A stretch of 64,000 nt of DNA from Pseudomonas paralcaligenes (lineage in GTDB: Bacteria; Pseudomonadota; Gammaproteobacteria; Pseudomonadales; Pseudomonadaceae): assembly GCF_019655855.1 (NCBI RefSeq), contig NZ_BPFX01000007.1, positions 496,001-560,000 on the forward strand, given 5' to 3'. This document shows, piece by piece, positions 1 to 64,000 of the stretch. Below the pieces are notes generated by a model that worked only from the letters and a program-made list of their open reading frames with translations, had not been told where the DNA came from and made no database searches. Positions within the stretch are counted from its first letter, which is position 1. Each line of letters starts with the position of its first letter. The translations under genes and the position numbers were made by a program.

Positions 1-1
1 G

Positions 2-55
2 GTCGGCGCCGCCGGCCGGATCAACCTGAGCGAAACCGAACGCGCCCCACGGTAG
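2..55 (+). CDS. Possible 3' end of an upstream gene
   Basis: Frame 2 is open from the window edge for 17 codons (VGAAGRINLSETERAPR) and ends in TAG at 53-55. It could be the C-terminus of a gene whose body lies outside the window. Too little is present to name a family. The sequence just after it (about 50-75, GGTAGGGCGGGTGCAACCCG) resembles a short extragenic hairpin. Confidence 0.3.
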   Translation, partial: VGAAGRINLSETERAPR

Positions 56-109
56 GGCGGGTGCAACCCGCGACCCGGTGTACGTTTTTACCTGCCCGAA
101 GTGACCGAC

Positions 110-403
110 TCAGGAACCGGAACGGCGCACGAAGCGGATCGAATACTCCATCTTCGGCTTGCGCGTCACGCTGACCGCGCGGCGGGTGACGGTGTCCAGG
201 GTGACGTTCCAGAAACCGTCGCTGGGCACGCTGATGCGCGCCGGGAAGCGCTCGAAGGCGCCGCCGTGGTAACTGTGCCGGCCGCCGTTCTTGAAGCTGC
301 GGAAGTTCGCATCGTTCATCAGGCGGATGTTGCACGGCTGCGAACACTGGATGACGACCAGGTCGCCCTCGCTCAGGTATTCGCGCTGGTGGATGAACTT
401 CAT
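110..403 (-). CDS. DUF1883 domain-containing protein
   Basis: A 97-aa protein that fits the DUF1883 family over its whole length: it opens MKFIHQREYLSEGD, followed by a VIQCSQPCNIRLMND segment, a GGRHSYHGG loop, and an ARISVPSDGFWNVTLD strand region. The start at 403 is chosen because family members begin with this MKFxH motif; 11 further in-frame codons upstream (to 436) look non-coding. DUF1883 proteins are small beta-rich proteins of unknown function, and nothing in the neighbourhood suggests a role. No signal peptide or membrane segment is visible, so it is probably cytoplasmic. It is transcribed away from the REP-containing gap that follows. Confidence 0.8.
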   Translation of the reverse strand: MKFIHQREYLSEGDLVVIQCSQPCNIRLMNDANFRSFKNGGRHSYHGGAFERFPARISVPSDGFWNVTLDTVTRRAVSVTRKPKMEYSIRFVRRSGS

Positions 404-466
404 CGCGGTCTCCGCAAAAAACGCGGACGATAGCATGCCGTGGTCACCAGGCGTCTGCCGGAGAAT

Positions 467-530
467 GTGGGAGCGGACTTGTCCGCGAACAAGACCGACA
501 GCGAAGCTTCGCGGCCAAGGCCGCTCCCAC
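467..530. repeat. REP palindrome, copy 1
   Basis: A 64-bp imperfect palindrome with ends GTGGGAGCGG and CCGCTCCCAC and internal arms CTTGTCCGCGAA and TTCGCGGCCAAGG. It is the same class as the copies at 632, 29278, 38321, 42900, 50469 and 60641. It lies in the 421-bp gene-free gap 404-824. No protein-coding signal is credible in this gap. Confidence 0.9.
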
Positions 531-631
531 AGTGTTCGAGTTCACCGACAACAGCCGACTCGGACAGCCTTCCGGTACCACCAGCCCCTCCCGGACCTAG
601 TGGCCCTGCCGCCGGGCATCTGCCGGCGAGT

Positions 632-696
632 GTGGGAGCGGACTTGTCCGCGAACGAGGTCGGCAGCAAAAGCTTCGCGGCCAAGGCCGCTCCCAC
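632..696. repeat. REP palindrome, copy 2
   Basis: A 65-bp palindrome nearly identical to copy 1 and in the same orientation, starting about 165 bp downstream. Paired REPs in one intergenic gap are common in Pseudomonas. The spacer 531-631 holds no recognisable feature. Confidence 0.9.
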
Positions 697-824
697 AGGA
701 CTTGAGTTCACCAACAGCGGCCAGCTCAGACATAGCCCCCTGGTACGTCCAGCCCCGGCCGAACCGGGTCTCCCGCACCTCCAGCCCTGACGCCCGCCCG
801 CGCCGGTGGTAGCATGCGCGCCCC

Positions 825-1865
825 ATGCGCATCTCCGACATCCACCGCCGCCTCGCCGACCTCGGCGCCCTGCCTGCCCACAGCGGCCGGGTGGTGCGCG
901 CCTGGCTGCAGGGCAAGCCGCTCGATGCCGGCACCCGCCGCCAGCACACCGAGCACTTCCTGCCGCTGTCCGTGCGCAACGGCCTGCCGCAGCTGAGCGA
1001 TGAACTGGAAGGCCTGGCCCGGGTGCGCTCCGAGCACCCCGCCGCCGACGGCTCGGTACGCCTGCTGGTGGAACTGGGCGACGGCCAGATGGTGGAAAGC
1101 GTGCTGCTGCCGCGCGACGGCCTGTGCGTCTCCACCCAGGTCGGCTGCGCCGTGGGCTGCGTGTTCTGCATGACCGGCAAGAGCGGCCTGCTGCGCCAGG
1201 TCAGCAGCGCCGAGATCGTCGCCCAGGTGGCCCTGGCGCGCCGCCGTCGGCCGGTGAAGAAGGTCGTGTTCATGGGCATGGGCGAGCCGGCGCACAACCT
1301 CGACAACGTGCTGGAAGCCATCGACCTGCTCGGCACCGACGGCGGCATCGGCCACAAGAACCTGGTGTTCTCCACCGTCGGCGACCCGCGGGTGTTCGAG
1401 CGCCTGCCGCAGCAGCGGGTCAAGCCGGCGCTGGCCCTGTCGCTGCACAGCACCGACGCCGCCCTGCGCGAGCGCCTGCTGCCCAGGGCGCCGAAGATCG
1501 CCCCCGAGGAGTTGATGACCCTCGGCGAAACCTACGCCCGCCGGGTCGGCTACCCGATCCAGTACCAGTGGACCCTGCTCAAGGGCATCAACGACAGCCA
1601 GGCCGAGATGGACGCCATCCTGCGCCTGTTCAAGGGCCGCTACGCGGTGCTCAACCTGATCCCCTACAACAACCTGGAACTGGACGACTACCAGCGCCCG
1701 GACGGCGAGCGCATCGTCGAGATGGTGCGCTACCTGCACAGCCGCGGCGTGCTGACCAAGGTGCGCAACAGCGCCGGCCAGGACATCGACGGCGGCTGCG
1801 GCCAGCTGCGCGCCCGGGCGGTGGACGTGGTCAACACCAGCCGCCTGCGACCCCCTCATGCATAG
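825..1865 (+). CDS. RlmN/Cfr-family radical SAM RNA methyltransferase paralog
   Basis: A 346-aa radical SAM protein of the RlmN/Cfr family, which methylates adenine in 23S rRNA and, for RlmN, some tRNAs. Visible hallmarks are the CxxxCxxC [4Fe-4S] motif at C108/C112/C115, GMGEPAHN near residue 148, and a C-terminal cysteine (C325, in DIDGGCGQLR) at the place of the methyl-carrying catalytic cysteine. It is shorter than typical RlmN (about 370-380 aa), and its flanks (an LRR kinase follows, rather than the ndk/pilF/ispG-type neighbours of housekeeping rlmN) point to the second RlmN-like paralog of pseudomonads. The substrate cannot be read from sequence. Its last 8 bases overlap the next gene, indicating translational coupling. 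The ATG at 825 follows a short GC-rich leader without a strong Shine-Dalgarno. Confidence 0.85.
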   Translation: MRISDIHRRLADLGALPAHSGRVVRAWLQGKPLDAGTRRQHTEHFLPLSVRNGLPQLSDELEGLARVRSEHPAADGSVRLLVELGDGQMVESVLLPRDGLCVSTQVGCAVGCVFCMTGKSGLLRQVSSAEIVAQVALARRRRPVKKVVFMGMGEPAHNLDNVLEAIDLLGTDGGIGHKNLVFSTVGDPRVFERLPQQRVKPALALSLHSTDAALRERLLPRAPKIAPEELMTLGETYARRVGYPIQYQWTLLKGINDSQAEMDAILRLFKGRYAVLNLIPYNNLELDDYQRPDGERIVEMVRYLHSRGVLTKVRNSAGQDIDGGCGQLRARAVDVVNTSRLRPPHA

Positions 1866-3159
1866 CCTGGAACAACTGCGCGCCGGCGAACTGTCCGGCA
1901 TCACCCGCCTGGACCTGGCCGCCGACATCGACGAATTCCCCCGCGAGATCTTCGACCTGGCCGACAGCCTGGAAGTGCTCAATCTCAGCGGCAACCGCCT
2001 CACCGCCCTGCCCCACGACCTGGCGCGGCTGCACAGGCTGAAAGTGCTGTTCTGCTCGGACAACCCCTTCGAAACCCTGCCGGAAGCACTCGGCGACTGC
2101 CCGCAACTGGAAATGGTCGGCTTCAAGGCCAACCGCATCCGCCAGGTGCCGGCCGCCGCGCTGCCGGCCCGGCTGCGCTGGCTGATCCTCACCGACAACC
2201 GCGTCGAAGCCCTGCCCGCCGAACTGGGCGAGCGCCCGCGCCTGCAGAAGCTGATGCTGGCCGGCAACCGCCTGCGCGCGCTGCCGCAGAGCATGGCCGC
2301 CCTGCACCGGCTGGAACTGCTGCGCATCGCCGCCAACCGCATCGAGACCCTGCCCGACTGGCTGCTGCGCCTGCAGCGCCTGGCCTGGCTGGCCTTCGCC
2401 GGCAACCCGGGCAGCGACGCCAGCGAGGCCGAGGCCCTGGCGCGCCACCCGCTGCCGGCCATCGAGCGCGAGCGGATCGAGCTGGGCGAGGTTCTCGGCC
2501 AGGGCGCCTCGGGCATCATCCGCCGCGCCGACTGGCGGCACCCCGGCCAGCCCGCGCGCGCCATGGCGGCCAAGCTGTTCAAGGGCGAGCTGACCAGCGA
2601 CGGCCTGCCGCACAGCGAAATGGCCGCCTGCCTGGCCGCCGGCGAGCAGGACAACCTGATCCGCGTGGCCGGCCCGCTGGCCGAGCGCCCCGGCGAGCCG
2701 GCCGGGTTGCTGCTGGAACTGATCGGACCTCACTACCGTAACCTGGCCGGCCCGCCGTCCCTGGCCAGCTGCACCCGCGACATCTATCCCGAAGGCCGCC
2801 TCTTCACCGTAGACGAGGCGCTGCGCATCGCCCGTGGCGCGGCCGCGGCGGTGGCCCACCTGCACCAACGCGGCATCCTCCACGGCGACCTGTACGGCCA
2901 CAACCTGCTGGTCGACGCCACCGGCCACTGCCTGCTCGGCGACTTCGGCGCCGCCTCCTTCTTCGCTCCGCACAGCGCCGCCGGCGCTGCCCTGCAGCGC
3001 ATCGAGGCGCGCGCCTTCGGCTGCCTGCTGGAAGAACTGCTGCAGCGCTGCGACGCCGACGTGCCGGAGTCCCTGTGGCAGCTGCAGCGCCACTGCGACG
3101 CGGCGAACCCGGACGAGCGTCCCGATTTCGCCGAAATCCTCGACCGGCTCGCCCGCTGA
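1858..3159 (+). CDS. Leucine-rich repeat protein kinase
   Basis: A 433-aa two-domain protein. Residues about 15-190 are tandem leucine-rich repeats of the LxxLxLxxNxLxxLP type (for example LEVLNLSGNRLTALP and LQKLMLAGNRLRALP). Residues about 205-433 are a Hanks-type protein kinase domain with a glycine loop LGQGASG, a VAIK-like lysine in MAAKLFKG, the catalytic loop HGDLYGHN at 342 and GDFG at 361-364, so all core catalytic residues appear present. No signal peptide or membrane segment is visible, so it is cytoplasmic. The domain order, LRR then kinase with no transmembrane segment, differs from plant LRR receptor kinases. The ATG lies inside the end of the upstream RlmN-like gene. Its substrate is unknown; the coupling suggests, but does not show, a link to RNA modification or translation. 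Confidence 0.85.
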   Translation: MHSLEQLRAGELSGITRLDLAADIDEFPREIFDLADSLEVLNLSGNRLTALPHDLARLHRLKVLFCSDNPFETLPEALGDCPQLEMVGFKANRIRQVPAAALPARLRWLILTDNRVEALPAELGERPRLQKLMLAGNRLRALPQSMAALHRLELLRIAANRIETLPDWLLRLQRLAWLAFAGNPGSDASEAEALARHPLPAIERERIELGEVLGQGASGIIRRADWRHPGQPARAMAAKLFKGELTSDGLPHSEMAACLAAGEQDNLIRVAGPLAERPGEPAGLLLELIGPHYRNLAGPPSLASCTRDIYPEGRLFTVDEALRIARGAAAAVAHLHQRGILHGDLYGHNLLVDATGHCLLGDFGAASFFAPHSAAGAALQRIEARAFGCLLEELLQRCDADVPESLWQLQRHCDAANPDERPDFAEILDRLAR

Positions 3160-3221
3160 ACTTGCCGGCCCGGAGCGCAGCGGCCATGCTCCGCGCTCCG
3201 CCCATCGCCGGCTCCCGCCCC

Positions 3222-4151
3222 ATGCAGCCACTTCGCTACGATCTCTGGTTCCTCGCCCTCGCCTGCCTGCTCGGCCTGCTGCTGCCCTGGCTGCGGCCGC
3301 TAGCCGGCGCCGAGGGCACCCTGCCCTGGCTGCTCGACCTGGCCAGCCACTGGCAATGGCTGTTCGCCGCCGGCCTGACGCTGACCGCCCTGGGCGGCGT
3401 CTGGCGCGAGCGGCGCTGGCTGCTGGCGCTGCTGGCCGTGCCGCTGCCCTGGCTGAGCGCCGCGCCCGCGCTGCCGTCAGGCAACGGGGAAGGCCCGCAA
3501 CTGCGCGTGGCCAGCGCCAACCTGCACCTGGCCAGCACCGACCTGGCGCCGCTGGCCGCCTGGCTGGAACAGGCGCGGCCGGACCTGGTGGTGCTGCTGG
3601 AAGTCTCGCCGCGCTACGCCCGGGAACTGGAAAAGCTGCCCGGCTATCCGCACCGGCTGGTACATGCCGAGAACTCGCCCTTCGGTATCGCCCTGCTCTC
3701 CCGCCTGCCACTGGAACAGGGCCACAAGGGCCGCGACGACCAGGGCATCGTCCACCTGCGGGCACAGCTGGAATTCGCCGGCTGCGCCCTGAGCATGACC
3801 GCCTTCCACCCCATGCCGCCGCTGCTGCCGGAAGACCAGGCGCGCCGCGACCGGCTGCTGAAAGAATTGATCCAGGCCAGCGGCGCCGGCCCCGCCCTGC
3901 TCGCCGGCGACCTCAACGCCAGCCCCTGGTCTAGCGCCTTCGCCGGCCTCGACGCCCTTGGCTGGCACCGCGCCAGCGGTCTCGGCCCGACCTGGCCAAG
4001 CGCGGGGCTGGGCCTGGTCGGCATCCCCATCGACCACGTGCTGGCCTCGGCCCACTGGCGCCTGCTCAGCAGCGAGAGCGGCCCCGACCTGGGCTCGGAC
4101 CACCTGCCGGTGCTGGCGCGGGTAGAGCTAGTCGACGGCACCTGTCGCTGA
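3222..4151 (+). CDS. Endonuclease/exonuclease/phosphatase (EEP) family membrane protein
   Basis: About 309 aa from ATG 3222 (an in-frame ATG at 3186 would add 12 residues). The N-terminal 85 residues contain two or three hydrophobic helices (LWFLALACLLGLLLPWL, then LLALLAVPLPWLSAAPAL). The remainder is an EEP-fold phosphodiesterase or phosphatase domain: RVASANLHL (the N of motif 1), LVVLLEVSP (metal-binding Glu), LLAGDLNASPW (DxN) and GSDHLPV (the terminal SDH). This is the family of DNase I, ExoIII and sphingomyelinases. The hydrophobic N-terminus suggests an inner-membrane anchor with an external catalytic domain; the substrate is not predictable. It starts about 60 bp after the LRR kinase and may be co-transcribed. 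Confidence 0.8.
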   Translation: MQPLRYDLWFLALACLLGLLLPWLRPLAGAEGTLPWLLDLASHWQWLFAAGLTLTALGGVWRERRWLLALLAVPLPWLSAAPALPSGNGEGPQLRVASANLHLASTDLAPLAAWLEQARPDLVVLLEVSPRYARELEKLPGYPHRLVHAENSPFGIALLSRLPLEQGHKGRDDQGIVHLRAQLEFAGCALSMTAFHPMPPLLPEDQARRDRLLKELIQASGAGPALLAGDLNASPWSSAFAGLDALGWHRASGLGPTWPSAGLGLVGIPIDHVLASAHWRLLSSESGPDLGSDHLPVLARVELVDGTCR

Positions 4152-4188
4152 CGCTCGGCTAAAGAGCGGCCTGATGACCGAGCGAGCG

Positions 4189-4494
4189 TCAGGCGAAGTG
4201 CATACCGATATAGGGTTGCAGTTGCTTTGCCAGATGCAGGATGGCCAAGGCGGCCAGCAGGATTGCGAAGAAAAACACGATAGACATGAACTTGCTGCCG
4301 CCAAAGCGCCTGTGCCAGCGAACCCTGACCTCAAAGAACGCGAGCAGTATGAAAGGCACCGTAGCCAGGGTGATGGCCACGCCCACCCACGTTCGGGGCT
4401 CTGCCATCAGTACGGATACGACCGCAAGAAGCACGCCGGTGAAAACGGTACTTCTTCTTTGACGCCAGGGGTTGTTCAGCGGAATGGGCTTCAC
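4189..4494 (-). CDS. Small hypothetical membrane protein
   Basis: A 101-aa protein not recognised as a named family. Three hydrophobic stretches are visible: about residues 17-31 (TVFTGVLLAVVSVLM), 35-52 (WVGVAITLATVPFILLAF) and 69-88 (SIVFFFAILLAALAILHLA), separated by a basic loop RVRWHRRFGG. It is probably an inner-membrane protein. It stands alone, convergent with the EEP gene. Confidence 0.55.
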   Translation of the reverse strand: MKPIPLNNPWRQRRSTVFTGVLLAVVSVLMAEPRTWVGVAITLATVPFILLAFFEVRVRWHRRFGGSKFMSIVFFFAILLAALAILHLAKQLQPYIGMHFA

Positions 4495-4542
4495 GAATTT
4501 GCCTGGTAATAAGCCAGCGAGACGGCAGAGGGGAAGGTGCGG

Positions 4543-4986
4543 CTAGCGCACGCCGTAATGGAAATTGAACGCCTGGACCTGCTGCCACCCATCGCCCGGC
4601 TCGATGAAGGCAAGCAGGATGGCTTCCAGATCGCCCAGGGTTTCCGGCGCCTCGCGCGTGACGGCCGCGATCCCCTCGCGGCGGTTCCTGTACATGGCGG
4701 AGAGGCCGTGCTCGGGATCGAGGCTGCCGCCCACCTCCATCGAGGTCCCGGGCGACAGCACTACCACCACCTGGTGGAAACCGTTCACCCAGTCGACGCT
4801 CTGCAGCGCAGAACGCACGGCGGCCTCATCGATGTCCGGAGAGTGGATCACGGGATCCTCTCCGAAGTTGGGGATGACATGGATGCCGACCTCCGTTTCG
4901 GTCGGTTCCGTCTCCCAGGTCGTCTGTTGAGCCGTCGAGGCGGGTGGGAGAAGCATGGAAAGCAGGAGGTCGAGCAGTCGTTTCAT
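4543..4986 (-). CDS. Hypothetical secreted protein
   Basis: A 147-aa protein with a likely signal peptide (MKRLLDLLLSMLLPPASTAQQ) and then a soluble domain without motifs I recognise. Acidic and aromatic residues dominate (HVIPNFGEDPVIHSPDIDEAAV). Function unknown. The coding frame has normal GC at third positions, supporting a real gene. No operon partner is evident; the next minus-strand gene ends 48 bp downstream. Confidence 0.5.
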   Translation of the reverse strand: MKRLLDLLLSMLLPPASTAQQTTWETEPTETEVGIHVIPNFGEDPVIHSPDIDEAAVRSALQSVDWVNGFHQVVVVLSPGTSMEVGGSLDPEHGLSAMYRNRREGIAAVTREAPETLGDLEAILLAFIEPGDGWQQVQAFNFHYGVR

Positions 4987-5078
4987 GAAAGGCCTGACGA
5001 TTATGCGGGGGGCAGGCTTCAGCCTGCCCCCGAACGAGATGCGCGACTTGGGCGCATGACTGGAAGATGACCGCGCGA

Positions 5079-5333
5079 TCAGCGCCCCGCGGCCGGATTA
5101 CCATTTCTGGAAAATTGCGCTTTCAAACCGATCCTGAGCCACAGCGTCCCTCCTGACTGTATGGCGAGCTTCTCCATTTTCCTGCTCTTGCGCTTCAACA
5201 CCGACGGCTTTTCATAGTAGCCATATCGTCGCTTGTGCCACCGGCGCCCCAGCTCGTTCTCAACCTTCCGGCCCAACTTGCGCAACGCCAGGTCGATGCA
5301 CTCGCCCTCTTCCAGCATGACGCTCACTGTCAT
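5079..5333 (-). CDS. Ribosomal protein S21-like protein, divergent
   Basis: An 84-aa basic protein. Its N-terminal half matches the bS21 pattern: a short strand (VSVMLEEGE), a helix IDLALRKLGRKVENELG, then RRYGYYEKPSVLKRKSRK, corresponding to the xFYEKPxxxRKRK motif of canonical S21. The C-terminal third (GGTLWLRIGLKAQFSRNG) is not S21-like. The ATG at 5333 gives the family-like start, but no Shine-Dalgarno precedes it; a GTG at 5357 lies just downstream of AAGGA and would add eight residues. The local sequence 5330-5400 is AT-richer than its surroundings. It may be an accessory or phage-derived S21 paralog. The housekeeping rpsU is not in this window. Confidence 0.55.
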   Translation of the reverse strand: MTVSVMLEEGECIDLALRKLGRKVENELGRRWHKRRYGYYEKPSVLKRKSRKMEKLAIQSGGTLWLRIGLKAQFSRNGNPAAGR

Positions 5334-5404
5334 CGTCTGCGTTTTATGGACTGACACCTGTCCTTCTTGGATTGCTGGCGCAATTCTAAACAGAATCGTG
5401 GAGT

Positions 5405-5623
5405 TTACTGACCCGTACCGCCTGACAGCACACGGCGAACCAGGGTACTGACCAGGAACACGGCCAGCAGAGCGCAGCCCGATACCCACCAGGAGCCGTA
5501 GTAGAGCCCTGCAAGGAGGGCGATGAGGAAGCCGGCGGATACCAGAAATTCGTCCAACAACTCCAGGAGCGAGGCGCGCCAGGTGCGGCCGAATCCGGTT
5601 CGGCGCAGCGCTCTCCAGTTCAC
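5405..5623 (-). CDS. Small two-helix membrane protein
   Basis: About 72 aa from a GTG at 5623, preceded by AGGGGG at suitable spacing; a TTG two codons upstream is too close to that site. The protein has a basic N-terminus (NWRALRRTGFGRTWRASL) and two hydrophobic helices (FLVSAGFLIALLAGLYYG and SGCALLAVFLVSTLV). Not recognised as a named family. It ends 71 bp upstream of the S21-like gene. Confidence 0.45.
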   Translation of the reverse strand: MNWRALRRTGFGRTWRASLLELLDEFLVSAGFLIALLAGLYYGSWWVSGCALLAVFLVSTLVRRVLSGGTGQ

Positions 5624-5838
5624 CGGCAAGCCCCCTGCGGATCGACCTCATGCCTGGGCGGGAAACGGTCACGCGCGACCGACGCCTGCCGTGCAAGAGC
5701 CTTGTCGGTCATCGGCAAAGCGAAGGGCACCGGTCCTTGCGAGCTGTCGGGAAGCATTGGAATCCTTTCCTGTTCATCCTGGCGGAAGCCGCCATCCTAC
5801 TGCCCGGCGCGGGATTACCCAACCCTCCGTGATCCCTG

Positions 5839-6699
5839 CTAGCCGTTGACCACGTACCCGCCGTTCACGTGCAGCACCTGCCCGCTGACATAGGAGGAGT
5901 CGTTGCTGGCCAGGTAGACGAAGGCCGGGGCCACTTCCGCCGGCTGGCCGGGGCGCTGCATCGGGGTTTCCGCGCCGAAGGTGGCGACCTTGTCTTCGGG
6001 GAAGGTGGAGGGGATCAGCGGGGTCCAGATCGGCCCCGGCGCCACGGCGTTGACGCGGATGCCGCGCTTGACCAGGTTCAGCGCCAGGGAGCGGGTGAAG
6101 GTGGTGATGGCGCCCTTGGTGGACGAGTAGTCCAGCAGCATCGGGTTGCCCTTGTAGGCGGTGATCGAGGTGGTGTTGACGATCGCCGCGCCGTCCTTCA
6201 GGTGCGGCAGCACCGCCTTGGTCAGCTGGAACATGCCGAAGATGTTGGTGCGGAAGGTGCGCTCCCACTGCTGCTCGCTGATGTCTTCCAGGCCGTCCTG
6301 GGGCTGCTGCTCGCCGGCGTTGTTGATCAGGATGTCGATGCGTCCCCACTGGCCCAGGGTCTCGTCCACCACCCGCTGGCAGAAGCTGGCATCGGCCACG
6401 TCTCCGGACAGCGGCAGCACCCGGCGGCCGCGTCGCTCGATCTCGGCCTGGGTGTGGCGGGCGTCCTCCTCGCTGTCGAGGTAGAGCAGCACGATGTCGC
6501 AGCCCTCCTCGGCGAAGTGCACGGCCACCGCCCGGCCGATGCCGCTGTCGGCGCCGCTGATGATGGCTACCTTGCCTTCCAGCTTGCCGGCGCCGCGGTA
6601 GCGCTCGTCGATGTACACCGGCTGCGGGTGCATGCGGCCTTCGCGGCCGTGGGCAATGTCCTGGTGCTGCGCGGGCAGGGTCTGCTTGTCGTCGCTCAT
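5839..6699 (-). CDS. SDR-family NAD(P)-dependent oxidoreductase
   Basis: A 286-aa classical short-chain dehydrogenase with a 40-residue N-terminal extension. It has the Rossmann motif GADSGIGRA (TGxxxGxG position), NNAGEQQ, a catalytic Ser in NTTSITAYKG and YSSTKG (YxxxK), and the C-terminal VNGGYVVNG typical of tetrameric SDRs. The extension with a HPQPVYIDERYRGAGKLEGK segment is characteristic of the YghA/YhdF-like group of general-stress SDRs. The substrate is unknown, probably a small alcohol or aldehyde. It is encoded 22 bp downstream of ligD in the same direction, so it could be co-transcribed with the NHEJ genes. Confidence 0.88.
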   Translation of the reverse strand: MSDDKQTLPAQHQDIAHGREGRMHPQPVYIDERYRGAGKLEGKVAIISGADSGIGRAVAVHFAEEGCDIVLLYLDSEEDARHTQAEIERRGRRVLPLSGDVADASFCQRVVDETLGQWGRIDILINNAGEQQPQDGLEDISEQQWERTFRTNIFGMFQLTKAVLPHLKDGAAIVNTTSITAYKGNPMLLDYSSTKGAITTFTRSLALNLVKRGIRVNAVAPGPIWTPLIPSTFPEDKVATFGAETPMQRPGQPAEVAPAFVYLASNDSSYVSGQVLHVNGGYVVNG

Positions 6700-6721
6700 C
6701 GCAAGGTCCTCCGAAAATCGT

Positions 6722-9232
6722 TCAAGGGGGTGTGGCGCCGAGCCGCGCCCACATGGCGCGGGTCAGGCGCTGGCGGTTGGCGTAGCCGTGCCAGGGGTCC
6801 TGGCGGAGTCCGTCCAGGCGCTGGCGCAGGCTGCCGATGGTCCATTGCCGGGCGCTGCGCAGGTCGTCCAGCTCGTCGCGGGCGATGGGCACCGACACCG
6901 GCAGCCCCGGCCGGGCGCGCACCGAGTAGGCAGCCACCGTGCTGGCGCCGCGGCCGTTGCGCAGGTAGTCGATGAAGATCTTGCCGACCCGGTTCTTCGG
7001 CCCGGAGGTGGCGGTGAAACGCTCCGGCAGTTGCCGCGCCATGAATTGGGCGAGCGCCTTGGCGAAGGCCTTGACCGTGTCCCAGCCGGCGCGCCGGGCC
7101 AGCGGCACGATGATGTGGATGCCCTTGCCGCCGCTGGTCTTGAGGAAGGCCTGCAGGCCCAGCTCGTCGAGCACGGCCAGGGTCAGGCGGGTCGCCTCCA
7201 GCATGCTGCGCCAGGGCAGCGCCGGGTCCGGGTCGAGGTCGAGCACGAAGTGATCGGGGGTCTCGATGCGGTCGCTGGTGGCGCCCCAGGTGTGCAGTTC
7301 GATGCAGCCCATCTGCGCGGCACCGACCAGCGCCGGCAGGCTGTCGATCTCCATCAAGCGGGCGTGGCCGGGGTCCAGTGCCGGGTCGAGGTGCTTGATG
7401 TGGGGGATCGCCAGGCGCTCGGCGTGCTTCTGGAAGAACTGCTCGCCGCCGACGCCGTCCGGCGCGCGCACCAGCGACACCGGGCGGTTGTCCAGGTAGG
7501 GCAGCAGCCAGTCGGCGATGCTCGCGTAGAACTCGGCCAACTGCAGCTTGGTGGTGCCGCTCTCCGGGTCGATCACCCGCTGCGGGTTGCTGATCGGCAC
7601 CCCGGCGACCACCGGCTTGCTCCGTCCAGCCTTCGCCGCACCCTGCCTGGGTTCGGGCGCGGGAAGCGCGCCGGGGCGTTCGCGGACGATCTGCGCCGCC
7701 GGCTTGTCGCTGCGCAGGGCGATGAAGCTGGCCTGGCGCACGATGCCTTCCTGGGTCCACTCGGCGAATTCCACCTCGCCCACCAGTCGCGGCTCCACCC
7801 AGCTCACGCCGCGGGCCTGGGCCGAAGTCAGCGTGTGGACCAGCGGCGAGTCGGCGCGCGCCAGCTTCTTCAGGCGCTGGTGCAGTTCCTTGAGCGCCAC
7901 CTCGCCGAAGCCGGTGCCGACCCGCCCGGCGTAGCGCAGGCCATCGTCGCCGTTGACCGCCAGCAGCAGCGCGCCGAAGCCGCTGCGGCTGCCCTGGGGC
8001 CTGGTGTGGCCGACGATGACGAATTCCTGGCGCAGGCGGCACTTGAGCTTGATCCAGTCCGGGCTGCGGCGCGACACGTAGGGGCTGCCGGCGCGCTTGC
8101 CGATCACCCCTTCCAGGGCCAGGGCGCAGGCGCTCTCGACGATGTCCCGGTGCTGGGCGGCGAAGGCGGCGGAGAAGCGCAGCGGGCCGTCGCGGGTCTC
8201 GCCCAGGGCCTGTTTGAGCCGATCCCGGCGGTTTTCCAGCGGCGCCTGGCGCAGGTCCTCGCCGTCGATGAAGGGGGCGTCGAACAGGTAGTAGAGGATG
8301 TCGTGGCTGCGGCCGATGTCGAAGGCGTTCTGCAACTGCTGGAAGTCCGGCAGGCCCTGCTCGTTGAGCACCACCACCTCGCCGTCCAGCCAGCTATCGC
8401 GCAGGCCCAGCCTGGCCAGGGCCTTGGCCTGCAGCGGCAGGCGCGGGGTCCAGTCGTGGCCGTTGCGGGTGAACAGGCGCACCTCGCCGTCGGCGATGCG
8501 GGCGAGGATGCGGTAGCCGTCGAATTTCACCTCGTACAGCCACTCCCCTTCCGGCGGCCGCTCGACCAGGGTCGCCAGTTGCGGCGCCAGGCTGTCGGGA
8601 AACGCCTCGGCTACGGGCGCCGCCTTCGCCTTGCCCGCCGGCTTTCGCCTGGCCTTGCTCGGCCCGCCGACCAGCGCGCCGCTGAGCACGCTCTGCGGCT
8701 GCGCCTCGACGATGTCGTAGTCGTCGCTGGAGCGGGCGGTGTCGTCGCGTTCCTTGATCAGCAGCCACTGTTCCTTGTCGCCGCTGCCGCGCAGGCGGGT
8801 GCGCACCAGGGTCCAGTCGCCGGCCAGTTTCTCGCCGACCAAGGTGAACTTGAGCTTGCCGGCCGCGTAGGCGGCGGCCGGGTCGCCGTGCGGTTGCCAG
8901 ATGCCGTGGTCCCAGACGATGACGTCGCCGGCGCCGTAGTTGCCCTCGGGGATGCTGCCCTCGAAGCCAGCGTAGTCCAGCGGGTGGTCCTCGACGTGCA
9001 CGGCCAGGCGCTTGTCGCGCGGGTCCAGGCTCGGTCCCCTGGGCACCGCCCAGCTCTTGAGGGTGCCGTCCAGTTCCAGGCGGAAGTCGTAGTGCAGGCG
9101 CCGGGCGTCGTGCTTCTGGATCACGAAGCGCAGCGCGCCGGCCTTGCCGCGCCGCTTGCCGGGCCGCTCGGGGGGCTCGCTGGTGCGCTCGAAATCGCGT
9201 TTGCGGTTGTATTCGCTCTGTGCCCTGGCCAT
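6722..9232 (-). CDS. ligD: Multifunctional DNA ligase D (NHEJ)
   Basis: An 836-aa protein with the Pseudomonas LigD layout. The N-terminal 3'-phosphoesterase domain (about 1-190) has RRLHYDFRLELDGTLKSWAV and HVEDHPLDYAGFEG. The central ATP-dependent ligase domain (about 215-510) has motif I EVKFDGYR with the adenylated lysine near 236. The C-terminal primase-polymerase domain (about 545-836) has DLDPDP metal ligands and KTSGGKGIHI. The length fits the roughly 840-aa family size. With Ku it repairs double-strand breaks by non-homologous end joining: the polymerase and phosphoesterase trim and fill ends, and the ligase seals them. The ku gene lies 15 bp upstream, so the two form an operon. Confidence 0.96.
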   Translation of the reverse strand: MARAQSEYNRKRDFERTSEPPERPGKRRGKAGALRFVIQKHDARRLHYDFRLELDGTLKSWAVPRGPSLDPRDKRLAVHVEDHPLDYAGFEGSIPEGNYGAGDVIVWDHGIWQPHGDPAAAYAAGKLKFTLVGEKLAGDWTLVRTRLRGSGDKEQWLLIKERDDTARSSDDYDIVEAQPQSVLSGALVGGPSKARRKPAGKAKAAPVAEAFPDSLAPQLATLVERPPEGEWLYEVKFDGYRILARIADGEVRLFTRNGHDWTPRLPLQAKALARLGLRDSWLDGEVVVLNEQGLPDFQQLQNAFDIGRSHDILYYLFDAPFIDGEDLRQAPLENRRDRLKQALGETRDGPLRFSAAFAAQHRDIVESACALALEGVIGKRAGSPYVSRRSPDWIKLKCRLRQEFVIVGHTRPQGSRSGFGALLLAVNGDDGLRYAGRVGTGFGEVALKELHQRLKKLARADSPLVHTLTSAQARGVSWVEPRLVGEVEFAEWTQEGIVRQASFIALRSDKPAAQIVRERPGALPAPEPRQGAAKAGRSKPVVAGVPISNPQRVIDPESGTTKLQLAEFYASIADWLLPYLDNRPVSLVRAPDGVGGEQFFQKHAERLAIPHIKHLDPALDPGHARLMEIDSLPALVGAAQMGCIELHTWGATSDRIETPDHFVLDLDPDPALPWRSMLEATRLTLAVLDELGLQAFLKTSGGKGIHIIVPLARRAGWDTVKAFAKALAQFMARQLPERFTATSGPKNRVGKIFIDYLRNGRGASTVAAYSVRARPGLPVSVPIARDELDDLRSARQWTIGSLRQRLDGLRQDPWHGYANRQRLTRAMWARLGATPP

Positions 9233-9247
9233 GGTCGGGCTCCCGGC

Positions 9248-10111
9248 TTACTTGCGCGCGGTCTTGGCCGGCTTGCGCGACGCCGTGCCCTTGCCCGCGG
9301 GCTTCTTCGGCTTGTCGGCAGGCTTGCCGCCGAGGCTGCGCTTGAGCAGTTCGGTGAGGTCGATGACGTCGGCGCTGCGCCGCTCTTCCTGGCCCTCGAC
9401 CCGCTCCACGTCCTCGATCTTGCCAGCCTTGGCCTTGCGCTCGACCAGCTCCATGATGCGGTCCTGGAAGCTGTCCACGTATGCCTCGGGCCGCCACTCG
9501 TCGCTCATGTCCCTGATCAGGCGCTTGGCCATGTCCAGCTCGCTCTTGGCCAGCTTGGGCCGGGTCACCGCCGGGCCCAGTTCCAGCGTTTCCAGGCCGC
9601 GCACCTCGCTGGGCCAGCGCAGCATCACCAGCACCAGCGCCGACTCCAGCGGCATCAGCGCCGCCAGGTGCTGGCGGGTGTGCAGCACGACGTGGGCCAG
9701 GGCCACCTTGCCGGTGCCGACGAGCGCCTCGCGCAGCAGCGCGTAGACCTTCTCGCCGCGACGGTCCGGGGTCAGGTAGTACGGCGTGTCGATGTTCTGC
9801 AGCGGGATCTGCTGGCTGTCGACGAAGGCGAAGATGTCGATGGTCTGGGTCGACTCCGGGTGCGCCGCGCGGATTTCCTCCTCGCTGAGCACCACGTAGC
9901 GGCCCTTCTCGTAGGCCACGCCCTTGACGATATTTTCCTTGGTGACTTCCTTGCCGGTGACCTTGTTCACCCGCTTGTAGCCGACCGGCTCCATGCTGCG
10001 CTGGTCCAGCCAGTCGAAGTCCACGCCCTGGGACGCGGTGGCCGAGGCCAGCGCGACCGGGATGTGGACCAGACCGAAGCTGATGGCGCCTTTCCAGATG
10101 GCTCGCGGCAT
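9248..10111 (-). CDS. ku: Bacterial Ku homodimeric end-binding protein
   Basis: A 287-aa bacterial Ku core (MPRAIWKGAISFGLVHIPV; then DWLDQRSMEPVGYKRVNKVTG, YVVLSEEEI and an RPEAYVDSFQDRIMELVE region) with a short lysine-rich tail (KPADKPKKPAGKGTASRKPAKTARK split by Gly/Ser) of the sort that extends DNA binding. It rings DNA ends and recruits LigD. The start at 10111 is the conserved MPRAIW; the frame remains open upstream, but that stretch overlaps the small gene at 10135 in another frame. It is followed by ligD after 15 bp. Confidence 0.96.
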   Translation of the reverse strand: MPRAIWKGAISFGLVHIPVALASATASQGVDFDWLDQRSMEPVGYKRVNKVTGKEVTKENIVKGVAYEKGRYVVLSEEEIRAAHPESTQTIDIFAFVDSQQIPLQNIDTPYYLTPDRRGEKVYALLREALVGTGKVALAHVVLHTRQHLAALMPLESALVLVMLRWPSEVRGLETLELGPAVTRPKLAKSELDMAKRLIRDMSDEWRPEAYVDSFQDRIMELVERKAKAGKIEDVERVEGQEERRSADVIDLTELLKRSLGGKPADKPKKPAGKGTASRKPAKTARK

Positions 10112-10134
10112 GGTCGTGGCTCCAGGGGTGGCGG

Positions 10135-10263
10135 CTATTCGCCCGGCACGTAGCGGAAGCTGCCGCAACGGCTGCAGCACTGGCACAGCAGGGTTTCCTT
10201 GCCGATCAGCGTGGCGACGCCAGCGGACCAGCTGCAACCTGCAATCAAGCATCGGATAGTCAT
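10135..10263 (-). CDS. 42-aa cysteine-rich small protein upstream of ku
   Basis: A 42-codon ORF starting ATG at 10263 and stopping TAG at 10135. It is preceded by GGAGG with a 7-base spacer, the best ribosome binding site in this area. The product has six cysteines (C5, C10, C27, C29, C30, C33), with CxxxxC followed 17 residues later by CQCCSRC, and a terminal FRYVPGE. This is a plausible zinc-knuckle or ribbon. It ends 23 bp before ku, so ku and ligD would be transcribed with it. I do not recognise a named family, though small Cys-rich proteins of this kind occur in pseudomonads. Function unknown. Confidence 0.6.
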   Translation of the reverse strand: MTIRCLIAGCSWSAGVATLIGKETLLCQCCSRCGSFRYVPGE

Positions 10264-10446
10264 GGGGTGCCTCCTTCGGCCGGCGGCCAAAAATGCCTGT
10301 CAATCTGTCGACCGTGGGGGCGGGAAGAAGGTTTTAGTGAAATGCTGGGCAACCGCTGCGACGGCGTAACGGCAGACACACATGCGCGGTCCGCGAACAC
10401 GAGCCGCTGAGTGCGCTGTGCGCCCCTGAAGTCGCGCGAAGGATAG

Positions 10447-10755
10447 CTATACGAGAGGCTCTGCCAGCGCCTCGGCCCGGTCCCTGAGCTGCCGAACCTC
10501 GTACAGCCGCATCAGCATGTCCTGCTCCTGCAGCAGCGCGAAGAAGATGCGGGCCCGCTCCGCCATCGCGACGCCTTCTTCGAGCAGGCGCAACGCGGCC
10601 TGGCGCTGGTCGAGGAAACCGAGCAGCTCGGCCTCCTCGCTCCAGCGGGCGATGCGCTGCCTCGCCTCGCGGGTCGGGCAGGCCAGGCCGGTGGCCAGCA
10701 GGGCGTCGAGCCACTGCCCCCAGTCTTCCAGCCAGCCCCTCAACGGATCGTTCAT
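10447..10755 (-). CDS. Hypothetical 102-aa protein, last gene of the yeh-like operon
   Basis: A 102-aa acidic protein predicted to be mostly helical (WLEDWGQWLDALLATGLAC, then EARQRIARWSEEAELLGFL, ERARIFFALLQEQDMLMRLYEV). No recognised domain. Its ATG overlaps the stop of the SWIM gene by 4 bases (ATGA), so it is translated as part of the cluster and probably works with it. After it, 10264-10446 upstream of the next block holds no gene that I can support. Confidence 0.6.
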   Translation of the reverse strand: MNDPLRGWLEDWGQWLDALLATGLACPTREARQRIARWSEEAELLGFLDQRQAALRLLEEGVAMAERARIFFALLQEQDMLMRLYEVRQLRDRAEALAEPLV

Positions 10756-12368
10756 CGGACCTCACTGAACAGATGATGCCGGCCACGGGCGTCGAACAGC
10801 GCGACCGGTGAGAAAAGGGGCGCATCGCCCTCGACGACCCAGCGGCCGAACAGCAGAACGTTTTCGCCCTCCGCCGCCGCCAGGATACGGGCGGCGCGCG
10901 GGCACCCGGCGCCAGCGGCCATCACCAGGGGAAAGCGATAGCCGTCCTCGCTGATCGCCTCGCCCAGCCAGCGCTGTCCCAGGCGCTCGAACACCGGTGC
11001 CTTGAGCAGGCGCGCGGACACCAGCCCCCAGGGCTGCGGATCGCTGCGGTAGAGCCAGGCCTGGCGATGCTCGGCGATGCGCAGCAGGCGGGCAGCAGAC
11101 GCATCGACCAGTGCCGGCAGAGCCTCCCTCGGCCAGGGGCCGATCACCCGCAGGCGCGTCCCGGCACGGGCGGAGAGCCGTCCGTCCTCGCTGACCCAGC
11201 CCCGTTCCAGCAGGCACTCCATGCCCAGCAGCTTCACCGCCGGCTGGTCGGCGAGCATCGCCTGCGCCAGCGCGCCCTCGGCGCTCCAGCCGGGATGCAG
11301 GGCCAACGAGCGGGACTCGGACAGGCTGTAGCAACGGTGATCCCCGGGAGAGACGAAGTGCAGGCGGTATCCGCGGTAGCCGCCGGCGGTCTCCCAGCAT
11401 TCGGCGCTCAGGCACAGCAGGCGCAGGTTCTCGCAGGCGGCGAACTTCTGCCGGTGCAGGCCGGCCAGCCGTGACAGCGGCTGCGGCAACGGCACCCGGG
11501 CCAGCGCACGGCGGTGGGCCAGCAGCTCCGCCAGTTGGCGACGCACCTGCCGCACCTGGCTGGCGGCCATGCCCTGGCGCTCGTCGTCGAGCAGGCCCGC
11601 CAGGCGCGCCAGCAGGCGTCCCGGCAGCGGCAGGTCGGCCTGCAGCAACTCGGTGGCCAGGGCCTGCCCACGCGCGACGAACAGGCTCGAACCGCCGCTC
11701 ATGCCGATCGCGGCCAGTTCCTCCAGCCAGCCATCGAGCGCCGCCAGTGCCTGCCGCTGGGCGTCGCTCAGCGCCTCGGCCTCCGGCTCGGCCGGCTCGA
11801 CCAGCTGCAACACGACCAGCGCCCGATGGGCGCAGCGGCTTTCCCGGCAGGAGCACAGCGACGCCGGCAGGCCACCGGCGCGCGGGATCATCAGCGTGGC
11901 CACCTCGGGATCGGCCAGCGTCGCCGACAGCTGGCGCTCATCGATCACCCATTGCGCCTCAGCACCCTGGGCCCGCCAGCGCCGGGCCTTGGTGATGGAA
12001 GCCCGCCCCAGCAGCCTCTCGCGCTCGCCGGCGTCGTCGATCAGCCAGGGCTCGCCCGCCTCCAGCTCCGGCGCAAGCGGAGCCGTTTCGGCGCCGGCGG
12101 CCAGGCGCTCGCTCAGCCCGAGCAGCAGGCCCAGTTGATGGTGGCAGACGCCGAAGGCGGGACAGCTGCATCGCAGGTGTTCGAAACCGACACCGTCCAG
12201 CTGTTGCCGGTAGCCCTCCAGTCCGGCCTCGGCGCGCGCCTCCTCCAGCAACCAGCCGGTGGGGGCCTGATCCTCCAGCAGCTTGCGCGCCCGCCGGACC
12301 AGGCCGCGATTGGCCCAGCCCACCAGGGTCTCCTCGGTGAGGCCGCGCAGCCAGGCGTGCAGGCTCAT
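10752..12368 (-). CDS. SWIM zinc-finger protein (YehQ-like)
   Basis: A 538-aa protein with two CxCxnCxH SWIM-type clusters: RCSCPAFGVCHH (C67, C69, C74, H76) and CSCRESRCAHR near residue 175. SWIM zinc fingers mediate protein or nucleic-acid contacts. The remainder is helix-rich without a named enzyme fold, and the C-terminal third carries RYRFP- and HLFSEVR-like strands. Position and partners match E. coli YehQ, the SWIM protein at the end of the yeh locus. Four-base overlaps with the VWA gene upstream and the 102-aa gene downstream show tight translational coupling. Biochemical function unknown; a scaffold or target-recognition role is inference. Confidence 0.78.
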   Translation of the reverse strand: MSLHAWLRGLTEETLVGWANRGLVRRARKLLEDQAPTGWLLEEARAEAGLEGYRQQLDGVGFEHLRCSCPAFGVCHHQLGLLLGLSERLAAGAETAPLAPELEAGEPWLIDDAGERERLLGRASITKARRWRAQGAEAQWVIDERQLSATLADPEVATLMIPRAGGLPASLCSCRESRCAHRALVVLQLVEPAEPEAEALSDAQRQALAALDGWLEELAAIGMSGGSSLFVARGQALATELLQADLPLPGRLLARLAGLLDDERQGMAASQVRQVRRQLAELLAHRRALARVPLPQPLSRLAGLHRQKFAACENLRLLCLSAECWETAGGYRGYRLHFVSPGDHRCYSLSESRSLALHPGWSAEGALAQAMLADQPAVKLLGMECLLERGWVSEDGRLSARAGTRLRVIGPWPREALPALVDASAARLLRIAEHRQAWLYRSDPQPWGLVSARLLKAPVFERLGQRWLGEAISEDGYRFPLVMAAGAGCPRAARILAAAEGENVLLFGRWVVEGDAPLFSPVALFDARGRHHLFSEVR

Positions 12369-13501
12369 GCCCCCTTCTCCGCCATGCAGTTGGCCACCCA
12401 GTCGGCCAGGTGCTCGGGCGTCATCGCCGCCACCGCCATGCCGCGCGCGACCAGTTCGCCCGCCATCGCCTGGTCGTAGGCCGGCTGTGCCTGCTCGTCC
12501 AGCGCGGCCAGGCCGAGCAGGCTGACCCCGGACTCGGCCAGGCGCGTCACGCAGCCGAGCATCCGGGCCGGGTCGGCCCCCTCGCAGAAGTCGCTGATCA
12601 GCACCAGCATGCAGCGGCTCGGCCGGGTCACCAGGGTTTCCGCGTGGGCGAGGGCCAGGCCGATGTCGGTGCCGCCGCCCAGCTGCACCGCCAGCAGCGT
12701 TTCCACCGGGTCGTCGAGACGGTCGCCGACATCCACCACCTGGGTATCGAACAGCAACATCCGCGTCTGCAGGCTGCGCAGGCGGCTGAAGATGCCGGCG
12801 ACCACCGAGGCATGGATCACCGAGCTGCTCATCGACCCGCTCTGGTCGACCACCAGGATGATCTCCCAGGGCAGCCGGCGCTGGCGCTGCGGGTTGTAGT
12901 AGAGGCGCTGCAACAGCAGCACCTGGTTTTCCAGGTCGTAGTGGCGCAGGTTGCGGCGCAGCGTCATCGACCAGTCCAGCACCGCGTGGCTGGGCCGGCC
13001 GCCCTGGGCATGGCGTATCCGCCGCCCTTCGATCCGGTTGCGCACGTTGCGCGACAGCCGCTCGGCCAGGTCGTCGCAGACCTGCCGGATGATCTGCCTG
13101 ACCTCGTCCATCAGGGCTTCCGGCAGCCAGTGGCGGAAGGTCAGCAGCGTCTGTACCAGTTCGATGTTCGGCGTGGCCCGGCGCAGCACCTCGGGGTCGG
13201 TCAGCAACGCGGTCAGGCCGTAGCGCTCGATCGCCTGGCGCTGCAGGGCCTCCACAGTGCCCTGCGGGAACAGGCGACGCACACCCTCCAGCCAGCGTAC
13301 CGCGGTCAGCCGGGAGCCTTCGCTGCCGGCACCACGCTCTTGGTCCCGCGGCCCGTGGGTGCGCTGGGCGTATTCGCGCTGGTACAGGTAGTCCAGCGCC
13401 GCATCGCGGGCGCCATCGACCTCGCTCAGCTCGCCGCCGGCGGGCTCGCTGTCCCTCCCCAGCACCAGACGCCAGCGCCGGCGCAGTTCGGCATCAGTCA
13501 T
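12365..13501 (-). CDS. VWA-domain protein (YehP-like)
   Basis: A 378-aa protein starting at ATG 13501 (MTDAELRRRWRLVLG). Residues about 1-195 are helical; about 210-378 form a von Willebrand A domain with an intact MIDAS metal site: DQSGS near 218, a threonine in GGGTDIGLAL and an aspartate in ISDFCEG. VWA proteins of this group work as adaptors for the MoxR-type ATPase encoded just upstream, as in the CoxD/CoxE and RavA/ViaA pairs. The start overlaps the DUF5682 stop by 8 bases, and its stop overlaps the SWIM start by 4. It corresponds to E. coli YehP by architecture and gene order. Confidence 0.85.
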   Translation of the reverse strand: MTDAELRRRWRLVLGRDSEPAGGELSEVDGARDAALDYLYQREYAQRTHGPRDQERGAGSEGSRLTAVRWLEGVRRLFPQGTVEALQRQAIERYGLTALLTDPEVLRRATPNIELVQTLLTFRHWLPEALMDEVRQIIRQVCDDLAERLSRNVRNRIEGRRIRHAQGGRPSHAVLDWSMTLRRNLRHYDLENQVLLLQRLYYNPQRQRRLPWEIILVVDQSGSMSSSVIHASVVAGIFSRLRSLQTRMLLFDTQVVDVGDRLDDPVETLLAVQLGGGTDIGLALAHAETLVTRPSRCMLVLISDFCEGADPARMLGCVTRLAESGVSLLGLAALDEQAQPAYDQAMAGELVARGMAVAAMTPEHLADWVANCMAEKGA

Positions 13502-15857
13502 CGCGCCCTCCATCCCAGAGCAGGCGCGCCGCACCCAGGTCCGACCGCAGCTGCGCCGCGCGCTGCAGGTCGTCGCTCGACCAGTGCCGCGACGCTGCCG
13601 GCAGGCGCGCAGCGACACCCGGCATGACATCGCCCGCCAGCTCGCTCAACTGGCGCGGCGACAGCTGGGTGAAGGCCAGGCGCAGACCCGGCAGGGCCTG
13701 GAGAAAGGTCTCCTCGTCCCAGGACAACAACATATCGCCCATACATGCCTGCAACCGCTCCTCCTGCAGCAGGCGGTGGCGGGCGACGCGCAGGATTCCG
13801 GCGACGAACCGCCCCGGGGCCTCGACGTCGACGAAGGCCTCACCTGCCGTCGCGCCCAGGGCATCGGCCACGGCCTCCACATCCATCCGCCGCCCTTCCA
13901 GCAGCACGCCATGGATCAGCCCTCTCAGCAGCGCCGAAGGGTGCATCGTCAGCATCAATTGCAACGCCTCGAAGAAGGACTCCGGCTCGCAACCCGGCGT
14001 ACCCAGGGTGACCAGGTTGAGCATGTCCACCAGGGCATCGGCCAGCTCGTCATGGTTTTCCTGGGGCAGCCCACCCTGCCAGGGCAGGCACAGGCAGATG
14101 CGCTGGAAACACAGGGCGAGCAGCCCGTCGAGCGCTTCCAGCCCCTGCCCACCCAGCGCCGAGCGCGCGTGGCGGGCGGCGTCCAGGCGCAACAGGCCAC
14201 GGCACAGTTCGAGAAGATCGCCCTCCCTTTCCAGCCAATGCTCGACCTGATGCAACAGGGCGCCGAGCAGGTCGTGCAGCCCCATCGCCAGGGCTTCGAT
14301 CAGCAGGCTCGCCGGCTCCCTGCGCTGGCGCCGGGCCTGCTCCATGCGTTCGCGGCAGCAGGCGGTCGCCGCGTCCAGCAGGCGGCTTCCATAGTGGCTG
14401 CGCTCGGTCAGCACGGCCTCCGTTTCCGGCTGCCAGCGAACCGACCACACCTCGCGCACCCGCTGCAGGTCCTGTCCCTCGGCGAAGCGCGGGCCGGCGA
14501 GCAGGGTCGCGTAGGGCACCCCGAGGAACTCCAGGCGATGCAGCATATGCGACTGCTCGCGGTGCCTGGCGCTGCGGTAGATATCCAGCGCCCGCTCGAG
14601 CGGCGCGCCGGCGGAAGATGGCAGGCGCAGGCGACGACAGTGCTGGCGGAAATCGGCCACCAGCGGCGGCACCGGCAGGCCCGCCGGCAGGCGCCCGCTC
14701 TCGTTGCCGGCGAGAAAGCGCTCGATCTCGGCCAGCAGCGTCTGTTCGCTGCCGTCCCGGGCCTGCTTGAGCACGCTGCTGAGCAGCGCCTCGCGCAGTT
14801 CCAGCCGCCCTACCCCGTGCCCGCGCAGAGCCGCCAGCCGCCTGGCCATGACCACCGCCTCCACCGCGTCCGGGAAGGCCGCGCCCAGGCGCTGCTGGCG
14901 CAGGTGCTCGACCAGCTCCAGGGCCAGGCCGGCGTGCACCTCCTGATGCACCTCGCCGGCATTCTCCCGCCGCCGCGACAGCACCGACCAGACCCGCGCC
15001 TGGTACGCGCAATCCGGGATGCCGGCGGCATAGTGGCGGGTCGCGTTGAGCCGTTGCAGCGAGTAGTTCACCAGGTGCACGCCGGCCGCATCCGCCGCCA
15101 CTTCGGGAAACGCGCCGGGCGCCTCCAGCTGCGCCAGGATGCCCAGGCAATGGAACGCGCCGCACACGACCAGGCAGCGCTTGCCCGCCGCCCGCGCCCG
15201 GTTGATCGCCACCGCCATGTGCGCTTCGCGCGCCAGGGTCAGGGCATCGACCCCGTCGCCCTCGCGCAGGTAGTGGCCCAGGTGCAGCAGGCGGACGAAG
15301 AAGTCCTCCGCCTCCGGGTAGGCGACGCCGCTTTCGAAATGGCGCTCCCACCAGGTGTCGAAATCCGCGCAACCGCTGACCGCCAGCAGCGTGGCCATGG
15401 CATCGGCCCGGACCATCGGGCGATCATCGTTGAGCGGCGGCTCCAGCTCGTCGTCCGCCTCGGCGTCCGGGTCCAGCAGCGCCTGGCGGGCCATGTAGGG
15501 CAGATCGATGAAACGGGCCTCGATGCCCAGGCGGTTGGCCTCGCGCAGCGCGACCCACTCCGGCGACATGGCGGCCATCGGCACGAAGCAGCGCGCCTGG
15601 GCGGCCTGACTGCCGGGCGACCGGGCATGGATGAACAGCGCCACCGGCGGCCGGGTCTGTTCGTCCAGCAGATGGGACAGCAGGTCGTTGGCCTCGCTGG
15701 GCCCCTCGATGAGCACCACGTCCGGGCGAACGGCCTCGATCAGCCGGCGTACCTGCCAGGCGCAATGCGGGCTGTGATGGCGGATCGGCGCCCAGATCAG
15801 CTCGGGATGGGCGGCATAGGCCGGGGGCAGCCGCGCGCAGTCCCAGGCCTCAGTCAT
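13494..15857 (-). CDS. DUF5682 family protein (YehM-like)
   Basis: A 787-aa protein starting at ATG 15857. The N-terminal domain has features shared by DUF5682 and the wider TIKI/EreA/ChaN-like fold: PIRHHSPHCAWQVRRLIE, DVVLIEGPSEAND and, near residue 230, CLVVCGAFHCLG, giving conserved His and Glu residues that could bind metal. The rest (about 300-787) is a long helical region. By analogy with fold relatives it might be a hydrolase, but catalytic activity for DUF5682 is not established. It overlaps its neighbours by 8 bases on each side, between the MoxR ATPase and the VWA protein, the same order as E. coli yehL-yehM-yehP. Confidence 0.8.
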   Translation of the reverse strand: MTEAWDCARLPPAYAAHPELIWAPIRHHSPHCAWQVRRLIEAVRPDVVLIEGPSEANDLLSHLLDEQTRPPVALFIHARSPGSQAAQARCFVPMAAMSPEWVALREANRLGIEARFIDLPYMARQALLDPDAEADDELEPPLNDDRPMVRADAMATLLAVSGCADFDTWWERHFESGVAYPEAEDFFVRLLHLGHYLREGDGVDALTLAREAHMAVAINRARAAGKRCLVVCGAFHCLGILAQLEAPGAFPEVAADAAGVHLVNYSLQRLNATRHYAAGIPDCAYQARVWSVLSRRRENAGEVHQEVHAGLALELVEHLRQQRLGAAFPDAVEAVVMARRLAALRGHGVGRLELREALLSSVLKQARDGSEQTLLAEIERFLAGNESGRLPAGLPVPPLVADFRQHCRRLRLPSSAGAPLERALDIYRSARHREQSHMLHRLEFLGVPYATLLAGPRFAEGQDLQRVREVWSVRWQPETEAVLTERSHYGSRLLDAATACCRERMEQARRQRREPASLLIEALAMGLHDLLGALLHQVEHWLEREGDLLELCRGLLRLDAARHARSALGGQGLEALDGLLALCFQRICLCLPWQGGLPQENHDELADALVDMLNLVTLGTPGCEPESFFEALQLMLTMHPSALLRGLIHGVLLEGRRMDVEAVADALGATAGEAFVDVEAPGRFVAGILRVARHRLLQEERLQACMGDMLLSWDEETFLQALPGLRLAFTQLSPRQLSELAGDVMPGVAARLPAASRHWSSDDLQRAAQLRSDLGAARLLWDGGRDD

Positions 15858-16962
15858 CCTGGGCGTCGGCAAAGTCCTGCCACTCCGGGCTGCCGCTGCG
15901 CAGCCGCCGCACCACGCGCAGGTAGTCGCGGAAGCGCCGGGCATCCTGTTCGTCGTCCTTGATCACCGTGCCCAGCATGAAGCGCGACAGGTCGCGCGGC
16001 CGCACCTCGGGCAGGCCGAAGTAGTGGCACTGCACCGCCGCGCTGAAGGCCACCGCGATGGCCTCGGCCGTGGACAGCACCGTCGTCGGCGATTCGACCG
16101 CCGTGCCCTGGACGCTGCCGGCGCGCAGCTCCTGGAACGCGGTCGCCAGCAACTGCGCCACATCGCCGCTCAACCCGGTGGCGATGCCCTGCTCGCTCAG
16201 TTGGCGGTTGACCTCGCGCTGCAGGAGTTCCTTCTGCTCCTGCAGGCGCGCCAGCGGGCGCATGGTTTCGAAATTGAAGCGGCGCTTGAGCGCCGAGGAC
16301 ATGTCGTTGACGCCGCGGTCCTTGAGGTTGGCGGTGGCGATCACGTTGAAGCCGGGCTGCGCCAGCAGGTAGGCGCCGTCGCTCTCCTTCATCTCCGGCA
16401 CCTGCAACAGGCGCTCGGAGAGGATGGGGATGAGGTTGTCCTGCACCTCGGTCGGGCAGCGGGTGATTTCCTCGAAACGCAGCAGGGCGCCACGGCTCAT
16501 GGCCCGGTGCAGCGGCCCGGGCACCAGTGCCTCGGGACCCGGCCCGGAACGCAGCAGGAGGGCGTAGTTCCAGCCGTAGCGGATGTTCTCCTCGACCACC
16601 CCGGCACTACCCTGCACGGCGAGGGTGCTATCGCCGCAAATGGCCGCCGCCAGCAGCTCCGACAGCAGCGACTTGGCCGTGCCGGGCTCACCCACCAGCA
16701 TCAGCCCACGCTGGCCGATCAGGGTGACGATGGCGCGCTCGACCACGTCGTCGTTGCCGAACACCTTGCGCAGCACCGGGGCACCGCCGATCTCGTCGCC
16801 ACCGCTGCCGAGGATGAAGGTGCGCACCATGGCCGGCGACAGGCGCCAGCCGGGCGGACGCGGGCCGCCGTCGGCCTCGGCCAGGCGCTGCAGCTCGGCG
16901 GCGTGCGCCTGCTCGGCGGGCAGGCGCTGGACCGCGTCACTTTTCGGATCGTTCCCGCTCAT
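15850..16962 (-). CDS. MoxR-type AAA+ ATPase (YehL-like)
   Basis: A 370-aa AAA+ ATPase. The start at 16962 follows GAGGAG with good spacing. Walker A is LVGEPGTAKS near residue 90; the Walker B region reads LLRFEEITRCP, with Glu where Asp is usual; sensor 1 is NVIATANLKDRG, followed by SALKRRFNFE (arginine finger). MoxR-group ATPases act as chaperones that insert cofactors or remodel complexes together with VWA partners, one of which is encoded two genes downstream. The DUF5682 start overlaps its 3' end by 8 bases. It corresponds to E. coli YehL. Confidence 0.87.
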   Translation of the reverse strand: MSGNDPKSDAVQRLPAEQAHAAELQRLAEADGGPRPPGWRLSPAMVRTFILGSGGDEIGGAPVLRKVFGNDDVVERAIVTLIGQRGLMLVGEPGTAKSLLSELLAAAICGDSTLAVQGSAGVVEENIRYGWNYALLLRSGPGPEALVPGPLHRAMSRGALLRFEEITRCPTEVQDNLIPILSERLLQVPEMKESDGAYLLAQPGFNVIATANLKDRGVNDMSSALKRRFNFETMRPLARLQEQKELLQREVNRQLSEQGIATGLSGDVAQLLATAFQELRAGSVQGTAVESPTTVLSTAEAIAVAFSAAVQCHYFGLPEVRPRDLSRFMLGTVIKDDEQDARRFRDYLRVVRRLRSGSPEWQDFADAQDD

Positions 16963-16996
16963 TCGCCTCTCCTCGTGGTGGCATTCGGCGCGGCCA

Positions 16997-19900
16997 TCAC
17001 GCCGACTCCAGTTGCAACAGCGTTTCGGCCTGGGCCAGCAAGGTGTTGAGCAAGGCGGGCGGCAGGTCCTCCATGCGCTGGCGGACATAGCCCTCCTCTT
17101 CCCGCTTGCTCACCGTGAAGGTCCCGACTTCCACTTCCTCGTCCGGATCGAAGAACACACTGATTCCGCTATGGTCGAGGCTCATCAGCCAGCGCTCGCC
17201 GTCCAGGGACCAGTAGTGCTCGTTGACCATCGCGCCATCGCCGGCCTCCCCCTTGAGGTAGCCCCAGCGCTCCAGCAGGCTGCCCAGCTTGCCACGCGAC
17301 AGGCACGCGCCCTTGGCGCGGGCGAGTTCACTGGCCTGCAGCTCCTCGGCGGAAGGTCGAACCACCACGATCTCCCATTGGCCGATCGGCGACACCAGGG
17401 CGTAGTCGGCGAAGTGTTGCACCCAGGCCGCGCGCTCGTCCTCCTCCAGTTCCAGGGGATGGGCGATATGCACCCGCGCGCCGTCCGCCAGGGCGAAGTC
17501 CCGGTCCTGCAGGTCGATCAACGCTCCGGTATCGTCCGGCCGGAAACGCGCCAATGGCTGGCCATCCGCCGACTCGGCGGCCCACACCACGCCCTGGGCG
17601 ATGCAGGCCATCAACGGATGCTCGGCGAACAGGCGGCGCCAGGTCTCGGCCGGCCAGGAGGTGCCGAGCTGCAAGGCGCGGGTCAGGCGCCTGGCCTGCT
17701 GCTTGAGCACCGGCTTGAGGTTCTTGGTCAGCGCCTTGTACTGGTTCTCCGCCAGGCTGCGCTTGTCCGGGTCCTCGCCGGCCTTGGCCTTGGGCAGGCT
17801 CTTGCCGGCCTTGCCCTTCTCGTCCAGCACCGCCAGGCTCAGGTCGGGACGGATGCGCACGGTGTAGACGGTCGGCCCCACATCCAGCTTCAGGCCGTCG
17901 CGCTGCAGTCCGAAATCGGGCACCAGCTGTTCGAGGAACTCCTCCAGGGTCATGTCCTGCTTCTGCGCCACCTCGGTGAGCGCCAGGCGGGCATTCTGCA
18001 TGATCGAATCGGAGAACTTGCCGCTTTCCCACAGCTCGCGCACCTGGGACACCCCATAGTTGCCGGGCAGCCGGCACAGCAGGCGGATGGCGGCGCTGGC
18101 CTTCTGCTTGCGCACCTTCTTCCAGTCCTTGACGGCCTTGACCAGGGCATTGGCCGCGCGCTCGTCGCCATAGGGCTCCAGCGGCAGCAGCAGCCAGTCC
18201 TGGGCGGTCGCGCCATCGGCGGCGATCCACTGCTCGACGCCGAGCAGCGCCAGGTCGCTGCGCCGCCCCGCCGGCAGGAACGCCAGGATCTGCCGGGCAC
18301 GCCGCGGCAGCACTTCTCCGCCTTCGGCGAGGATGGCCAGCAGGAACTGCCCGAGCGGCTCGCCGAGGGGCGCCAGCAGGCTGGCAAAGGCGTCGTTCCA
18401 GCATTTACCGACCGCCGAGGGGACCTTGGCGCCCCGCGCCTGGGCCTGCAGGCCCGCCAGGTCGATGCCGGCCCAGGGGTCGAGCCCCTGCAGCGGATAC
18501 CCGGCGCGCTCCAGCGCATCGAGGCTGACGCTGCGGCTGTACTCGTCGTGGGCCTTGTCGGCGATGTGCTGCGCGATCGGCTCCGCCATGGCCGGGTCCG
18601 GGGACAGGGCCATGCCGATCAGCACCGGCTTGCGGGCCTTCGGCGCGGCGTCGAGCAGGCCGCTGCGCAGCAACACCTGGGGAGCGCATCGGGCGACCAG
18701 GGATACCGCGGGCACCCGCAGCGTCTTCGAGTTGCTGGCGAAGACCCGGCTCAAGGCATCGGCACAGGCTTCGAGGCACGCATCGTCGAACAGGGGCAGC
18801 AAGGTGATCTGCGCCTTCTCGTCGAGATCGGCGAATGCCGAGGGATGGGCCAGCAGGGCGCGCCGCACGGCTTGCACGACCGCCGGACGGGGGCGCGAGC
18901 CGAGTGTCAGGAAACGGCCGGCCATCGAGGGAAGCAGCTGCAACAGCGGCGTCTGGTGGCCCCCGAGTACCACGACCACGCGCTTCAGGGAATCGTCATA
19001 TGCCTCTTCGACGTATCGATGGAAAAGCTGCGGGGCCTCGTCGAACAGCGTCTCGACAAAAGCCATCAGCCCTGCGTGCTCGGTGTCGCTGCCCAAGCCA
19101 TCATAGGCAAAGCATTTCTCTATTATTTTCAGGCGGTCGTCGGCATCGCCTGCGGCACTCCAGAGCAACGTCCAGCGCTCGATGCGATCGCGACCCCGCC
19201 AGAGGTCGCCCGCGTCCAGGCAGTCGATAAAGAGCGCGGGATAATCCCGGCTGACCTGGGTCAGTACCTCCCAGTTGCCTGGCTCCGGCACCCAGGCATC
19301 CCGGCCCCAGCCGTCCTCGTCGTCAGCATTTCTGAGGACAGTGGCCAGCTCGAGCAAACGCACCGCAGCCATGCCCGGCAACGAGGCATTGGGTGACTTC
19401 AGGTACGAGCGGAGCCGGTCCACATCCGCAACCTTATCGAGCAGCCTGAAGCACGGCCGGGCCTGCGGATCGTTGGCGAGCACCCGCACGATGAGGTCGT
19501 GCAGAGCGGCCTCGTCGAGGTGATCCGCCAGCTTCTCCAGTATCTCGGCGAAATCCCGGCTATCCGACGGGATCTTGGCAATGACCTCGCCATACCATTC
19601 CAGGGCCTTCGGCGAGTTCAGGTCCGTGCTGAATCCCGCCCCCAGCTCGAACTTGCGCTGGTGGAACATCAATGCCGCCTCCGGGCAACGGGCGTGGAAT
19701 TCGCCATTGCCCCACAGACCGGCCAGCACCTCCTTAGAGGTGCCCTCCAGGAGCCGCCTGAACCCATCCAGAGGCTCGGCGACCAGAACCGCCAGGTTGA
19801 GATCACCGAAGATTTCACTGGCGGGGAAGTCCCTCGCCGAATCCGCGCCCAGAATCTCCCTCAGGCGTGGGCTCTCGACCAGGAGCTTCAGCAGCGGCAG

Positions 19901-20638
19901 GTGGAACTGGTGCCTGACGTTTCGGGCCACGCCATAAGGGAAATCGGTGTCATCGGGACTGCGTGAGATGCTTCCTGCATTGACCAGCAGCAGATCGATC
20001 CAGCGCTCCGGAGTCACCTCGTCGAGTTGGAGCTGTTCCCGGATGATCGTCATGAACAGCCGAAGCCCGATCAGCCTTTCCACGACAAACAGAGGAAGCT
20101 CCTGCCACTCGACCAGCGCATCGCTCAGGCACGCGGGATCGGCTTGCGCCGCCAGCAGCCACTGGTGAACCGCCAACCAGCCGCCCTCGCCAGTGGCGAT
20201 ATCCCGGGCCCATGCCTTCATCAGCGTGCCCGCCACGCGCTCCCAGGCGCGCTGCCCGGCTCCGCTCGCGCTGGGCAGCCAGGTCCGGCCCAGGCTCCCG
20301 CTGCTGGCGAAGGGGCTGAACAGCAGGATGACGCGCTCCCAGCGGTCCAGCCACGCCTCGGCGGGCCGGTCGGCCAACGCCCAGCCATAGAACGCCTTGA
20401 CGCGGTCGCCGATGTAGAAGTTGGAGGCGCCCTGGTTGTGCAGATAGGCGTTCTGCGCCAGAGCCCGGCGCCACTCGTCAGGCAGGTCCGCCTGCGCCCG
20501 CCAGTAGCGCTCCACGCCGGCGAAGTCGAGCCCCGTGCCGATGGAGTGTCGCTGGTAGGCGCTGGCCAGCCGCTGCAGAAAGTCCGCCTCGTCCTTGGCC
20601 TGCGCCAGATGATGGATAAAGTCGATGTCGTCCGTCAT
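16997..20638 (-). CDS. DUF4132 protein, copy B (YehI/MolR-like)
   Basis: A 1213-aa giant protein. The C-terminal about 250 residues are the DUF4132 region (VVWAAESADGQPLARFRPDD, VHIAHPLELEEDERAAWVQH, YALVSPIGQWE, then ERWGYLKGEAGDGAMV). The N-terminal about 800 residues are helix-rich with leucine-rich HEAT-like character (inference). There is no N-terminal WGR domain of the sort found in some DUF4132 proteins. The family includes E. coli YehI and MolR. The neighbouring gene 20742-24392 is a close paralog; both end in LLNTLLAQAETL followed by a short LESA tail. It lies 34 bp upstream of the MoxR gene. Function unknown; likely a large scaffold or sensor in the system. Confidence 0.82.
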   Translation of the reverse strand: MTDDIDFIHHLAQAKDEADFLQRLASAYQRHSIGTGLDFAGVERYWRAQADLPDEWRRALAQNAYLHNQGASNFYIGDRVKAFYGWALADRPAEAWLDRWERVILLFSPFASSGSLGRTWLPSASGAGQRAWERVAGTLMKAWARDIATGEGGWLAVHQWLLAAQADPACLSDALVEWQELPLFVVERLIGLRLFMTIIREQLQLDEVTPERWIDLLLVNAGSISRSPDDTDFPYGVARNVRHQFHLPLLKLLVESPRLREILGADSARDFPASEIFGDLNLAVLVAEPLDGFRRLLEGTSKEVLAGLWGNGEFHARCPEAALMFHQRKFELGAGFSTDLNSPKALEWYGEVIAKIPSDSRDFAEILEKLADHLDEAALHDLIVRVLANDPQARPCFRLLDKVADVDRLRSYLKSPNASLPGMAAVRLLELATVLRNADDEDGWGRDAWVPEPGNWEVLTQVSRDYPALFIDCLDAGDLWRGRDRIERWTLLWSAAGDADDRLKIIEKCFAYDGLGSDTEHAGLMAFVETLFDEAPQLFHRYVEEAYDDSLKRVVVVLGGHQTPLLQLLPSMAGRFLTLGSRPRPAVVQAVRRALLAHPSAFADLDEKAQITLLPLFDDACLEACADALSRVFASNSKTLRVPAVSLVARCAPQVLLRSGLLDAAPKARKPVLIGMALSPDPAMAEPIAQHIADKAHDEYSRSVSLDALERAGYPLQGLDPWAGIDLAGLQAQARGAKVPSAVGKCWNDAFASLLAPLGEPLGQFLLAILAEGGEVLPRRARQILAFLPAGRRSDLALLGVEQWIAADGATAQDWLLLPLEPYGDERAANALVKAVKDWKKVRKQKASAAIRLLCRLPGNYGVSQVRELWESGKFSDSIMQNARLALTEVAQKQDMTLEEFLEQLVPDFGLQRDGLKLDVGPTVYTVRIRPDLSLAVLDEKGKAGKSLPKAKAGEDPDKRSLAENQYKALTKNLKPVLKQQARRLTRALQLGTSWPAETWRRLFAEHPLMACIAQGVVWAAESADGQPLARFRPDDTGALIDLQDRDFALADGARVHIAHPLELEEDERAAWVQHFADYALVSPIGQWEIVVVRPSAEELQASELARAKGACLSRGKLGSLLERWGYLKGEAGDGAMVNEHYWSLDGERWLMSLDHSGISVFFDPDEEVEVGTFTVSKREEEGYVRQRMEDLPPALLNTLLAQAETLLQLESA

Positions 20639-20741
20639 GAATCACCGTCCCGGGTAGATTTCGAAGTGCTGTTTCTCAGGGCTCGCACCGGTCGCGGCCG
20701 GTCATTCGGTCCGCGCCTCATCGGTTCACGGCGCGAGGGCA

Positions 20742-23700
20742 TCAGGCCGACTCCAGCCGCACCAGGGTCTCGGCCTGGGCCAGCAGCGTATTGAGCAGGG
20801 TCGGCGGCAGGTCCTTGAGCCGCTGCGGCACGTAGGGGCCGTCGTCGTCCTTGCGGCTGACCGTGAACGAGCCCACCTCCACCGACTCCTCGGCCTCGAA
20901 GATGACGCTGAAGCCATCGTGATCGAGGCGGATCATCCAGCGCTGGTTGTCGAGATAGGCGTAGTGGTCATCGATCATGGCGCCGTCGCCGGTATGCCCC
21001 TTGGTGTAGCCCCAGCGATCCAGCAGGCCGCCGATCTGGGCGCGGGTCACGTTGACGCCCTTGGCCCGGTCGATCTGCTCGGCGCCCAGTTCCTGTTCGG
21101 TCGGCGGGCAGACAGCTGCCTCCCATTGGCCGATGGGCGAGGTCAGCTCGTAGTCGGCCATGTGCTGCGCCCAGGCTTCGCGCTCGGCGGCATCCAGTTC
21201 CAGCGGATGGGCGATGTGCACCTGCGCATCGGCGGGCAGTTCCACCGGCGCGTCGTCGAGGCCAATCAGGACACCGGTGGCGTCCGGGCGGAAACGGACC
21301 AGGGGCTGGCCGTCCGCGTCTTCCGCGGCCCACACCACGGCCTGGCCGATACAGCTCATCAGCGGCTGCTCGACGAACAACCGGCGCCAGGTCTGCGCCG
21401 TCCAGCTGGTGCCCAGCTGGAAGTGACCGACCAGCCGCTTGCCCTGCTGCTTGAGCACAGGCTTGAGGTTCTTCGACAAGGCCTTGAACTGCGCCTCCGC
21501 CAGGTCACGCTTGGCCGGGTCCTCGCTGGCCTTGGCCTTGGGCAGGCTCTTGCCGGCCTTGCCGTTCTCGGCCACTACCACCAGGCTCATGTCCGCCGCG
21601 ATGCGCACGGTGTAGACGGTGCTGCCGACGTCCAGCCTGAGGCCGTCGCGCTGCATGCCGAAATCGGGCACCAGCAGTTCGAGGAACTCGTCCAGGTCCA
21701 TGTCCTGCTGCTGGGCGGCCTCGACCAGGATCTGCCGGGTGGTGTCCTTGAGCGCCTCGGCGAACTTGCCGTTCTCCCACAGCTCGCGCACCTGGGAAGC
21801 GCCGTAGACACCCGGAATCCGGCAGAGCGTGCGCAGCCCCAGGGCGGCCTTGGCCTTGCGCTGTTTCTTCCAGCCCTTGATGGCCTTGACCAGGGCGTTG
21901 ACCGCCCGCTCGTCCCCATACAGATCCAGCAGAGGCAGCAGCCAGTCGAACTCGGTCGAGTCCTCGCGCAGTATCCAGAACTCGACGGCGTGCAGCGCCA
22001 GGTCGCTGCACCGGCCGGCCGGCATCAGGCGCGTGATCTGGCGCACCCGGCGCGGCAGCCCGCCTTCGCCGGACTCGGCCAGCAGCGAAAGCGCATACCG
22101 CCCCAGCGCCTCGCCGAGCGCCTCGGTGAGTTGCGCGACCCGGTCGTCCCAGTACAGGTCGACGGCGGGCGCGATGGTGGCGTCGCGCGCTATCGCCTGC
22201 AGGGCCGCCAGGTCCAGGTCGAGCCAGGGGTCCAGCCCCTGGAGCGGATACTGGGCCCGCTCCAGCGCGTCCAGGCTCAGGCTGCGGCTGTAGTCGTCGT
22301 GGGCCTTGTCGTCCAGATGGCGGGCGATCAGTCCGGCCATCCCGGAGGCGCGCGACAGCGCCATGCCGGTGAGGATGGTCTTGCGCGGCTTGGGCGGTGT
22401 ATCCAGCAGTGCGCAGCGCTCGATGAGCTCAGGGCTGCAGCGGGCGATGAGCGCGGCGGCCGGAACGCGGACCGGCCTGGAGCTGCTGCCCAGCAACTGG
22501 ATCAGGGCATCCCGGCAGGCTTCGACACAGGCTTCGTCCATCAGCGGCAGCAGGCGCAGTTGCTCCTTCTGCTCGAGCGCGGAGAACGAGTCCGGGTAGG
22601 CGCTCAAGCTGCGGCGCACGGCCTTGAAGATGGCCTTGCCGGGCCGCTGGCTGGGCTTGATGAAGCGTACGGCGACCGCGGCCGTCAGCGCCTGCAGGGG
22701 CGAGTCGATGGCCCCCAGCAAGGCCGCGATGTCGGACAGGTTGTAGGGGTGCTCCTTCGCGATGTACTGCTGGAACGCTTCGGGAGCCTCGGCGTACCGG
22801 GACTCCGCGAAGCGCACCGGCTCGTCGAAACCGCGCTGCGCGTAGTGCAGGCTGCCCAGCAGCAGCCCGGCCATCCGCTGCCGGTCATCCGGGCTGGCGG
22901 CCCGCCACAGGATGGCCCAGCGCTCGAAGCTGTCGGCGCCCGACCACAGGTCATGCACGAAAAGCGCGGAGATGAACAGATGCGGATACGCCTGGCTGGC
23001 ACGTTCGAGCAACTGCCTGTTCTCGGGCTCGGCCTGCCACGCGTCACGGGCCTTGGGGTCGGCGCCGGGCTGGCGCAGCGTGACGGCCAGCTTCATCAGG
23101 CGCCTGACGGCAGCGTGCCTCAGGCTGTCGTTGGCGGCTTCCAGGTAGGCATAGAGGCGGTCGGTATCCAGCGCGTGCGAGAGAATGTCCCAGTGGACCC
23201 AGGCGCGCTCATCGTTCGCCACGACGCTGGCGATGACCTCGTGGAACTGCTCTTCGGCCAGTTGATCCTTCAGCACCTCGCACAGACGCTCGAACAGACG
23301 ATCCCCCGACGGAACCCGGCCGATGATCTGGCGATACCAGCCCACGGCCTCCGGCGAAATCGGGAAGCAATAGATCTCGCCCTTTGCGGCGAAGCGCCGC
23401 TGCTCCAGGGCCAGCGACGCGGCGGGGAACCCGGTCACGAATCGCTCGGAGCTGCGCAACCCGCCCACCACCTGGCCCGGCAGCGAGTCGAGCCAGGCCA
23501 CGAACGCCGGCAACGGTTCCGCCATCAGCACGGACAGGTCGAACATGCTGAACAGTGTGTTGCTGGCGGATTTCCTGTTGTGGTCCTCGCTGAGCAGGCC
23601 TTCGGCCAGGCGCGGGCTGACGGCGAGCAGACGCAGGGTCGGCAGGGCGAGGTTGTGGCAGAAGGCGTACATGTCCCCCCGCAGGTTCAGCCGGTAGGGC

Positions 23701-24392
23701 AGATCATCGAGGCGTGACACGAAGCTGTACAGCCAGTCTATCCAGTGGTCCGGCCCTTGCTCGCCGAGCAGCAGTTGCTCGCGGACGATGGTCAGGTACA
23801 GACGCAGGTTCAGCAGGACGTCCAGTTGGCTGGAACTCAGCTTGGGAATCCCGGCCAGCACCCGTTGCAGCCAGCCCGGATCGGCCTGGGCATCGAGCAG
23901 CCAGCGATGCAGGCCACCCCACTCGCCCTCGCCGGTGGCGAGCGCCCCGGCCCACGCCAGCATGGCGCCACGCATGACGCCTTCCCATTCGCGGGCCGGG
24001 ATCTTGCCGTCCACATAGTGGGCCCTGGGCATCCAGTTCGAGGCCAGGTAGCAGTCCGAGGTGAAGGGCGCGAGCACCACCACCAGCCGCTCCCAGCACG
24101 CCAGCCAGGCCGGCAGCGGCAGATCGCCCAGCGCCCAGCCGTAGAAGGCGCTGGAAACGGCGCTGATCGAAAAGTACTGGGCCTGCCGCTGGCCCGGGAT
24201 CATCTCCTGGGCGAGCCGCTGCCGCCATGCCTCGGGCAATGCCGCCTCACCGCGCCAGTAGCCTTCGATGCAGGCGAAGTCCAGGTCCTGGCCGACATCC
24301 CGCTCCCGATAGGCCTGCTCCAGGCGCCGCAGGAACTCGTCGTGGCCGTGGGCCTCGGCCAGATGGATGATGACCTCGAAATTGCTCGACAC
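20742..24392 (-). CDS. DUF4132 protein, copy A (YehI/MolR-like)
   Basis: A 1216-aa protein with a GTG start at 24392 preceded by AAGGAG with a 7-base spacer. It is collinear with copy B over the whole length: N-terminal FLRRLEQAYRERDVGQDLDFA versus FLQRLASAYQRHSIGTGLDFA (each quoted pair is the same alignment position), a KSLPKAKA segment, and a C-terminal DUF4132 region with VHIAHPLELDAAEREAW and TSPIGQWE. The pair is clearly a tandem duplication that has diverged. The 103-bp gap to copy B holds no gene. As the first gene of the yeh-like run it probably follows a promoter in the gap 24393-24553. Confidence 0.82.
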   Translation of the reverse strand: MSSNFEVIIHLAEAHGHDEFLRRLEQAYRERDVGQDLDFACIEGYWRGEAALPEAWRQRLAQEMIPGQRQAQYFSISAVSSAFYGWALGDLPLPAWLACWERLVVVLAPFTSDCYLASNWMPRAHYVDGKIPAREWEGVMRGAMLAWAGALATGEGEWGGLHRWLLDAQADPGWLQRVLAGIPKLSSSQLDVLLNLRLYLTIVREQLLLGEQGPDHWIDWLYSFVSRLDDLPYRLNLRGDMYAFCHNLALPTLRLLAVSPRLAEGLLSEDHNRKSASNTLFSMFDLSVLMAEPLPAFVAWLDSLPGQVVGGLRSSERFVTGFPAASLALEQRRFAAKGEIYCFPISPEAVGWYRQIIGRVPSGDRLFERLCEVLKDQLAEEQFHEVIASVVANDERAWVHWDILSHALDTDRLYAYLEAANDSLRHAAVRRLMKLAVTLRQPGADPKARDAWQAEPENRQLLERASQAYPHLFISALFVHDLWSGADSFERWAILWRAASPDDRQRMAGLLLGSLHYAQRGFDEPVRFAESRYAEAPEAFQQYIAKEHPYNLSDIAALLGAIDSPLQALTAAVAVRFIKPSQRPGKAIFKAVRRSLSAYPDSFSALEQKEQLRLLPLMDEACVEACRDALIQLLGSSSRPVRVPAAALIARCSPELIERCALLDTPPKPRKTILTGMALSRASGMAGLIARHLDDKAHDDYSRSLSLDALERAQYPLQGLDPWLDLDLAALQAIARDATIAPAVDLYWDDRVAQLTEALGEALGRYALSLLAESGEGGLPRRVRQITRLMPAGRCSDLALHAVEFWILREDSTEFDWLLPLLDLYGDERAVNALVKAIKGWKKQRKAKAALGLRTLCRIPGVYGASQVRELWENGKFAEALKDTTRQILVEAAQQQDMDLDEFLELLVPDFGMQRDGLRLDVGSTVYTVRIAADMSLVVVAENGKAGKSLPKAKASEDPAKRDLAEAQFKALSKNLKPVLKQQGKRLVGHFQLGTSWTAQTWRRLFVEQPLMSCIGQAVVWAAEDADGQPLVRFRPDATGVLIGLDDAPVELPADAQVHIAHPLELDAAEREAWAQHMADYELTSPIGQWEAAVCPPTEQELGAEQIDRAKGVNVTRAQIGGLLDRWGYTKGHTGDGAMIDDHYAYLDNQRWMIRLDHDGFSVIFEAEESVEVGSFTVSRKDDDGPYVPQRLKDLPPTLLNTLLAQAETLVRLESA

Positions 24393-24540
24393 GGTGACGC
24401 TCCTTATCCGTCGATACGCACTGACGGTGTTCTTCGCGGGTTACGGGGCCAGGCTTTCTTCGCGCCTGGTGGTCGGCTACAGATTCGTCGTTCGCATCGA
24501 CCGGAGGAAGCGGCGAGTTGTCCAGTCGGGTGCCGGGGAA

Positions 24541-24559
24541 ACTTGACGTAGCGTCAAGT
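24541..24559. promoter_or_regulatory. Perfect 8-bp inverted repeat at the end of the membrane ATPase gene
   Basis: ACTTGACG-TAG-CGTCAAGT, a perfect inverted repeat with a 3-bp spacer. It overlaps the stop codon of the upstream ATPase gene and lies about 150 bp before the GTG of the first DUF4132 gene. It could be an operator for the HTH protein encoded upstream, or an RNA hairpin. No T-run follows, so a simple intrinsic terminator is unlikely. Confidence 0.35.
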
Positions 24560-26719
24560 CGTTCCGCTGGAAGCCCTGGAAAGGTTGACCAGCTCCTGTT
24601 GCAGCAGCAGCCGCAGCTCCTCCCGGTCGAACTGCCGGGCGAACAGGGGGACGGCGAAGGCGTAGCCGGTTTCCGTGCGCTTGAGGACGAAGCCGAGCAG
24701 CAGTCGCGCCAGGGAGTGCTTGAGAGCGTCGACCTCGGCGTGGCGCCCGCTGGCGCGGATCAGCGCGACCAGGTTGGCCAGGCTGGTGCGGCCATGGTAG
24801 GCGGTGTGGTAGACGACGATCCGGTCCAGGCGGCAGGCGTTCTCGTCGTGGCTGAGCCGGGCCCAGCCCGCCAGGGCGTCCTGCACCGCCTGGGAGGCCA
24901 GCGCCTTGGTCAGGTGCGCGCGCTCCACCACGGAGGCACCGGGCCCCATGGCTTCCAGGCATTCCTGGCAGATGATCGCCACCAGGTTGGCGCGCTGGCC
25001 GCTGGCTTCCACCAGTTCGTCGACCAGCGTGCTGCTGGCGAAGCCGAGGCGCAGGCGGGCCAGGGGGATGGTGGCCAGCTCCCGGCAGGCATCGGCCTCC
25101 AGGCCGCCGATGGTGATGACCTCGCCGAAGTTGCGCAGCGGCGACTGGTAGTCGAGCACCGCCGTGGCGTAGAGGTCCCAGAACCCCGCCAGCATGAACC
25201 AGCAGCGCCCCTCCTCGCTCAGCGCGCGCAGGGTGGAGAGCTGCGGGTAGCCGTGGCCGGACTCGTCGCGGAAGAACAGGTCGGCCTCGTCGATCAGCAG
25301 GAAGACGCGCTTGCCCTCGTGGCTCGCCACCACATGCTCGATGATCCGCTCCAGAGGGGTTTCCGCCGGCAGGCCGAACTGCAGGGCCAGGCGCGGCGCC
25401 AGCCGGTGGTCGCGCAGGGAAATGTAGTGGCAGACCATCAGCGGATGGTTCTGCAGGCGTCGCTGCACTGCCTTCAGCAGGCTGCTCTTGCCCAGCTGGC
25501 GCCCGCCCACCACCAGGTAGTTGGAGGGCTCCCGGTTGAGCACGCGGGCCAGCAGGTGGGCGCGGCCGAAGAAGGAGTCCGCGCGCACCACGCCACCGCG
25601 CGTCTGGTAGGGGGAGATGCGGGTCAGGCGCAGCTGGGCGGCGAGCAGGCGCAGGAGCACTTCGCCGGGCTTGCGCCCCAGCAGCCATTCCGTCTGGCTC
25701 GGGCTGTCCAGCGCGACGAACAGGTTGGCGTGGTCGGCGCAGAACGTCTCCAGTTCCTCCTGCCCCTCGGCGGTCGGCACCAGCATCACGTCCAGCCCGG
25801 TCTGTACCGCGCGCAGGTGGTGGACGATCTGCTCGGCGGCCATGCCGGCGGCCGGCAGGTACACCAGGCAGCGGTCCAGGGCGAACGGCAGGTCGGCGGT
25901 GAAGCGCCACTCGAACACCTGCCCGGGCAGCGACCAGCCCGGGCTCGGCTGCAAGTTGGCACCGAGCTTGAGCGCCAGCTGCGCCACCCGCGCCTCGCCG
26001 TCGGCCGCAGCGCAAGCGAGCGCCTGCTGCCAGCTGGAAGGCGTGACGCCCGCGGCCTGCAGGGTGGTGGCACGGCGCCCGAGCATGCCCAGCAGCCGGT
26101 CGAGCTTGGCCAGGCGCTCCAGCGGCGTGCTCAACAGGGCCTTCGGGCGCATCTGCACCGGTCCCAGCAGCGGATGGCGGAACAGCAGCAGCAGGCCGGC
26201 GATGACGAACAGCAGGAAGCAGATGATCACCAGCCACTTCAGGTCCAGGACCAGCGGGCTCTCGCCGCCGCTGCGCTGGCAGCTGATGGGCAGGTAGCGG
26301 GTCGAGATCGGCGGCACGCCGGGCCGGCAGACCCAGCTGTCGTCGCTGCGGGAGAAGTCGAGGATCACCTGCTTGCCGGCCAGGCCGCCCAGTTCGTCGC
26401 GGTCGGCAATGTCGGCCGCCAGGCGGTACGGCTGCGGCGAGCTGACGCTGACCAGCGGGTCGTCGATCGGTGGCCGGTAGGTCTCGATGTCCTTGGGCCA
26501 GCCGTCTTCGATGGTGCGGGCCTCGGCCATCACCGTGCGCCACACCAGCAGCTCGTTCCACACCCGGCTGAGGTTGGCGGTGCCAAGCGCGTAGTCGCGG
26601 GTGAGGGGGTTGTACTGCGGCGTGAGCAGGGCGCTGGCGACGAACAGGGTGACCAGCGCGATGATCACTCGCCGGCGCGGCGTGGCCTCGGCCAGGCGGT
26701 CGATCAGGTAGCGCAGCAT
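24554..26719 (-). CDS. Membrane-anchored STAND/AAA-like P-loop ATPase
   Basis: A 721-aa protein. A transmembrane helix near residues 18-33 (RRVIIALVTLFVASALL) and a second near 167-187 (WLVIICFLLFVIAGLLLLF) bracket a domain of about 130 residues, probably periplasmic. The cytoplasmic part has a linker region (about 200-380) and an ATPase domain: FFGRAHLLARVL (STAND/AAA N-terminal helix), Walker A GGRQLGKSSLL and Walker B RVFLLIDEADLFF. The C-terminal part is winged-helix-like (inference). It resembles ATPases of the AAA_35/novel STAND type, which often act as switchable sensors. Its ATG lies inside the 3' end of the HTH gene (16-base overlap). A link to the yeh-like genes 161 bp downstream is suggested by direction and proximity only. 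Confidence 0.7.
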   Translation of the reverse strand: MLRYLIDRLAEATPRRRVIIALVTLFVASALLTPQYNPLTRDYALGTANLSRVWNELLVWRTVMAEARTIEDGWPKDIETYRPPIDDPLVSVSSPQPYRLAADIADRDELGGLAGKQVILDFSRSDDSWVCRPGVPPISTRYLPISCQRSGGESPLVLDLKWLVIICFLLFVIAGLLLLFRHPLLGPVQMRPKALLSTPLERLAKLDRLLGMLGRRATTLQAAGVTPSSWQQALACAAADGEARVAQLALKLGANLQPSPGWSLPGQVFEWRFTADLPFALDRCLVYLPAAGMAAEQIVHHLRAVQTGLDVMLVPTAEGQEELETFCADHANLFVALDSPSQTEWLLGRKPGEVLLRLLAAQLRLTRISPYQTRGGVVRADSFFGRAHLLARVLNREPSNYLVVGGRQLGKSSLLKAVQRRLQNHPLMVCHYISLRDHRLAPRLALQFGLPAETPLERIIEHVVASHEGKRVFLLIDEADLFFRDESGHGYPQLSTLRALSEEGRCWFMLAGFWDLYATAVLDYQSPLRNFGEVITIGGLEADACRELATIPLARLRLGFASSTLVDELVEASGQRANLVAIICQECLEAMGPGASVVERAHLTKALASQAVQDALAGWARLSHDENACRLDRIVVYHTAYHGRTSLANLVALIRASGRHAEVDALKHSLARLLLGFVLKRTETGYAFAVPLFARQFDREELRLLLQQELVNLSRASSGTT

Positions 26720-27921
26720 GTCGCCAGCACCTTCAGGCCGGTGGCGCGGATGATCTCGCTGCGCCAGTGCAGGCGGGCCGAGTCGCCCTGGCCGCGCACC
26801 GTGATCAGGTTGTTCCAGAACAGGCGGCGCAGCTCTCCGTCGGCCAGGTAGGGGCTGGCCCGGCCGAGGTCCAGCGCGGTCAGGCGTTCGCGCAGGCGCT
26901 CGCGCGCCGAGGGGTCTTCGGCCAGCGGCAGGAAGGCCTGCCACAGGCGGGCGCTGTCGCCCAGGTGGTCCTGCAGCGCCCGCTGCGAGGCGGCGTTCAG
27001 GCCGGAGTGTTCCACCAGCCACTGCAGCCCTTCCTCGGCCAGCGCCGGGTGGCCGCCGCAGCTTTCCAGCAGCTCCGCCAGCATCGCCTGGTCGAAGCGC
27101 CGGCCCGGCCAGCGCGTGGCGGCGAGCGAGGCCAGTTCGGACAGGTCGAGTTCGGGCCAGTAGCGGACCTGGGCGATGTTGAGCAGCGACAGGTCGCCGC
27201 TGCGGTATTTCAGGTCGGCCAGCGCCTCGCCGCCGCACAGCAGCAGGTGCAGGCGGCCGCTGTGCATCTCGCTGAGGCTGCGCAGGATGCCGGCCAGCGT
27301 TTCGCGCAGCGCCGGCGTGCCCTGCTCGAAGCGGCTCACCAGGCAGAAGATGCGCTCGCCGGCCAGCAGGCGCTGCTCCAGCGCGGATTCGAATTCGTAG
27401 TCGGACGTGACGTTGCCGAAGCCGCACTGGCGGCCGATGGCGGCGAAGTAGTCCGAGACCAGGGTGCTGGTGCTGTAGGGCGGCTGGATATGCAGGACGC
27501 AGGCGTCGCCGTACAGGCCGCGGGCCCGCGCCAGCAGCTCCTGGCGGAACGGCGGCTGGCCCCAGTGCGCCTGGGACAGCAGCAGGCCGATGGGATAGGG
27601 GGTCAGGCGTCCCAACTGCTCGAACACGGACTCGATGAAGGCGGCGAACGGCGTCTCGCCGGTGCCGTCCGCCTGCAGCGGGAACTCGCGCTCGAAGCCG
27701 GCGGCGCTGAACAGCCGGTTGGTCTCCTGCTCGGTCAGGCGCAGGTAGCGCGCGCACGCCGCCAGTTTGTCGCGCGAGCGCGGGTTGGGCAGCGAGAGGC
27801 CGTTGCGCCAGTTGTTCACCGCCTCGCGGCTGAGGCCGATCTCGGCGGCCACGCCGGAGGCGCTGGCGCGAATCCTGCGCATGTACAGGGTCAGCAACGT
27901 GGAAAAGACTTCTGCTTCCAT
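26704..27921 (-). CDS. XRE-type HTH protein with degenerate ATPase domain
   Basis: A 405-aa protein. Residues about 10-70 form an XRE/Cro-like helix-turn-helix (SGVAAEIGLSREAVNNWRNG, then a LPNPRSRDKLAACARYL helix). The remainder looks like an AAA/STAND ATPase core, but the expected P-loop reads LLLSQAHWGQPPF, with no GKS/T, and the Walker B strand reads RIFCLVSRFEQG, with no Asp-Glu pair. It may therefore bind but not hydrolyse nucleotide (inference). It probably regulates the locus and partners the membrane ATPase, whose start codon it overlaps. It is the promoter-proximal gene of the block. Confidence 0.65.
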   Translation of the reverse strand: MEAEVFSTLLTLYMRRIRASASGVAAEIGLSREAVNNWRNGLSLPNPRSRDKLAACARYLRLTEQETNRLFSAAGFEREFPLQADGTGETPFAAFIESVFEQLGRLTPYPIGLLLSQAHWGQPPFRQELLARARGLYGDACVLHIQPPYSTSTLVSDYFAAIGRQCGFGNVTSDYEFESALEQRLLAGERIFCLVSRFEQGTPALRETLAGILRSLSEMHSGRLHLLLCGGEALADLKYRSGDLSLLNIAQVRYWPELDLSELASLAATRWPGRRFDQAMLAELLESCGGHPALAEEGLQWLVEHSGLNAASQRALQDHLGDSARLWQAFLPLAEDPSARERLRERLTALDLGRASPYLADGELRRLFWNNLITVRGQGDSARLHWRSEIIRATGLKVLATCCAT

Positions 27922-27965
27922 TCCTAGCCCCTGCTGAGGTTCCCGATCCGGGCCAGCGGCCGCGG

Positions 27966-28313
27966 TCAGCTGCGCTTCAGGTAGAAGATGCGGCCGCTGT
28001 TCTGGTCCTTCCAGGCGATCTCGCGCATGCCCGGCGACACGATCTCCAGCACCCAGGGCATGGTCTTGTGCACCGTGATGGTTCTGCCCGAGCAGGTGTA
28101 GGGACTCTGCGCCGACATGAACGGCAGGCTCACGTCCAGGTTGTCCCTGGAGAAGCTGAACGCGGAGGGCATGTCCTCCTTGACCCGGGGAGCGCCTAGG
28201 CGCTCGCTGGTGTGGGTGACGCTCCAGGTGCCGACCAGGTCCACCGAGCAGGCGGCCTGGGCCACCGGGACCACGAACAACAGGGCGCTCGCCGCGCAGA
28301 TCAACGCTTTCAT
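27966..28313 (-). CDS. Hypothetical secreted lipocalin-like small protein
   Basis: A 115-aa protein with a clear signal peptide (MKALICAASALLFVVPVAQA, cleavage before ACSVDL). The mature part is about 95 residues and beta-rich, opening with LVGTWSVTHTSERLG, a pattern seen in small lipocalin-like or heat-stable extracytoplasmic proteins; this is only suggestive. Two cysteines could form a disulfide. The start at 28313 gives the signal peptide; the frame is open further upstream without coding character. It lies upstream of the conflict-like block but ends 45 bp before the HTH gene, in the same direction. Confidence 0.55.
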   Translation of the reverse strand: MKALICAASALLFVVPVAQAACSVDLVGTWSVTHTSERLGAPRVKEDMPSAFSFSRDNLDVSLPFMSAQSPYTCSGRTITVHKTMPWVLEIVSPGMREIAWKDQNSGRIFYLKRS

Positions 28314-28436
28314 TCCATTTCCCTCGACTACGCGGGCCGCGAGTGTATCAGCAGCGCCGCCTTGGTTTGCAATGGCCCGACACCATAGCGGCAAAAAGCC
28401 ACATCCGGCAGCCGGACCGACAGGTTTTCCTTCTAT

Positions 28437-29216
28437 CTATTCCGCGTGCCCGCCGGCGAACTCGGCGTTGGCACGAACCGCGTAGATCAGCGGCAGCACG
28501 ATCGCCAGCAGCAGGCCGATGCCGACCCACAGCCACACGCCCTTGAAGAACACCAGGGCCACCACCGTGAAGATCACCGCGTGCAGCAGTCCCTTGCCGA
28601 TGGCCCAGAGCACCATCACCCCCTTCATCAGCTGGATCGGGTTGGTGCCGGACTCGCGCGCCGCCTTCGCCAGGCCGACGATGCCCTCTACCGCCTCGCG
28701 GGCCTGCGCCTCGTTCTTGCGCGCCTCCGCGATCAGCTTGCGCAGGGGCACCGGGCGGCGCACCCGAACCTCGGTGCAGCCACCCTCCTCGTCCACCTCG
28801 CCCACTTCCTGCTCGACGATGGCCCGTAGCTCGGTCTTGTGCCGGTAGAGGTCGTCCGGGTTGACCAGGGCGCCGGCGAGGAAGTGGTGGCGCTCGGTCT
28901 CGCCGACCTGGTCATGGAAGACCTCGATGACCGCCGCCTGCAGGCCGTGCTCGAACAGGCTGAGCAGCAGCTCCAGCGGCAGCGACGAGGTGGTGGAGCT
29001 GTCGAACGCCAGGCGGATGAATTCCGGTTGCGCCCTGAATTCGTGGTTGAACCAGTCCTCGTGCCAGTGGCTGGTCAGGTCCACGCCCAGTTGCTCCTGC
29101 CAGACCTGGCTCTTGGCATCGTCGCCACGGATCAGGTTGACGATGGCCAGCACGCAGCTTTCGTGCTGCGCCTTGTCCTCGAAGAACAGCATCAGGACAT
29201 TCGAGTTCTGCGACAT
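28437..29216 (-). CDS. Hypothetical membrane protein with C-terminal helices
   Basis: A 259-aa protein. The start at 29216 (MSQNSNVLMLFFEDK) is supported by GGAGG 8 bases upstream. Residues 1-190 are soluble, with conserved-looking DDLYRHKTELRAIVEQEVGE and EARKNEAQAREAVEGI helices. Residues about 205-250 have two hydrophobic helices (LLHAVIFTVVALVFFKGVWL and VGIGLLLAIVLPLIYAV), so it is anchored by its C-terminus. No named domain recognised. It is probably functionally paired with the gene at 29354, which is upstream in the same direction; a REP copy lies between them. Confidence 0.55.
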   Translation of the reverse strand: MSQNSNVLMLFFEDKAQHESCVLAIVNLIRGDDAKSQVWQEQLGVDLTSHWHEDWFNHEFRAQPEFIRLAFDSSTTSSLPLELLLSLFEHGLQAAVIEVFHDQVGETERHHFLAGALVNPDDLYRHKTELRAIVEQEVGEVDEEGGCTEVRVRRPVPLRKLIAEARKNEAQAREAVEGIVGLAKAARESGTNPIQLMKGVMVLWAIGKGLLHAVIFTVVALVFFKGVWLWVGIGLLLAIVLPLIYAVRANAEFAGGHAE

Positions 29217-29277
29217 CTGGTTTGCCTCCGCAGGGCATGCGTTCACGATCCCGTGAGCAAGGAAATAGGCAACCGCC

Positions 29278-29342
29278 GTAGGAGCGGCCTTGGCCGCGAA
29301 GCCTTTGCCGTTGATCCGGTTCGCGGCCAAGGCCGCTCCTAC
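29278..29342. repeat. REP palindrome, copy 3
   Basis: A 65-bp palindrome with the ends GTAGGAGCGG and CCGCTCCTAC, a compensatory variant of the GTGGGAGCGG type, and arms CCTTGGCCGCGAA / TTCGCGGCCAAGG that pair nearly perfectly. It separates two minus-strand genes. Confidence 0.88.
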
Positions 29343-29353
29343 AGCAGGTTTTT

Positions 29354-30313
29354 TCAGGCGACGCCGAGGCTGTCGGCGATCACCGCCAGGGCGAGCTGCT
29401 CCGTGCGGCTGATCCGGCTGCCGAAGCCGAAGAAGCCACCCGAGGCGCTGGCCACGTCCCGCGCCATGGCGAGCACCGCCTCGCCGAAGCGGCGACCGGC
29501 CTCCGGAGATATCCGCGCATCGACCAGGGCGCGCACCTGGCGCAGTTCGGTGGCGAATTCCGGCGGCTGCTCCAGCACCTGCGCCACCATCGGCGCCACG
29601 TCGTTGACCACGTTGGTCACGATGCGGGTCAGCAGCGGGTCGGCGTACTTGTCGGCCTCGACCAGCTGGTTGCCGAAGGCGGCGATCTCCTTGCGGTCCA
29701 CCTTGCCGTCGGAGGCGGCGACCAGGAAGAACACCAGGAACGGTACCCGGCGCAGCAGCTGGAACTCGTCCGGGTCGAACTGGCTGTTCTCCTCGCCCTG
29801 GTGCTGGGCGCTTTCGCCGGCCTGGTCGACGTAGACGTCGCGCCACAGCGCGCCGCCCTGCTCGTGGCTGTTCAGCCCGTCGAACAGGGCCTGGGTGAAG
29901 GCGTCCACCTCCTCCATCGAGAGGCCGTGCCACTGGCTGACCTTCAGGCGGTGCACGGCGAACCCGGAGGCGTGGGCGGCGTTGCGGTACGGCAGCAGGT
30001 ACTGCAGCTGGCGCTGGCCGCCGTCGGCGAAACGGATATCCAGGCTGAGGCAGTCGGTCTTGCCGGTGGGCAGCGTGACCAGGGCGTCCTTGATGAACAC
30101 CGCGCCGCGCTCGTCCGGCTGCAGCGCGTTGATCCGCCGCTCGCCGGTGGCCACGGCCTGGATGGAGCCCATCGCCAGGCGCTGCATGCTGCGCGAGTCG
30201 TCGGCCTTCAGGTAGCCGAGGATCGGCACCAGCACCTCGCCATCCGACACGCTCCAGAGCGCATGCCCCAGGAAATACCCCGCCATCTCGGCGACCCGCT
30301 GTGTGGCTTCCAT
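29354..30313 (-). CDS. TerB-like hypothetical protein
   Basis: A 319-aa cytoplasmic protein. The ATG at 30313 follows GGAGAAGGGAT. The C-terminal half includes [22 protein letters not shown], which has the pattern of the TerB-like fold (an aspartate-glycine-x-hydrophobic-x-x-x-E loop between helices). The family assignment is tentative. The N-terminal half (about 1-160) is mixed alpha/beta with no recognised motif. TerB-like domains occur in stress and conflict systems, often near membranes. Its downstream neighbour is a membrane protein. Confidence 0.5.
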
Positions 30314-30527
30314 ATCCCTTCTCCTCGTTGGCTGGATATGGGGCGGATTATTCCAGCGGACCGGCCGCCGATCAGTTCCGGACTTGTCAGGCGCGGGGCC
30401 GCTGCGGTTGACATCCTGTCAAGTCGACAACATGAGCCGAATTCATGCAAACCCCGCAGCGCCCGGAATTCCACGCGGCTTTGCTATCATCTGGCACTTT
30501 TCCGCACGCTTCCCCCAGGTAGTCCCC

Positions 30528-34238
<3,711 letters not shown>

Positions 34239-34257
34239 GCAGGAGGACAGGGAAGTC

Positions 34258-35676
34258 ATGCCGCAAGATACGGATCGCCCGCTTACCACAGCACTGCCGA
34301 TAACCGGCGAAGTGCCCACGCAACGGATCGGCATCATCGGCAGTGGCTTCTGCGGTACCGCCCTCGCCATCCACCTTCTGCAGAAGGCTGATCGCCCTTT
34401 GCATGTGCGGCTGCTCAATCGTACCGGGCAACTGGCCCGTGGCCTGGCCTACGGCACCCGCTCGGCCAGCCATGTCCTGAATGTCCCGGCCGAACGCATG
34501 AGCCTGTTCACCGACAAGCCGGGCGACTTCCTCGACTTCGCCCGCCACGAACTACCCGAGGCAAAGCCGGGCGACTTTCTGCCGCGTCGTCTCTACGGCG
34601 ACTACCTGCAACGGCGCCTCGACCAGGCGATCGCCAACCGCGCGCCCACCGTCACCTTCGAGTGCGAGCAGGCGCATGTGGTCGACCTGGTACGAGAAGA
34701 CGACCGATACCTGCTCCGCCTCGACGACGGCCGCAGCATCACGAGCGACAAGGTGGTGATCGCCACCGGCAATTTCACGCCAGCCACACCTGGCGCCCTG
34801 TGTGAACTGATCGGTGATCCCCGCTACATCGCCGATCCCTGGCACCACGCCGCCCTGGATGGCATCGCGACGGATGCCCGCGTGCTTCTGCTGGGCACCG
34901 GCCTTACCATGTACGACATGGCCCTGGCGCTGCAGGACCGTGGCCACCAGGGCCCGATGCTGGCCATGTCCCGCAGGGCGCTGCTGCCTCACGGCCATCG
35001 CGACAATGCCGAGCACCCTCGCCTGCCCCAGCTTCCCGCCAACCTGAAGGCGAAGGGCAGCGCCCGCCAGTTGCTGTCGCGGGTAAGAACCTTCGTGCGC
35101 AACGCCGAGGCCGATGGCTTCGACTGGCGTGACGCGATAGCGGCTCTGCGTCCCGTCACTCCAGCGCTGTGGCAGATGCTGGACGCACGCGAGCAACGGC
35201 GCTTCCTTTGCCACCTGCAGGCCTACTGGGACATCCATCGCCACCGGGCCGCCCCCTTCATAGCCGGCCGTGTGGAGCGACTGCTGCAGGGGCAGCTTCG
35301 CGTGCAGCCGGCACGACTCGTGGCGGTGGATGGGGCGGCGGACTGCCTGAACCTGCAGGTGCGGCCTCGAGGCAGCAGCAGCCCCATGCCGCTGGTGGTC
35401 GATCACATCATCAACTGCACCGGTCCCTGCAACGATCTCCGCAACCTCGACGAACCGATGCTCAATGCCCTGCAGGCCCGCGGCGAGGTGGTCCAGGATG
35501 ACAATCGCATCGGCCTGAACGTCGACGATGACTACCACCTGCTGAACACCGAGGGCCATCCACAATCCGGGCTCTACCTGCTCAGCCCGATGCTGCGCGC
35601 CCGCTACTGGGAGAGCACCGCCGTTCCGGAGCTGCGCCAGCATGCCGAGCGCCTGGCGCTGCAACTGCTCCGATGA
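34258..35676 (+). CDS. FAD/NAD(P)-binding oxidoreductase
   Basis: A 472-aa protein. A dinucleotide-binding motif IGIIGSGFCGTALA sits near residue 23 and a second GxGxTMYDMA segment (LLLGTGLTMYDMALAL) near 210, with VVIATGNFTPATP between them. This matches the FAD-NAD(P)-binding family (NAD_binding_9-like) of single-component flavoproteins related to monooxygenases and hydroxyacylglutathione-type oxidoreductases. The substrate is unknown. The gene starts 20 bp after metH, behind AGGAGGACAGGGA, so may be read through from it, although no link to methionine synthesis is apparent. Confidence 0.75.
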   Translation: MPQDTDRPLTTALPITGEVPTQRIGIIGSGFCGTALAIHLLQKADRPLHVRLLNRTGQLARGLAYGTRSASHVLNVPAERMSLFTDKPGDFLDFARHELPEAKPGDFLPRRLYGDYLQRRLDQAIANRAPTVTFECEQAHVVDLVREDDRYLLRLDDGRSITSDKVVIATGNFTPATPGALCELIGDPRYIADPWHHAALDGIATDARVLLLGTGLTMYDMALALQDRGHQGPMLAMSRRALLPHGHRDNAEHPRLPQLPANLKAKGSARQLLSRVRTFVRNAEADGFDWRDAIAALRPVTPALWQMLDAREQRRFLCHLQAYWDIHRHRAAPFIAGRVERLLQGQLRVQPARLVAVDGAADCLNLQVRPRGSSSPMPLVVDHIINCTGPCNDLRNLDEPMLNALQARGEVVQDDNRIGLNVDDDYHLLNTEGHPQSGLYLLSPMLRARYWESTAVPELRQHAERLALQLLR

Positions 35677-35688
35677 CGAGGAACTGAT

Positions 35689-36015
35689 GTGGACATCAAG
35701 GCCAGACTGATTCGCCTCAAGCCCGACACCGGCGCCCTGGTCGCCGGCTGGCAGGAGCGCATCCTCCAGCTCAAGGAACAGGCCATCGAGTCCATCCGCA
35801 ACGAGGGCATCGAGGTCGAGTCCTGGTTCCAGGTGCAGATCGCCGGCGAGCACTACCTGCTCGCCTACATCCGCAGCCAGGACATCGAGCGGGCCCAGGC
35901 GATCGGCGCCCAGTCCAGCCTGGAGGTGGACGCCGTGCACCGGCAGTTCAAGCGCGACACCTGGGACCGCGAAGGCATGATCGACTGCGAGCTGCTGGTG
36001 GACCTGCAGGCATGA
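35689..36015 (+). CDS. DUF6176 family protein
   Basis: A 108-aa protein with a GTG start at 35689, preceded by GAGGA at 6-base spacing. The body matches the small DUF6176 type: KPDTGALVAGWQERI, EGIEVESWFQVQIAGEHYLLAYIRSQD (quoted as two adjacent segments of one strand-helix unit) and VDAVHRQFKRDTW. These proteins look like ferredoxin-fold dimeric barrel proteins; no activity is known. It lies 12 bp after the flavoprotein gene and probably belongs to the same transcript. Confidence 0.65.
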   Translation: MDIKARLIRLKPDTGALVAGWQERILQLKEQAIESIRNEGIEVESWFQVQIAGEHYLLAYIRSQDIERAQAIGAQSSLEVDAVHRQFKRDTWDREGMIDCELLVDLQA

Positions 36016-36040
36016 TCGGCACGAGCCGCCCCGGCGACGA

Positions 36041-36592
36041 ATGACGCCCCTCGAACTCCTCGCCTCCGCCCTGGGCGTCACCGCCGTCTGGCTGACGGTG
36101 CGCCAGAACAGCCTGTGCTGGCCCATCGGCCTGCTCATGGTGCTGCTCTACGCCTGGTTCTTCTTCGATGCCCGCCTCTACTCGCTGGTGCTGCTGCACG
36201 GCGTGTTCGCCGCCATGCAGCTGTACGGCTGGTGGCAATGGCGCCAGGGCGTGGACGAGAGCGGCCGGCGCCCGATCAGCGATGCTGGCCGAGGCGAAGC
36301 GCTGATCGGACTGGGCGCGGCCGTGCTGATCGGCCTGCTGCTGGGGCTGGTCATGGATCGCTTCACCGAGGCCGTCCAGCCTTGGCCGGACGCATTCCTG
36401 ACCGCCTTCAGCCTGCTGGCCCAGCTGTGGATGGCGCTCAAGCGCTGGCAGTGCTGGCTGCTGTGGATCGTGGTCGACGTGCTCTACGTCGGCTTCTTCG
36501 CCCTTCAGGACTACTGGCTGACCGCCGGACTGTACGGCGTGTTCACCGCCCTGGCCGTGCTCGGCCTGCGCGAATGGCGGGCCGCCCGGTGA
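36041..36592 (+). CDS. pnuC: PnuC-type nicotinamide riboside transporter
   Basis: A 183-aa protein with about seven hydrophobic helices. It includes the PnuC signatures NSLCWPIGLLMVLLYAW, VLLHGVFAAMQLYGWWQW and WLLWIVVDVLYVGFFALQDYW. PnuC proteins take up nicotinamide riboside (or other B-vitamin nucleosides) by facilitated diffusion, trapped by phosphorylation inside the cell. The kinase gene immediately downstream overlaps its stop codon by 4 bases (GTGA), which fits nicotinamide riboside as the substrate. Confidence 0.9.
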   Translation: MTPLELLASALGVTAVWLTVRQNSLCWPIGLLMVLLYAWFFFDARLYSLVLLHGVFAAMQLYGWWQWRQGVDESGRRPISDAGRGEALIGLGAAVLIGLLLGLVMDRFTEAVQPWPDAFLTAFSLLAQLWMALKRWQCWLLWIVVDVLYVGFFALQDYWLTAGLYGVFTALAVLGLREWRAAR

Positions 36593-37110
36593 AGGTGGTG
36601 GTGCTGACCGGCCCCGAGTCCAGCGGCAAGAGCTTTCTCGCACAGCGCCTGCAACAGCGCTTTGGCGGCCTGGTGGTCGGCGAGTACGTGCGCCACTTCA
36701 TCGAACGCGAGCGACGCGACACCTGCCTCGCGGACATCCCCGCCATCGCCCGCGGCCAGCTGGATTGGGAAGACGCCGCCCGCGCCCGCGAGCCAGCGCT
36801 GCTGATCCTCGACACCCACCTGCTGAGCAACATCCTGTGGAGCCGGACCCTGTTCGGCGACTGCCCGGCCTGGCTGGAAACGGAACTGCTGGCCCGCCGC
36901 TACGACCTGCACCTGCTGCTGTCGCCGCTGGGCGTCGACTGGCAGAGCGACGGCCAGCGCTGCCAGCCCGACCTGGCCGACCGCCTGCGCTTCCACCAGC
37001 ACTGCGGCGACTGGCTGCGCCAGCACGGCCAGGCCTGCGTCGATGTCGGCGGCGACTGGGCGCAGCGCGAGCGCCAGGTTCTTGAACAGGTCGCGCGGCT
37101 GATCGACTGA
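36589..37110 (+). CDS. NadR-like nicotinamide riboside kinase (AAA P-loop)
   Basis: A 173-aa single-domain kinase with a GTG start overlapping the pnuC stop. It has Walker A TGPESSGKSFL, then VVGEYVRHFIE, LLILDTHLLSN (the DTxxL of the NadR kinase lid) and YDLHLLLSPLGVDW. This is the ribosylnicotinamide kinase domain of NadR without the HTH and adenylyltransferase domains. It would phosphorylate imported nicotinamide riboside to NMN and so drive PnuC uptake. Confidence 0.85.
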   Translation: MKVVVLTGPESSGKSFLAQRLQQRFGGLVVGEYVRHFIERERRDTCLADIPAIARGQLDWEDAARAREPALLILDTHLLSNILWSRTLFGDCPAWLETELLARRYDLHLLLSPLGVDWQSDGQRCQPDLADRLRFHQHCGDWLRQHGQACVDVGGDWAQRERQVLEQVARLID

Positions 37111-37178
37111 AACAGAGGGAACCTGCCCTACACTGCGGGTTATCGAACACCTTGCCCACCAGACGCCGCAGGAAGCCC

Positions 37179-37832
37179 ATGTCGCCCATCACCTACATCC
37201 GCCGCCACCCCTCCGCCGGCCTGCTGTTCGTCCAGCTGCTCGGCGTGCTGCTGTATCCCTGGATGGAAGACACCCAGATCGGCCGAGCGCTGTTCGGCGC
37301 GTTCGGCGTGCTGGTCCTGGGCATGGCGCTGCACGTGGTCAAGCGCAGCCCGGCGCAGGCCTGGGTGGCCGGCGTGCTGGCCGTGCTGGTGGTGGGCCTG
37401 ACGCTGCTCGACGTGGTCACCCCCAGCCTGCTACTGGAAGCGCTGATCTCGGTACTGGAGGCGGCCTTCTACTTCTACGCCACGGCCAGCCTGATCGCCT
37501 ATATGAGCGCCGACCTGCACGCCAGCACCGACGAGCTGTATGCCGTCGGCGCCACCTTCACCCTGCTCGCCTGGGCATTCGCCCACCTCTACACCTTCTG
37601 CCAGCTGCTGGTGCCCGGCAGCTTCGGCGCGGCCATCGAGCCCGAGGCGGCGCGCACCTGGATGGAGCTGCTGTACCTCAGCTTCACCACCCTCTCCGGC
37701 GTCGGCCTGAGCGACATCACGCCACTCACCCCGGTGGCCCGCTCGCTGGTGATGATCGAACAGTTCGCCGGGGTCATGTACCTCGCCCTGGTGGTGTCGC
37801 GGCTGATCGCCATGACCGTGGCCAAGCGCTGA
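37179..37832 (+). CDS. Ion-channel-family membrane protein
   Basis: A 217-aa protein from ATG 37179, which follows CAGGAAG. There are about six hydrophobic helices. The last two flank a re-entrant segment WMELLYLSFTTLSGVGLSDI, in the position of a K+ channel pore helix and filter. The filter reads TLSGVGLSD rather than TVGYGD, so potassium selectivity is doubtful. It resembles the two-transmembrane ion channel family (Ion_trans_2) with an extra N-terminal four-helix part. Physiological ion unknown. Confidence 0.7.
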   Translation: MSPITYIRRHPSAGLLFVQLLGVLLYPWMEDTQIGRALFGAFGVLVLGMALHVVKRSPAQAWVAGVLAVLVVGLTLLDVVTPSLLLEALISVLEAAFYFYATASLIAYMSADLHASTDELYAVGATFTLLAWAFAHLYTFCQLLVPGSFGAAIEPEAARTWMELLYLSFTTLSGVGLSDITPLTPVARSLVMIEQFAGVMYLALVVSRLIAMTVAKR

Positions 37833-37909
37833 AAAAACTCGAACTCCGCCAGGAGCGCGCCGCTCCAAAAACCAGGGAGCCAGTCCGGCTCATGCGATGG
37901 AGCGACACT

Positions 37910-38242
37910 ATGTACAAGCGCACTCTGGCAGCACTGGGCGTGGTCACCGTGATCACCGGCTGTTCCACCGTGGAAAACCCGGCCGACTACGTGACCTACC
38001 GCGACGAACCACTGGTCCAGGACATCCGCGACGGCATGACCAAGGAGCAGGTCCGCACCCTCGGCGGCCCGCCTTCCTCGGAAGTGGAAAACACCGTCAC
38101 GCCCGGCACCTGCAACAACTACGTTCTCAACGTGGACGGCAAGGAACAGCCCTACTACGTGACCTTCGACGTCAACGACCGGGTCGAGGGCAAGGGCTTC
38201 ATGACCTGCGAGCAGCACCAGAAGAACAAGCGACGCATCTGA
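37910..38242 (+). CDS. osmE: OsmE-type osmotically inducible lipoprotein
   Basis: A 110-aa lipoprotein. The signal MYKRTLAALGVVTVITGC ends in the lipobox TGCS, and the mature protein has the SmpA/OmlA (BamE-like) fold: IRDGMTKEQVRTLGGPPSSEV, GTCNNYVL and YVTFDVNDRV. OsmE is an outer-membrane lipoprotein induced by high osmolarity in E. coli. The ATG at 37910 is chosen because an upstream in-frame ATG (37892) would spoil the signal. There is a composite repeat between the gene and the terminator at 38429. Confidence 0.85.
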   Translation: MYKRTLAALGVVTVITGCSTVENPADYVTYRDEPLVQDIRDGMTKEQVRTLGGPPSSEVENTVTPGTCNNYVLNVDGKEQPYYVTFDVNDRVEGKGFMTCEQHQKNKRRI

Positions 38243-38289
38243 CCCACGGTAGGGTGCGCCGCGCGCACCACTGCTCCCTGCGCACCGCC

Positions 38290-38423
38290 CAAGTGTCTCC
38301 GGTTAAGTGTTACCCACCTTGTGGGAGCGGATTTATCCGCGAATTTCGCGGCCAGTCGGATGCCGCCCAGCCGCCCCCCACAAAAGCAGGGTTGCTCTAC
38401 CAACACGTAACGGGGACATAGCC
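38290..38423. repeat. Composite repeat with REP core, MITE-like ends
   Basis: The right end (38402-38423) is the exact reverse complement of the left 22 bp of the element at 42697-43001. The left end (about 38290-38311, TGTCTCCGGTTAAGTGTT) is a decayed match to the same repeat. The core holds a REP palindrome (38321-38381). No clear target duplication is visible, so this is probably an older copy or relic. It abuts the terminator at 38429. Confidence 0.6.
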
Positions 38424-38428
38424 AAACG

Positions 38429-38456
38429 AAAAGCCCTGGCTCAGGCCAGGGCTTTT
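38429..38456. terminator. Bidirectional rho-independent terminator
   Basis: Stem AAAAGCCCTGGC / GCCAGGGCTTTT with a TCAG loop. The A and T tracts on the two sides allow termination of both osmE (plus) and bcp (minus). Confidence 0.9.
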
Positions 38457-38482
38457 CGTAGGCATACTGGAACCGGACTACC

Positions 38483-38956
38483 TCAGCCCTTGTTCAACGC
38501 CTCGGCCGCGGCCAGCACCTCATCCACATGCCCCGGCACCTTCACGCCGCGCCATTCGCGGCGCAGCACACCGTCGGCGTCGATCAGGAAGGTGCTGCGG
38601 TCGATGCCCATGTATTCCTTGCCGTACAGCTTCTTCAGCTTGATCACGTCGAACAGCTGGCAGAGCGCCTCGTCCTTGTCGCTGATCAGCTCGAAGGGGA
38701 ATTCCTGCTTGCACTTGAAGTTCTCGTGGGACTTGATGCCGTCGCGCGACACGCCGAAGACCACGGTATTGGCCGCCTGGAACTGCGGATAGCGGTCACG
38801 GAAGCCCTGCCCCTCGGTGGTGCAGCCCGGGGTGCTGTCCTTGGGATAGAAATAGATCACCACCTGGCGGCCCTTGAGCGCGGCCAGGAAAACCTGCTGG
38901 CCGCCGGTGGCGGCGGCGTTGAAGTCGGCGACCGGCTGGTCGAGGGAAACAGCCAT
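38483..38956 (-). CDS. bcp: Thiol peroxidase Bcp/PrxQ
   Basis: A 157-aa peroxiredoxin of the Bcp/PrxQ class. The peroxidatic cysteine lies in YFYPKDSTPGCTTEGQGF (C45, PxxxTxxC geometry). No cysteine follows five residues later, as in two-Cys PrxQ; another cysteine occurs in HENFKCKQ. It reduces hydrogen and organic peroxides using thioredoxin. It is encoded 16 bp downstream of gcvR and probably shares its promoter. Confidence 0.93.
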   Translation of the reverse strand: MAVSLDQPVADFNAAATGGQQVFLAALKGRQVVIYFYPKDSTPGCTTEGQGFRDRYPQFQAANTVVFGVSRDGIKSHENFKCKQEFPFELISDKDEALCQLFDVIKLKKLYGKEYMGIDRSTFLIDADGVLRREWRGVKVPGHVDEVLAAAEALNKG

Positions 38957-38972
38957 GTTTCGGCTCCTTTTA

Positions 38973-39530
38973 TTAAGGATTCTGCGGGCGCCAGGGCTCG
39001 ATCAGCGCATCCAGGTTCAGGGCGTCGGCGAAGTCGAGGAACTGGTCGCGCAGCCAGCTGATCTGGGTGCCCGGCGGCAGGGTCACGGTCAGGGTGGCGT
39101 TGAGCAGCGTGCCGCCGGTCTGCGGCGCCTGGTAGGTGTCGCAGGTGATGTTCTCCAGCTCCACGCGGTGATCGCTGAAGAACTGGCACAGCTCGTTGAG
39201 GATGTCCGGACGATAGGCGCAGCTGACGTAGGCCACGTAGGGCAGCGAGTTGGGGCGCGCCTCGAGGGCGCCGCTGCGGATCATGTTGACGCTGAAGCCA
39301 TGACGCTTGGCCAGCGCCGGCAAGGCGCCTTCGAGGCGGGCCAGGGCATCCCAGCTGCCGCTGATTTGGAGGGTCAGCGAGCTGTACTCGCCGTGACGGG
39401 TGAGACGGCTGCTGACAACGCCACAACGGTTTTCCTGGCTGGCCCGGCAGAGCACGCTGGTCAGCTCCATGGGGTTGGGGCCGAGGGCACTGATAACGAG
39501 GAATTGTTCGCGAACCTGAGGGGTGGACAT
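38973..39530 (-). CDS. gcvR: GcvR-like ACT-domain regulator
   Basis: A 185-aa protein starting MSTPQVREQFLVISALG. Two ACT domains are visible: one at about 10-85 and the second from YVSCAYRPDILNELCQFFSD. In E. coli GcvR binds glycine and antagonises the activator GcvA of the glycine cleavage genes; in pseudomonads the gene commonly sits next to bcp and dapA, as here. It is divergent from dapA across a 167-bp gap. The frame is open upstream of 39530, but lacks family similarity there. Confidence 0.88.
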   Translation of the reverse strand: MSTPQVREQFLVISALGPNPMELTSVLCRASQENRCGVVSSRLTRHGEYSSLTLQISGSWDALARLEGALPALAKRHGFSVNMIRSGALEARPNSLPYVAYVSCAYRPDILNELCQFFSDHRVELENITCDTYQAPQTGGTLLNATLTVTLPPGTQISWLRDQFLDFADALNLDALIEPWRPQNP

Positions 39531-39697
39531 GCAGCTTTCCTGAAACGAAGGGTCCCGGCGCAACGGGCGCCAGAGCAAAGGCAGAAGGGTAGCGAAAAGC
39601 GCCGCCCAGGGGAATGCCGGCCGGGCCTCCGCTCGCTTGTGCAACACCAGTGGCGCCAGTACCATTACCGCTCTTTTTTCCGGCAGGAGCGGTTTGC

Positions 39698-40576
39698 ATG
39701 ATTTCGGGCAGTATGGTGGCACTGGTCACGCCCATGGACGCACAAGGCGGTCTGGACTGGGCCGGGCTGAGCAAACTGGTCGACTTTCACCTGCAGGAAG
39801 GCACCAACGCCATAGTCGCCGTCGGCACTACCGGCGAATCCGCCACCCTGGACGTCGACGAGCACGTCGAAGTCATCCGCCGAGTGGTCGACCAGGTCGC
39901 CGGCCGCATCCCGGTCATCGCCGGCACCGGCGCCAACAGCACCCGCGAAGCCATCGAGCTGACCCAGAACGCCAATAGCGTCGGCGCCGACGCCTGCCTG
40001 CTGGTCACCCCCTACTACAACAAGCCGACCCAGGAAGGCCTGTACCAGCACTTCCGCCACATCGCCGAGAGCGTGGCGATTCCCCAGATCCTCTACAACG
40101 TGCCCGGCCGCACCGCCTGCGACATGCTGCCGGAAACCGTCGAGCGCCTGTCCAAGGTGGCCAACATCATCGGCATCAAGGAAGCCACCGGCGACCTGCA
40201 GCGCGGCCAGGAAATCCTCGACCGCGTCAGCTCCGACTTCCTCGTCTACTCCGGCGACGACCCCACCGCCGTCGAACTGATGCTGATCGGCGGCAAGGGC
40301 AACATCTCGGTGACCGCCAACGTCGCCCCGCGCGCCATGGCCGACCTGTGCGCCGCCGCGATGAACGGCGATGCCGCCGCCGCGCGCGCCATCAACGAGC
40401 GCCTGATGCCGCTGCACAAGAACCTGTTCATCGAATCCAACCCGATTCCGGTGAAGTGGGCCCTGCACGAGATGGGCCTGATGCAGGACGGCATCCGCCT
40501 GCCGCTGACCTGGCTCAGCCCGCGTTGTCACGAACCGCTGCGTCAGGCCATGCGCCAGTCCGGCGTCCTGGCTTAA
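39698..40576 (+). CDS. dapA: 4-hydroxy-tetrahydrodipicolinate synthase
   Basis: A 292-aa TIM-barrel enzyme of lysine and diaminopimelate biosynthesis. It condenses pyruvate with aspartate semialdehyde. It has GTTGESATL (pyruvate binding), [24 protein letters not shown] (Tyr of the catalytic triad) and the Schiff-base lysine in IIGIKEATG near 161. The length is as expected. The ATG at 39698 follows CAGGAGCGG. Next comes bamC, 17 bp downstream. Confidence 0.97.
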
Positions 40577-40593
40577 TCGAGGAATACTTGCGC

Positions 40594-41709
40594 ATGAAGC
40601 GACTGGCTGGACTCTCCGCCCTTGCCCTGATCATCTCCAGCACCAGCGGTTGTGGCTGGCTGTGGGGCGACGAAGGCTACTTCCGTGACCGCTCCACCGA
40701 CTACCTGGAGGCACGCCGCACCGCGCCGATGCAGGTGCCGCCGAACGTCGAGGCCAAGCGCCTCGACCCGCTGCTGCCGATACCGGCGCACGTGGCCGAC
40801 AGCAACGCCAACCCGCGGGAATTCGAAGTCCCCCGGCCGCAGGCGCTCGGCGCCACCGGCGAAGCCAGCGAATTCAGCCTGCAGAAGAGCGGCGACTCGC
40901 GCTGGCTGGTCGCCCAGCGCGCACCGTCGGAAGTCTGGCCGGTGGCCCGCTCCTACTTCGAGAATAGCGGCTTCCGCATCGCCGAAGAGCGTGCCCAGAC
41001 CGGTGAGTTCATCACCGAATGGCAAGGCGCCAAGGACCTGACTCCCTCCATGGGCCGCCGCCTGGGCAGCCTGATGAGCGACAGCGACAACCAGGTTCGG
41101 GTGCGCGTGCGCATCGAGCCCGGCGTGGTGCGCAATACCAGCGAAGTGTTCGTGGTCAGCGCCGAACGCGAGGAAGGCAGCCGCGCCGATGTGGCTTTCC
41201 CGGCTCGCACCGGCAACGCCGGCCTCGAAGCCTCGCTGCTCGACGGCATGCTCGCCGACCTCAGCAGCAGCGCGGAGCACGGTTCCGTCTCCCTGCTGGC
41301 CGCTCGCAACTACGACGCCCCCAGCCGCGTGACCCTGTCCCAGGACGGCGCCGGCAACCCGGTGCTCAACCTCAGCACCGACTTCGACCGCGCCTGGTCG
41401 AGCATCGGTCGCGCCCTGGAGCTGAGCAACGTGCGCGTGGAGGACATCAACCGCAGCCTGGGCGTGTACTACGTCAACCTGGCCGAAGGCGCGAACAAGC
41501 CCAAGGAAGAGAAGGGCTTCATCAGCGGCCTGTTCGGCAGCGAGCCGAGCCAGGAAGAGATCGACGCCCGCGCCGAACGCTACCAGGTGCGCCTGACCAG
41601 CAACGCCGGCGGTGACGTGCAGGTCACCGTGGAGAAGGACATCAACACCGCTGCCCCCGAAGACGTGGCCCGCCGCGTGCTGACCCTGATCCAGGGCAAC
41701 CTCGGCTGA
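40594..41709 (+). CDS. bamC: BamC outer-membrane assembly lipoprotein
   Basis: A 371-aa lipoprotein. The signal MKRLAGLSALALIISSTSGC ends in the lipobox SGCG, and is followed by the disordered lasso-like stretch (EGYFRDRSTDYLEARR, then PMQVPPNVEAKRLDP) that binds BamD. Two helix-grip domains follow (about 95-215 and 235-371). It belongs to the BAM complex that inserts outer-membrane beta barrels. The dapA-bamC order is typical of gamma-proteobacteria. Confidence 0.92.
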   Translation: MKRLAGLSALALIISSTSGCGWLWGDEGYFRDRSTDYLEARRTAPMQVPPNVEAKRLDPLLPIPAHVADSNANPREFEVPRPQALGATGEASEFSLQKSGDSRWLVAQRAPSEVWPVARSYFENSGFRIAEERAQTGEFITEWQGAKDLTPSMGRRLGSLMSDSDNQVRVRVRIEPGVVRNTSEVFVVSAEREEGSRADVAFPARTGNAGLEASLLDGMLADLSSSAEHGSVSLLAARNYDAPSRVTLSQDGAGNPVLNLSTDFDRAWSSIGRALELSNVRVEDINRSLGVYYVNLAEGANKPKEEKGFISGLFGSEPSQEEIDARAERYQVRLTSNAGGDVQVTVEKDINTAAPEDVARRVLTLIQGNLG

Positions 41710-41750
41710 CCCCCGGCCCGGCCTGGCCGGGCCCGTAGCGAAAACCGATA

Positions 41751-41773
41751 GGCGAAACCCCGCGGGTTTCGCC
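41751..41773 (+). terminator. Terminator after bamC
   Basis: Stem GGCGAAACCC / GGGTTTCGCC with a 3-base loop, followed by TGTTTCGTTT, a weak T-rich tract. It lies between bamC and purC. Confidence 0.65.
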
Positions 41774-41803
41774 TGTTTCGTTTGAACCAGGCGGAAATTC
41801 GAC

Positions 41804-42673
41804 ATGAACACTCCCACCACCCTGAGCCTGAAGAAGATCTACTCCGGCAAGGTCCGCGACCTCTACGAGATCGACGACAAGCGCATGCTGATGGTCGCCA
41901 CCGATCGCCTATCGGCCTTCGACGTGATCCTCGAAGAACCCATCCCGGAGAAAGGCAAGATCCTCACCGCCATCTCCAACTTCTGGTTCGACAAGCTCAA
42001 AGGACTGGTGCCCAACCACTTCACCGGCGACAAGGTGGAAGACGTGGTATCGGCCGCCGAACTGCCGCTGGTGGACGGCCGCGCCGTGGTCGCCAAGCGC
42101 CTCAAGCCGGTGGCCGTGGAGGCCATCGTGCGCGGCTACATCGTCGGCTCCGGCTGGAAGGAATACCAGAACAGCGGCACCGTGTGCGGCATCCAGCTGC
42201 CGGCCGGGCTGAAGGAAGCGGCGAAACTGCCGCAGCCGATCTTCACCCCCTCGACCAAGGCCGCCGTCGGCGACCACGACGAGAACATCAGCTTCGAACA
42301 GTGCGAGGCCATCATCGGCACCGAACTGGCTGCCAAGGTGCGCGACACCGCCATCGCCCTATACAGCGCGGCAGTCGAATATGCGGCTACCCGCGGCATC
42401 ATCATCGCCGACACCAAGTTCGAATTCGGCCTGGACGAAGACGGCACCCTGACCCTGATGGACGAGGTGCTCACCCCCGACTCCAGCCGCTTCTGGCCAG
42501 CCGATAGCTACGCCGAGGGTAGCAACCCGCCGAGCTTCGACAAGCAGTTCGTACGCGACTGGCTGGAGTCCACCGGCTGGAACAAACAGCCCCCCGCCCC
42601 CACCGTGCCCGCCGACGTCGCCCAGAAGACCGCCGACAAGTACCGCGAGGCGCTGACCCGCCTGACCAGCTGA
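41804..42673 (+). CDS. purC: SAICAR synthetase, long (ADE1-like) form
   Basis: A 289-aa phosphoribosylaminoimidazole-succinocarboxamide synthase. It converts CAIR and aspartate to SAICAR in purine synthesis. Motifs: [44 protein letters not shown] and [14 protein letters not shown]. These mark the longer form (about 290-300 aa) seen in yeast ADE1 and in beta-proteobacteria; the PurC best known at this locus in P. aeruginosa is about 236 aa and of a different subgroup. The window therefore shows either lineage-specific retention or replacement. A terminator precedes it, so it has its own promoter. Confidence 0.93.
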
Positions 42674-42696
42674 ACGAACCGGACGTGTTTTAGAAA

Positions 42697-43001
42697 GGCT
42701 ATGTCCCCGTTACGTGTTGCAGACGCTACAGCTGCCTGCCCCTGGATTCCCGCCTGCGCGGGAATGACGGTTCCGGAAGCAATTCCACCCCTACCTCGTC
42801 ATCCCGCGCAGGCGGGGATTCAGAAGGGGTGTCAGGGCACTACAGCATCTAACGGGTACATATTTCATGGCTATGTCCCCCTTAGTTGTTGCACGCCTTG
42901 TGGGAGCGGAGTTATCCGCGAATTTCGCGGCCAATCGGAATGCCGCCCTGCCGCTCCCACAAGAGCAAATTGCGCCGCCAACACGTAACGGGTACATAGC
43001 C
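42697..43001. mobile_element. MITE-like element with TIRs and 8-bp target duplication
   Basis: 305 bp with 22-bp terminal inverted repeats (42697-42718 and 42980-43001, one mismatch; the ends read GGCTATGT). It is flanked by the perfect direct repeat TTTAGAAA (42689-42696 and 43002-43009). Inside are two units. The first (42697 to about 42862) has a long inverted repeat CTGGATTCCCGCCTGCGCGGG...; the second begins at 42869 with another GGCTATGTCCCC end and carries a REP core (42900-42960). It encodes no protein and would need a transposase in trans. It lies between purC and the terminator at 43007. An 8-bp duplication is known for ISL3-type elements among others; the family is not established. 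Confidence 0.75.
42900..42960. repeat. REP palindrome, copy 5 (inside the MITE-like element)
   Basis: Ends GTGGGAGCGG and CCGCTCCCAC, with a diverged centre (AGTTATCCGCGAATTTCGCGG) much like the copy at 38321-38381, the other composite element. This shared variant supports a common origin for the two composites. Confidence 0.85.
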
Positions 43002-43006
43002 TTTAG

Positions 43007-43031
43007 AAAAGGGAGCTGCGGCTCCCTTTTT
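43007..43031 (+). terminator. Terminator, probably of purC
   Basis: Stem AAAAGGGAGC / GCTCCCTTTTT with a TGCG loop. Its 5' edge forms part of the target duplication of the element at 42697, so the element separates purC from it. Confidence 0.8.
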
Positions 43032-43112
43032 CATGGGCAATCGCAAGCGCCTGATCGGACAAGAAAAATCGCTGGACTAAAGCCACTCAACTGGTATCAT
43101 GCGCACCGCTTT

Positions 43113-43202
43113 GGGAAGATGCCGGAGTGGTCGAACGGGACGGATTCGAAATCCGTTGTGTCAGCAATGGCACCTAGGGTTCAAATCCCTATCTTCCCGC
43201 CA
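43113..43202 (+). tRNA. tRNA-Ser (CGA)
   Basis: A 90-nt class II tRNA. The acceptor stem GGGAAGA pairs with TCTTCCC, with discriminator G and encoded CCA (43200-43202). The D-arm is GCCGGAGTGGTCGAACGGG-like; the anticodon stem ACGGA / TCCGT encloses TTCGAAA with anticodon CGA at 43147-43149. A long variable arm and the T-arm GGGTTCAAATCCC follow. It decodes UCG. Confidence 0.97.
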
Positions 43203-43216
43203 TATCCAAAGCCTAA

Positions 43217-43249
43217 GCCCCTGAAATTCACAGAGTTTCGGGGGTTTTT
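43217..43249 (+). terminator. Terminator of tRNA-Ser
   Basis: Stem CCCCTGAAA / TTTCGGGG followed by TTTTT. The 3' end of the toxin gene on the other strand runs into this structure. Confidence 0.8.
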
Positions 43250-43545
43250 GCTATCTGCGGCATGCAAGGTGTCGAAAGCGGGTTGAGACTGCAGCTCACC
43301 AGGGTGAGAATCCAGACCGCATCGCTCTCGGTCTGATAGATGAGGCGGTAGTTCTCGTGGGGGATCAGCTCTCGAGTACCTGTGACCATTCCCAATCTGC
43401 CCTTGTCGGGAAAGTCAGCCAGGGTGGCTGCAGCAGCGCTGAATAGCTCATCCATATGCACAGCAGCGCGAGGGTTTTCGGCGGCGATGTAGTCCCAGAT
43501 ATCCAGACGGTCCTGCAGGGCTTCGGGTGTCCAGATAACCTTCAT
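43228..43545 (-). CDS. RelE/ParE-family toxin with atypical C-terminus
   Basis: A 105-aa protein. The RelE/ParE core is plain: VIWTPEALQDRLDIWDYIAAENP, KGRLGMVTGTRELIPHENYRLIYQ and AVWILTLV (each is part of the conserved core). Members normally continue with a HxxRxWP-type tail; here the frame runs on through SCSLNPLSTPC into the tRNA terminator. The last residues were probably swapped by recombination at the tRNA, so activity is uncertain. RelE-type toxins cleave mRNA at the ribosome; ParE-type toxins poison gyrase; the subgroup is not decidable here. It overlaps the antitoxin gene by 4 bases. Confidence 0.8.
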   Translation of the reverse strand: MKVIWTPEALQDRLDIWDYIAAENPRAAVHMDELFSAAAATLADFPDKGRLGMVTGTRELIPHENYRLIYQTESDAVWILTLVSCSLNPLSTPCMPQIAKTPETL

Positions 43546-43820
43546 TCGTGTCCCTGTACCTTGGCACGGCGAGCGGCGAATTCAGCTTCAACGTCGTCAT
43601 TGGATCGGCCGCGACCGGCGTCTACCGATGCCCTGGCAACAGCGACCTTGCGTTGCACAAACTCGTCATGTTCCTTGGCCTGCTGTTGCTGGCGGATAAA
43701 GTCGCGCATGAGGTCTCGCATTACCTGGGAGGCCGGCAGGTGGACGGCTTGAGCGGCTGCCATAAACCCTTCGCGTAATTCAGGTTCAAGCTTCAGGTTG
43801 AAAACGGCTTCTTTGGCCAT
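43542..43820 (-). CDS. Antitoxin of the RelE/ParE pair
   Basis: A 92-aa protein that opens with a ribbon-helix-helix DNA-binding segment (VFNLKLEPELREGFMAAAQAVHLPASQVMRD split into strand, helix A and helix B) and ends in a charged tail (DDVEAEFAARRAK) that would wrap the toxin. The gene order antitoxin-toxin with an ATGA overlap is typical of type II modules. A perfect palindrome 31 bp upstream (43851-43868) is the likely autoregulatory operator. Confidence 0.82.
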   Translation of the reverse strand: MAKEAVFNLKLEPELREGFMAAAQAVHLPASQVMRDLMRDFIRQQQQAKEHDEFVQRKVAVARASVDAGRGRSNDDVEAEFAARRAKVQGHE

Positions 43821-43850
43821 GGCGGGTCACCTCATGTCTTGGCTATATCT

Positions 43851-43868
43851 ACAACGTATATACGTTGT
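43851..43868. promoter_or_regulatory. Palindromic operator of the toxin-antitoxin module
   Basis: ACAACGTATATACGTTGT, a perfect 18-bp palindrome in the promoter region of the antitoxin gene. Ribbon-helix-helix antitoxins repress by binding such sites, so this is the probable target (inference). Confidence 0.7.
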
Positions 43869-43905
43869 GTGCATCTTAAGCCAAGCATCTGGCACAGGAA
43901 AGCAC

Positions 43906-44151
43906 TCAGCCGACCGGGGTGATGATCGCCAGAAAATGCTGGTAGTCAGCGACAGGCCCAAGCTTCACGGCATCCTGCAGGTGATCCGGTGCCAAGTGCG
44001 TATAGCGCATGGTCATGGCCAAGGTGGTGTGGCCCAGGATTCTCTGCAGCGTCAGGATATTCCCGCCATTCATCACGAACCGGCTGGCGAAAGTGTGTCG
44101 CAGCACATGCGATGACTGGCCCACAGGAACGGGCAAGCGGGACTCAGCCAA
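43906..44151 (-). pseudogene. Tyrosine recombinase (phage integrase), C-terminal remnant
   Basis: An 81-codon frame containing only the end of the catalytic domain: SHVLRHTFASRFVMNGGNIL (H-x-x-R box), LQRILGHTTLAMTMRYTHLA (GH box and the nucleophile Tyr), then the usual APDHLQDAV tail. A full integrase has about 330-400 residues; the N-terminal DNA-binding and core-binding domains and the first catalytic Arg are missing, with unrelated sequence upstream of 44151. It lies 0.7 kb from tRNA-Ser, a normal integration site, so it marks a decayed island. Confidence 0.8.
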
Positions 44152-44260
44152 ATGCCTTGTCGAAGCGGCCCAGGCAGCTGCTGAACTGGCCGTGAATCAG
44201 CAACGGGCGCCAGCTAAACGGGTTCGCCTCCCTGTATCTCATGCGAGGGCAGCCCCTGCA

Positions 44261-44773
44261 CTACCGTGAAACACCATGGGACCTGAGGCCATGAAGTACC
44301 TTGAGAATCTGTCGGTAACCTAGCAGCAGCCACAACGCCACGAGGACCTGGACCAAGGTAGCGATGATGTTTGCAATATCTTCCGTGGCAAGCGCCCCGT
44401 CTGCCCAATTATTGTGCGCGGCAGCCATCAGAATGATGGTCCAGTAGCCGGCATCTGCCAGAGCCGAGGCGAGCAGCCAGAGACCGATCAGCGTGCATCC
44501 GACGTCGAGCGCGGTGGCGCCGTTGGCGGATATGGGAGTGCCCGGGCTCTCCATCACAGGTAACAACTTCGTTGCGATGGACGAGGGGAAGAACCAGAGC
44601 AGCACTGCTGCCACGAAAGGTACGGCAGCCGTAAGGGCTATGCCCCATATGAGATCGCCGATCGGAATGTCAAAAGGCGCACCAATAGCCTGCGCAGCGA
44701 ACCTGAGCGCCGTTATCAAAAGGAAGATGGCAAACAGGCGAATCGCGACTACGACGATATCTTCTCGTGACAT
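44261..44773 (-). CDS. Hypothetical integral membrane protein
   Basis: A 170-aa protein from ATG 44773 (preceded by GAGGGAGACC) with four likely membrane helices: IVVVAIRLFAIFLLITALRF, LIWGIALTAAVPFVAAVLLWF, ALDVGCTLIGLWLLASALA and IIATLVQVLVALWLLLGY. No family recognised. It stands beside an integrase remnant, so it may be island cargo. Confidence 0.55.
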   Translation of the reverse strand: MSREDIVVVAIRLFAIFLLITALRFAAQAIGAPFDIPIGDLIWGIALTAAVPFVAAVLLWFFPSSIATKLLPVMESPGTPISANGATALDVGCTLIGLWLLASALADAGYWTIILMAAAHNNWADGALATEDIANIIATLVQVLVALWLLLGYRQILKVLHGLRSHGVSR

Positions 44774-44813
44774 GGCTTGGTCTCCCTCTATTTCAGTGAC
44801 TGGTACTTCATAC

Positions 44814-45107
44814 CTAGAGGGCCTCATGCCCTTCCGGCAGGGGTTCGGCATAAACCTTTACCCGGTATCTGGACTGAAGTACCTGGATGACTTTCTGCAC
44901 ATGCGAACCAAATGATGGGGCTTTGACCTGATGCTTCATCGAGGTGAACGTATCGATGGCCACTTTCCCCCCTTGCTCATGAATCCAGAACCATGAGTCG
45001 CCTTGCAGGCCGGACTCGAGTCGCTGGAAATGACCAGACAAGTGCATTTTCAGCTCGTTGTGGAAATCGCTGTAGCTTTCCGGATAGTCCATTTCGGCAA
45101 ATATCAT
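44814..45107 (-). CDS. Hypothetical 97-aa protein
   Basis: A small soluble protein (MIFAEMDYPESYSDFHNEL..., GDSWFWIHEQGGKVAIDTF) with no recognised domain. It is 40 bp upstream of the membrane protein gene and in the same direction, so the two may form a pair. Codon usage and GC are lower than in the flanking core genes, consistent with cargo of the decayed island. The gap 45108-45289 holds no gene I can support. Confidence 0.5.
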   Translation of the reverse strand: MIFAEMDYPESYSDFHNELKMHLSGHFQRLESGLQGDSWFWIHEQGGKVAIDTFTSMKHQVKAPSFGSHVQKVIQVLQSRYRVKVYAEPLPEGHEAL

Positions 45108-45289
45108 TGAGGGGCTCCCACTCTACGGCAACTGCCGAAGGTTAACCGGGCGGGGCTAAACACGAACAGACCTCAGTTCCATGCCTGAGGCAGCACATAT
45201 GCAGAGGAACGAGAACCGAGCAACCGCCTTGCATGCGTCTCCGAGTGGGGTAAGCTCGTGCCACTCCCCTCTTCGAACAGGACGCCCTC

Positions 45290-45967
45290 ATGCTCCGTCT
45301 CTCTGCCTTCGCTGCCGGCCTTCTGCTGTCCGCCGGTGCCTTCGCCCTCTCCCTTTCCGACCTGACCCAGAGCGATGCCAGCGGCGGGCTCAAGGATGCC
45401 CTGACCCAGGGCGCCCAGATCGCTGTCCAGCAACTCGGCAAGCCGGGCGGCTTCAGCAATAACGAGGCGGTGCGCATCGAGCTGCCGGGCAAGCTGGGCA
45501 AGGCCGCCAAGACCATGAAGAAGATGGGCATGGGCGCCCAGGTCGAGGAGTTGGAGGCCGGCATGAACAAGGCGGCCGAGGCGGCCGTGCCGCAGGCCCA
45601 GGCGATTCTGGTGGATGCGGTGAAGAAGATGACCCTGACTGATGCCAAGGGCATCCTGGCCGGTGGCGAAGATTCGGCCACGCGCTACCTGGACAAGAGC
45701 AGCCGCGAGCAGATCCGCGCCAAGTTCCTGCCCATCGTCAAGCAGGCCACCGACAAGGTCGGTCTCGCCCAGCAGTACAACAGCTTCGCCGGCCAGGCCG
45801 CCGCTCTTGGTGTGGTCGACGCGAAGAGCGCCAATGTCGAGAACTATGTGACGGAGCAGGCGCTGGACGGCCTGTTCAAGATGATCGCCGAACAGGAAGC
45901 CAGCCTGCGCCAGAATCCGGCCGGCGCGGCCACCGGCCTGGCGAAGAAGGTGTTCGGCGCTCTGTAA
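45290..45967 (+). CDS. DUF4197 family exported protein
   Basis: A 225-aa protein with a signal peptide (MLRLSAFAAGLLLSAGAFAL). The mature part is helical and fits DUF4197: LSLSDLTQSDASGGLKDAL, IELPGKLGKAAKTMKKMGMG, MTLTDAKGILAGGEDSATRY and ALDGLFKMIAEQEASLRQNP. It is probably periplasmic; function unknown. Confidence 0.85.
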   Translation: MLRLSAFAAGLLLSAGAFALSLSDLTQSDASGGLKDALTQGAQIAVQQLGKPGGFSNNEAVRIELPGKLGKAAKTMKKMGMGAQVEELEAGMNKAAEAAVPQAQAILVDAVKKMTLTDAKGILAGGEDSATRYLDKSSREQIRAKFLPIVKQATDKVGLAQQYNSFAGQAAALGVVDAKSANVENYVTEQALDGLFKMIAEQEASLRQNPAGAATGLAKKVFGAL

Positions 45968-45986
45968 GCCGCCTCAGCGGAAAAGC

Positions 45987-46015
45987 AAAAGCCCGGCGAT
46001 AGGCCGGGCTTTTTT
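45987..46015. terminator. Terminator after the DUF4197 gene
   Basis: Stem AAAAGCCCGGC / GCCGGGCTTTT followed by TT, usable on both strands. It could also end putA transcription arriving from the other side. The rest of the gap to 46264 holds only a GC-rich stretch without a gene. Confidence 0.88.
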
Positions 46016-46264
46016 GTGGCCGGGCTTGTGGCCCTGCCGAGTGCCGGTATGAGCCGGCTCGGAGGAATGACGCGTCGTACCGGGCGGATAGCCCCCACGG
46101 TGGGTGTACGGCACGCGGTGCGCGGTGAACGACCACCGGCCCCTGGGTCGGGGTCATGAGCGACACCCGGTGTTACCGGAATCGCCAGGCTCGATGACCG
46201 ATCCGGCGAAACCTTCAGCCGCCGCACCCTCCTTGCATCGCTGCCCGGAAGGTGCGGCCAGCGA

Positions 46265-49200
46265 TCAGCCGATGGTCATCAGGCTCGCGTTGCCCCCCGC
46301 GGCCGCGGTATTCACGCTGAGGGCGTGCTCGATCAGCAGGCGCTCCAGCGGAATGTCGGTCTCGCCCTTGTTCAGGCCGTGCACACTGACGATGGCACCC
46401 TGGCGCCGGGCGGCCTGCTGGCTGACTTCGCGCAACTGGTCGGAGTCGCCGTGGTGCAGGATGGCGTCGAACTCGGCGTCCTGGCTGGTCCAGTCGGCCA
46501 CGGTGGCGATGTGCTTCTGCACCTCCTTCGGCAGCTTGCCGAGCAGCTCACGCTGGCTCTCCGGCAGCAGCGCCTGGCTGCCCACCGCCAGGGTGGCCGC
46601 CAGTTGCGCCAGCAGGTCGGCGCGCTCCTCGGCCAGGCACAGCACGCGCTCGCGCGGCAACAGCGAGTAGGTGTTGCGCTCGCCGGTCGGGCCGTTCAGC
46701 ACATGGCTGGTGTAGCTCTGCGACAGCCGGGCGTACTGCTCGAACAGCGCAGCAGCGGCCGGCTCCTGCTTGGCGGCCCATTCAGCGAAGGCCACACGCG
46801 CCTTGTCCAGTTCGTCCGGTGCAGCAACGCGCTGCACCTGATCGCCATCGAGCTGGCGGGCCACGGCGTCCTGCGGACGGGTCGACAGCAGGCGGTACAG
46901 GTACAGCGGGCCACCGGCCTTCGGACCAGTGCCGGACAGGCCCTCGCCGCCGAATGGCTGCACGCCGACCACGGCGCCGACGATGTTGCGGTTGACGTAG
47001 AGGTTGCCGACTTTGGCGGTATCCACCACCTGGGCGATGGTCTCGTCGATGCGGGTGTGCACGCCGAGGGTCAGGCCGTAGCCGCTGTCGTTGATCTGCT
47101 GCAGCAGACTGCCCAGTTCGGCGCGCGGGTAGCGCACCAGGTGCAGGACAGGGCCGAAGATCTCGCGCTGCATCTCGTCGAAGCTGTCCAGCTCAATCAG
47201 GGTCGCCAGCACGAAGGTGCCGCGCTTGATCTCGTCGCCATCGGCGCGGGCGGCCTGGAACACCTTGCGGCCCTTCTCGCGCATCTTCTCGATGTGCGCC
47301 TCGATGCCGGCCTTGGCCTCGGCGTCGATCACCGGGCCGATGTCGGTGCACAGCCGCTCCGGCGAGCCGATGCGGTATTCGGCCATGGCGCCCTTGAGCA
47401 TTTCCACCACGCGGTCGGCCACGTCCTCCTGCACGCACAGCACGCGCAGCGCGGAGCAGCGCTGGCCGGCGCTGTCGAAGGCGGAACTGACCACATCGAT
47501 CACTACCTGCTCGGCCAACGCCGAGGAGTCGACGATCATGGCATTGAGGCCGCCGGTCTCGGCGATCAGGGGGATGGTGCGGCCTTGGGCATCCAGGCGG
47601 CCGGCGATATTGCGCGCGAGGATGCCGGCCACCTCGGTGGAGCCGGTGAACATCACGCCGCGCACGCGCTCGTCGCCCACCAGGCGGGCACCGACCGTCT
47701 CGCCGCGACCCGGCAGCAGCTGCACGGCACCGCCGGGCACGCCGGCCTCCAGCAGGATGCGCACGGCCTGCGCGGCGATCAGCGGGGTCTGCTCGGCCGG
47801 CTTGGCCAGCACGGTGTTGCCGGCGGCCAGCGCCGCGGCCACCTGGCCGGTGAAGATCGCCAGCGGGAAGTTCCACGGGCTGATGCACACCACCGGGCCC
47901 AGCGGACGGTGGCTGTCGTTACCGAAGCCACGCGCCTGGGCGGCGTAGTAACGCAGGAAGTCCACCGCCTCGCGCACCTCGGCGATGGCGTTGGCGAAGG
48001 TCTTGCCGGATTCGCGCACCAGCAGGCCCATGAGCTGCTGGATTTCGCCCTCCATACGATCGGCGGCGCGCTCCAGCACGGCGGCGCGTTCGGCCGGCAG
48101 GGTCGACTGCCAGATCTGGCCGCTGGCCTGGGCACAGAGGATCGCGCTCTTCACGTCGGCCTCGCTGGCCTCGTGCACATGGCCGACCAGGTCGCGGTGA
48201 TCGGCCGGGTTGCGTACCGGCTCGGCCGGGCCGGGGTTCGGCGTGTCGCAACCGAGGATCGGCGCGGCGACGTAAGCGGTGTTGGTGGAGGACAGCAGCG
48301 CCGAGGACAGCGAGCCCAGGCGGTGCTCGTTGGCCAGGTCGATGCCCTCGGAATTCAAGCGAGCCTCGCCGTACAGGTCACGCGGCAGCGGGATGCGCGG
48401 GTGCGGCAGGCCCAGGGCGCCTTCCTGGGAGGCCATGCGCTCGACCTGCTCGACCGGGTCCAGCACCAGTTCCTTCAGGGAAATGCTCTGGTCGGCGATG
48501 CGGTTGACGAAGCTGGTGTTGGCGCCGTTCTCCAGCAGGCGGCGAACCAGGTAGGCCAGCAGCGTCTCGTGGCTGCCGACAGGCGCGTAGATGCGGCACG
48601 GACGGTTGAACTTGCCGTCGGCGACCTTGCCCACCACCTGCTCGTACAGCGGCTCGCCCATGCCGTGCAGGCACTGGAACTCGTACTGGCCCGGGTAGTA
48701 GTTCTGCCCGGCGATCTGGTAGATGGCCGACAGCGAGTGGGCGTTGTGGGTGGCGAACTGCGGGTAGATGGCTTCCGGCACCGCCAGCAGCTTGCGCGCG
48801 CACGCGATGTAGGAGATGTCGGTGTACGGCTTGCGGGTGTACACCGGGTAGCCTTCCAGGCCGTCGACCTGGGCGCGCTTGATCTCGCTGTCCCAGTAGG
48901 CGCCCTTGACCAGGCGGATCATCAGGCGGTGACGGCTGCGCTTGGCCAGGTCGATGACGTAGTCGATCACATACGGGCAGCGCTTCTGGTAGGCCTGGAT
49001 GACGAAGCCGATGCCGTTCCAGCCGGCCAGTTCCGGCGCGAAGCACAGGCGTTCGAGCAGGTCGAGGGAGATTTCCAGGCGGTCGGCTTCCTCGGCGTCG
49101 ATGTTGATGCCGATGTCGTACTGCTTGGCCAGTTTGGTCAGGTCCAGCAGGATCGGGTACAGCTCGTCCATCACCCGGTCGTACTGGGCGCGGCTGTAGC

Positions 49201-50200
49201 GCGGGTGCAGGGCGGACAGCTTGATCGAGATGCCCGGCCCCTCGTAGATGCCGCGGCCGTGGGAGGCCTTGCCGATGGCGTGGATGGCCTGCTCGTAGGA
49301 AGCCAGGTAGCGCTTGGCATCCTCCTCGGTCAGCGCGGCCTCGCCGAGCATGTCGTAGGAATAGCGGAAGCCCTTGCTCTCCATGGTGGCGGCGTTGGCC
49401 AGGGCCTCGCCGATGGTTTCGCCGGTGACGAACTGCTCGCCCATCAGGCGCATGGCCATGTCCACGCCCTTGCGGATCACTGGCTCGCCACTCTTGCCGA
49501 TCAGGCGATTGAGCGAGGACGACAGGCCGGCCTCGTTGTGGGTGGACACCAGCTTGCCGGTGATCAGCAGACCCCAGGAAGCGGCATTGACGAACATCGA
49601 CGGGCTCTGGCCCAGGTGCTGGCTCCAGTTGCCGTTGGCGATCTTGTCGCGGATCAGGGCGTCGCGGGTGGCCTTGTCCGGGATGCGCAGCAGCGCCTCG
49701 GCCAGGCACATCAGCGCCACGCCTTCCTGGGAGGACAGGGAGAACTCCTGCAGCAGGCCCTGCACCAGGCCCTGGCGGCCACCGGTGTTCTTCTGGTTGC
49801 GCAGCTTCTCGGCGATGCCCAGCGCCATCTTCTGGGTGGCCTCGGCCTGCTCCCTAGGCAGGCGCGCCTGCTCCAGCAGCACCGGCAGCGCATCGGTTTC
49901 CGGCCGGCGGTAGGCGCCGGTGATGGCCGCGCGCAGCACCGACTGGGGCAGGATGCTCTCGGCGAAATCGAGGAACACCTGCAGGCCCTGTTCGGTCAGC
50001 GACTCCACCGCTTCTTCGCCCGCGGCCGCCGCCAGGCCGGAATGCTCGGCGGGGGTCAGGCCACCCTCGACCTGCTCCAGGTAGTTGAAGATCGCCTGCT
50101 TGATCAGCCAGTGCGGGGTGCGATCGAGTTGCTGGGCGGCCTGCTTGAGGCGTTCGCGAGTGGCGTCGTCGAGTTTCACGCCGAGGGTGGTGGTGGCCAT
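46265..50200 (-). CDS. putA: Trifunctional proline dehydrogenase / P5C dehydrogenase / repressor
   Basis: A 1311-aa PutA. Residues 1-50 form a ribbon-helix-helix DNA-binding domain (TTTLGVKLDDATRERLKQAA). A proline dehydrogenase barrel follows (about 250-570), with FAD-site motifs such as SIKLSALHPRYSRAQ and RLVKGAYWDSEI. The P5C dehydrogenase domain (about 640-1130) has PLIAETGGLNAMIVD and catalytic Cys in SAGQRCSALR. It oxidises proline to glutamate at the membrane, and when proline is absent binds DNA to repress put genes. The start at 50200 (MATTTLGV) is the conserved one; GTTGCA sites lie just upstream. No putP is in the window. Confidence 0.97.
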   Translation of the reverse strand: MATTTLGVKLDDATRERLKQAAQQLDRTPHWLIKQAIFNYLEQVEGGLTPAEHSGLAAAAGEEAVESLTEQGLQVFLDFAESILPQSVLRAAITGAYRRPETDALPVLLEQARLPREQAEATQKMALGIAEKLRNQKNTGGRQGLVQGLLQEFSLSSQEGVALMCLAEALLRIPDKATRDALIRDKIANGNWSQHLGQSPSMFVNAASWGLLITGKLVSTHNEAGLSSSLNRLIGKSGEPVIRKGVDMAMRLMGEQFVTGETIGEALANAATMESKGFRYSYDMLGEAALTEEDAKRYLASYEQAIHAIGKASHGRGIYEGPGISIKLSALHPRYSRAQYDRVMDELYPILLDLTKLAKQYDIGINIDAEEADRLEISLDLLERLCFAPELAGWNGIGFVIQAYQKRCPYVIDYVIDLAKRSRHRLMIRLVKGAYWDSEIKRAQVDGLEGYPVYTRKPYTDISYIACARKLLAVPEAIYPQFATHNAHSLSAIYQIAGQNYYPGQYEFQCLHGMGEPLYEQVVGKVADGKFNRPCRIYAPVGSHETLLAYLVRRLLENGANTSFVNRIADQSISLKELVLDPVEQVERMASQEGALGLPHPRIPLPRDLYGEARLNSEGIDLANEHRLGSLSSALLSSTNTAYVAAPILGCDTPNPGPAEPVRNPADHRDLVGHVHEASEADVKSAILCAQASGQIWQSTLPAERAAVLERAADRMEGEIQQLMGLLVRESGKTFANAIAEVREAVDFLRYYAAQARGFGNDSHRPLGPVVCISPWNFPLAIFTGQVAAALAAGNTVLAKPAEQTPLIAAQAVRILLEAGVPGGAVQLLPGRGETVGARLVGDERVRGVMFTGSTEVAGILARNIAGRLDAQGRTIPLIAETGGLNAMIVDSSALAEQVVIDVVSSAFDSAGQRCSALRVLCVQEDVADRVVEMLKGAMAEYRIGSPERLCTDIGPVIDAEAKAGIEAHIEKMREKGRKVFQAARADGDEIKRGTFVLATLIELDSFDEMQREIFGPVLHLVRYPRAELGSLLQQINDSGYGLTLGVHTRIDETIAQVVDTAKVGNLYVNRNIVGAVVGVQPFGGEGLSGTGPKAGGPLYLYRLLSTRPQDAVARQLDGDQVQRVAAPDELDKARVAFAEWAAKQEPAAAALFEQYARLSQSYTSHVLNGPTGERNTYSLLPRERVLCLAEERADLLAQLAATLAVGSQALLPESQRELLGKLPKEVQKHIATVADWTSQDAEFDAILHHGDSDQLREVSQQAARRQGAIVSVHGLNKGETDIPLERLLIEHALSVNTAAAGGNASLMTIG

Positions 50201-50269
50201 CGGTTTTCCTGTCTGAGTGGGGCGCGTTGACGCGCGTGCGCCGAAGATTAAACCTCCAGAGGACAAAGG

Positions 50270-50319
50270 TGCAACCTGGTGCAACCTTTGTCTATAGCGA
50301 GAGGCACAACCAGTGCAAC
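50270..50319 (-). promoter_or_regulatory. Putative PutA operator sites (GTTGCA cluster)
   Basis: Three GTTGCA hexamers on the minus strand (plus-strand TGCAAC at 50270-50275, 50280-50285 and 50314-50319), 70-120 bp upstream of putA. The first two are spaced exactly 10 bp, one helical turn. E. coli PutA binds GTTGCA motifs through its ribbon-helix-helix domain, which this PutA also has. Confidence 0.7.
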
Positions 50320-50399
50320 CTGACGCTTGCACTGCGCTACAGACAACCTTAGCTCCACCTCACCGGCCTGCCTCCCGAACCGATGACCGTGGCGCAACG

Positions 50400-50417
50400 A
50401 AAAAGCCCGGCGCGGGC
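50400..50417 (-). terminator. Terminator of the RND efflux operon
   Basis: Read on the minus strand: stem GCCCG / CGGGC with a CGC loop followed by TTTTT. It lies about 200 bp past the permease stop codon, with a REP copy between them. The gene-free stretch 50201-50617 otherwise holds the putA operator region. Confidence 0.6.
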
Positions 50418-50468
50418 CGGATGCTGTTCACATGGTCGGACGCGATCAGTTGTTGTGGGCTCAGCCTC

Positions 50469-50532
50469 GTGGGAGCGGACTTGTCCGCGAACAGGACCGA
50501 CAACAAAGCTTCGCGGCCAAGGCCGCTCCCAC
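50469..50532. repeat. REP palindrome, copy 6
   Basis: 64 bp, GTGGGAGCGGACTTGTCCGC ... CCGCTCCCAC, almost identical to copies 1 and 2. It lies between the efflux permease gene and its terminator. Confidence 0.9.
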
Positions 50533-50617
50533 AGAAGCGGCACACAACGGCCTCAAGGACCATAGGCTTCAGTGAACAGCATTACGGCCCAAGCCGGGCT
50601 TCTTCCATTCGCAGCGC

Positions 50618-53600
50618 CTAGCGCTGCACCTCCCTGACCCTGAACCAGGCCGCATACAGCGCCGGCAGGAACAGCAGGGTCAGCGCCGTGGCAACGATCA
50701 GGCCGCCCATGATGGCCACCGCCATCGGCCCGAAGAACACGCTGCGCGACAGCGGGATCATCGCCAGCACCGCCGCCAGGGCGGTCAGTACGATGGGCCG
50801 GAAGCGCCGCACAGTGGCCTCGATGATGGCGTGCCAGCGGTCGTGCCCGGCAGCGATGTCCTGCTCGATCTGGTCCACCAGGATCACCGAGTTGCGCATG
50901 ATCATCCCGGACAGGGCGATGGTGCCGAGCATGGCGACAAAGCCGAACGGCTGCTGGAACACCAGCAGGAACAGGGTCACCCCGATCAGGCCCAGCGGCG
51001 CGGTGAGGAACACCATGGCCGCCCGCGACATGCTCTTGAGCTGCAGCATCAGCAGGGTCAGCACCACCAGGATGAACAGGGGGATGCCGGCGTTCACCGA
51101 CTTCTGCCCACGCGAGGAGTCCTCGACCGTGCCGCCCACTTCCAGCAGGTAGCCGCTGGGCAGTTCGGCGCGGATGGATTCGAGGGTCGGCAGGATTTCC
51201 TTGGTCAGGCTGGCCGGCTGCTCGTGACCATAGATGTCGCCATAAACGGTGACGGTCGGCAGGCGGCCGCGACGCCAGATCACGCCCTCCTCGAAGCCGT
51301 ACTCCAGGGTGGCGATCTGCGACAGAGCCACGCTCTTGCCGTTGCTGGTCGGCACGGCCAGGCTCGGCAGCTGCTCCAGCGACTGGCGCTCGCGCACGGT
51401 GCCGCGCAGGAGGATCTCGATCAGCTCGTTGTCCTCGCGGAACAGGCTGACGCTGGAGCCGGTCAGCGAACTCTCCAGGAAGCGGGACAGGTCGGCGCTG
51501 GTCACGCCCAGGGCGCGCGCGCGATCCTGGTCGATGTCCAGGTAGATCACCTTGCTCGGCTCCTCCCAGTTCAGGTGCACGTTCGAGACCTTGGGGTTCT
51601 CCCGCACCTTGGCCGCCACCTGGCGGGCGATGTCGCGCACTTCCTCGATGTGCTCGCCGCTGACCCGCAGCTGGATCGGGAAGCCTACCGGCGGGCCGTT
51701 CTCCAGGCGCGAGACGCGGGTGCGGGCAAAGGGGAAGTCCTCGTTCATCACGTCGATCAGCCAGCCGCGCACCTTCTCGCGGTCCTCGATGCTCTTGGCC
51801 AGGATCACGAACTGGGCGAAGCGGGTGGCCGGCAGCTGCTGGTCCAGCGGCAGGTAGAAACGCGGCGAACCGGTGCCGACGTAGGCCACGTAGTTGTCGA
51901 TGCCGGGGTGGTCCTTGAGCCTGGCCTCCAGGCGCTGGACCTGTTCCTCGGTGGCCTTGAGCGACGAGCCCTCGGTGAGCTTGATGTCGACCATCAGCTC
52001 CAGGCGGCCCGAGGCCGGGAAGAACTGCTGCGGCACGAAACGGAACAGCACGATGGAGGCGACGAACAGCGCCACGGTCACCAGGATCACCGTCTTGCGC
52101 CGGCGCACGCACCACTCCACCACCTCGCGCACGGTCTGGTAGAAGGTGGTGGAGTACGGATCGTGGCCGTCCGGATTGCCGCCGTGCTTCTTCGCGTGCA
52201 GCTTGGCCAGGTCCGGCAGCAGCCGGTCGCCCAGGTAGGGCACGAAGACCACGGCCGCGATCCACGACACCACCAGCGCGATGGTCACCACCTGGAAGAT
52301 CGAGCGGGTGTACTCGCCGGTGCCGGACTGGGCGGTGGCGATGGGCAGGAAGCCGGCCGCGGTGATCAGGGTGCCGGTGAGCATCGGGAAGGCCGTGCTG
52401 GTCCAGGCGAAGCTGGCCGCCCTGATCCGGTCGTAGCCCTGCTCCATCTTGATCGCCATCATCTCCACGGCGATGATCGCGTCATCCACCAGCAGGCCCA
52501 GCGCCAGCACCAGCGCGCCCAGGGAAATCTTGTGCAGGCCGATGTTCAGGTAGTACATCGCCGCGAAGGTCATGGCCAGCACCAGCGGGATGGACAGCGC
52601 CACCACCAGGCCGGTGCGGATGCCGAGGGAGAAGAAGCTGACCAGCAGCACGATGATCAGCGCCTCGGCCAGCACGCGCACGAACTCGCCCACGCCGGTC
52701 TTCACCGCCGCCGGCTGGTCGGACACCTTGTGCAGCTCCATGCCCACGGGCAGCGTCTCCTGCATGCGGGCGAACTCGCGCTGCAGGGTCTCCCCCAAGG
52801 CCAGGATGTCGCCGCCCTGCTTCATCGACACGGCGATGCCGATGGCGTCGCGACCCATGAAGCGCATGCGCGGTGCGGGCGGATCGTTGAAGCCGCGATG
52901 CACCTCGGCCACGTCACCGATGCGGAAGGTCCTGTCGCCGACGCGGATGGGGAAGTCGCGGATCTGCTCCACCGTCTCGAAGCGGCCGGACACGCGCAGC
53001 GGCACGCGGTCAGTCGGCGCCTCGAAGAAACCGGAGTAACTGATCGCGTTCTGCTCGTCCAGCGCCTGCTGCACGGCGGCCAGCGGCAGGCCCAGGGTGG
53101 CCAGCTTGACGTTGGACAGCTCGATCCAGATCTTCTCGTCCTGCAGGCCGATCAGCTCGACCTTGCCCACGTCCTTGACCCGCTGCAACTGCAGCTGCAG
53201 GCGATCGGCGTAGTCCTTCATCACGGCGTAGTCGAAGCCCTCGCCGGTCAGCGCGTAGATGTTGCCGAAGGTGGTGCCGAACTCGTCGTTGAAGAACGGG
53301 CCGCGGATGCCCGGCGGCAAGGTATGGCGAATGTCGCTGACCTTCTTGCGGATCTGGTACCAGAGCTCGGGAATATCCTTGGAATGCATGGAGTCGCGAG
53401 CCATGAAGGTGACCACCGACTCGCCGGGCCGCGAATAGGAGTTCACGAACTCGTATTCGCCGGTTTCCATTACCTTCTTCTCGATGCGCTCGGTGATCTG
53501 CCGGGAAACCTCCTCGGCGGTGGCGCCCGGCCAGTCGACCCGGATCACCATGGCCTTGAAGGTGAAGGGCGGGTCCTCGCTCTGACCCAGCTTGGTGTAG

Positions 53601-53689
53601 GACAGCGCGCCGATCACCGCCAGCACCAGCATGAAGTAGCGCACGACGCTGCGGTTGCGCAGCGCCCATTCGGACAGGTTGAAGGACAT
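50618..53689 (-). CDS. RND-family efflux permease
   Basis: A 1023-aa inner-membrane proton-driven exporter of the AcrB (HAE1) superfamily. Twelve helices are expected with two large periplasmic loops. The proton-relay pair DD lies in LGALVLALGLLVDDAIIAVE (TM4), and SQIATLEYGFEEG and GGTVEDSSRGQ mark the second porter half. It forms an operon with the adaptor gene 3 bp upstream; no outer-membrane channel gene is present, so it would use a shared channel such as an OprM-type protein. The closest named system is not determinable by eye. Expression is probably controlled by the divergent TetR regulator. Confidence 0.92.
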   Translation of the reverse strand: MSFNLSEWALRNRSVVRYFMLVLAVIGALSYTKLGQSEDPPFTFKAMVIRVDWPGATAEEVSRQITERIEKKVMETGEYEFVNSYSRPGESVVTFMARDSMHSKDIPELWYQIRKKVSDIRHTLPPGIRGPFFNDEFGTTFGNIYALTGEGFDYAVMKDYADRLQLQLQRVKDVGKVELIGLQDEKIWIELSNVKLATLGLPLAAVQQALDEQNAISYSGFFEAPTDRVPLRVSGRFETVEQIRDFPIRVGDRTFRIGDVAEVHRGFNDPPAPRMRFMGRDAIGIAVSMKQGGDILALGETLQREFARMQETLPVGMELHKVSDQPAAVKTGVGEFVRVLAEALIIVLLVSFFSLGIRTGLVVALSIPLVLAMTFAAMYYLNIGLHKISLGALVLALGLLVDDAIIAVEMMAIKMEQGYDRIRAASFAWTSTAFPMLTGTLITAAGFLPIATAQSGTGEYTRSIFQVVTIALVVSWIAAVVFVPYLGDRLLPDLAKLHAKKHGGNPDGHDPYSTTFYQTVREVVEWCVRRRKTVILVTVALFVASIVLFRFVPQQFFPASGRLELMVDIKLTEGSSLKATEEQVQRLEARLKDHPGIDNYVAYVGTGSPRFYLPLDQQLPATRFAQFVILAKSIEDREKVRGWLIDVMNEDFPFARTRVSRLENGPPVGFPIQLRVSGEHIEEVRDIARQVAAKVRENPKVSNVHLNWEEPSKVIYLDIDQDRARALGVTSADLSRFLESSLTGSSVSLFREDNELIEILLRGTVRERQSLEQLPSLAVPTSNGKSVALSQIATLEYGFEEGVIWRRGRLPTVTVYGDIYGHEQPASLTKEILPTLESIRAELPSGYLLEVGGTVEDSSRGQKSVNAGIPLFILVVLTLLMLQLKSMSRAAMVFLTAPLGLIGVTLFLLVFQQPFGFVAMLGTIALSGMIMRNSVILVDQIEQDIAAGHDRWHAIIEATVRRFRPIVLTALAAVLAMIPLSRSVFFGPMAVAIMGGLIVATALTLLFLPALYAAWFRVREVQR

Positions 53690-53692
53690 GGC

Positions 53693-54796
53693 TTACTCCT
53701 TGCCTGCCAGTGCGACCATACGGTTGTCGCGATCCACCGGCCGTACCTTCTGGCCGTCGAGCAGCACGTGCACACCGGCGGAAACCACCCAGTCGCCGGG
53801 CTTCAGGCCTTCCAGGATCGACACGCGCTCCTGCCCGTAGGCGCCCACCCGGACCGGCGTGCGCACCACCTTGGACTCATTGGGGTCGACCACCCAGACG
53901 AACGGCTGGTCCTTCTCGGCGCTGAGGGCGGACATCGGCACGGACAGAGGTACGTCGCCGTCGGCCCTGATCTCAACGCGGGCGCTCTGCCCTACCTCGG
54001 CCTTGACCGCCGCATCGTTGAACGCCACGCGGGCGGCGAAGGTGCGCGACTGCGCGTCGGCGGCCTGGGACAGCTCGCGGATGCGGCCGGGGAACTGCTT
54101 GCCAGGCTGCGACCACAGTTCGATGCTGACATCCTGGCCGATGCGGAAGCGCTCCAGGGCGTGCTCGGGCACGCTGATCAGCACCTCGCGCTCACCGTCG
54201 GCGGCCAGGGTGAACACGGTCTGCCCGGCTGCCACCACCTGCCCCACCTCGCCCAGCCGACGGGCGATCAGGCCACTCTGGGAAGCGCGCAGCACGGAGT
54301 AGCCGGCCTGGTTGCTGGCCACGTCGAACTCGGCGCGGATCTGCTTCAGACGGGCCTCACCGGCCCGGTACTGGTTCTCGACGTTGTCGTACTGCGATTG
54401 GCTGATCAGTTGGCGGGCCAGCAACTTCTTGTAGCGATCACGCTCGGAGCGGACCAGCTTGAGGTTGGCCTCGGCGGCGCTGACCTGGGCCCGCGCGGCC
54501 TCCAGCTGGAGCCGGACGTCCTGCGGGTCGAGCTCGGCCAGTGGCTGGTCCTTGCGTACCCGGTCGCCGGCGTCCACCAGGCGCTTGGCGATCTTGCCGC
54601 CGATGCGGAACGCCAGCTCGGGCTCGAAGCGCGCCCGCACCTCACCGGGATAGGTATCCACCGCGTTGGCCGCCGGCAACGGATGCTCCACCATCGCCGG
54701 ACGTACCGGCGCCTCGACGGTTTCGCCATTGCCGCAGGCGGCGAGCAGGGAAATCAGGGAAAGCGGTACAGCGAGAGACAGGGCATGGCGAAGCAT
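53693..54796 (-). CDS. RND periplasmic adaptor (membrane fusion) lipoprotein
   Basis: A 367-aa adaptor. The signal MLRHALSLAVPLSLISLLAAC has a lipobox ending LAACG. A lipoyl-like hairpin flanks a coiled coil (ARFEPELAFRIGGKI, then VRLQLEAARAQVSAAEANL), followed by the beta-barrel and membrane-proximal domains (VPEHALERFRIGQDVSIELW). It bridges the RND pump with an outer-membrane channel. It is the first gene of the operon, 95 bp from the divergent regulator. Confidence 0.92.
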   Translation of the reverse strand: MLRHALSLAVPLSLISLLAACGNGETVEAPVRPAMVEHPLPAANAVDTYPGEVRARFEPELAFRIGGKIAKRLVDAGDRVRKDQPLAELDPQDVRLQLEAARAQVSAAEANLKLVRSERDRYKKLLARQLISQSQYDNVENQYRAGEARLKQIRAEFDVASNQAGYSVLRASQSGLIARRLGEVGQVVAAGQTVFTLAADGEREVLISVPEHALERFRIGQDVSIELWSQPGKQFPGRIRELSQAADAQSRTFAARVAFNDAAVKAEVGQSARVEIRADGDVPLSVPMSALSAEKDQPFVWVVDPNESKVVRTPVRVGAYGQERVSILEGLKPGDWVVSAGVHVLLDGQKVRPVDRDNRMVALAGKE

Positions 54797-54832
54797 GGCG
54801 GGCGACCTTTCGCAAAAGTAGCTTGGAATACT

Positions 54833-54848
54833 TATACTGGCCGGTATA
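54833..54848. promoter_or_regulatory. Palindromic operator between efflux operon and tetR
   Basis: TATACTGGCCGGTATA, a perfect 16-bp palindrome in the 94-bp divergent promoter region, about 37 bp from the adaptor gene and 42 bp from the regulator gene. It is the likely site of repression by the TetR-type protein; further AT-rich half-sites (AATAC, GTATTAA) flank it. Confidence 0.7.
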
Positions 54849-54890
54849 GTAAAAATAGCGAACTCACCAGTCCAGTATTAAAAGAGCCTG

Positions 54891-55529
54891 ATGTCCGACA
54901 AATCATTGCAGCCTTCCAGCGGGCCCGGACGCCCCAAGGACCCCGCCAAGCGCCAGGCCATTCTGGAGGCCGCCAAGCACCTGTTCATCGAGAACGGCTA
55001 CGACGGCAGCAGCATGGATGCCATCGCCGCCAGGGCCGGCGTGTCCAAGCTCACCGTGTACAGCCACTTCACCGACAAGGAGAACCTGTTCGCCTGCGCG
55101 GTGGAGTCGAAGTGCGAGGAACAGCTGCCGCCGCTGATCTTCGAACTGCGCCCGGGTGGCTCCGTCGAGGACGCCCTGCGCGCCATCGGCCGGGGCTTCA
55201 GCAAGCTGATCAACAGCGACGAGTCGCTGGCCCTGCACCGCCTGATGATCTCGCTCGCCACACAGAACCCGCAGCTGTCGCAGCTGTTCTTCGACGTGGG
55301 CCCGCAACGGGTGATCGACGCCATGCGCCACCTGCTCGAGCAGGCCGACGCCAGCGGCCAGCTGCAGGTGGACAACCCCGTCCACGCCGCCGAGCACTTC
55401 TTCTGCATGATCAAGGGCGGCATCCACTTCCGCGTGCTAATGGGTGTCGGCCAGGCGCCGGACGACACGCAGACCGAGGCCCACGTGCGGGAAGTGGTCG
55501 AGATCTTCCTGCGCGCCTATCGCCGCTGA
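54891..55529 (+). CDS. TetR-family transcriptional regulator
   Basis: A 212-aa regulator. The N-terminal HTH (about 20-65) reads QAILEAAKHLFIENGYDGSS and AIAARAGVSKLTVYSHFTDK. The C-terminal ligand-binding domain resembles those of AcrR/TtgR-like efflux repressors with a C-terminal region typical of the TetR_C_7/AefR-like type (VRIL... not verified). The divergent arrangement with the efflux operon and the shared palindrome suggest local repression relieved by a pump substrate. Confidence 0.88.
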   Translation: MSDKSLQPSSGPGRPKDPAKRQAILEAAKHLFIENGYDGSSMDAIAARAGVSKLTVYSHFTDKENLFACAVESKCEEQLPPLIFELRPGGSVEDALRAIGRGFSKLINSDESLALHRLMISLATQNPQLSQLFFDVGPQRVIDAMRHLLEQADASGQLQVDNPVHAAEHFFCMIKGGIHFRVLMGVGQAPDDTQTEAHVREVVEIFLRAYRR

Positions 55530-55535
55530 TTACGG

Positions 55536-56315
55536 TTAAGGTTTGAGCGCCTTCTTCGGATAGATGTCGTAGCGGCTGGACTTGCCCTCCAGCGCATAGC
55601 TCGGCTTGGCGCCTTCGATGATCGGCGCCTTGCGCGGGCGCTTGACCACCACCCGGTGGCTGGCCAGGGCCAGGGCGGCTTCCAGCAGCGCCGGGGCGTC
55701 CAGATCATCGCCCACCAACGGGCGGAACAGGCGCATTTCCTTCTTCACCAGCGCGCTCTTGTCCCGGTGCGGGAACATCGGGTCGAGATAGACGACCTGG
55801 GGCGGCTCGCCCTGCCAGCCACGCAGCAGCTCGATGGCGTTGCCCCGATGCAGGCGCATGCGCGCGGCGATGGGCGCCACCTCGGCATCGTCCCGGGCGC
55901 GCCCCAGGCCATCCTCGAGCAGCGCGGCGATGATCGGCTGGCGCTCGATCAGATCCATCTCGCAGCCCAGGCTGGCCAGCACGAAGGCGTCGCGCCCGAG
56001 CCCGGCGGTGGCGTCCAGCACGTGAGGACGCACGCCGGGCTGCACGCCCACCGCCTTGGCGATCATCTGCCCGCTGCCGCCGCCGAACAGGCGCCGGTGG
56101 GCCACCGCCCCCTCAACGAAATCCACCCGCACCGGCCCCGGCGCCTGCGGCCCCAGCTCGACCAGCTGCAACCCCTCCTCGCCCAGCTGCACGGCGAACT
56201 CCGCCTCGCCCTCCAGCGGCAGGCCGAGGCGCTCGGCCCAGCGGCCGGCCGCCTCGGCGAACGCAGGTTGCAGGGCCTCGACACGGATGCGGGTGACGGC
56301 GGGTTGGTCGCTCAT
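55536..56315 (-). CDS. rsmJ: 16S rRNA (guanine-1516-N2)-methyltransferase RsmJ
   Basis: A 259-aa SAM-dependent methyltransferase. The SAM-binding motif is [18 protein letters not shown], with acidic motif [16 protein letters not shown]; motif IV is YLDPMFPHR (DPMFP, characteristic of RsmJ). It modifies G1516 of 16S rRNA. The start at 56315 ([15 protein letters not shown]) avoids a non-homologous upstream extension. It is convergent with tetR, 6 bp apart. Confidence 0.92.
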
Positions 56316-56386
56316 GGGAAATCGCTCAAAGGAACCGGCGCGCGGTCGATAAGGGGAATAGCCGCCTATTCTGCCAGACCGCACCG

Positions 56387-56911
56387 ATGTCCTCGAAGCT
56401 CGTCGCCCTGCCCGTCCAACGCAACTTCCTGCTGGAACGCCAGTGGGAAGCCGGCCTGCGCGAAGCCTTCGACTACCAGCGCCTGCTCGACTCCCTGCTG
56501 CCAAAGGACACGGCGCCAGCGGAGGACACCCCCGAAGTCATCACCACCGAACGGCTGGAGTCCGACCACGCGGCCACAGATGCCTGGCTCGAAGGCTTCC
56601 GCCAGACGCTGCAGCAGCGCGAATGGCAGCTCGGCGTCAGTGAATATCGCCGCGGCCCCATGCTCGACCCGCTGACGCTGGGGTTGGCCGGCGATGCCTT
56701 CACCCCAGCCTCCGACTCCCCCCACGACAGCGCGGCGGACGAGGACGACCTGATTCGCCAGTGGCGTCTGTCCCGCCTGGAGAGCGCCGGCAGCCGCAGC
56801 CAGATCGTCGCCACGGAGGCGCCCCGGGACACCCGTCACGCCCTCGGCGCCTATGGCGGCATCGCCTTGCTCGTCACGACCGGCCAGGAACTGCTCCCGG
56901 CGAACCGCTAG
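56387..56911 (+). CDS. Hypothetical Pseudomonas protein
   Basis: A 174-aa acidic protein ([20 protein letters not shown]...). No recognised domain; helical N-terminus and a low-complexity Asp/Ser/Pro segment ([15 protein letters not shown]). It overlaps the convergent extensin gene by 4 bases at the 3' end. It is divergent from rsmJ. Confidence 0.5.
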
Positions 56912-57597
56912 CGGCACATGCGGAACAGCCCCATGTCCAGGTGGAAGTGATCACGGTGGGCGGCGTTGTAGTCCGGTCCCAGGGTGACGTTGAAGCTGTC
57001 GCAGGCGGCGTCGCGCACCCGGCGCAGGAACAGCGCCTCCTTACCCTCGCCGCCCCAGTCCCGCGCCACGCTGATGCGCCTGCCGTCCTTCAGGCGGAAT
57101 CCGGCGATGTCCAGCGCATTGGCCGTGGCGTGCTGGCTGCGCCGCTGGCTGGTGCCGATGTTGCGGCAGGCGAAGCTGCCCAGGTGCTCGACCCGCGCCA
57201 CCGGCTGGCCAAACACCTCGCGCGCCGCCGGTTGCAGGCCATGTTCCTCGAACAGCGCGTAGGCCACCGCCAATTTGCAGCTGGCCAGGAAACCAGAGCT
57301 GAACTGCACCCCGGCGCCCTGCACGCGCACGGCGTTTTCCACGGCGCAGCCCGCGGCGGGCTCGCTGTCCGCCACGGCCGTATAGCGCAGCACGCTGCTG
57401 TCCAGCGCCAGACGACACAGCTCGGGCGCCTGCTGCAGTCGCATCAGCTTGTAGCCGGTGAGCAGGTTGGGCGGCCGCCGGACATCCAGCGGCGCCCAGG
57501 GATTCCAGTCCGGCGGCACCTGCAGCCAGCCCTGGTAGACAGCCAGCGGCGCACCGATCAGGGCCGACAGCAGGAGCAGCCAGAAGGCGCGCCACAT
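56908..57597 (-). CDS. Extensin-like C-terminal domain protein
   Basis: A 229-aa protein with an N-terminal signal anchor (FWLLLLSALIGAPLAVYQGW). The body is the extensin-like family: CRLALDSSVLRYTAV, GAGVQFSSGFLASCKLAVAYALF (two segments), SQHATANALDIAGF and DHFHLDMG. The last two carry His/Asp residues like those of LAS-type (DD-peptidase-like) metal sites. It may act on peptidoglycan in the periplasm, although activity is not established. It ends next to the small gene at 56387. Confidence 0.8.
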   Translation of the reverse strand: MWRAFWLLLLSALIGAPLAVYQGWLQVPPDWNPWAPLDVRRPPNLLTGYKLMRLQQAPELCRLALDSSVLRYTAVADSEPAAGCAVENAVRVQGAGVQFSSGFLASCKLAVAYALFEEHGLQPAAREVFGQPVARVEHLGSFACRNIGTSQRRSQHATANALDIAGFRLKDGRRISVARDWGGEGKEALFLRRVRDAACDSFNVTLGPDYNAAHRDHFHLDMGLFRMCR

Positions 57598-57604
57598 GCC
57601 GCCG

Positions 57605-58429
57605 TCAGCCGAACAGGTCGTTGATCTCGTCGAACGGCACGGCCTCGCCCATCGCCGCCAGGCTGCCCCGGGCCAACTCGCCGGCGGCGAGGAAGAACTC
57701 GCCGTAGGCCACCCGCGCCAGGTTCGAACCCACGCTGACCCGCTTCACGCCCAGGTCCGCCAATTCAGCCAGGGACAGGCGCAGGTTCGGCGAGCCGACC
57801 AGCACGTTGACCGGCCGGGGCGCCACCGCCTGGACCACCGCCTTGATCTCGTCGCGGCTGCGCAGCCCGGGCGCGTAGAGCACGTCGGCGCCGGCCTCGG
57901 CATAGGCCACCAGGCGGCGAATAGCGTCGTCCAGGTCGACGCGGCCATGCAGGAAGTTCTCCGCGCGGGCCGCCAGGGTGAAGGGGAAGTCCAGCGACCG
58001 GGCCGCCTCCACCGCGGCGTGAATGCGCTCCACGGCCAGCTCCAGGGGATAGATGGGTGTGTCGGCGCGACCACTGGCGTCCTCGATGGAGCCACCCACC
58101 AACCCCGCCTCGGCGGCCAGGCGGATGGTCGCGGCGCAGTCCTCCGGCGCGTCGCCGTAGCCGTTCTCCAGGTCGGCCACCACCGGCAGCGGCGTGGCCT
58201 CGACGATCGCGCGCGCGTTGGCCAGGCACTCGTCGCGGCTCACCGCGCCCTCGGCATCGCGCCGCCCCAGGGAGAACGCCAGCCCGGCGCTAGTGGTGGC
58301 CAGCGCCTGGAAACCGAGCCGGGCGAGCATCTTCGCCGAGCCGGCGTCCCACGGATTGGGCAGGACCAGCAGCCCCTCGCCCAGGTGCAGGTCACGGAAG
58401 GCTTCGCCACGCTCTCGCTGCGTACTCAT
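57605..58429 (-). CDS. PEP mutase / isocitrate lyase family protein
   Basis: A 274-aa TIM-barrel protein. VLPNPWDAGSAKMLARLGF, VVADLENGYGD (metal-binding D-x-E) and GGSIEDASG are typical of the PEP mutase/isocitrate lyase superfamily. Substrate specificity (carboxyvinyl-phosphonate, methylisocitrate or oxaloacetate) is not determined: the active-site KKCGH loop of lyases is absent, and RAENFL is present instead. It is a common orphan in Pseudomonas and lies 7 bp upstream of the extensin gene, probably co-transcribed. Confidence 0.82.
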   Translation of the reverse strand: MSTQRERGEAFRDLHLGEGLLVLPNPWDAGSAKMLARLGFQALATTSAGLAFSLGRRDAEGAVSRDECLANARAIVEATPLPVVADLENGYGDAPEDCAATIRLAAEAGLVGGSIEDASGRADTPIYPLELAVERIHAAVEAARSLDFPFTLAARAENFLHGRVDLDDAIRRLVAYAEAGADVLYAPGLRSRDEIKAVVQAVAPRPVNVLVGSPNLRLSLAELADLGVKRVSVGSNLARVAYGEFFLAAGELARGSLAAMGEAVPFDEINDLFG

Positions 58430-58489
58430 GTTGCTGCTCCTTGCGCCGAGTGAAGGAAATGGACCGGCCGCCCGGAAGAGCGGCCCCTG

Positions 58490-59392
58490 TCAGAGCAGAC
58501 CGAGCTGCTCGACCTCCGGTTCAACCTGCGCCGGGCCCAGCGCCGGCAACCCCGGCAGGCGCTGGGCCAGGCAGTCATGGAAACGTAGCGCCTGGGCAGC
58601 GGCCAGGTGGTTGTCCGGCGTGTGCAGGAAGACATGGGGCGCCAGGCCCTGCTCGATCCAGGCCGCGACCTTGTCCAGCCAGGGTTCGAGGAACGGCTGG
58701 TTGGCGTCCAGGTCCGGCCCGCCGATGAAGCGCACCTGCGGGCTGCCGCTGAACGCAGCTGGGCGCAGCGGCAGGCGCGGCTTCCGCGACTGGGCATGGA
58801 GCACCGCCGGATCGCGCGAGGTACAGGCGAACAGGGCTCGCGAATCCAGGCAGATGCGCTCCACGCCCCGCTCCTGCAGGCAGCGGTTGAGCAGGCGCTC
58901 CTCATCGCCCTTGGCGAAGAAGACCGGATGGCGCACCTCGACGGCGATGGCACGGCTGGAGAACTCGTCAAGCCAGGCCAGCAGCTCGCCCAACCGGGTC
59001 GGGCCGAAGCTGGCCGGCAGTTGCAGCCACAGCGGCGCTACCCGCTCGCCCAGCGGCTGCAGCAGCCGGAGGAAGTCGAGCGTGGCGCCGAAGTGGTCGC
59101 GCAGGTCGCCCTCATGGCTGATGTCACGCGGCAACTTGGCGCAGAAGCGGAAGCCGGCGGGCATCTGCTCGGCCCAGCGCAGCACGGTCGCCGGCGCCGG
59201 GCGGGCATAGAAGGTCGTGTTGCCCTCCACCGTATTGAAGGTGGCGGCGTAGTGGCTCAGGGTGTCGGCGGGGCGCAGGCCGGCAGGATAGAAGCTGCCG
59301 CGCCAGGCCGGCTCGTTCCAGGAAGGACAGCCAAGGAAGTACGGCATGGGGGCCGCGCCGGAGGCGTCGGACGAGGAATCTCGGAGGGTCAT
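58490..59392 (-). CDS. DUF72 (YecE-like) protein
   Basis: A 300-aa protein of the DUF72 TIM-barrel family. FLGCPSWNEPAWRGSFYP, FNTVEGNTTFYARP, FRFCAKLPRDISHE and IAVEVRHPVFF are signature regions. Function unknown. The MTLRDSSSDAS leader may be short of a better start; MPYFLGCP at residue 16 is an alternative start. It lies upstream of the PEP mutase gene in the same direction. Confidence 0.85.
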   Translation of the reverse strand: MTLRDSSSDASGAAPMPYFLGCPSWNEPAWRGSFYPAGLRPADTLSHYAATFNTVEGNTTFYARPAPATVLRWAEQMPAGFRFCAKLPRDISHEGDLRDHFGATLDFLRLLQPLGERVAPLWLQLPASFGPTRLGELLAWLDEFSSRAIAVEVRHPVFFAKGDEERLLNRCLQERGVERICLDSRALFACTSRDPAVLHAQSRKPRLPLRPAAFSGSPQVRFIGGPDLDANQPFLEPWLDKVAAWIEQGLAPHVFLHTPDNHLAAAQALRFHDCLAQRLPGLPALGPAQVEPEVEQLGLL

Positions 59393-59432
59393 CGGCTATC
59401 CAGGGAGTGCATATCCGACCGCCGCCTGAGGC

Positions 59433-59777
59433 TCAGGCGTACAGGTCGAGGCCGAGGACTTCGCTGGCGTCGCGCTCTTCGGTGTAGCCCGCGGTGTTGC
59501 CGTAGGCGGCCAGGGCCTGGTTAGCCTTGGCGCTGAAACCGCGCTGCTGGGAGAGATTTTCCTGGAGCCGCGCCGGCAGACTGTCGCTGCTGGCGTTGCC
59601 GGCCTGCACGCGCCGCGGCTGGGCGAGCTGTTCGTAACCCTGGGTGGAAGACGGCGAAACCGGCTGTTCCTGGCGCTGCTCGACCTCACGCTGTGCCTCG
59701 CGAAAAGGCGTGACCGAGCTGCCCGGGCGGGGGCTGCGGTCCAGCGGATAGGAGGATGAGAAGCCGTCGATACGCAT
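59433..59777 (-). CDS. Conserved small hypothetical protein
   Basis: A 114-aa low-complexity hydrophilic protein (MRIDGFSSSYPLDRSPRPGS..., then many Gln/Ser/Arg). The C-terminus (FSAKANQALAAYGNTAGYTE) is more ordered. It is a conserved orphan beside tsaB in Pseudomonas as far as I recognise; function unknown. Confidence 0.55.
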   Translation of the reverse strand: MRIDGFSSSYPLDRSPRPGSSVTPFREAQREVEQRQEQPVSPSSTQGYEQLAQPRRVQAGNASSDSLPARLQENLSQQRGFSAKANQALAAYGNTAGYTEERDASEVLGLDLYA

Positions 59778-59867
59778 GATTACTGCTCGGGATACGTGGA
59801 TGGCAATTTAGCGGCGCCAGAAAAAAATGGCAATTTGCCTGGCCCGTCAGCGGACGGAAGGCGAAGT

Positions 59868-60551
59868 CTAGGGCTTGGGCGCCTTAGGCGTGGCAACGTT
59901 GTCCCGCAGGTAGACCGGCTGCGCCTCATCGGCCGGCAGCGCCTCGCCACGCGCCCAGGCGAAGGTCGCCAGGGTCAGCAGGTCCAGGGCGTGGGGCAGC
60001 ATGGCGTCGTCGCGGCCGCTGGGCGTCAGCCCGATACGCGCGCCGTAGGTACCCCAGCCGGTGCCGGCAGCGAACCAGTCGCCGACGGCGCCACGGGGCA
60101 ACTCCGCCCTCTCCGGCGCCAGCACGGCCTCGGCGCCCTGCAGGCGCATCTCGCCCTGCTCGGCGACGTAGCAGCCCCAGTACACTTCGTCCATGCGCGC
60201 GTCGATCGCCGCGGCCACCTGCCGGGCACCGTGCTCGCGCAGGGCGCGCTGGGCCAGCACGGCCAGGTTGGAAACCGGCAGCACCGGGCGGTCCAAGGCG
60301 AAGGCCAGGCCCTGCACCACGCCGATGGCGATGCGCACCCCGGTGAAGGCGCCGGGCCCGCGGCCGAAGGCGATGGCATCCACCGCGGACAGCGCTACCC
60401 CCGCCTCGTCCAGCAGGTCTTGCACCATGGGCAGCAGACGCTGGGCGTGCAGGCGCGGGATCACCTCATAGTGGCTGAGCGTCCTGCCATCGTGCAGCAG
60501 GGCGACGGAGCAGGCTTCGGTGGCGGTATCCAGGGCCAGCAGGGTGGTCAT
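59868..60551 (-). CDS. tsaB: tRNA threonylcarbamoyladenosine protein TsaB
   Basis: A 227-aa ASKHA-fold protein: LLALDTATEACSVALL (phosphate-binding strand), ALSAVDAIAFGRGPGAFTGVRI and DARMDEVYWGCY. TsaB is the non-catalytic partner of TsaD in t6A synthesis on tRNAs reading ANN codons. It ends 90 bp before the 59433 gene. Confidence 0.94.
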   Translation of the reverse strand: MTTLLALDTATEACSVALLHDGRTLSHYEVIPRLHAQRLLPMVQDLLDEAGVALSAVDAIAFGRGPGAFTGVRIAIGVVQGLAFALDRPVLPVSNLAVLAQRALREHGARQVAAAIDARMDEVYWGCYVAEQGEMRLQGAEAVLAPERAELPRGAVGDWFAAGTGWGTYGARIGLTPSGRDDAMLPHALDLLTLATFAWARGEALPADEAQPVYLRDNVATPKAPKP

Positions 60552-60640
60552 CAGGGCATCCGGTCGGGCAGAAAAAGGCGGCGATTATACCCGAGGCTGG
60601 GCGGGGTTCCGATTGGCCGTGGTGATCGTGGCACAGGGGC

Positions 60641-60663
60641 TTCGCGGCCAAGGCCGCTCCCAC
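60641..60663. repeat. REP half-site, copy 7
   Basis: Only the right arm TTCGCGGCCAAGGCCGCTCCCAC is present, upstream of the adk terminator. The left arm has been lost. Confidence 0.7.
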
Positions 60664-60683
60664 ATGCACCCGGTAGAAAGCAC

Positions 60684-60707
60684 AACGGCCCGCATGGGCG
60701 GGCCGTT
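60684..60707. terminator. Terminator after adk
   Basis: Stem AACGGCCCGC / GCGGGCCGTT with an ATGG loop, just past the adk stop codon. The trailing T-tract on the minus strand is short (GTGCTTT). Confidence 0.7.
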
Positions 60708-60726
60708 GGACGGAGCGAGCAGCCGA

Positions 60727-61533
<807 letters not shown>

Positions 61534-64000
61534 TCAGCCAGTGTTGCGCAGCCCTGCCGCGATCCCCGCCACGCTGACCAGCAATGCCTGCTCCAGAGGG
61601 CTGTCCAGAGGGCTTTCGCGCTGCCTGCAGCGGGCCAGGAGCTCGGCCTGCAGCAGGTGAAGCGGGTCCAGGTAGATATTGCGCACGGTGATCGCCTCGC
61701 GGGTCTCCGGACTGTGGGTGAGCAGCTCCGACTGATGGGTCAGGCCCAGCACCATGGAACGGCACTGCGACAATAGGTCGCGCAAATGCGCACCCAGCGG
61801 TCGCAATCCGGATTCGACCAGGCGTTCGTCATACAACGACGCGATCGCCGGGTCGGTCTTGGCCAGCACCATCTCCAGCATGTCGATGCGGGTGCGGAAG
61901 AACGGCCAGCGCTCGCGCATGTCCTCCAGCAGCCCCTTGCCGCCGCCCTCCAGGGCCTTGGCCAGCGCGGTTTCCCAGCCCAGCCAGGCCGGCAGCATCA
62001 GCCGCGTCTGGGTCCAGGCGAAGATCCACGGAATGGCGCGCAGGCTCTCCACCCCGCCGGCGCGGCGCTTGGCCGGGCGGCTGCCGAGCGGCAGGCGGCC
62101 GAGCTCCTGTTCCGGCGTGGCCTGGCGGAAGTACTCGACAAACTGCGGATGCTCGCGCACCACGGCGCGGTAGGCGGCGACGCCATCGGCGGCCAGGCGG
62201 TCCATGGCCGAGCGCCAGGCCGGCTCCGGCGCGGGCGGCGGCAGCAGGGTCGCCTCCAGCACAGCGGCCAGGTAGAGGTTGAGGTTCTGCTCCGCCAGCC
62301 GCGGCAGGCCGAACTTGAAGCGGATCATCTCGCCCTGCTCGGTGGTGCGGAAGCGCCCGCTCACCGAGCCTGGCGGCTGCGACAGGATGGCCGCGTGGGC
62401 CGGACCGCCGCCACGCCCCACCGTGCCGCCGCGGCCGTGGAACAGCAGCAGCTCCACCTGGTGCCGGCGGCAGATCTCGACCAGCGACTCCTGCGCCCGG
62501 TACTGGGCCCAGGCGGCGGCCGTGGTGCCGGCGTCCTTGGCCGAGTCGGAATAGCCGATCATCACTTCCTGCGGCCCGTGCAGACGTGCGCGGTAACCGT
62601 GCAGGCCGAGCAGGCGGTCGATGGCCGGGCCGGCGTTGTCCAGGTCGGCCAGGGTCTCGAACAGCGGCGCCACCCGCATCGGCCGCCGCAGCCCGGCTTC
62701 CTTGAGCAGCAGCTGCACCGCCAGCACGTCGGACGGCGCGCCGGCCATGGAGATGACGTAGGTGCCCAGCGAAGCCGCCGGCGCGGCGGCGATCACCCGG
62801 CAGGTGGCCAGGACCTCGGCAGTCTCGGCCGAAGGCTGGTGCTGCGGAGGCAGCAGCGGGCGACGGCTGTCCAGCTCGCGCAGGAGGAATTCGAGGCGCT
62901 GGTCCTCGTCCCACTCGGCGTAGTTGCCCAGCCCCAGGTAATCGGTGATCTCGGCCATGGCCGCGGCGTGGCGGGCGGCGTCCTGGCGGATGTCCAGGCG
63001 CACCAGGAACAGGCCGAAGCAAGCGGCCCGGCGCAGGCAGTCGAGCAGTTCGCCCTCGGCGATCACGCCCATGCCGCAGGCATGCAGCGAGTGGTAACAG
63101 AGTTCGAGCGGCTCCAGCAGCTCGCGGTTGTCGTGGAGCACCTCGGGGCCGGGGGCCACCTCCTCGTCCAGCGCCGCCTCGGCCCAGGCGCGAGTGGCGC
63201 GCAGGCGCTCGCGCAGTTGCTTGAGCACGGCGCGATAGGGCTCGGGATGCACGCCGACGCGCAGGCGCAGTTCGTCGCTGGCCTGCTGCATGGAGAGCTC
63301 GGCGGCCAGCCGGTCGATATCGCGCAGGTAGAGGTCGGCCGCCATCCAGCGCGCCAGCAGCAGCACCTTGCGGCTGACCTCGGCGGTGACGTTGGGGTTG
63401 CCGTCGCGGTCGCCGCCCATCCAGGAAGCGAAGCGCACCGGCGCGGCGCCCAGCGGCAGGCGCAGGCCACAGGCGTCCCGCAGGGCCTGGTCGGCCTTGC
63501 GCAGGAAGCTGGGCAGGGCCTGCCACAGGGAGTGCTCGATCACCGCGAAGCCCCACTTGGCCTCGTCCACCGGGCTCGGCCGACTGCGGCGGATTTCCTC
63601 GGTGTGCCAGGCCTCGGCGATCAGCCGGCGCAGCTGGAGTTGCGCCTGGTCGCGCTCGGCCGGCAACAGGTCCACGTGATCGAGCGCGGCGAGTTGCGCC
63701 GCGATGGCGTCGTACTTCTGGATCAGGGTGCGCCGCGCCACCTCGGTGGGATGCGCGGTGAGCACCAGCTCGATGTCCAGGCGGCCCAGCTGGCGGGCCA
63801 GCGCATCCGGCTTGTGCCCGGCGGCCACCAGGCGCTGCAGCAGCTCCGCCAGCGCCCGGTCGTCGAACGGTTGCACCTCGTCGGCGTGATGGCGGCGGAT
63901 GCGGTGATACTGTTCGGCGATGTTGGCTAGGTTGAGGAACTGGTTGAAGGCCCGCGCCACCGGCAGCAGCTCGTCGTCACTAAGCCCGTCCAGGGTCTCG
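61534..64000 (-). CDS. ppc: Phosphoenolpyruvate carboxylase (5' end beyond window)
   Basis: The C-terminal 822 residues of an enzyme of about 878 aa; the frame is open at the window edge ([18 protein letters not shown]), so about 55 N-terminal residues are missing. Catalytic motifs include VLTAHPTEV (His138-type), [14 protein letters not shown] (the Gly-rich loop), [10 protein letters not shown] and [10 protein letters not shown], and the conserved C-terminal NTG ends. It makes oxaloacetate from PEP and bicarbonate. It is followed, after a 159-bp gap, by adk. Confidence 0.96.

Follow-up and report, generated by a model that had tools for sequence, protein, structure and literature searches.

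Previously, ATP-driven remodelling of a VWA partner has been described for NorQ/NorD, where it enables metal insertion (accessible text of PMC13036017), and where the MIDAS is thought to bind the client (excerpt of PMC9976466). YehL has been recognised as a MoxR subfamily of its own (accessible part of PMC3893208). In E. coli MG1655, the genes run yehF, yehH (a pseudogene), yehI, yehK, yehL, yehM, yehP and yehQ. Within the open-access literature, we found no paper on DUF5682 or DUF5691 and no functional study treating yehL, yehM and yehP together. The present study describes an intact copy of this widespread, uncharacterised yehI-L-M-P-Q cassette in a stretch of 64,000 nucleotides from Pseudomonas paralcaligenes, hereafter the window. 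The locus itself is ordinary, since the operon, though unnamed, is known and this is simply a further copy; its interest lies in a specific client hypothesis, in a corrected reading of a 102-aa gene and in two exchangeable architectures.

Seven intact genes, all on the minus strand, form the cassette, and an ORF check found their frames open without internal stops. They are listed below with two neighbouring genes (window positions).

20742..24392, minus strand: DUF4132 protein A, yehI-like, 1216 aa, GTG start (Pfam DUF4132, E 1.1e-33)
16997..20638, minus strand: DUF4132 protein B, yehI-like, 1213 aa (Pfam DUF4132, E 2.1e-35)
15850..16962, minus strand: MoxR AAA+ ATPase, YehL orthologue, 370 aa, Walker A GEPGTAKS (AAA_5, E 2.6e-34)
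13494..15857, minus strand: DUF5682 protein, YehM orthologue, 787 aa (Pfam DUF5682, E 2e-113)
12365..13501, minus strand: VWA_CoxE protein, YehP orthologue, 378 aa, MIDAS DQSGS (Pfam, E 2.7e-47)
10752..12368, minus strand: SWIM-type zinc-finger protein, YehQ orthologue, 538 aa, short form (two CxCx(n)CxH motifs; YehQ homology)
10447..10755, minus strand: helical protein, 102 aa, detached SWIM C-terminal domain
24554..26719, minus strand: AAA_22/STAND-like protein, 721 aa, directly upstream of the cassette (AAA_22, E 1.8e-07)
26704..27921, minus strand: 405-aa protein, possible N-terminal helix-turn-helix, weak (HTH_3, E 0.02, under the cut-off)

These frames confirmed the operon described in an earlier, sequence-only reading of this DNA, namely two DUF4132 genes, MoxR, DUF5682, VWA and SWIM on one strand: gaps of 103 and 34 bases are followed, from the ATPase on, by overlaps of 8, 8, 4 and 4 bases. 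The 405-aa gene overlaps the 721-aa gene by 16 bases. That reading had also matched the genes one by one with E. coli yehI-yehL-yehM-yehP-yehQ, which BLASTP and gene order bore out. All five families are homologous to their E. coli counterparts (E 2e-11 to 1e-106), with identities of 46% for MoxR/YehL, 37% for VWA/YehP, 29% for DUF5682/YehM and 26% for SWIM/YehQ; DUF4132 aligns with YehI at 29% identity in its C-terminal part only.

A check for scattering of the five families in other genomes found them together at most loci, though not at every one. Of 80 loci collected by DUF5682 similarity alone, 16 with less than 3 kb before or less than 7.5 kb after the gene were left out; among the 64 with enough flank, 55 contain the complete set of five families in the stretch, whichever the strand, 6 have DUF5682 only, and 3 are without one or more families. 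The six loci where DUF5682 stands alone in the stretch (L066, L071, L075, L076, L122 and L125) belong to Brachyspira, other spirochaetes, Planctomycetaceae and Blastocatellia. Possibly they represent a motor-independent form, or their motor is encoded elsewhere. DUF5682 loci occur in Gammaproteobacteria, Alphaproteobacteria, Bacillota/Clostridia, Planctomycetota and Verrucomicrobiota, among others, and in Bacillota the gene order differs, DUF4132 following VWA or SWIM. Furthermore, the pairwise distances of the five proteins correlate with r of 0.88-0.96 over 70 loci (two near-duplicate loci dropped), and none of 500 permutations was as high for any pair. This correlation shows inheritance as a set, not contact.

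A second cassette type was observed at 14 loci of another, higher-scoring DUF5682 group, where MoxR-DUF5682-VWA persists wherever the contig allows. A SWIM protein is present at 9 of these 14 loci, and a protein of the DUF5691 cluster lies beside MoxR at 7 (the Pfam DUF5691 call was tested on one cluster member, E 1.9e-107). DUF4132 was not found beside the core of this type, DUF5691 being in its place. The second-type SWIM protein is related to that of the window outside the zinc finger as well (248 columns, hhalign E 7e-13; VWA control 0.31). Two genomes, G638 (with both cassette types) and G879, hold one DUF5682 gene of each group (L032 and L058, and L041 and L042, respectively).

Although the window SWIM protein lies below the Pfam cut-off (E 0.38), we assign it to this family because a CxCx(n)CxH motif occurs in it twice, at residues 67 and 172, and because it is homologous over 389 aa (E 2e-11) to YehQ, itself called SWIM by Pfam. 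At many loci, the SWIM gene has a small helical ORF behind it. A profile of 18 such ORFs matches long SWIM proteins twice, in an internal helical domain (E 3.4e-7) and at the extreme C-terminus (E 8.6e-7); as controls, four other families gave 0.098-0.57 and reversed sequences 0.31. The long form spans 732 columns, of which short SWIM proteins cover 30-598, and they therefore lack just that C-terminal end. The count took in SWIM proteins of 500 aa or more for which over 400 bases of following sequence were available: a related small gene follows 18 of the 22 short ones (<640 aa) as against none of the 54 longer ones. Of the 18 counted small genes, 17 were already in the profile, picked by eye; the independent evidence is the 0/54 and the C-terminal matches in long proteins. 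In a search of 78 proteins, such matches appeared in 36 of the 54 long proteins at any positive score and in 14 of the 54 at E <=1e-3, the best being 7e-16. The short SWIM proteins without a counted small gene are those of L058, L065, L107 and E. coli; at L058, a small-gene match is present with an overlap beyond the limit used in the count. Either the split took place on several occasions or it was undone. The sequence-only reading had taken the 102-aa gene for an added partner. We reject a new partner, since the profile matches the C-terminus of long SWIM proteins and no such gene follows the 54 long ones. The 102-aa gene instead encodes, as a separate protein, the C-terminal domain that the short SWIM protein has lost.

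The pairing of MoxR with VWA, proposed before, was borne out by the E. coli matches and by locus linkage. The window MoxR aligns with YehL over 363 aa and gave no significant alignment with RavA, this subfamily assignment being a pairwise comparison with the E. coli YehL and RavA. Similarly, the VWA protein aligns to YehP, not to ViaA. Walker A is present in 97 of 97 MoxR relatives (intact in the window), and MIDAS in 98 of 98 VWA proteins. The closest solved AAA sequence to the window MoxR is that of midasin (E 4e-09), a ribosome-assembly remodeller.

For DUF5682, structural models predict an N-terminal TIKI/ChaN-like domain (about residues 1-250) followed by a helical C-terminal domain, the fold being assigned from models only. 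H28, H236 and E51 are invariant, R26 corresponds to the first Glu of the TIKI motif, and the invariant residues of the pocket are kept across 111 rows, the sole loss being one change of E211 to D. The possible hydrolase-like fold mentioned in the sequence-only reading finds support in this predicted N-domain, and DUF5682 is a probable metal-dependent hydrolase. DUF5682-VWA fusions in P0042 and L126 suggest that the two proteins are in contact.

The two DUF4132 proteins are 50% identical over their full length, and thus arose by tandem duplication. The two giants noticed earlier are indeed there; their pairing is no speciality of the window, as the DUF4132 model also picks up fragments of the yehH pseudogene. 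The suspicion that these are large, scaffold-like proteins agrees with the AF2 model of a homologue (P0126; pLDDT 91), examined with Foldseek, from which protein B is predicted, on models only, to be a helical solenoid with a C-terminal alpha/beta domain. WGR adjoins DUF4132 (YehF) or is fused with it (P0179). According to the accessible text of PMC8533742, the DUF4132 gene drA0166 is induced upon depletion of the DNA-damage repressor DdrO in Deinococcus; the molybdate genes did not respond in the same work as far as that text goes, and the name MolR is therefore of no help. The drA0166 induction is the one published hint of a stress role that we met with; such a role, which the sequence-only reading had also raised, is possible.

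Upon the observed gene content, conservation, linkage, intact motifs and split SWIM protein, a mechanism may be built. By analogy with NorQ/NorD and RavA/ViaA, YehL and YehP most likely make up a remodelling motor powered by ATP. Carrying over the NorQ/NorD scheme, we take the DUF5682 protein YehM as its most likely client; in the models, the N-terminal domain of YehM resembles a TIKI/ChaN-fold metal-dependent hydrolase, metal binding and hydrolysis being putative. Remodelling by the motor would probably serve to load YehM with metal or to activate it. The SWIM protein (split in two here) and the DUF4132 solenoids would recruit nucleic acid or protein targets. We prefer this reading as a whole, in which a MoxR/VWA motor remodels its client, the TIKI-like hydrolase YehM, and SWIM and DUF4132 bring the targets, and hold it tentatively, at slightly less than an even chance. 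A broader formulation appears possible but rather doubtful: DUF5682 would be a TIKI-fold metallohydrolase with a dedicated MoxR/VWA machine for metal insertion or activation, the whole a widespread ATP-gated hydrolase complex that reaches its targets via interchangeable DUF4132 or DUF5691 helical scaffolds and a one- or two-protein SWIM module.

The genomic setting was compared with related genomes. The left flank (Ku/LigD) is conserved in both sister genomes examined, one matching as far as 10.3 kb and the other as far as 10.1 kb; the right flank (metH side) is kept from 30.4 kb in one sister, on another contig, and the other sister matches from 45.3 kb on only. The cassette is absent beside the same flanks in these two sisters. 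A clean empty site was rejected because the two flanks sit on different contigs in G013. In G638, the cassette with the 102-aa gene, the shared metH side and both upstream genes are present, the 405-aa protein being 78% identical over 402 aa and the 721-aa AAA_22 protein, in the same place, 65% identical. Of the 298 genomes of the genus, just two have the 721-aa gene, the window's own and G638. From these two genomes, the 721-aa protein is probably a linked component of this subtype only, and the two upstream genes may regulate or extend it, with the 405-aa protein a possible regulator. Also conserved in G638, at the same relative place, is a stretch (40% identical) of a 319-aa protein at 29354-30313, whose resemblance to TerB is very weak (E 0.15).

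Genes for Ku and DNA ligase D (non-homologous end joining) lie directly beside the cassette, on the same strand, at 6722-10303. A functional tie was rejected, as they are present without the cassette in the sisters and in 0 of 108 related loci. A 433-aa protein at 1858-3159, unlinked to the cassette, begins with leucine-rich-like repeats, and its second half matches the PADLOC models mad6 (E 2e-23) and PD-T4-6. In lower-GC DNA at 43113-44151, tRNA-Ser(cga) is followed by two small genes resembling a toxin-antitoxin pair and by an 81-aa fragment resembling a tyrosine recombinase end (both by eye); PADLOC gave no match for the presumed pair.

The sequence-only reading had likened the cassette to conflict systems, that is, to a conflict or anti-phage device whose motor would gate a hydrolase effector damaging the cell or the invader upon infection. 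DUF5682 indeed has a patchy distribution within the window's genus (6 of 298 genomes; 4/115 in relatives, 14/369 in the class, 12 of them over the family cut-off, and 12/299 in the phylum, with the window's own genome in every count), the stretch from 10.3 to 30.4 kb is missing in the two sisters, the upstream gene is STAND-like, and MoxR/VWA conflict systems have been described (accessible part of PMC7159879). However, 0 of the 7 cassette proteins matched PADLOC-DB 2023 at E 0.01, nor did the upstream genes; PMC7159879 makes no mention of WGR, SWIM, molR, DUF4132, TIKI or YehL; and no nuclease or toxin partner stands out as recurrent in the 25 largest neighbour-gene clusters, inspected by eye. 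Moreover, yehM DNA is present in 5284 of 5426 complete E. coli genomes (at least 80% of its length in 5166) and seldom lies on plasmids (35 of 72,556 records, some chromosome-sized) or phages (1 of 50,697 records, a partial match). The whole yehI-Q stretch is at least 80% covered in one place in 3976 E. coli genomes; therefore, loss or divergence is more frequent at the yehI end. Given this incomplete coverage and a resistance transposon inserted in the DUF4132 region in 184 ST131 isolates (according to the accessible part of PMC9334617), the yeh set is common yet dispensable in E. coli, a distribution more in keeping with conditional maintenance than with a variable defence island. In Pseudomonas, the rare and patchy occurrence is nevertheless compatible with an accessory system of whatever sort, and such a role may apply. 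The lack of PADLOC matches, the near-ubiquity in E. coli and the rarity on plasmids and phages thus leave the conflict reading unsupported, and we regard it as very unlikely.

A response to DNA damage or to nucleic acids, in which SWIM and DUF4132 (with WGR in some relatives) would bind DNA or RNA and the motor would strip or repair the bound proteins, deserves more credit, though we still think it unlikely. The SWIM proteins, the WGR association, the DdrO response of a DUF4132 gene (PMC8533742, accessible text) and midasin as the nearest solved AAA sequence all speak for it. On the other hand, the adjacency of Ku/LigD looks accidental, and LexA-type control was rejected, as the window has no exact CTGT-N8-ACAG site (0.44 expected by chance). 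Alternatively, DUF4132 or the SWIM protein could be the client and DUF5682 a structural adaptor devoid of activity. DUF4132 is present in at least two copies in several loci, it lies directly upstream of MoxR in the window, and DUF5682 has lost the first Glu of the TIKI motif; yet the second cassette type has DUF5691 in place of DUF4132 beside its core, and the DUF5682 pocket is conserved as described above, so that we consider this alternative quite improbable.

If YehM is indeed the client, as we prefer, one more hydrolase would join the few known clients of MoxR/VWA motors. The genes yehL-M-P-Q are present in nearly all E. coli genomes examined and in many phyla, and our comparison names a candidate client (YehM), a predicted metal site and a split or fused SWIM protein. 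Among known systems, the bpMoxR-VWA-beta-propeller ternary conflict systems (PMC7159879, accessible part) share MoxR and VWA with the window; membership was rejected, as the window bpMoxR score is 22.3 bits (cut-off 27) and the seven proteins gave no beta-propeller Pfam match at E 0.01. The TIKI superfamily (ChaN, TraB/PrgY, erythromycin esterase) appears to resemble DUF5682 in the modelled N-domain fold and in two His and one Glu positioned as in the motif, whereas the sequence comparison is borderline, an Arg replaces the first motif Glu, and a long helical C-terminal domain is added. In contrast to NorQ/NorD, CbbQ/CbbO and RavA/ViaA, the window MoxR is YehL-type and its VWA YehP-type, without significant RavA or ViaA alignment, and the known client genes of those systems are absent from the cassette; alike are the adjacent genes for a MoxR AAA+ protein and a VWA protein with intact MIDAS. 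The E. coli yeh operon differs in having one DUF4132 gene and the yehH pseudogene where the window has two intact DUF4132 genes, in carrying yehK between yehI and yehL (absent from the window; the yehK HMM matches the E. coli locus only), and in that no SWIM C-terminal domain, separate in the window, was detected in or after YehQ. Nevertheless, both operons share the same five families, order and strand, and yehM/yehP and yehP/yehQ overlap by 8 and 4 bases, respectively, exactly as in the window.
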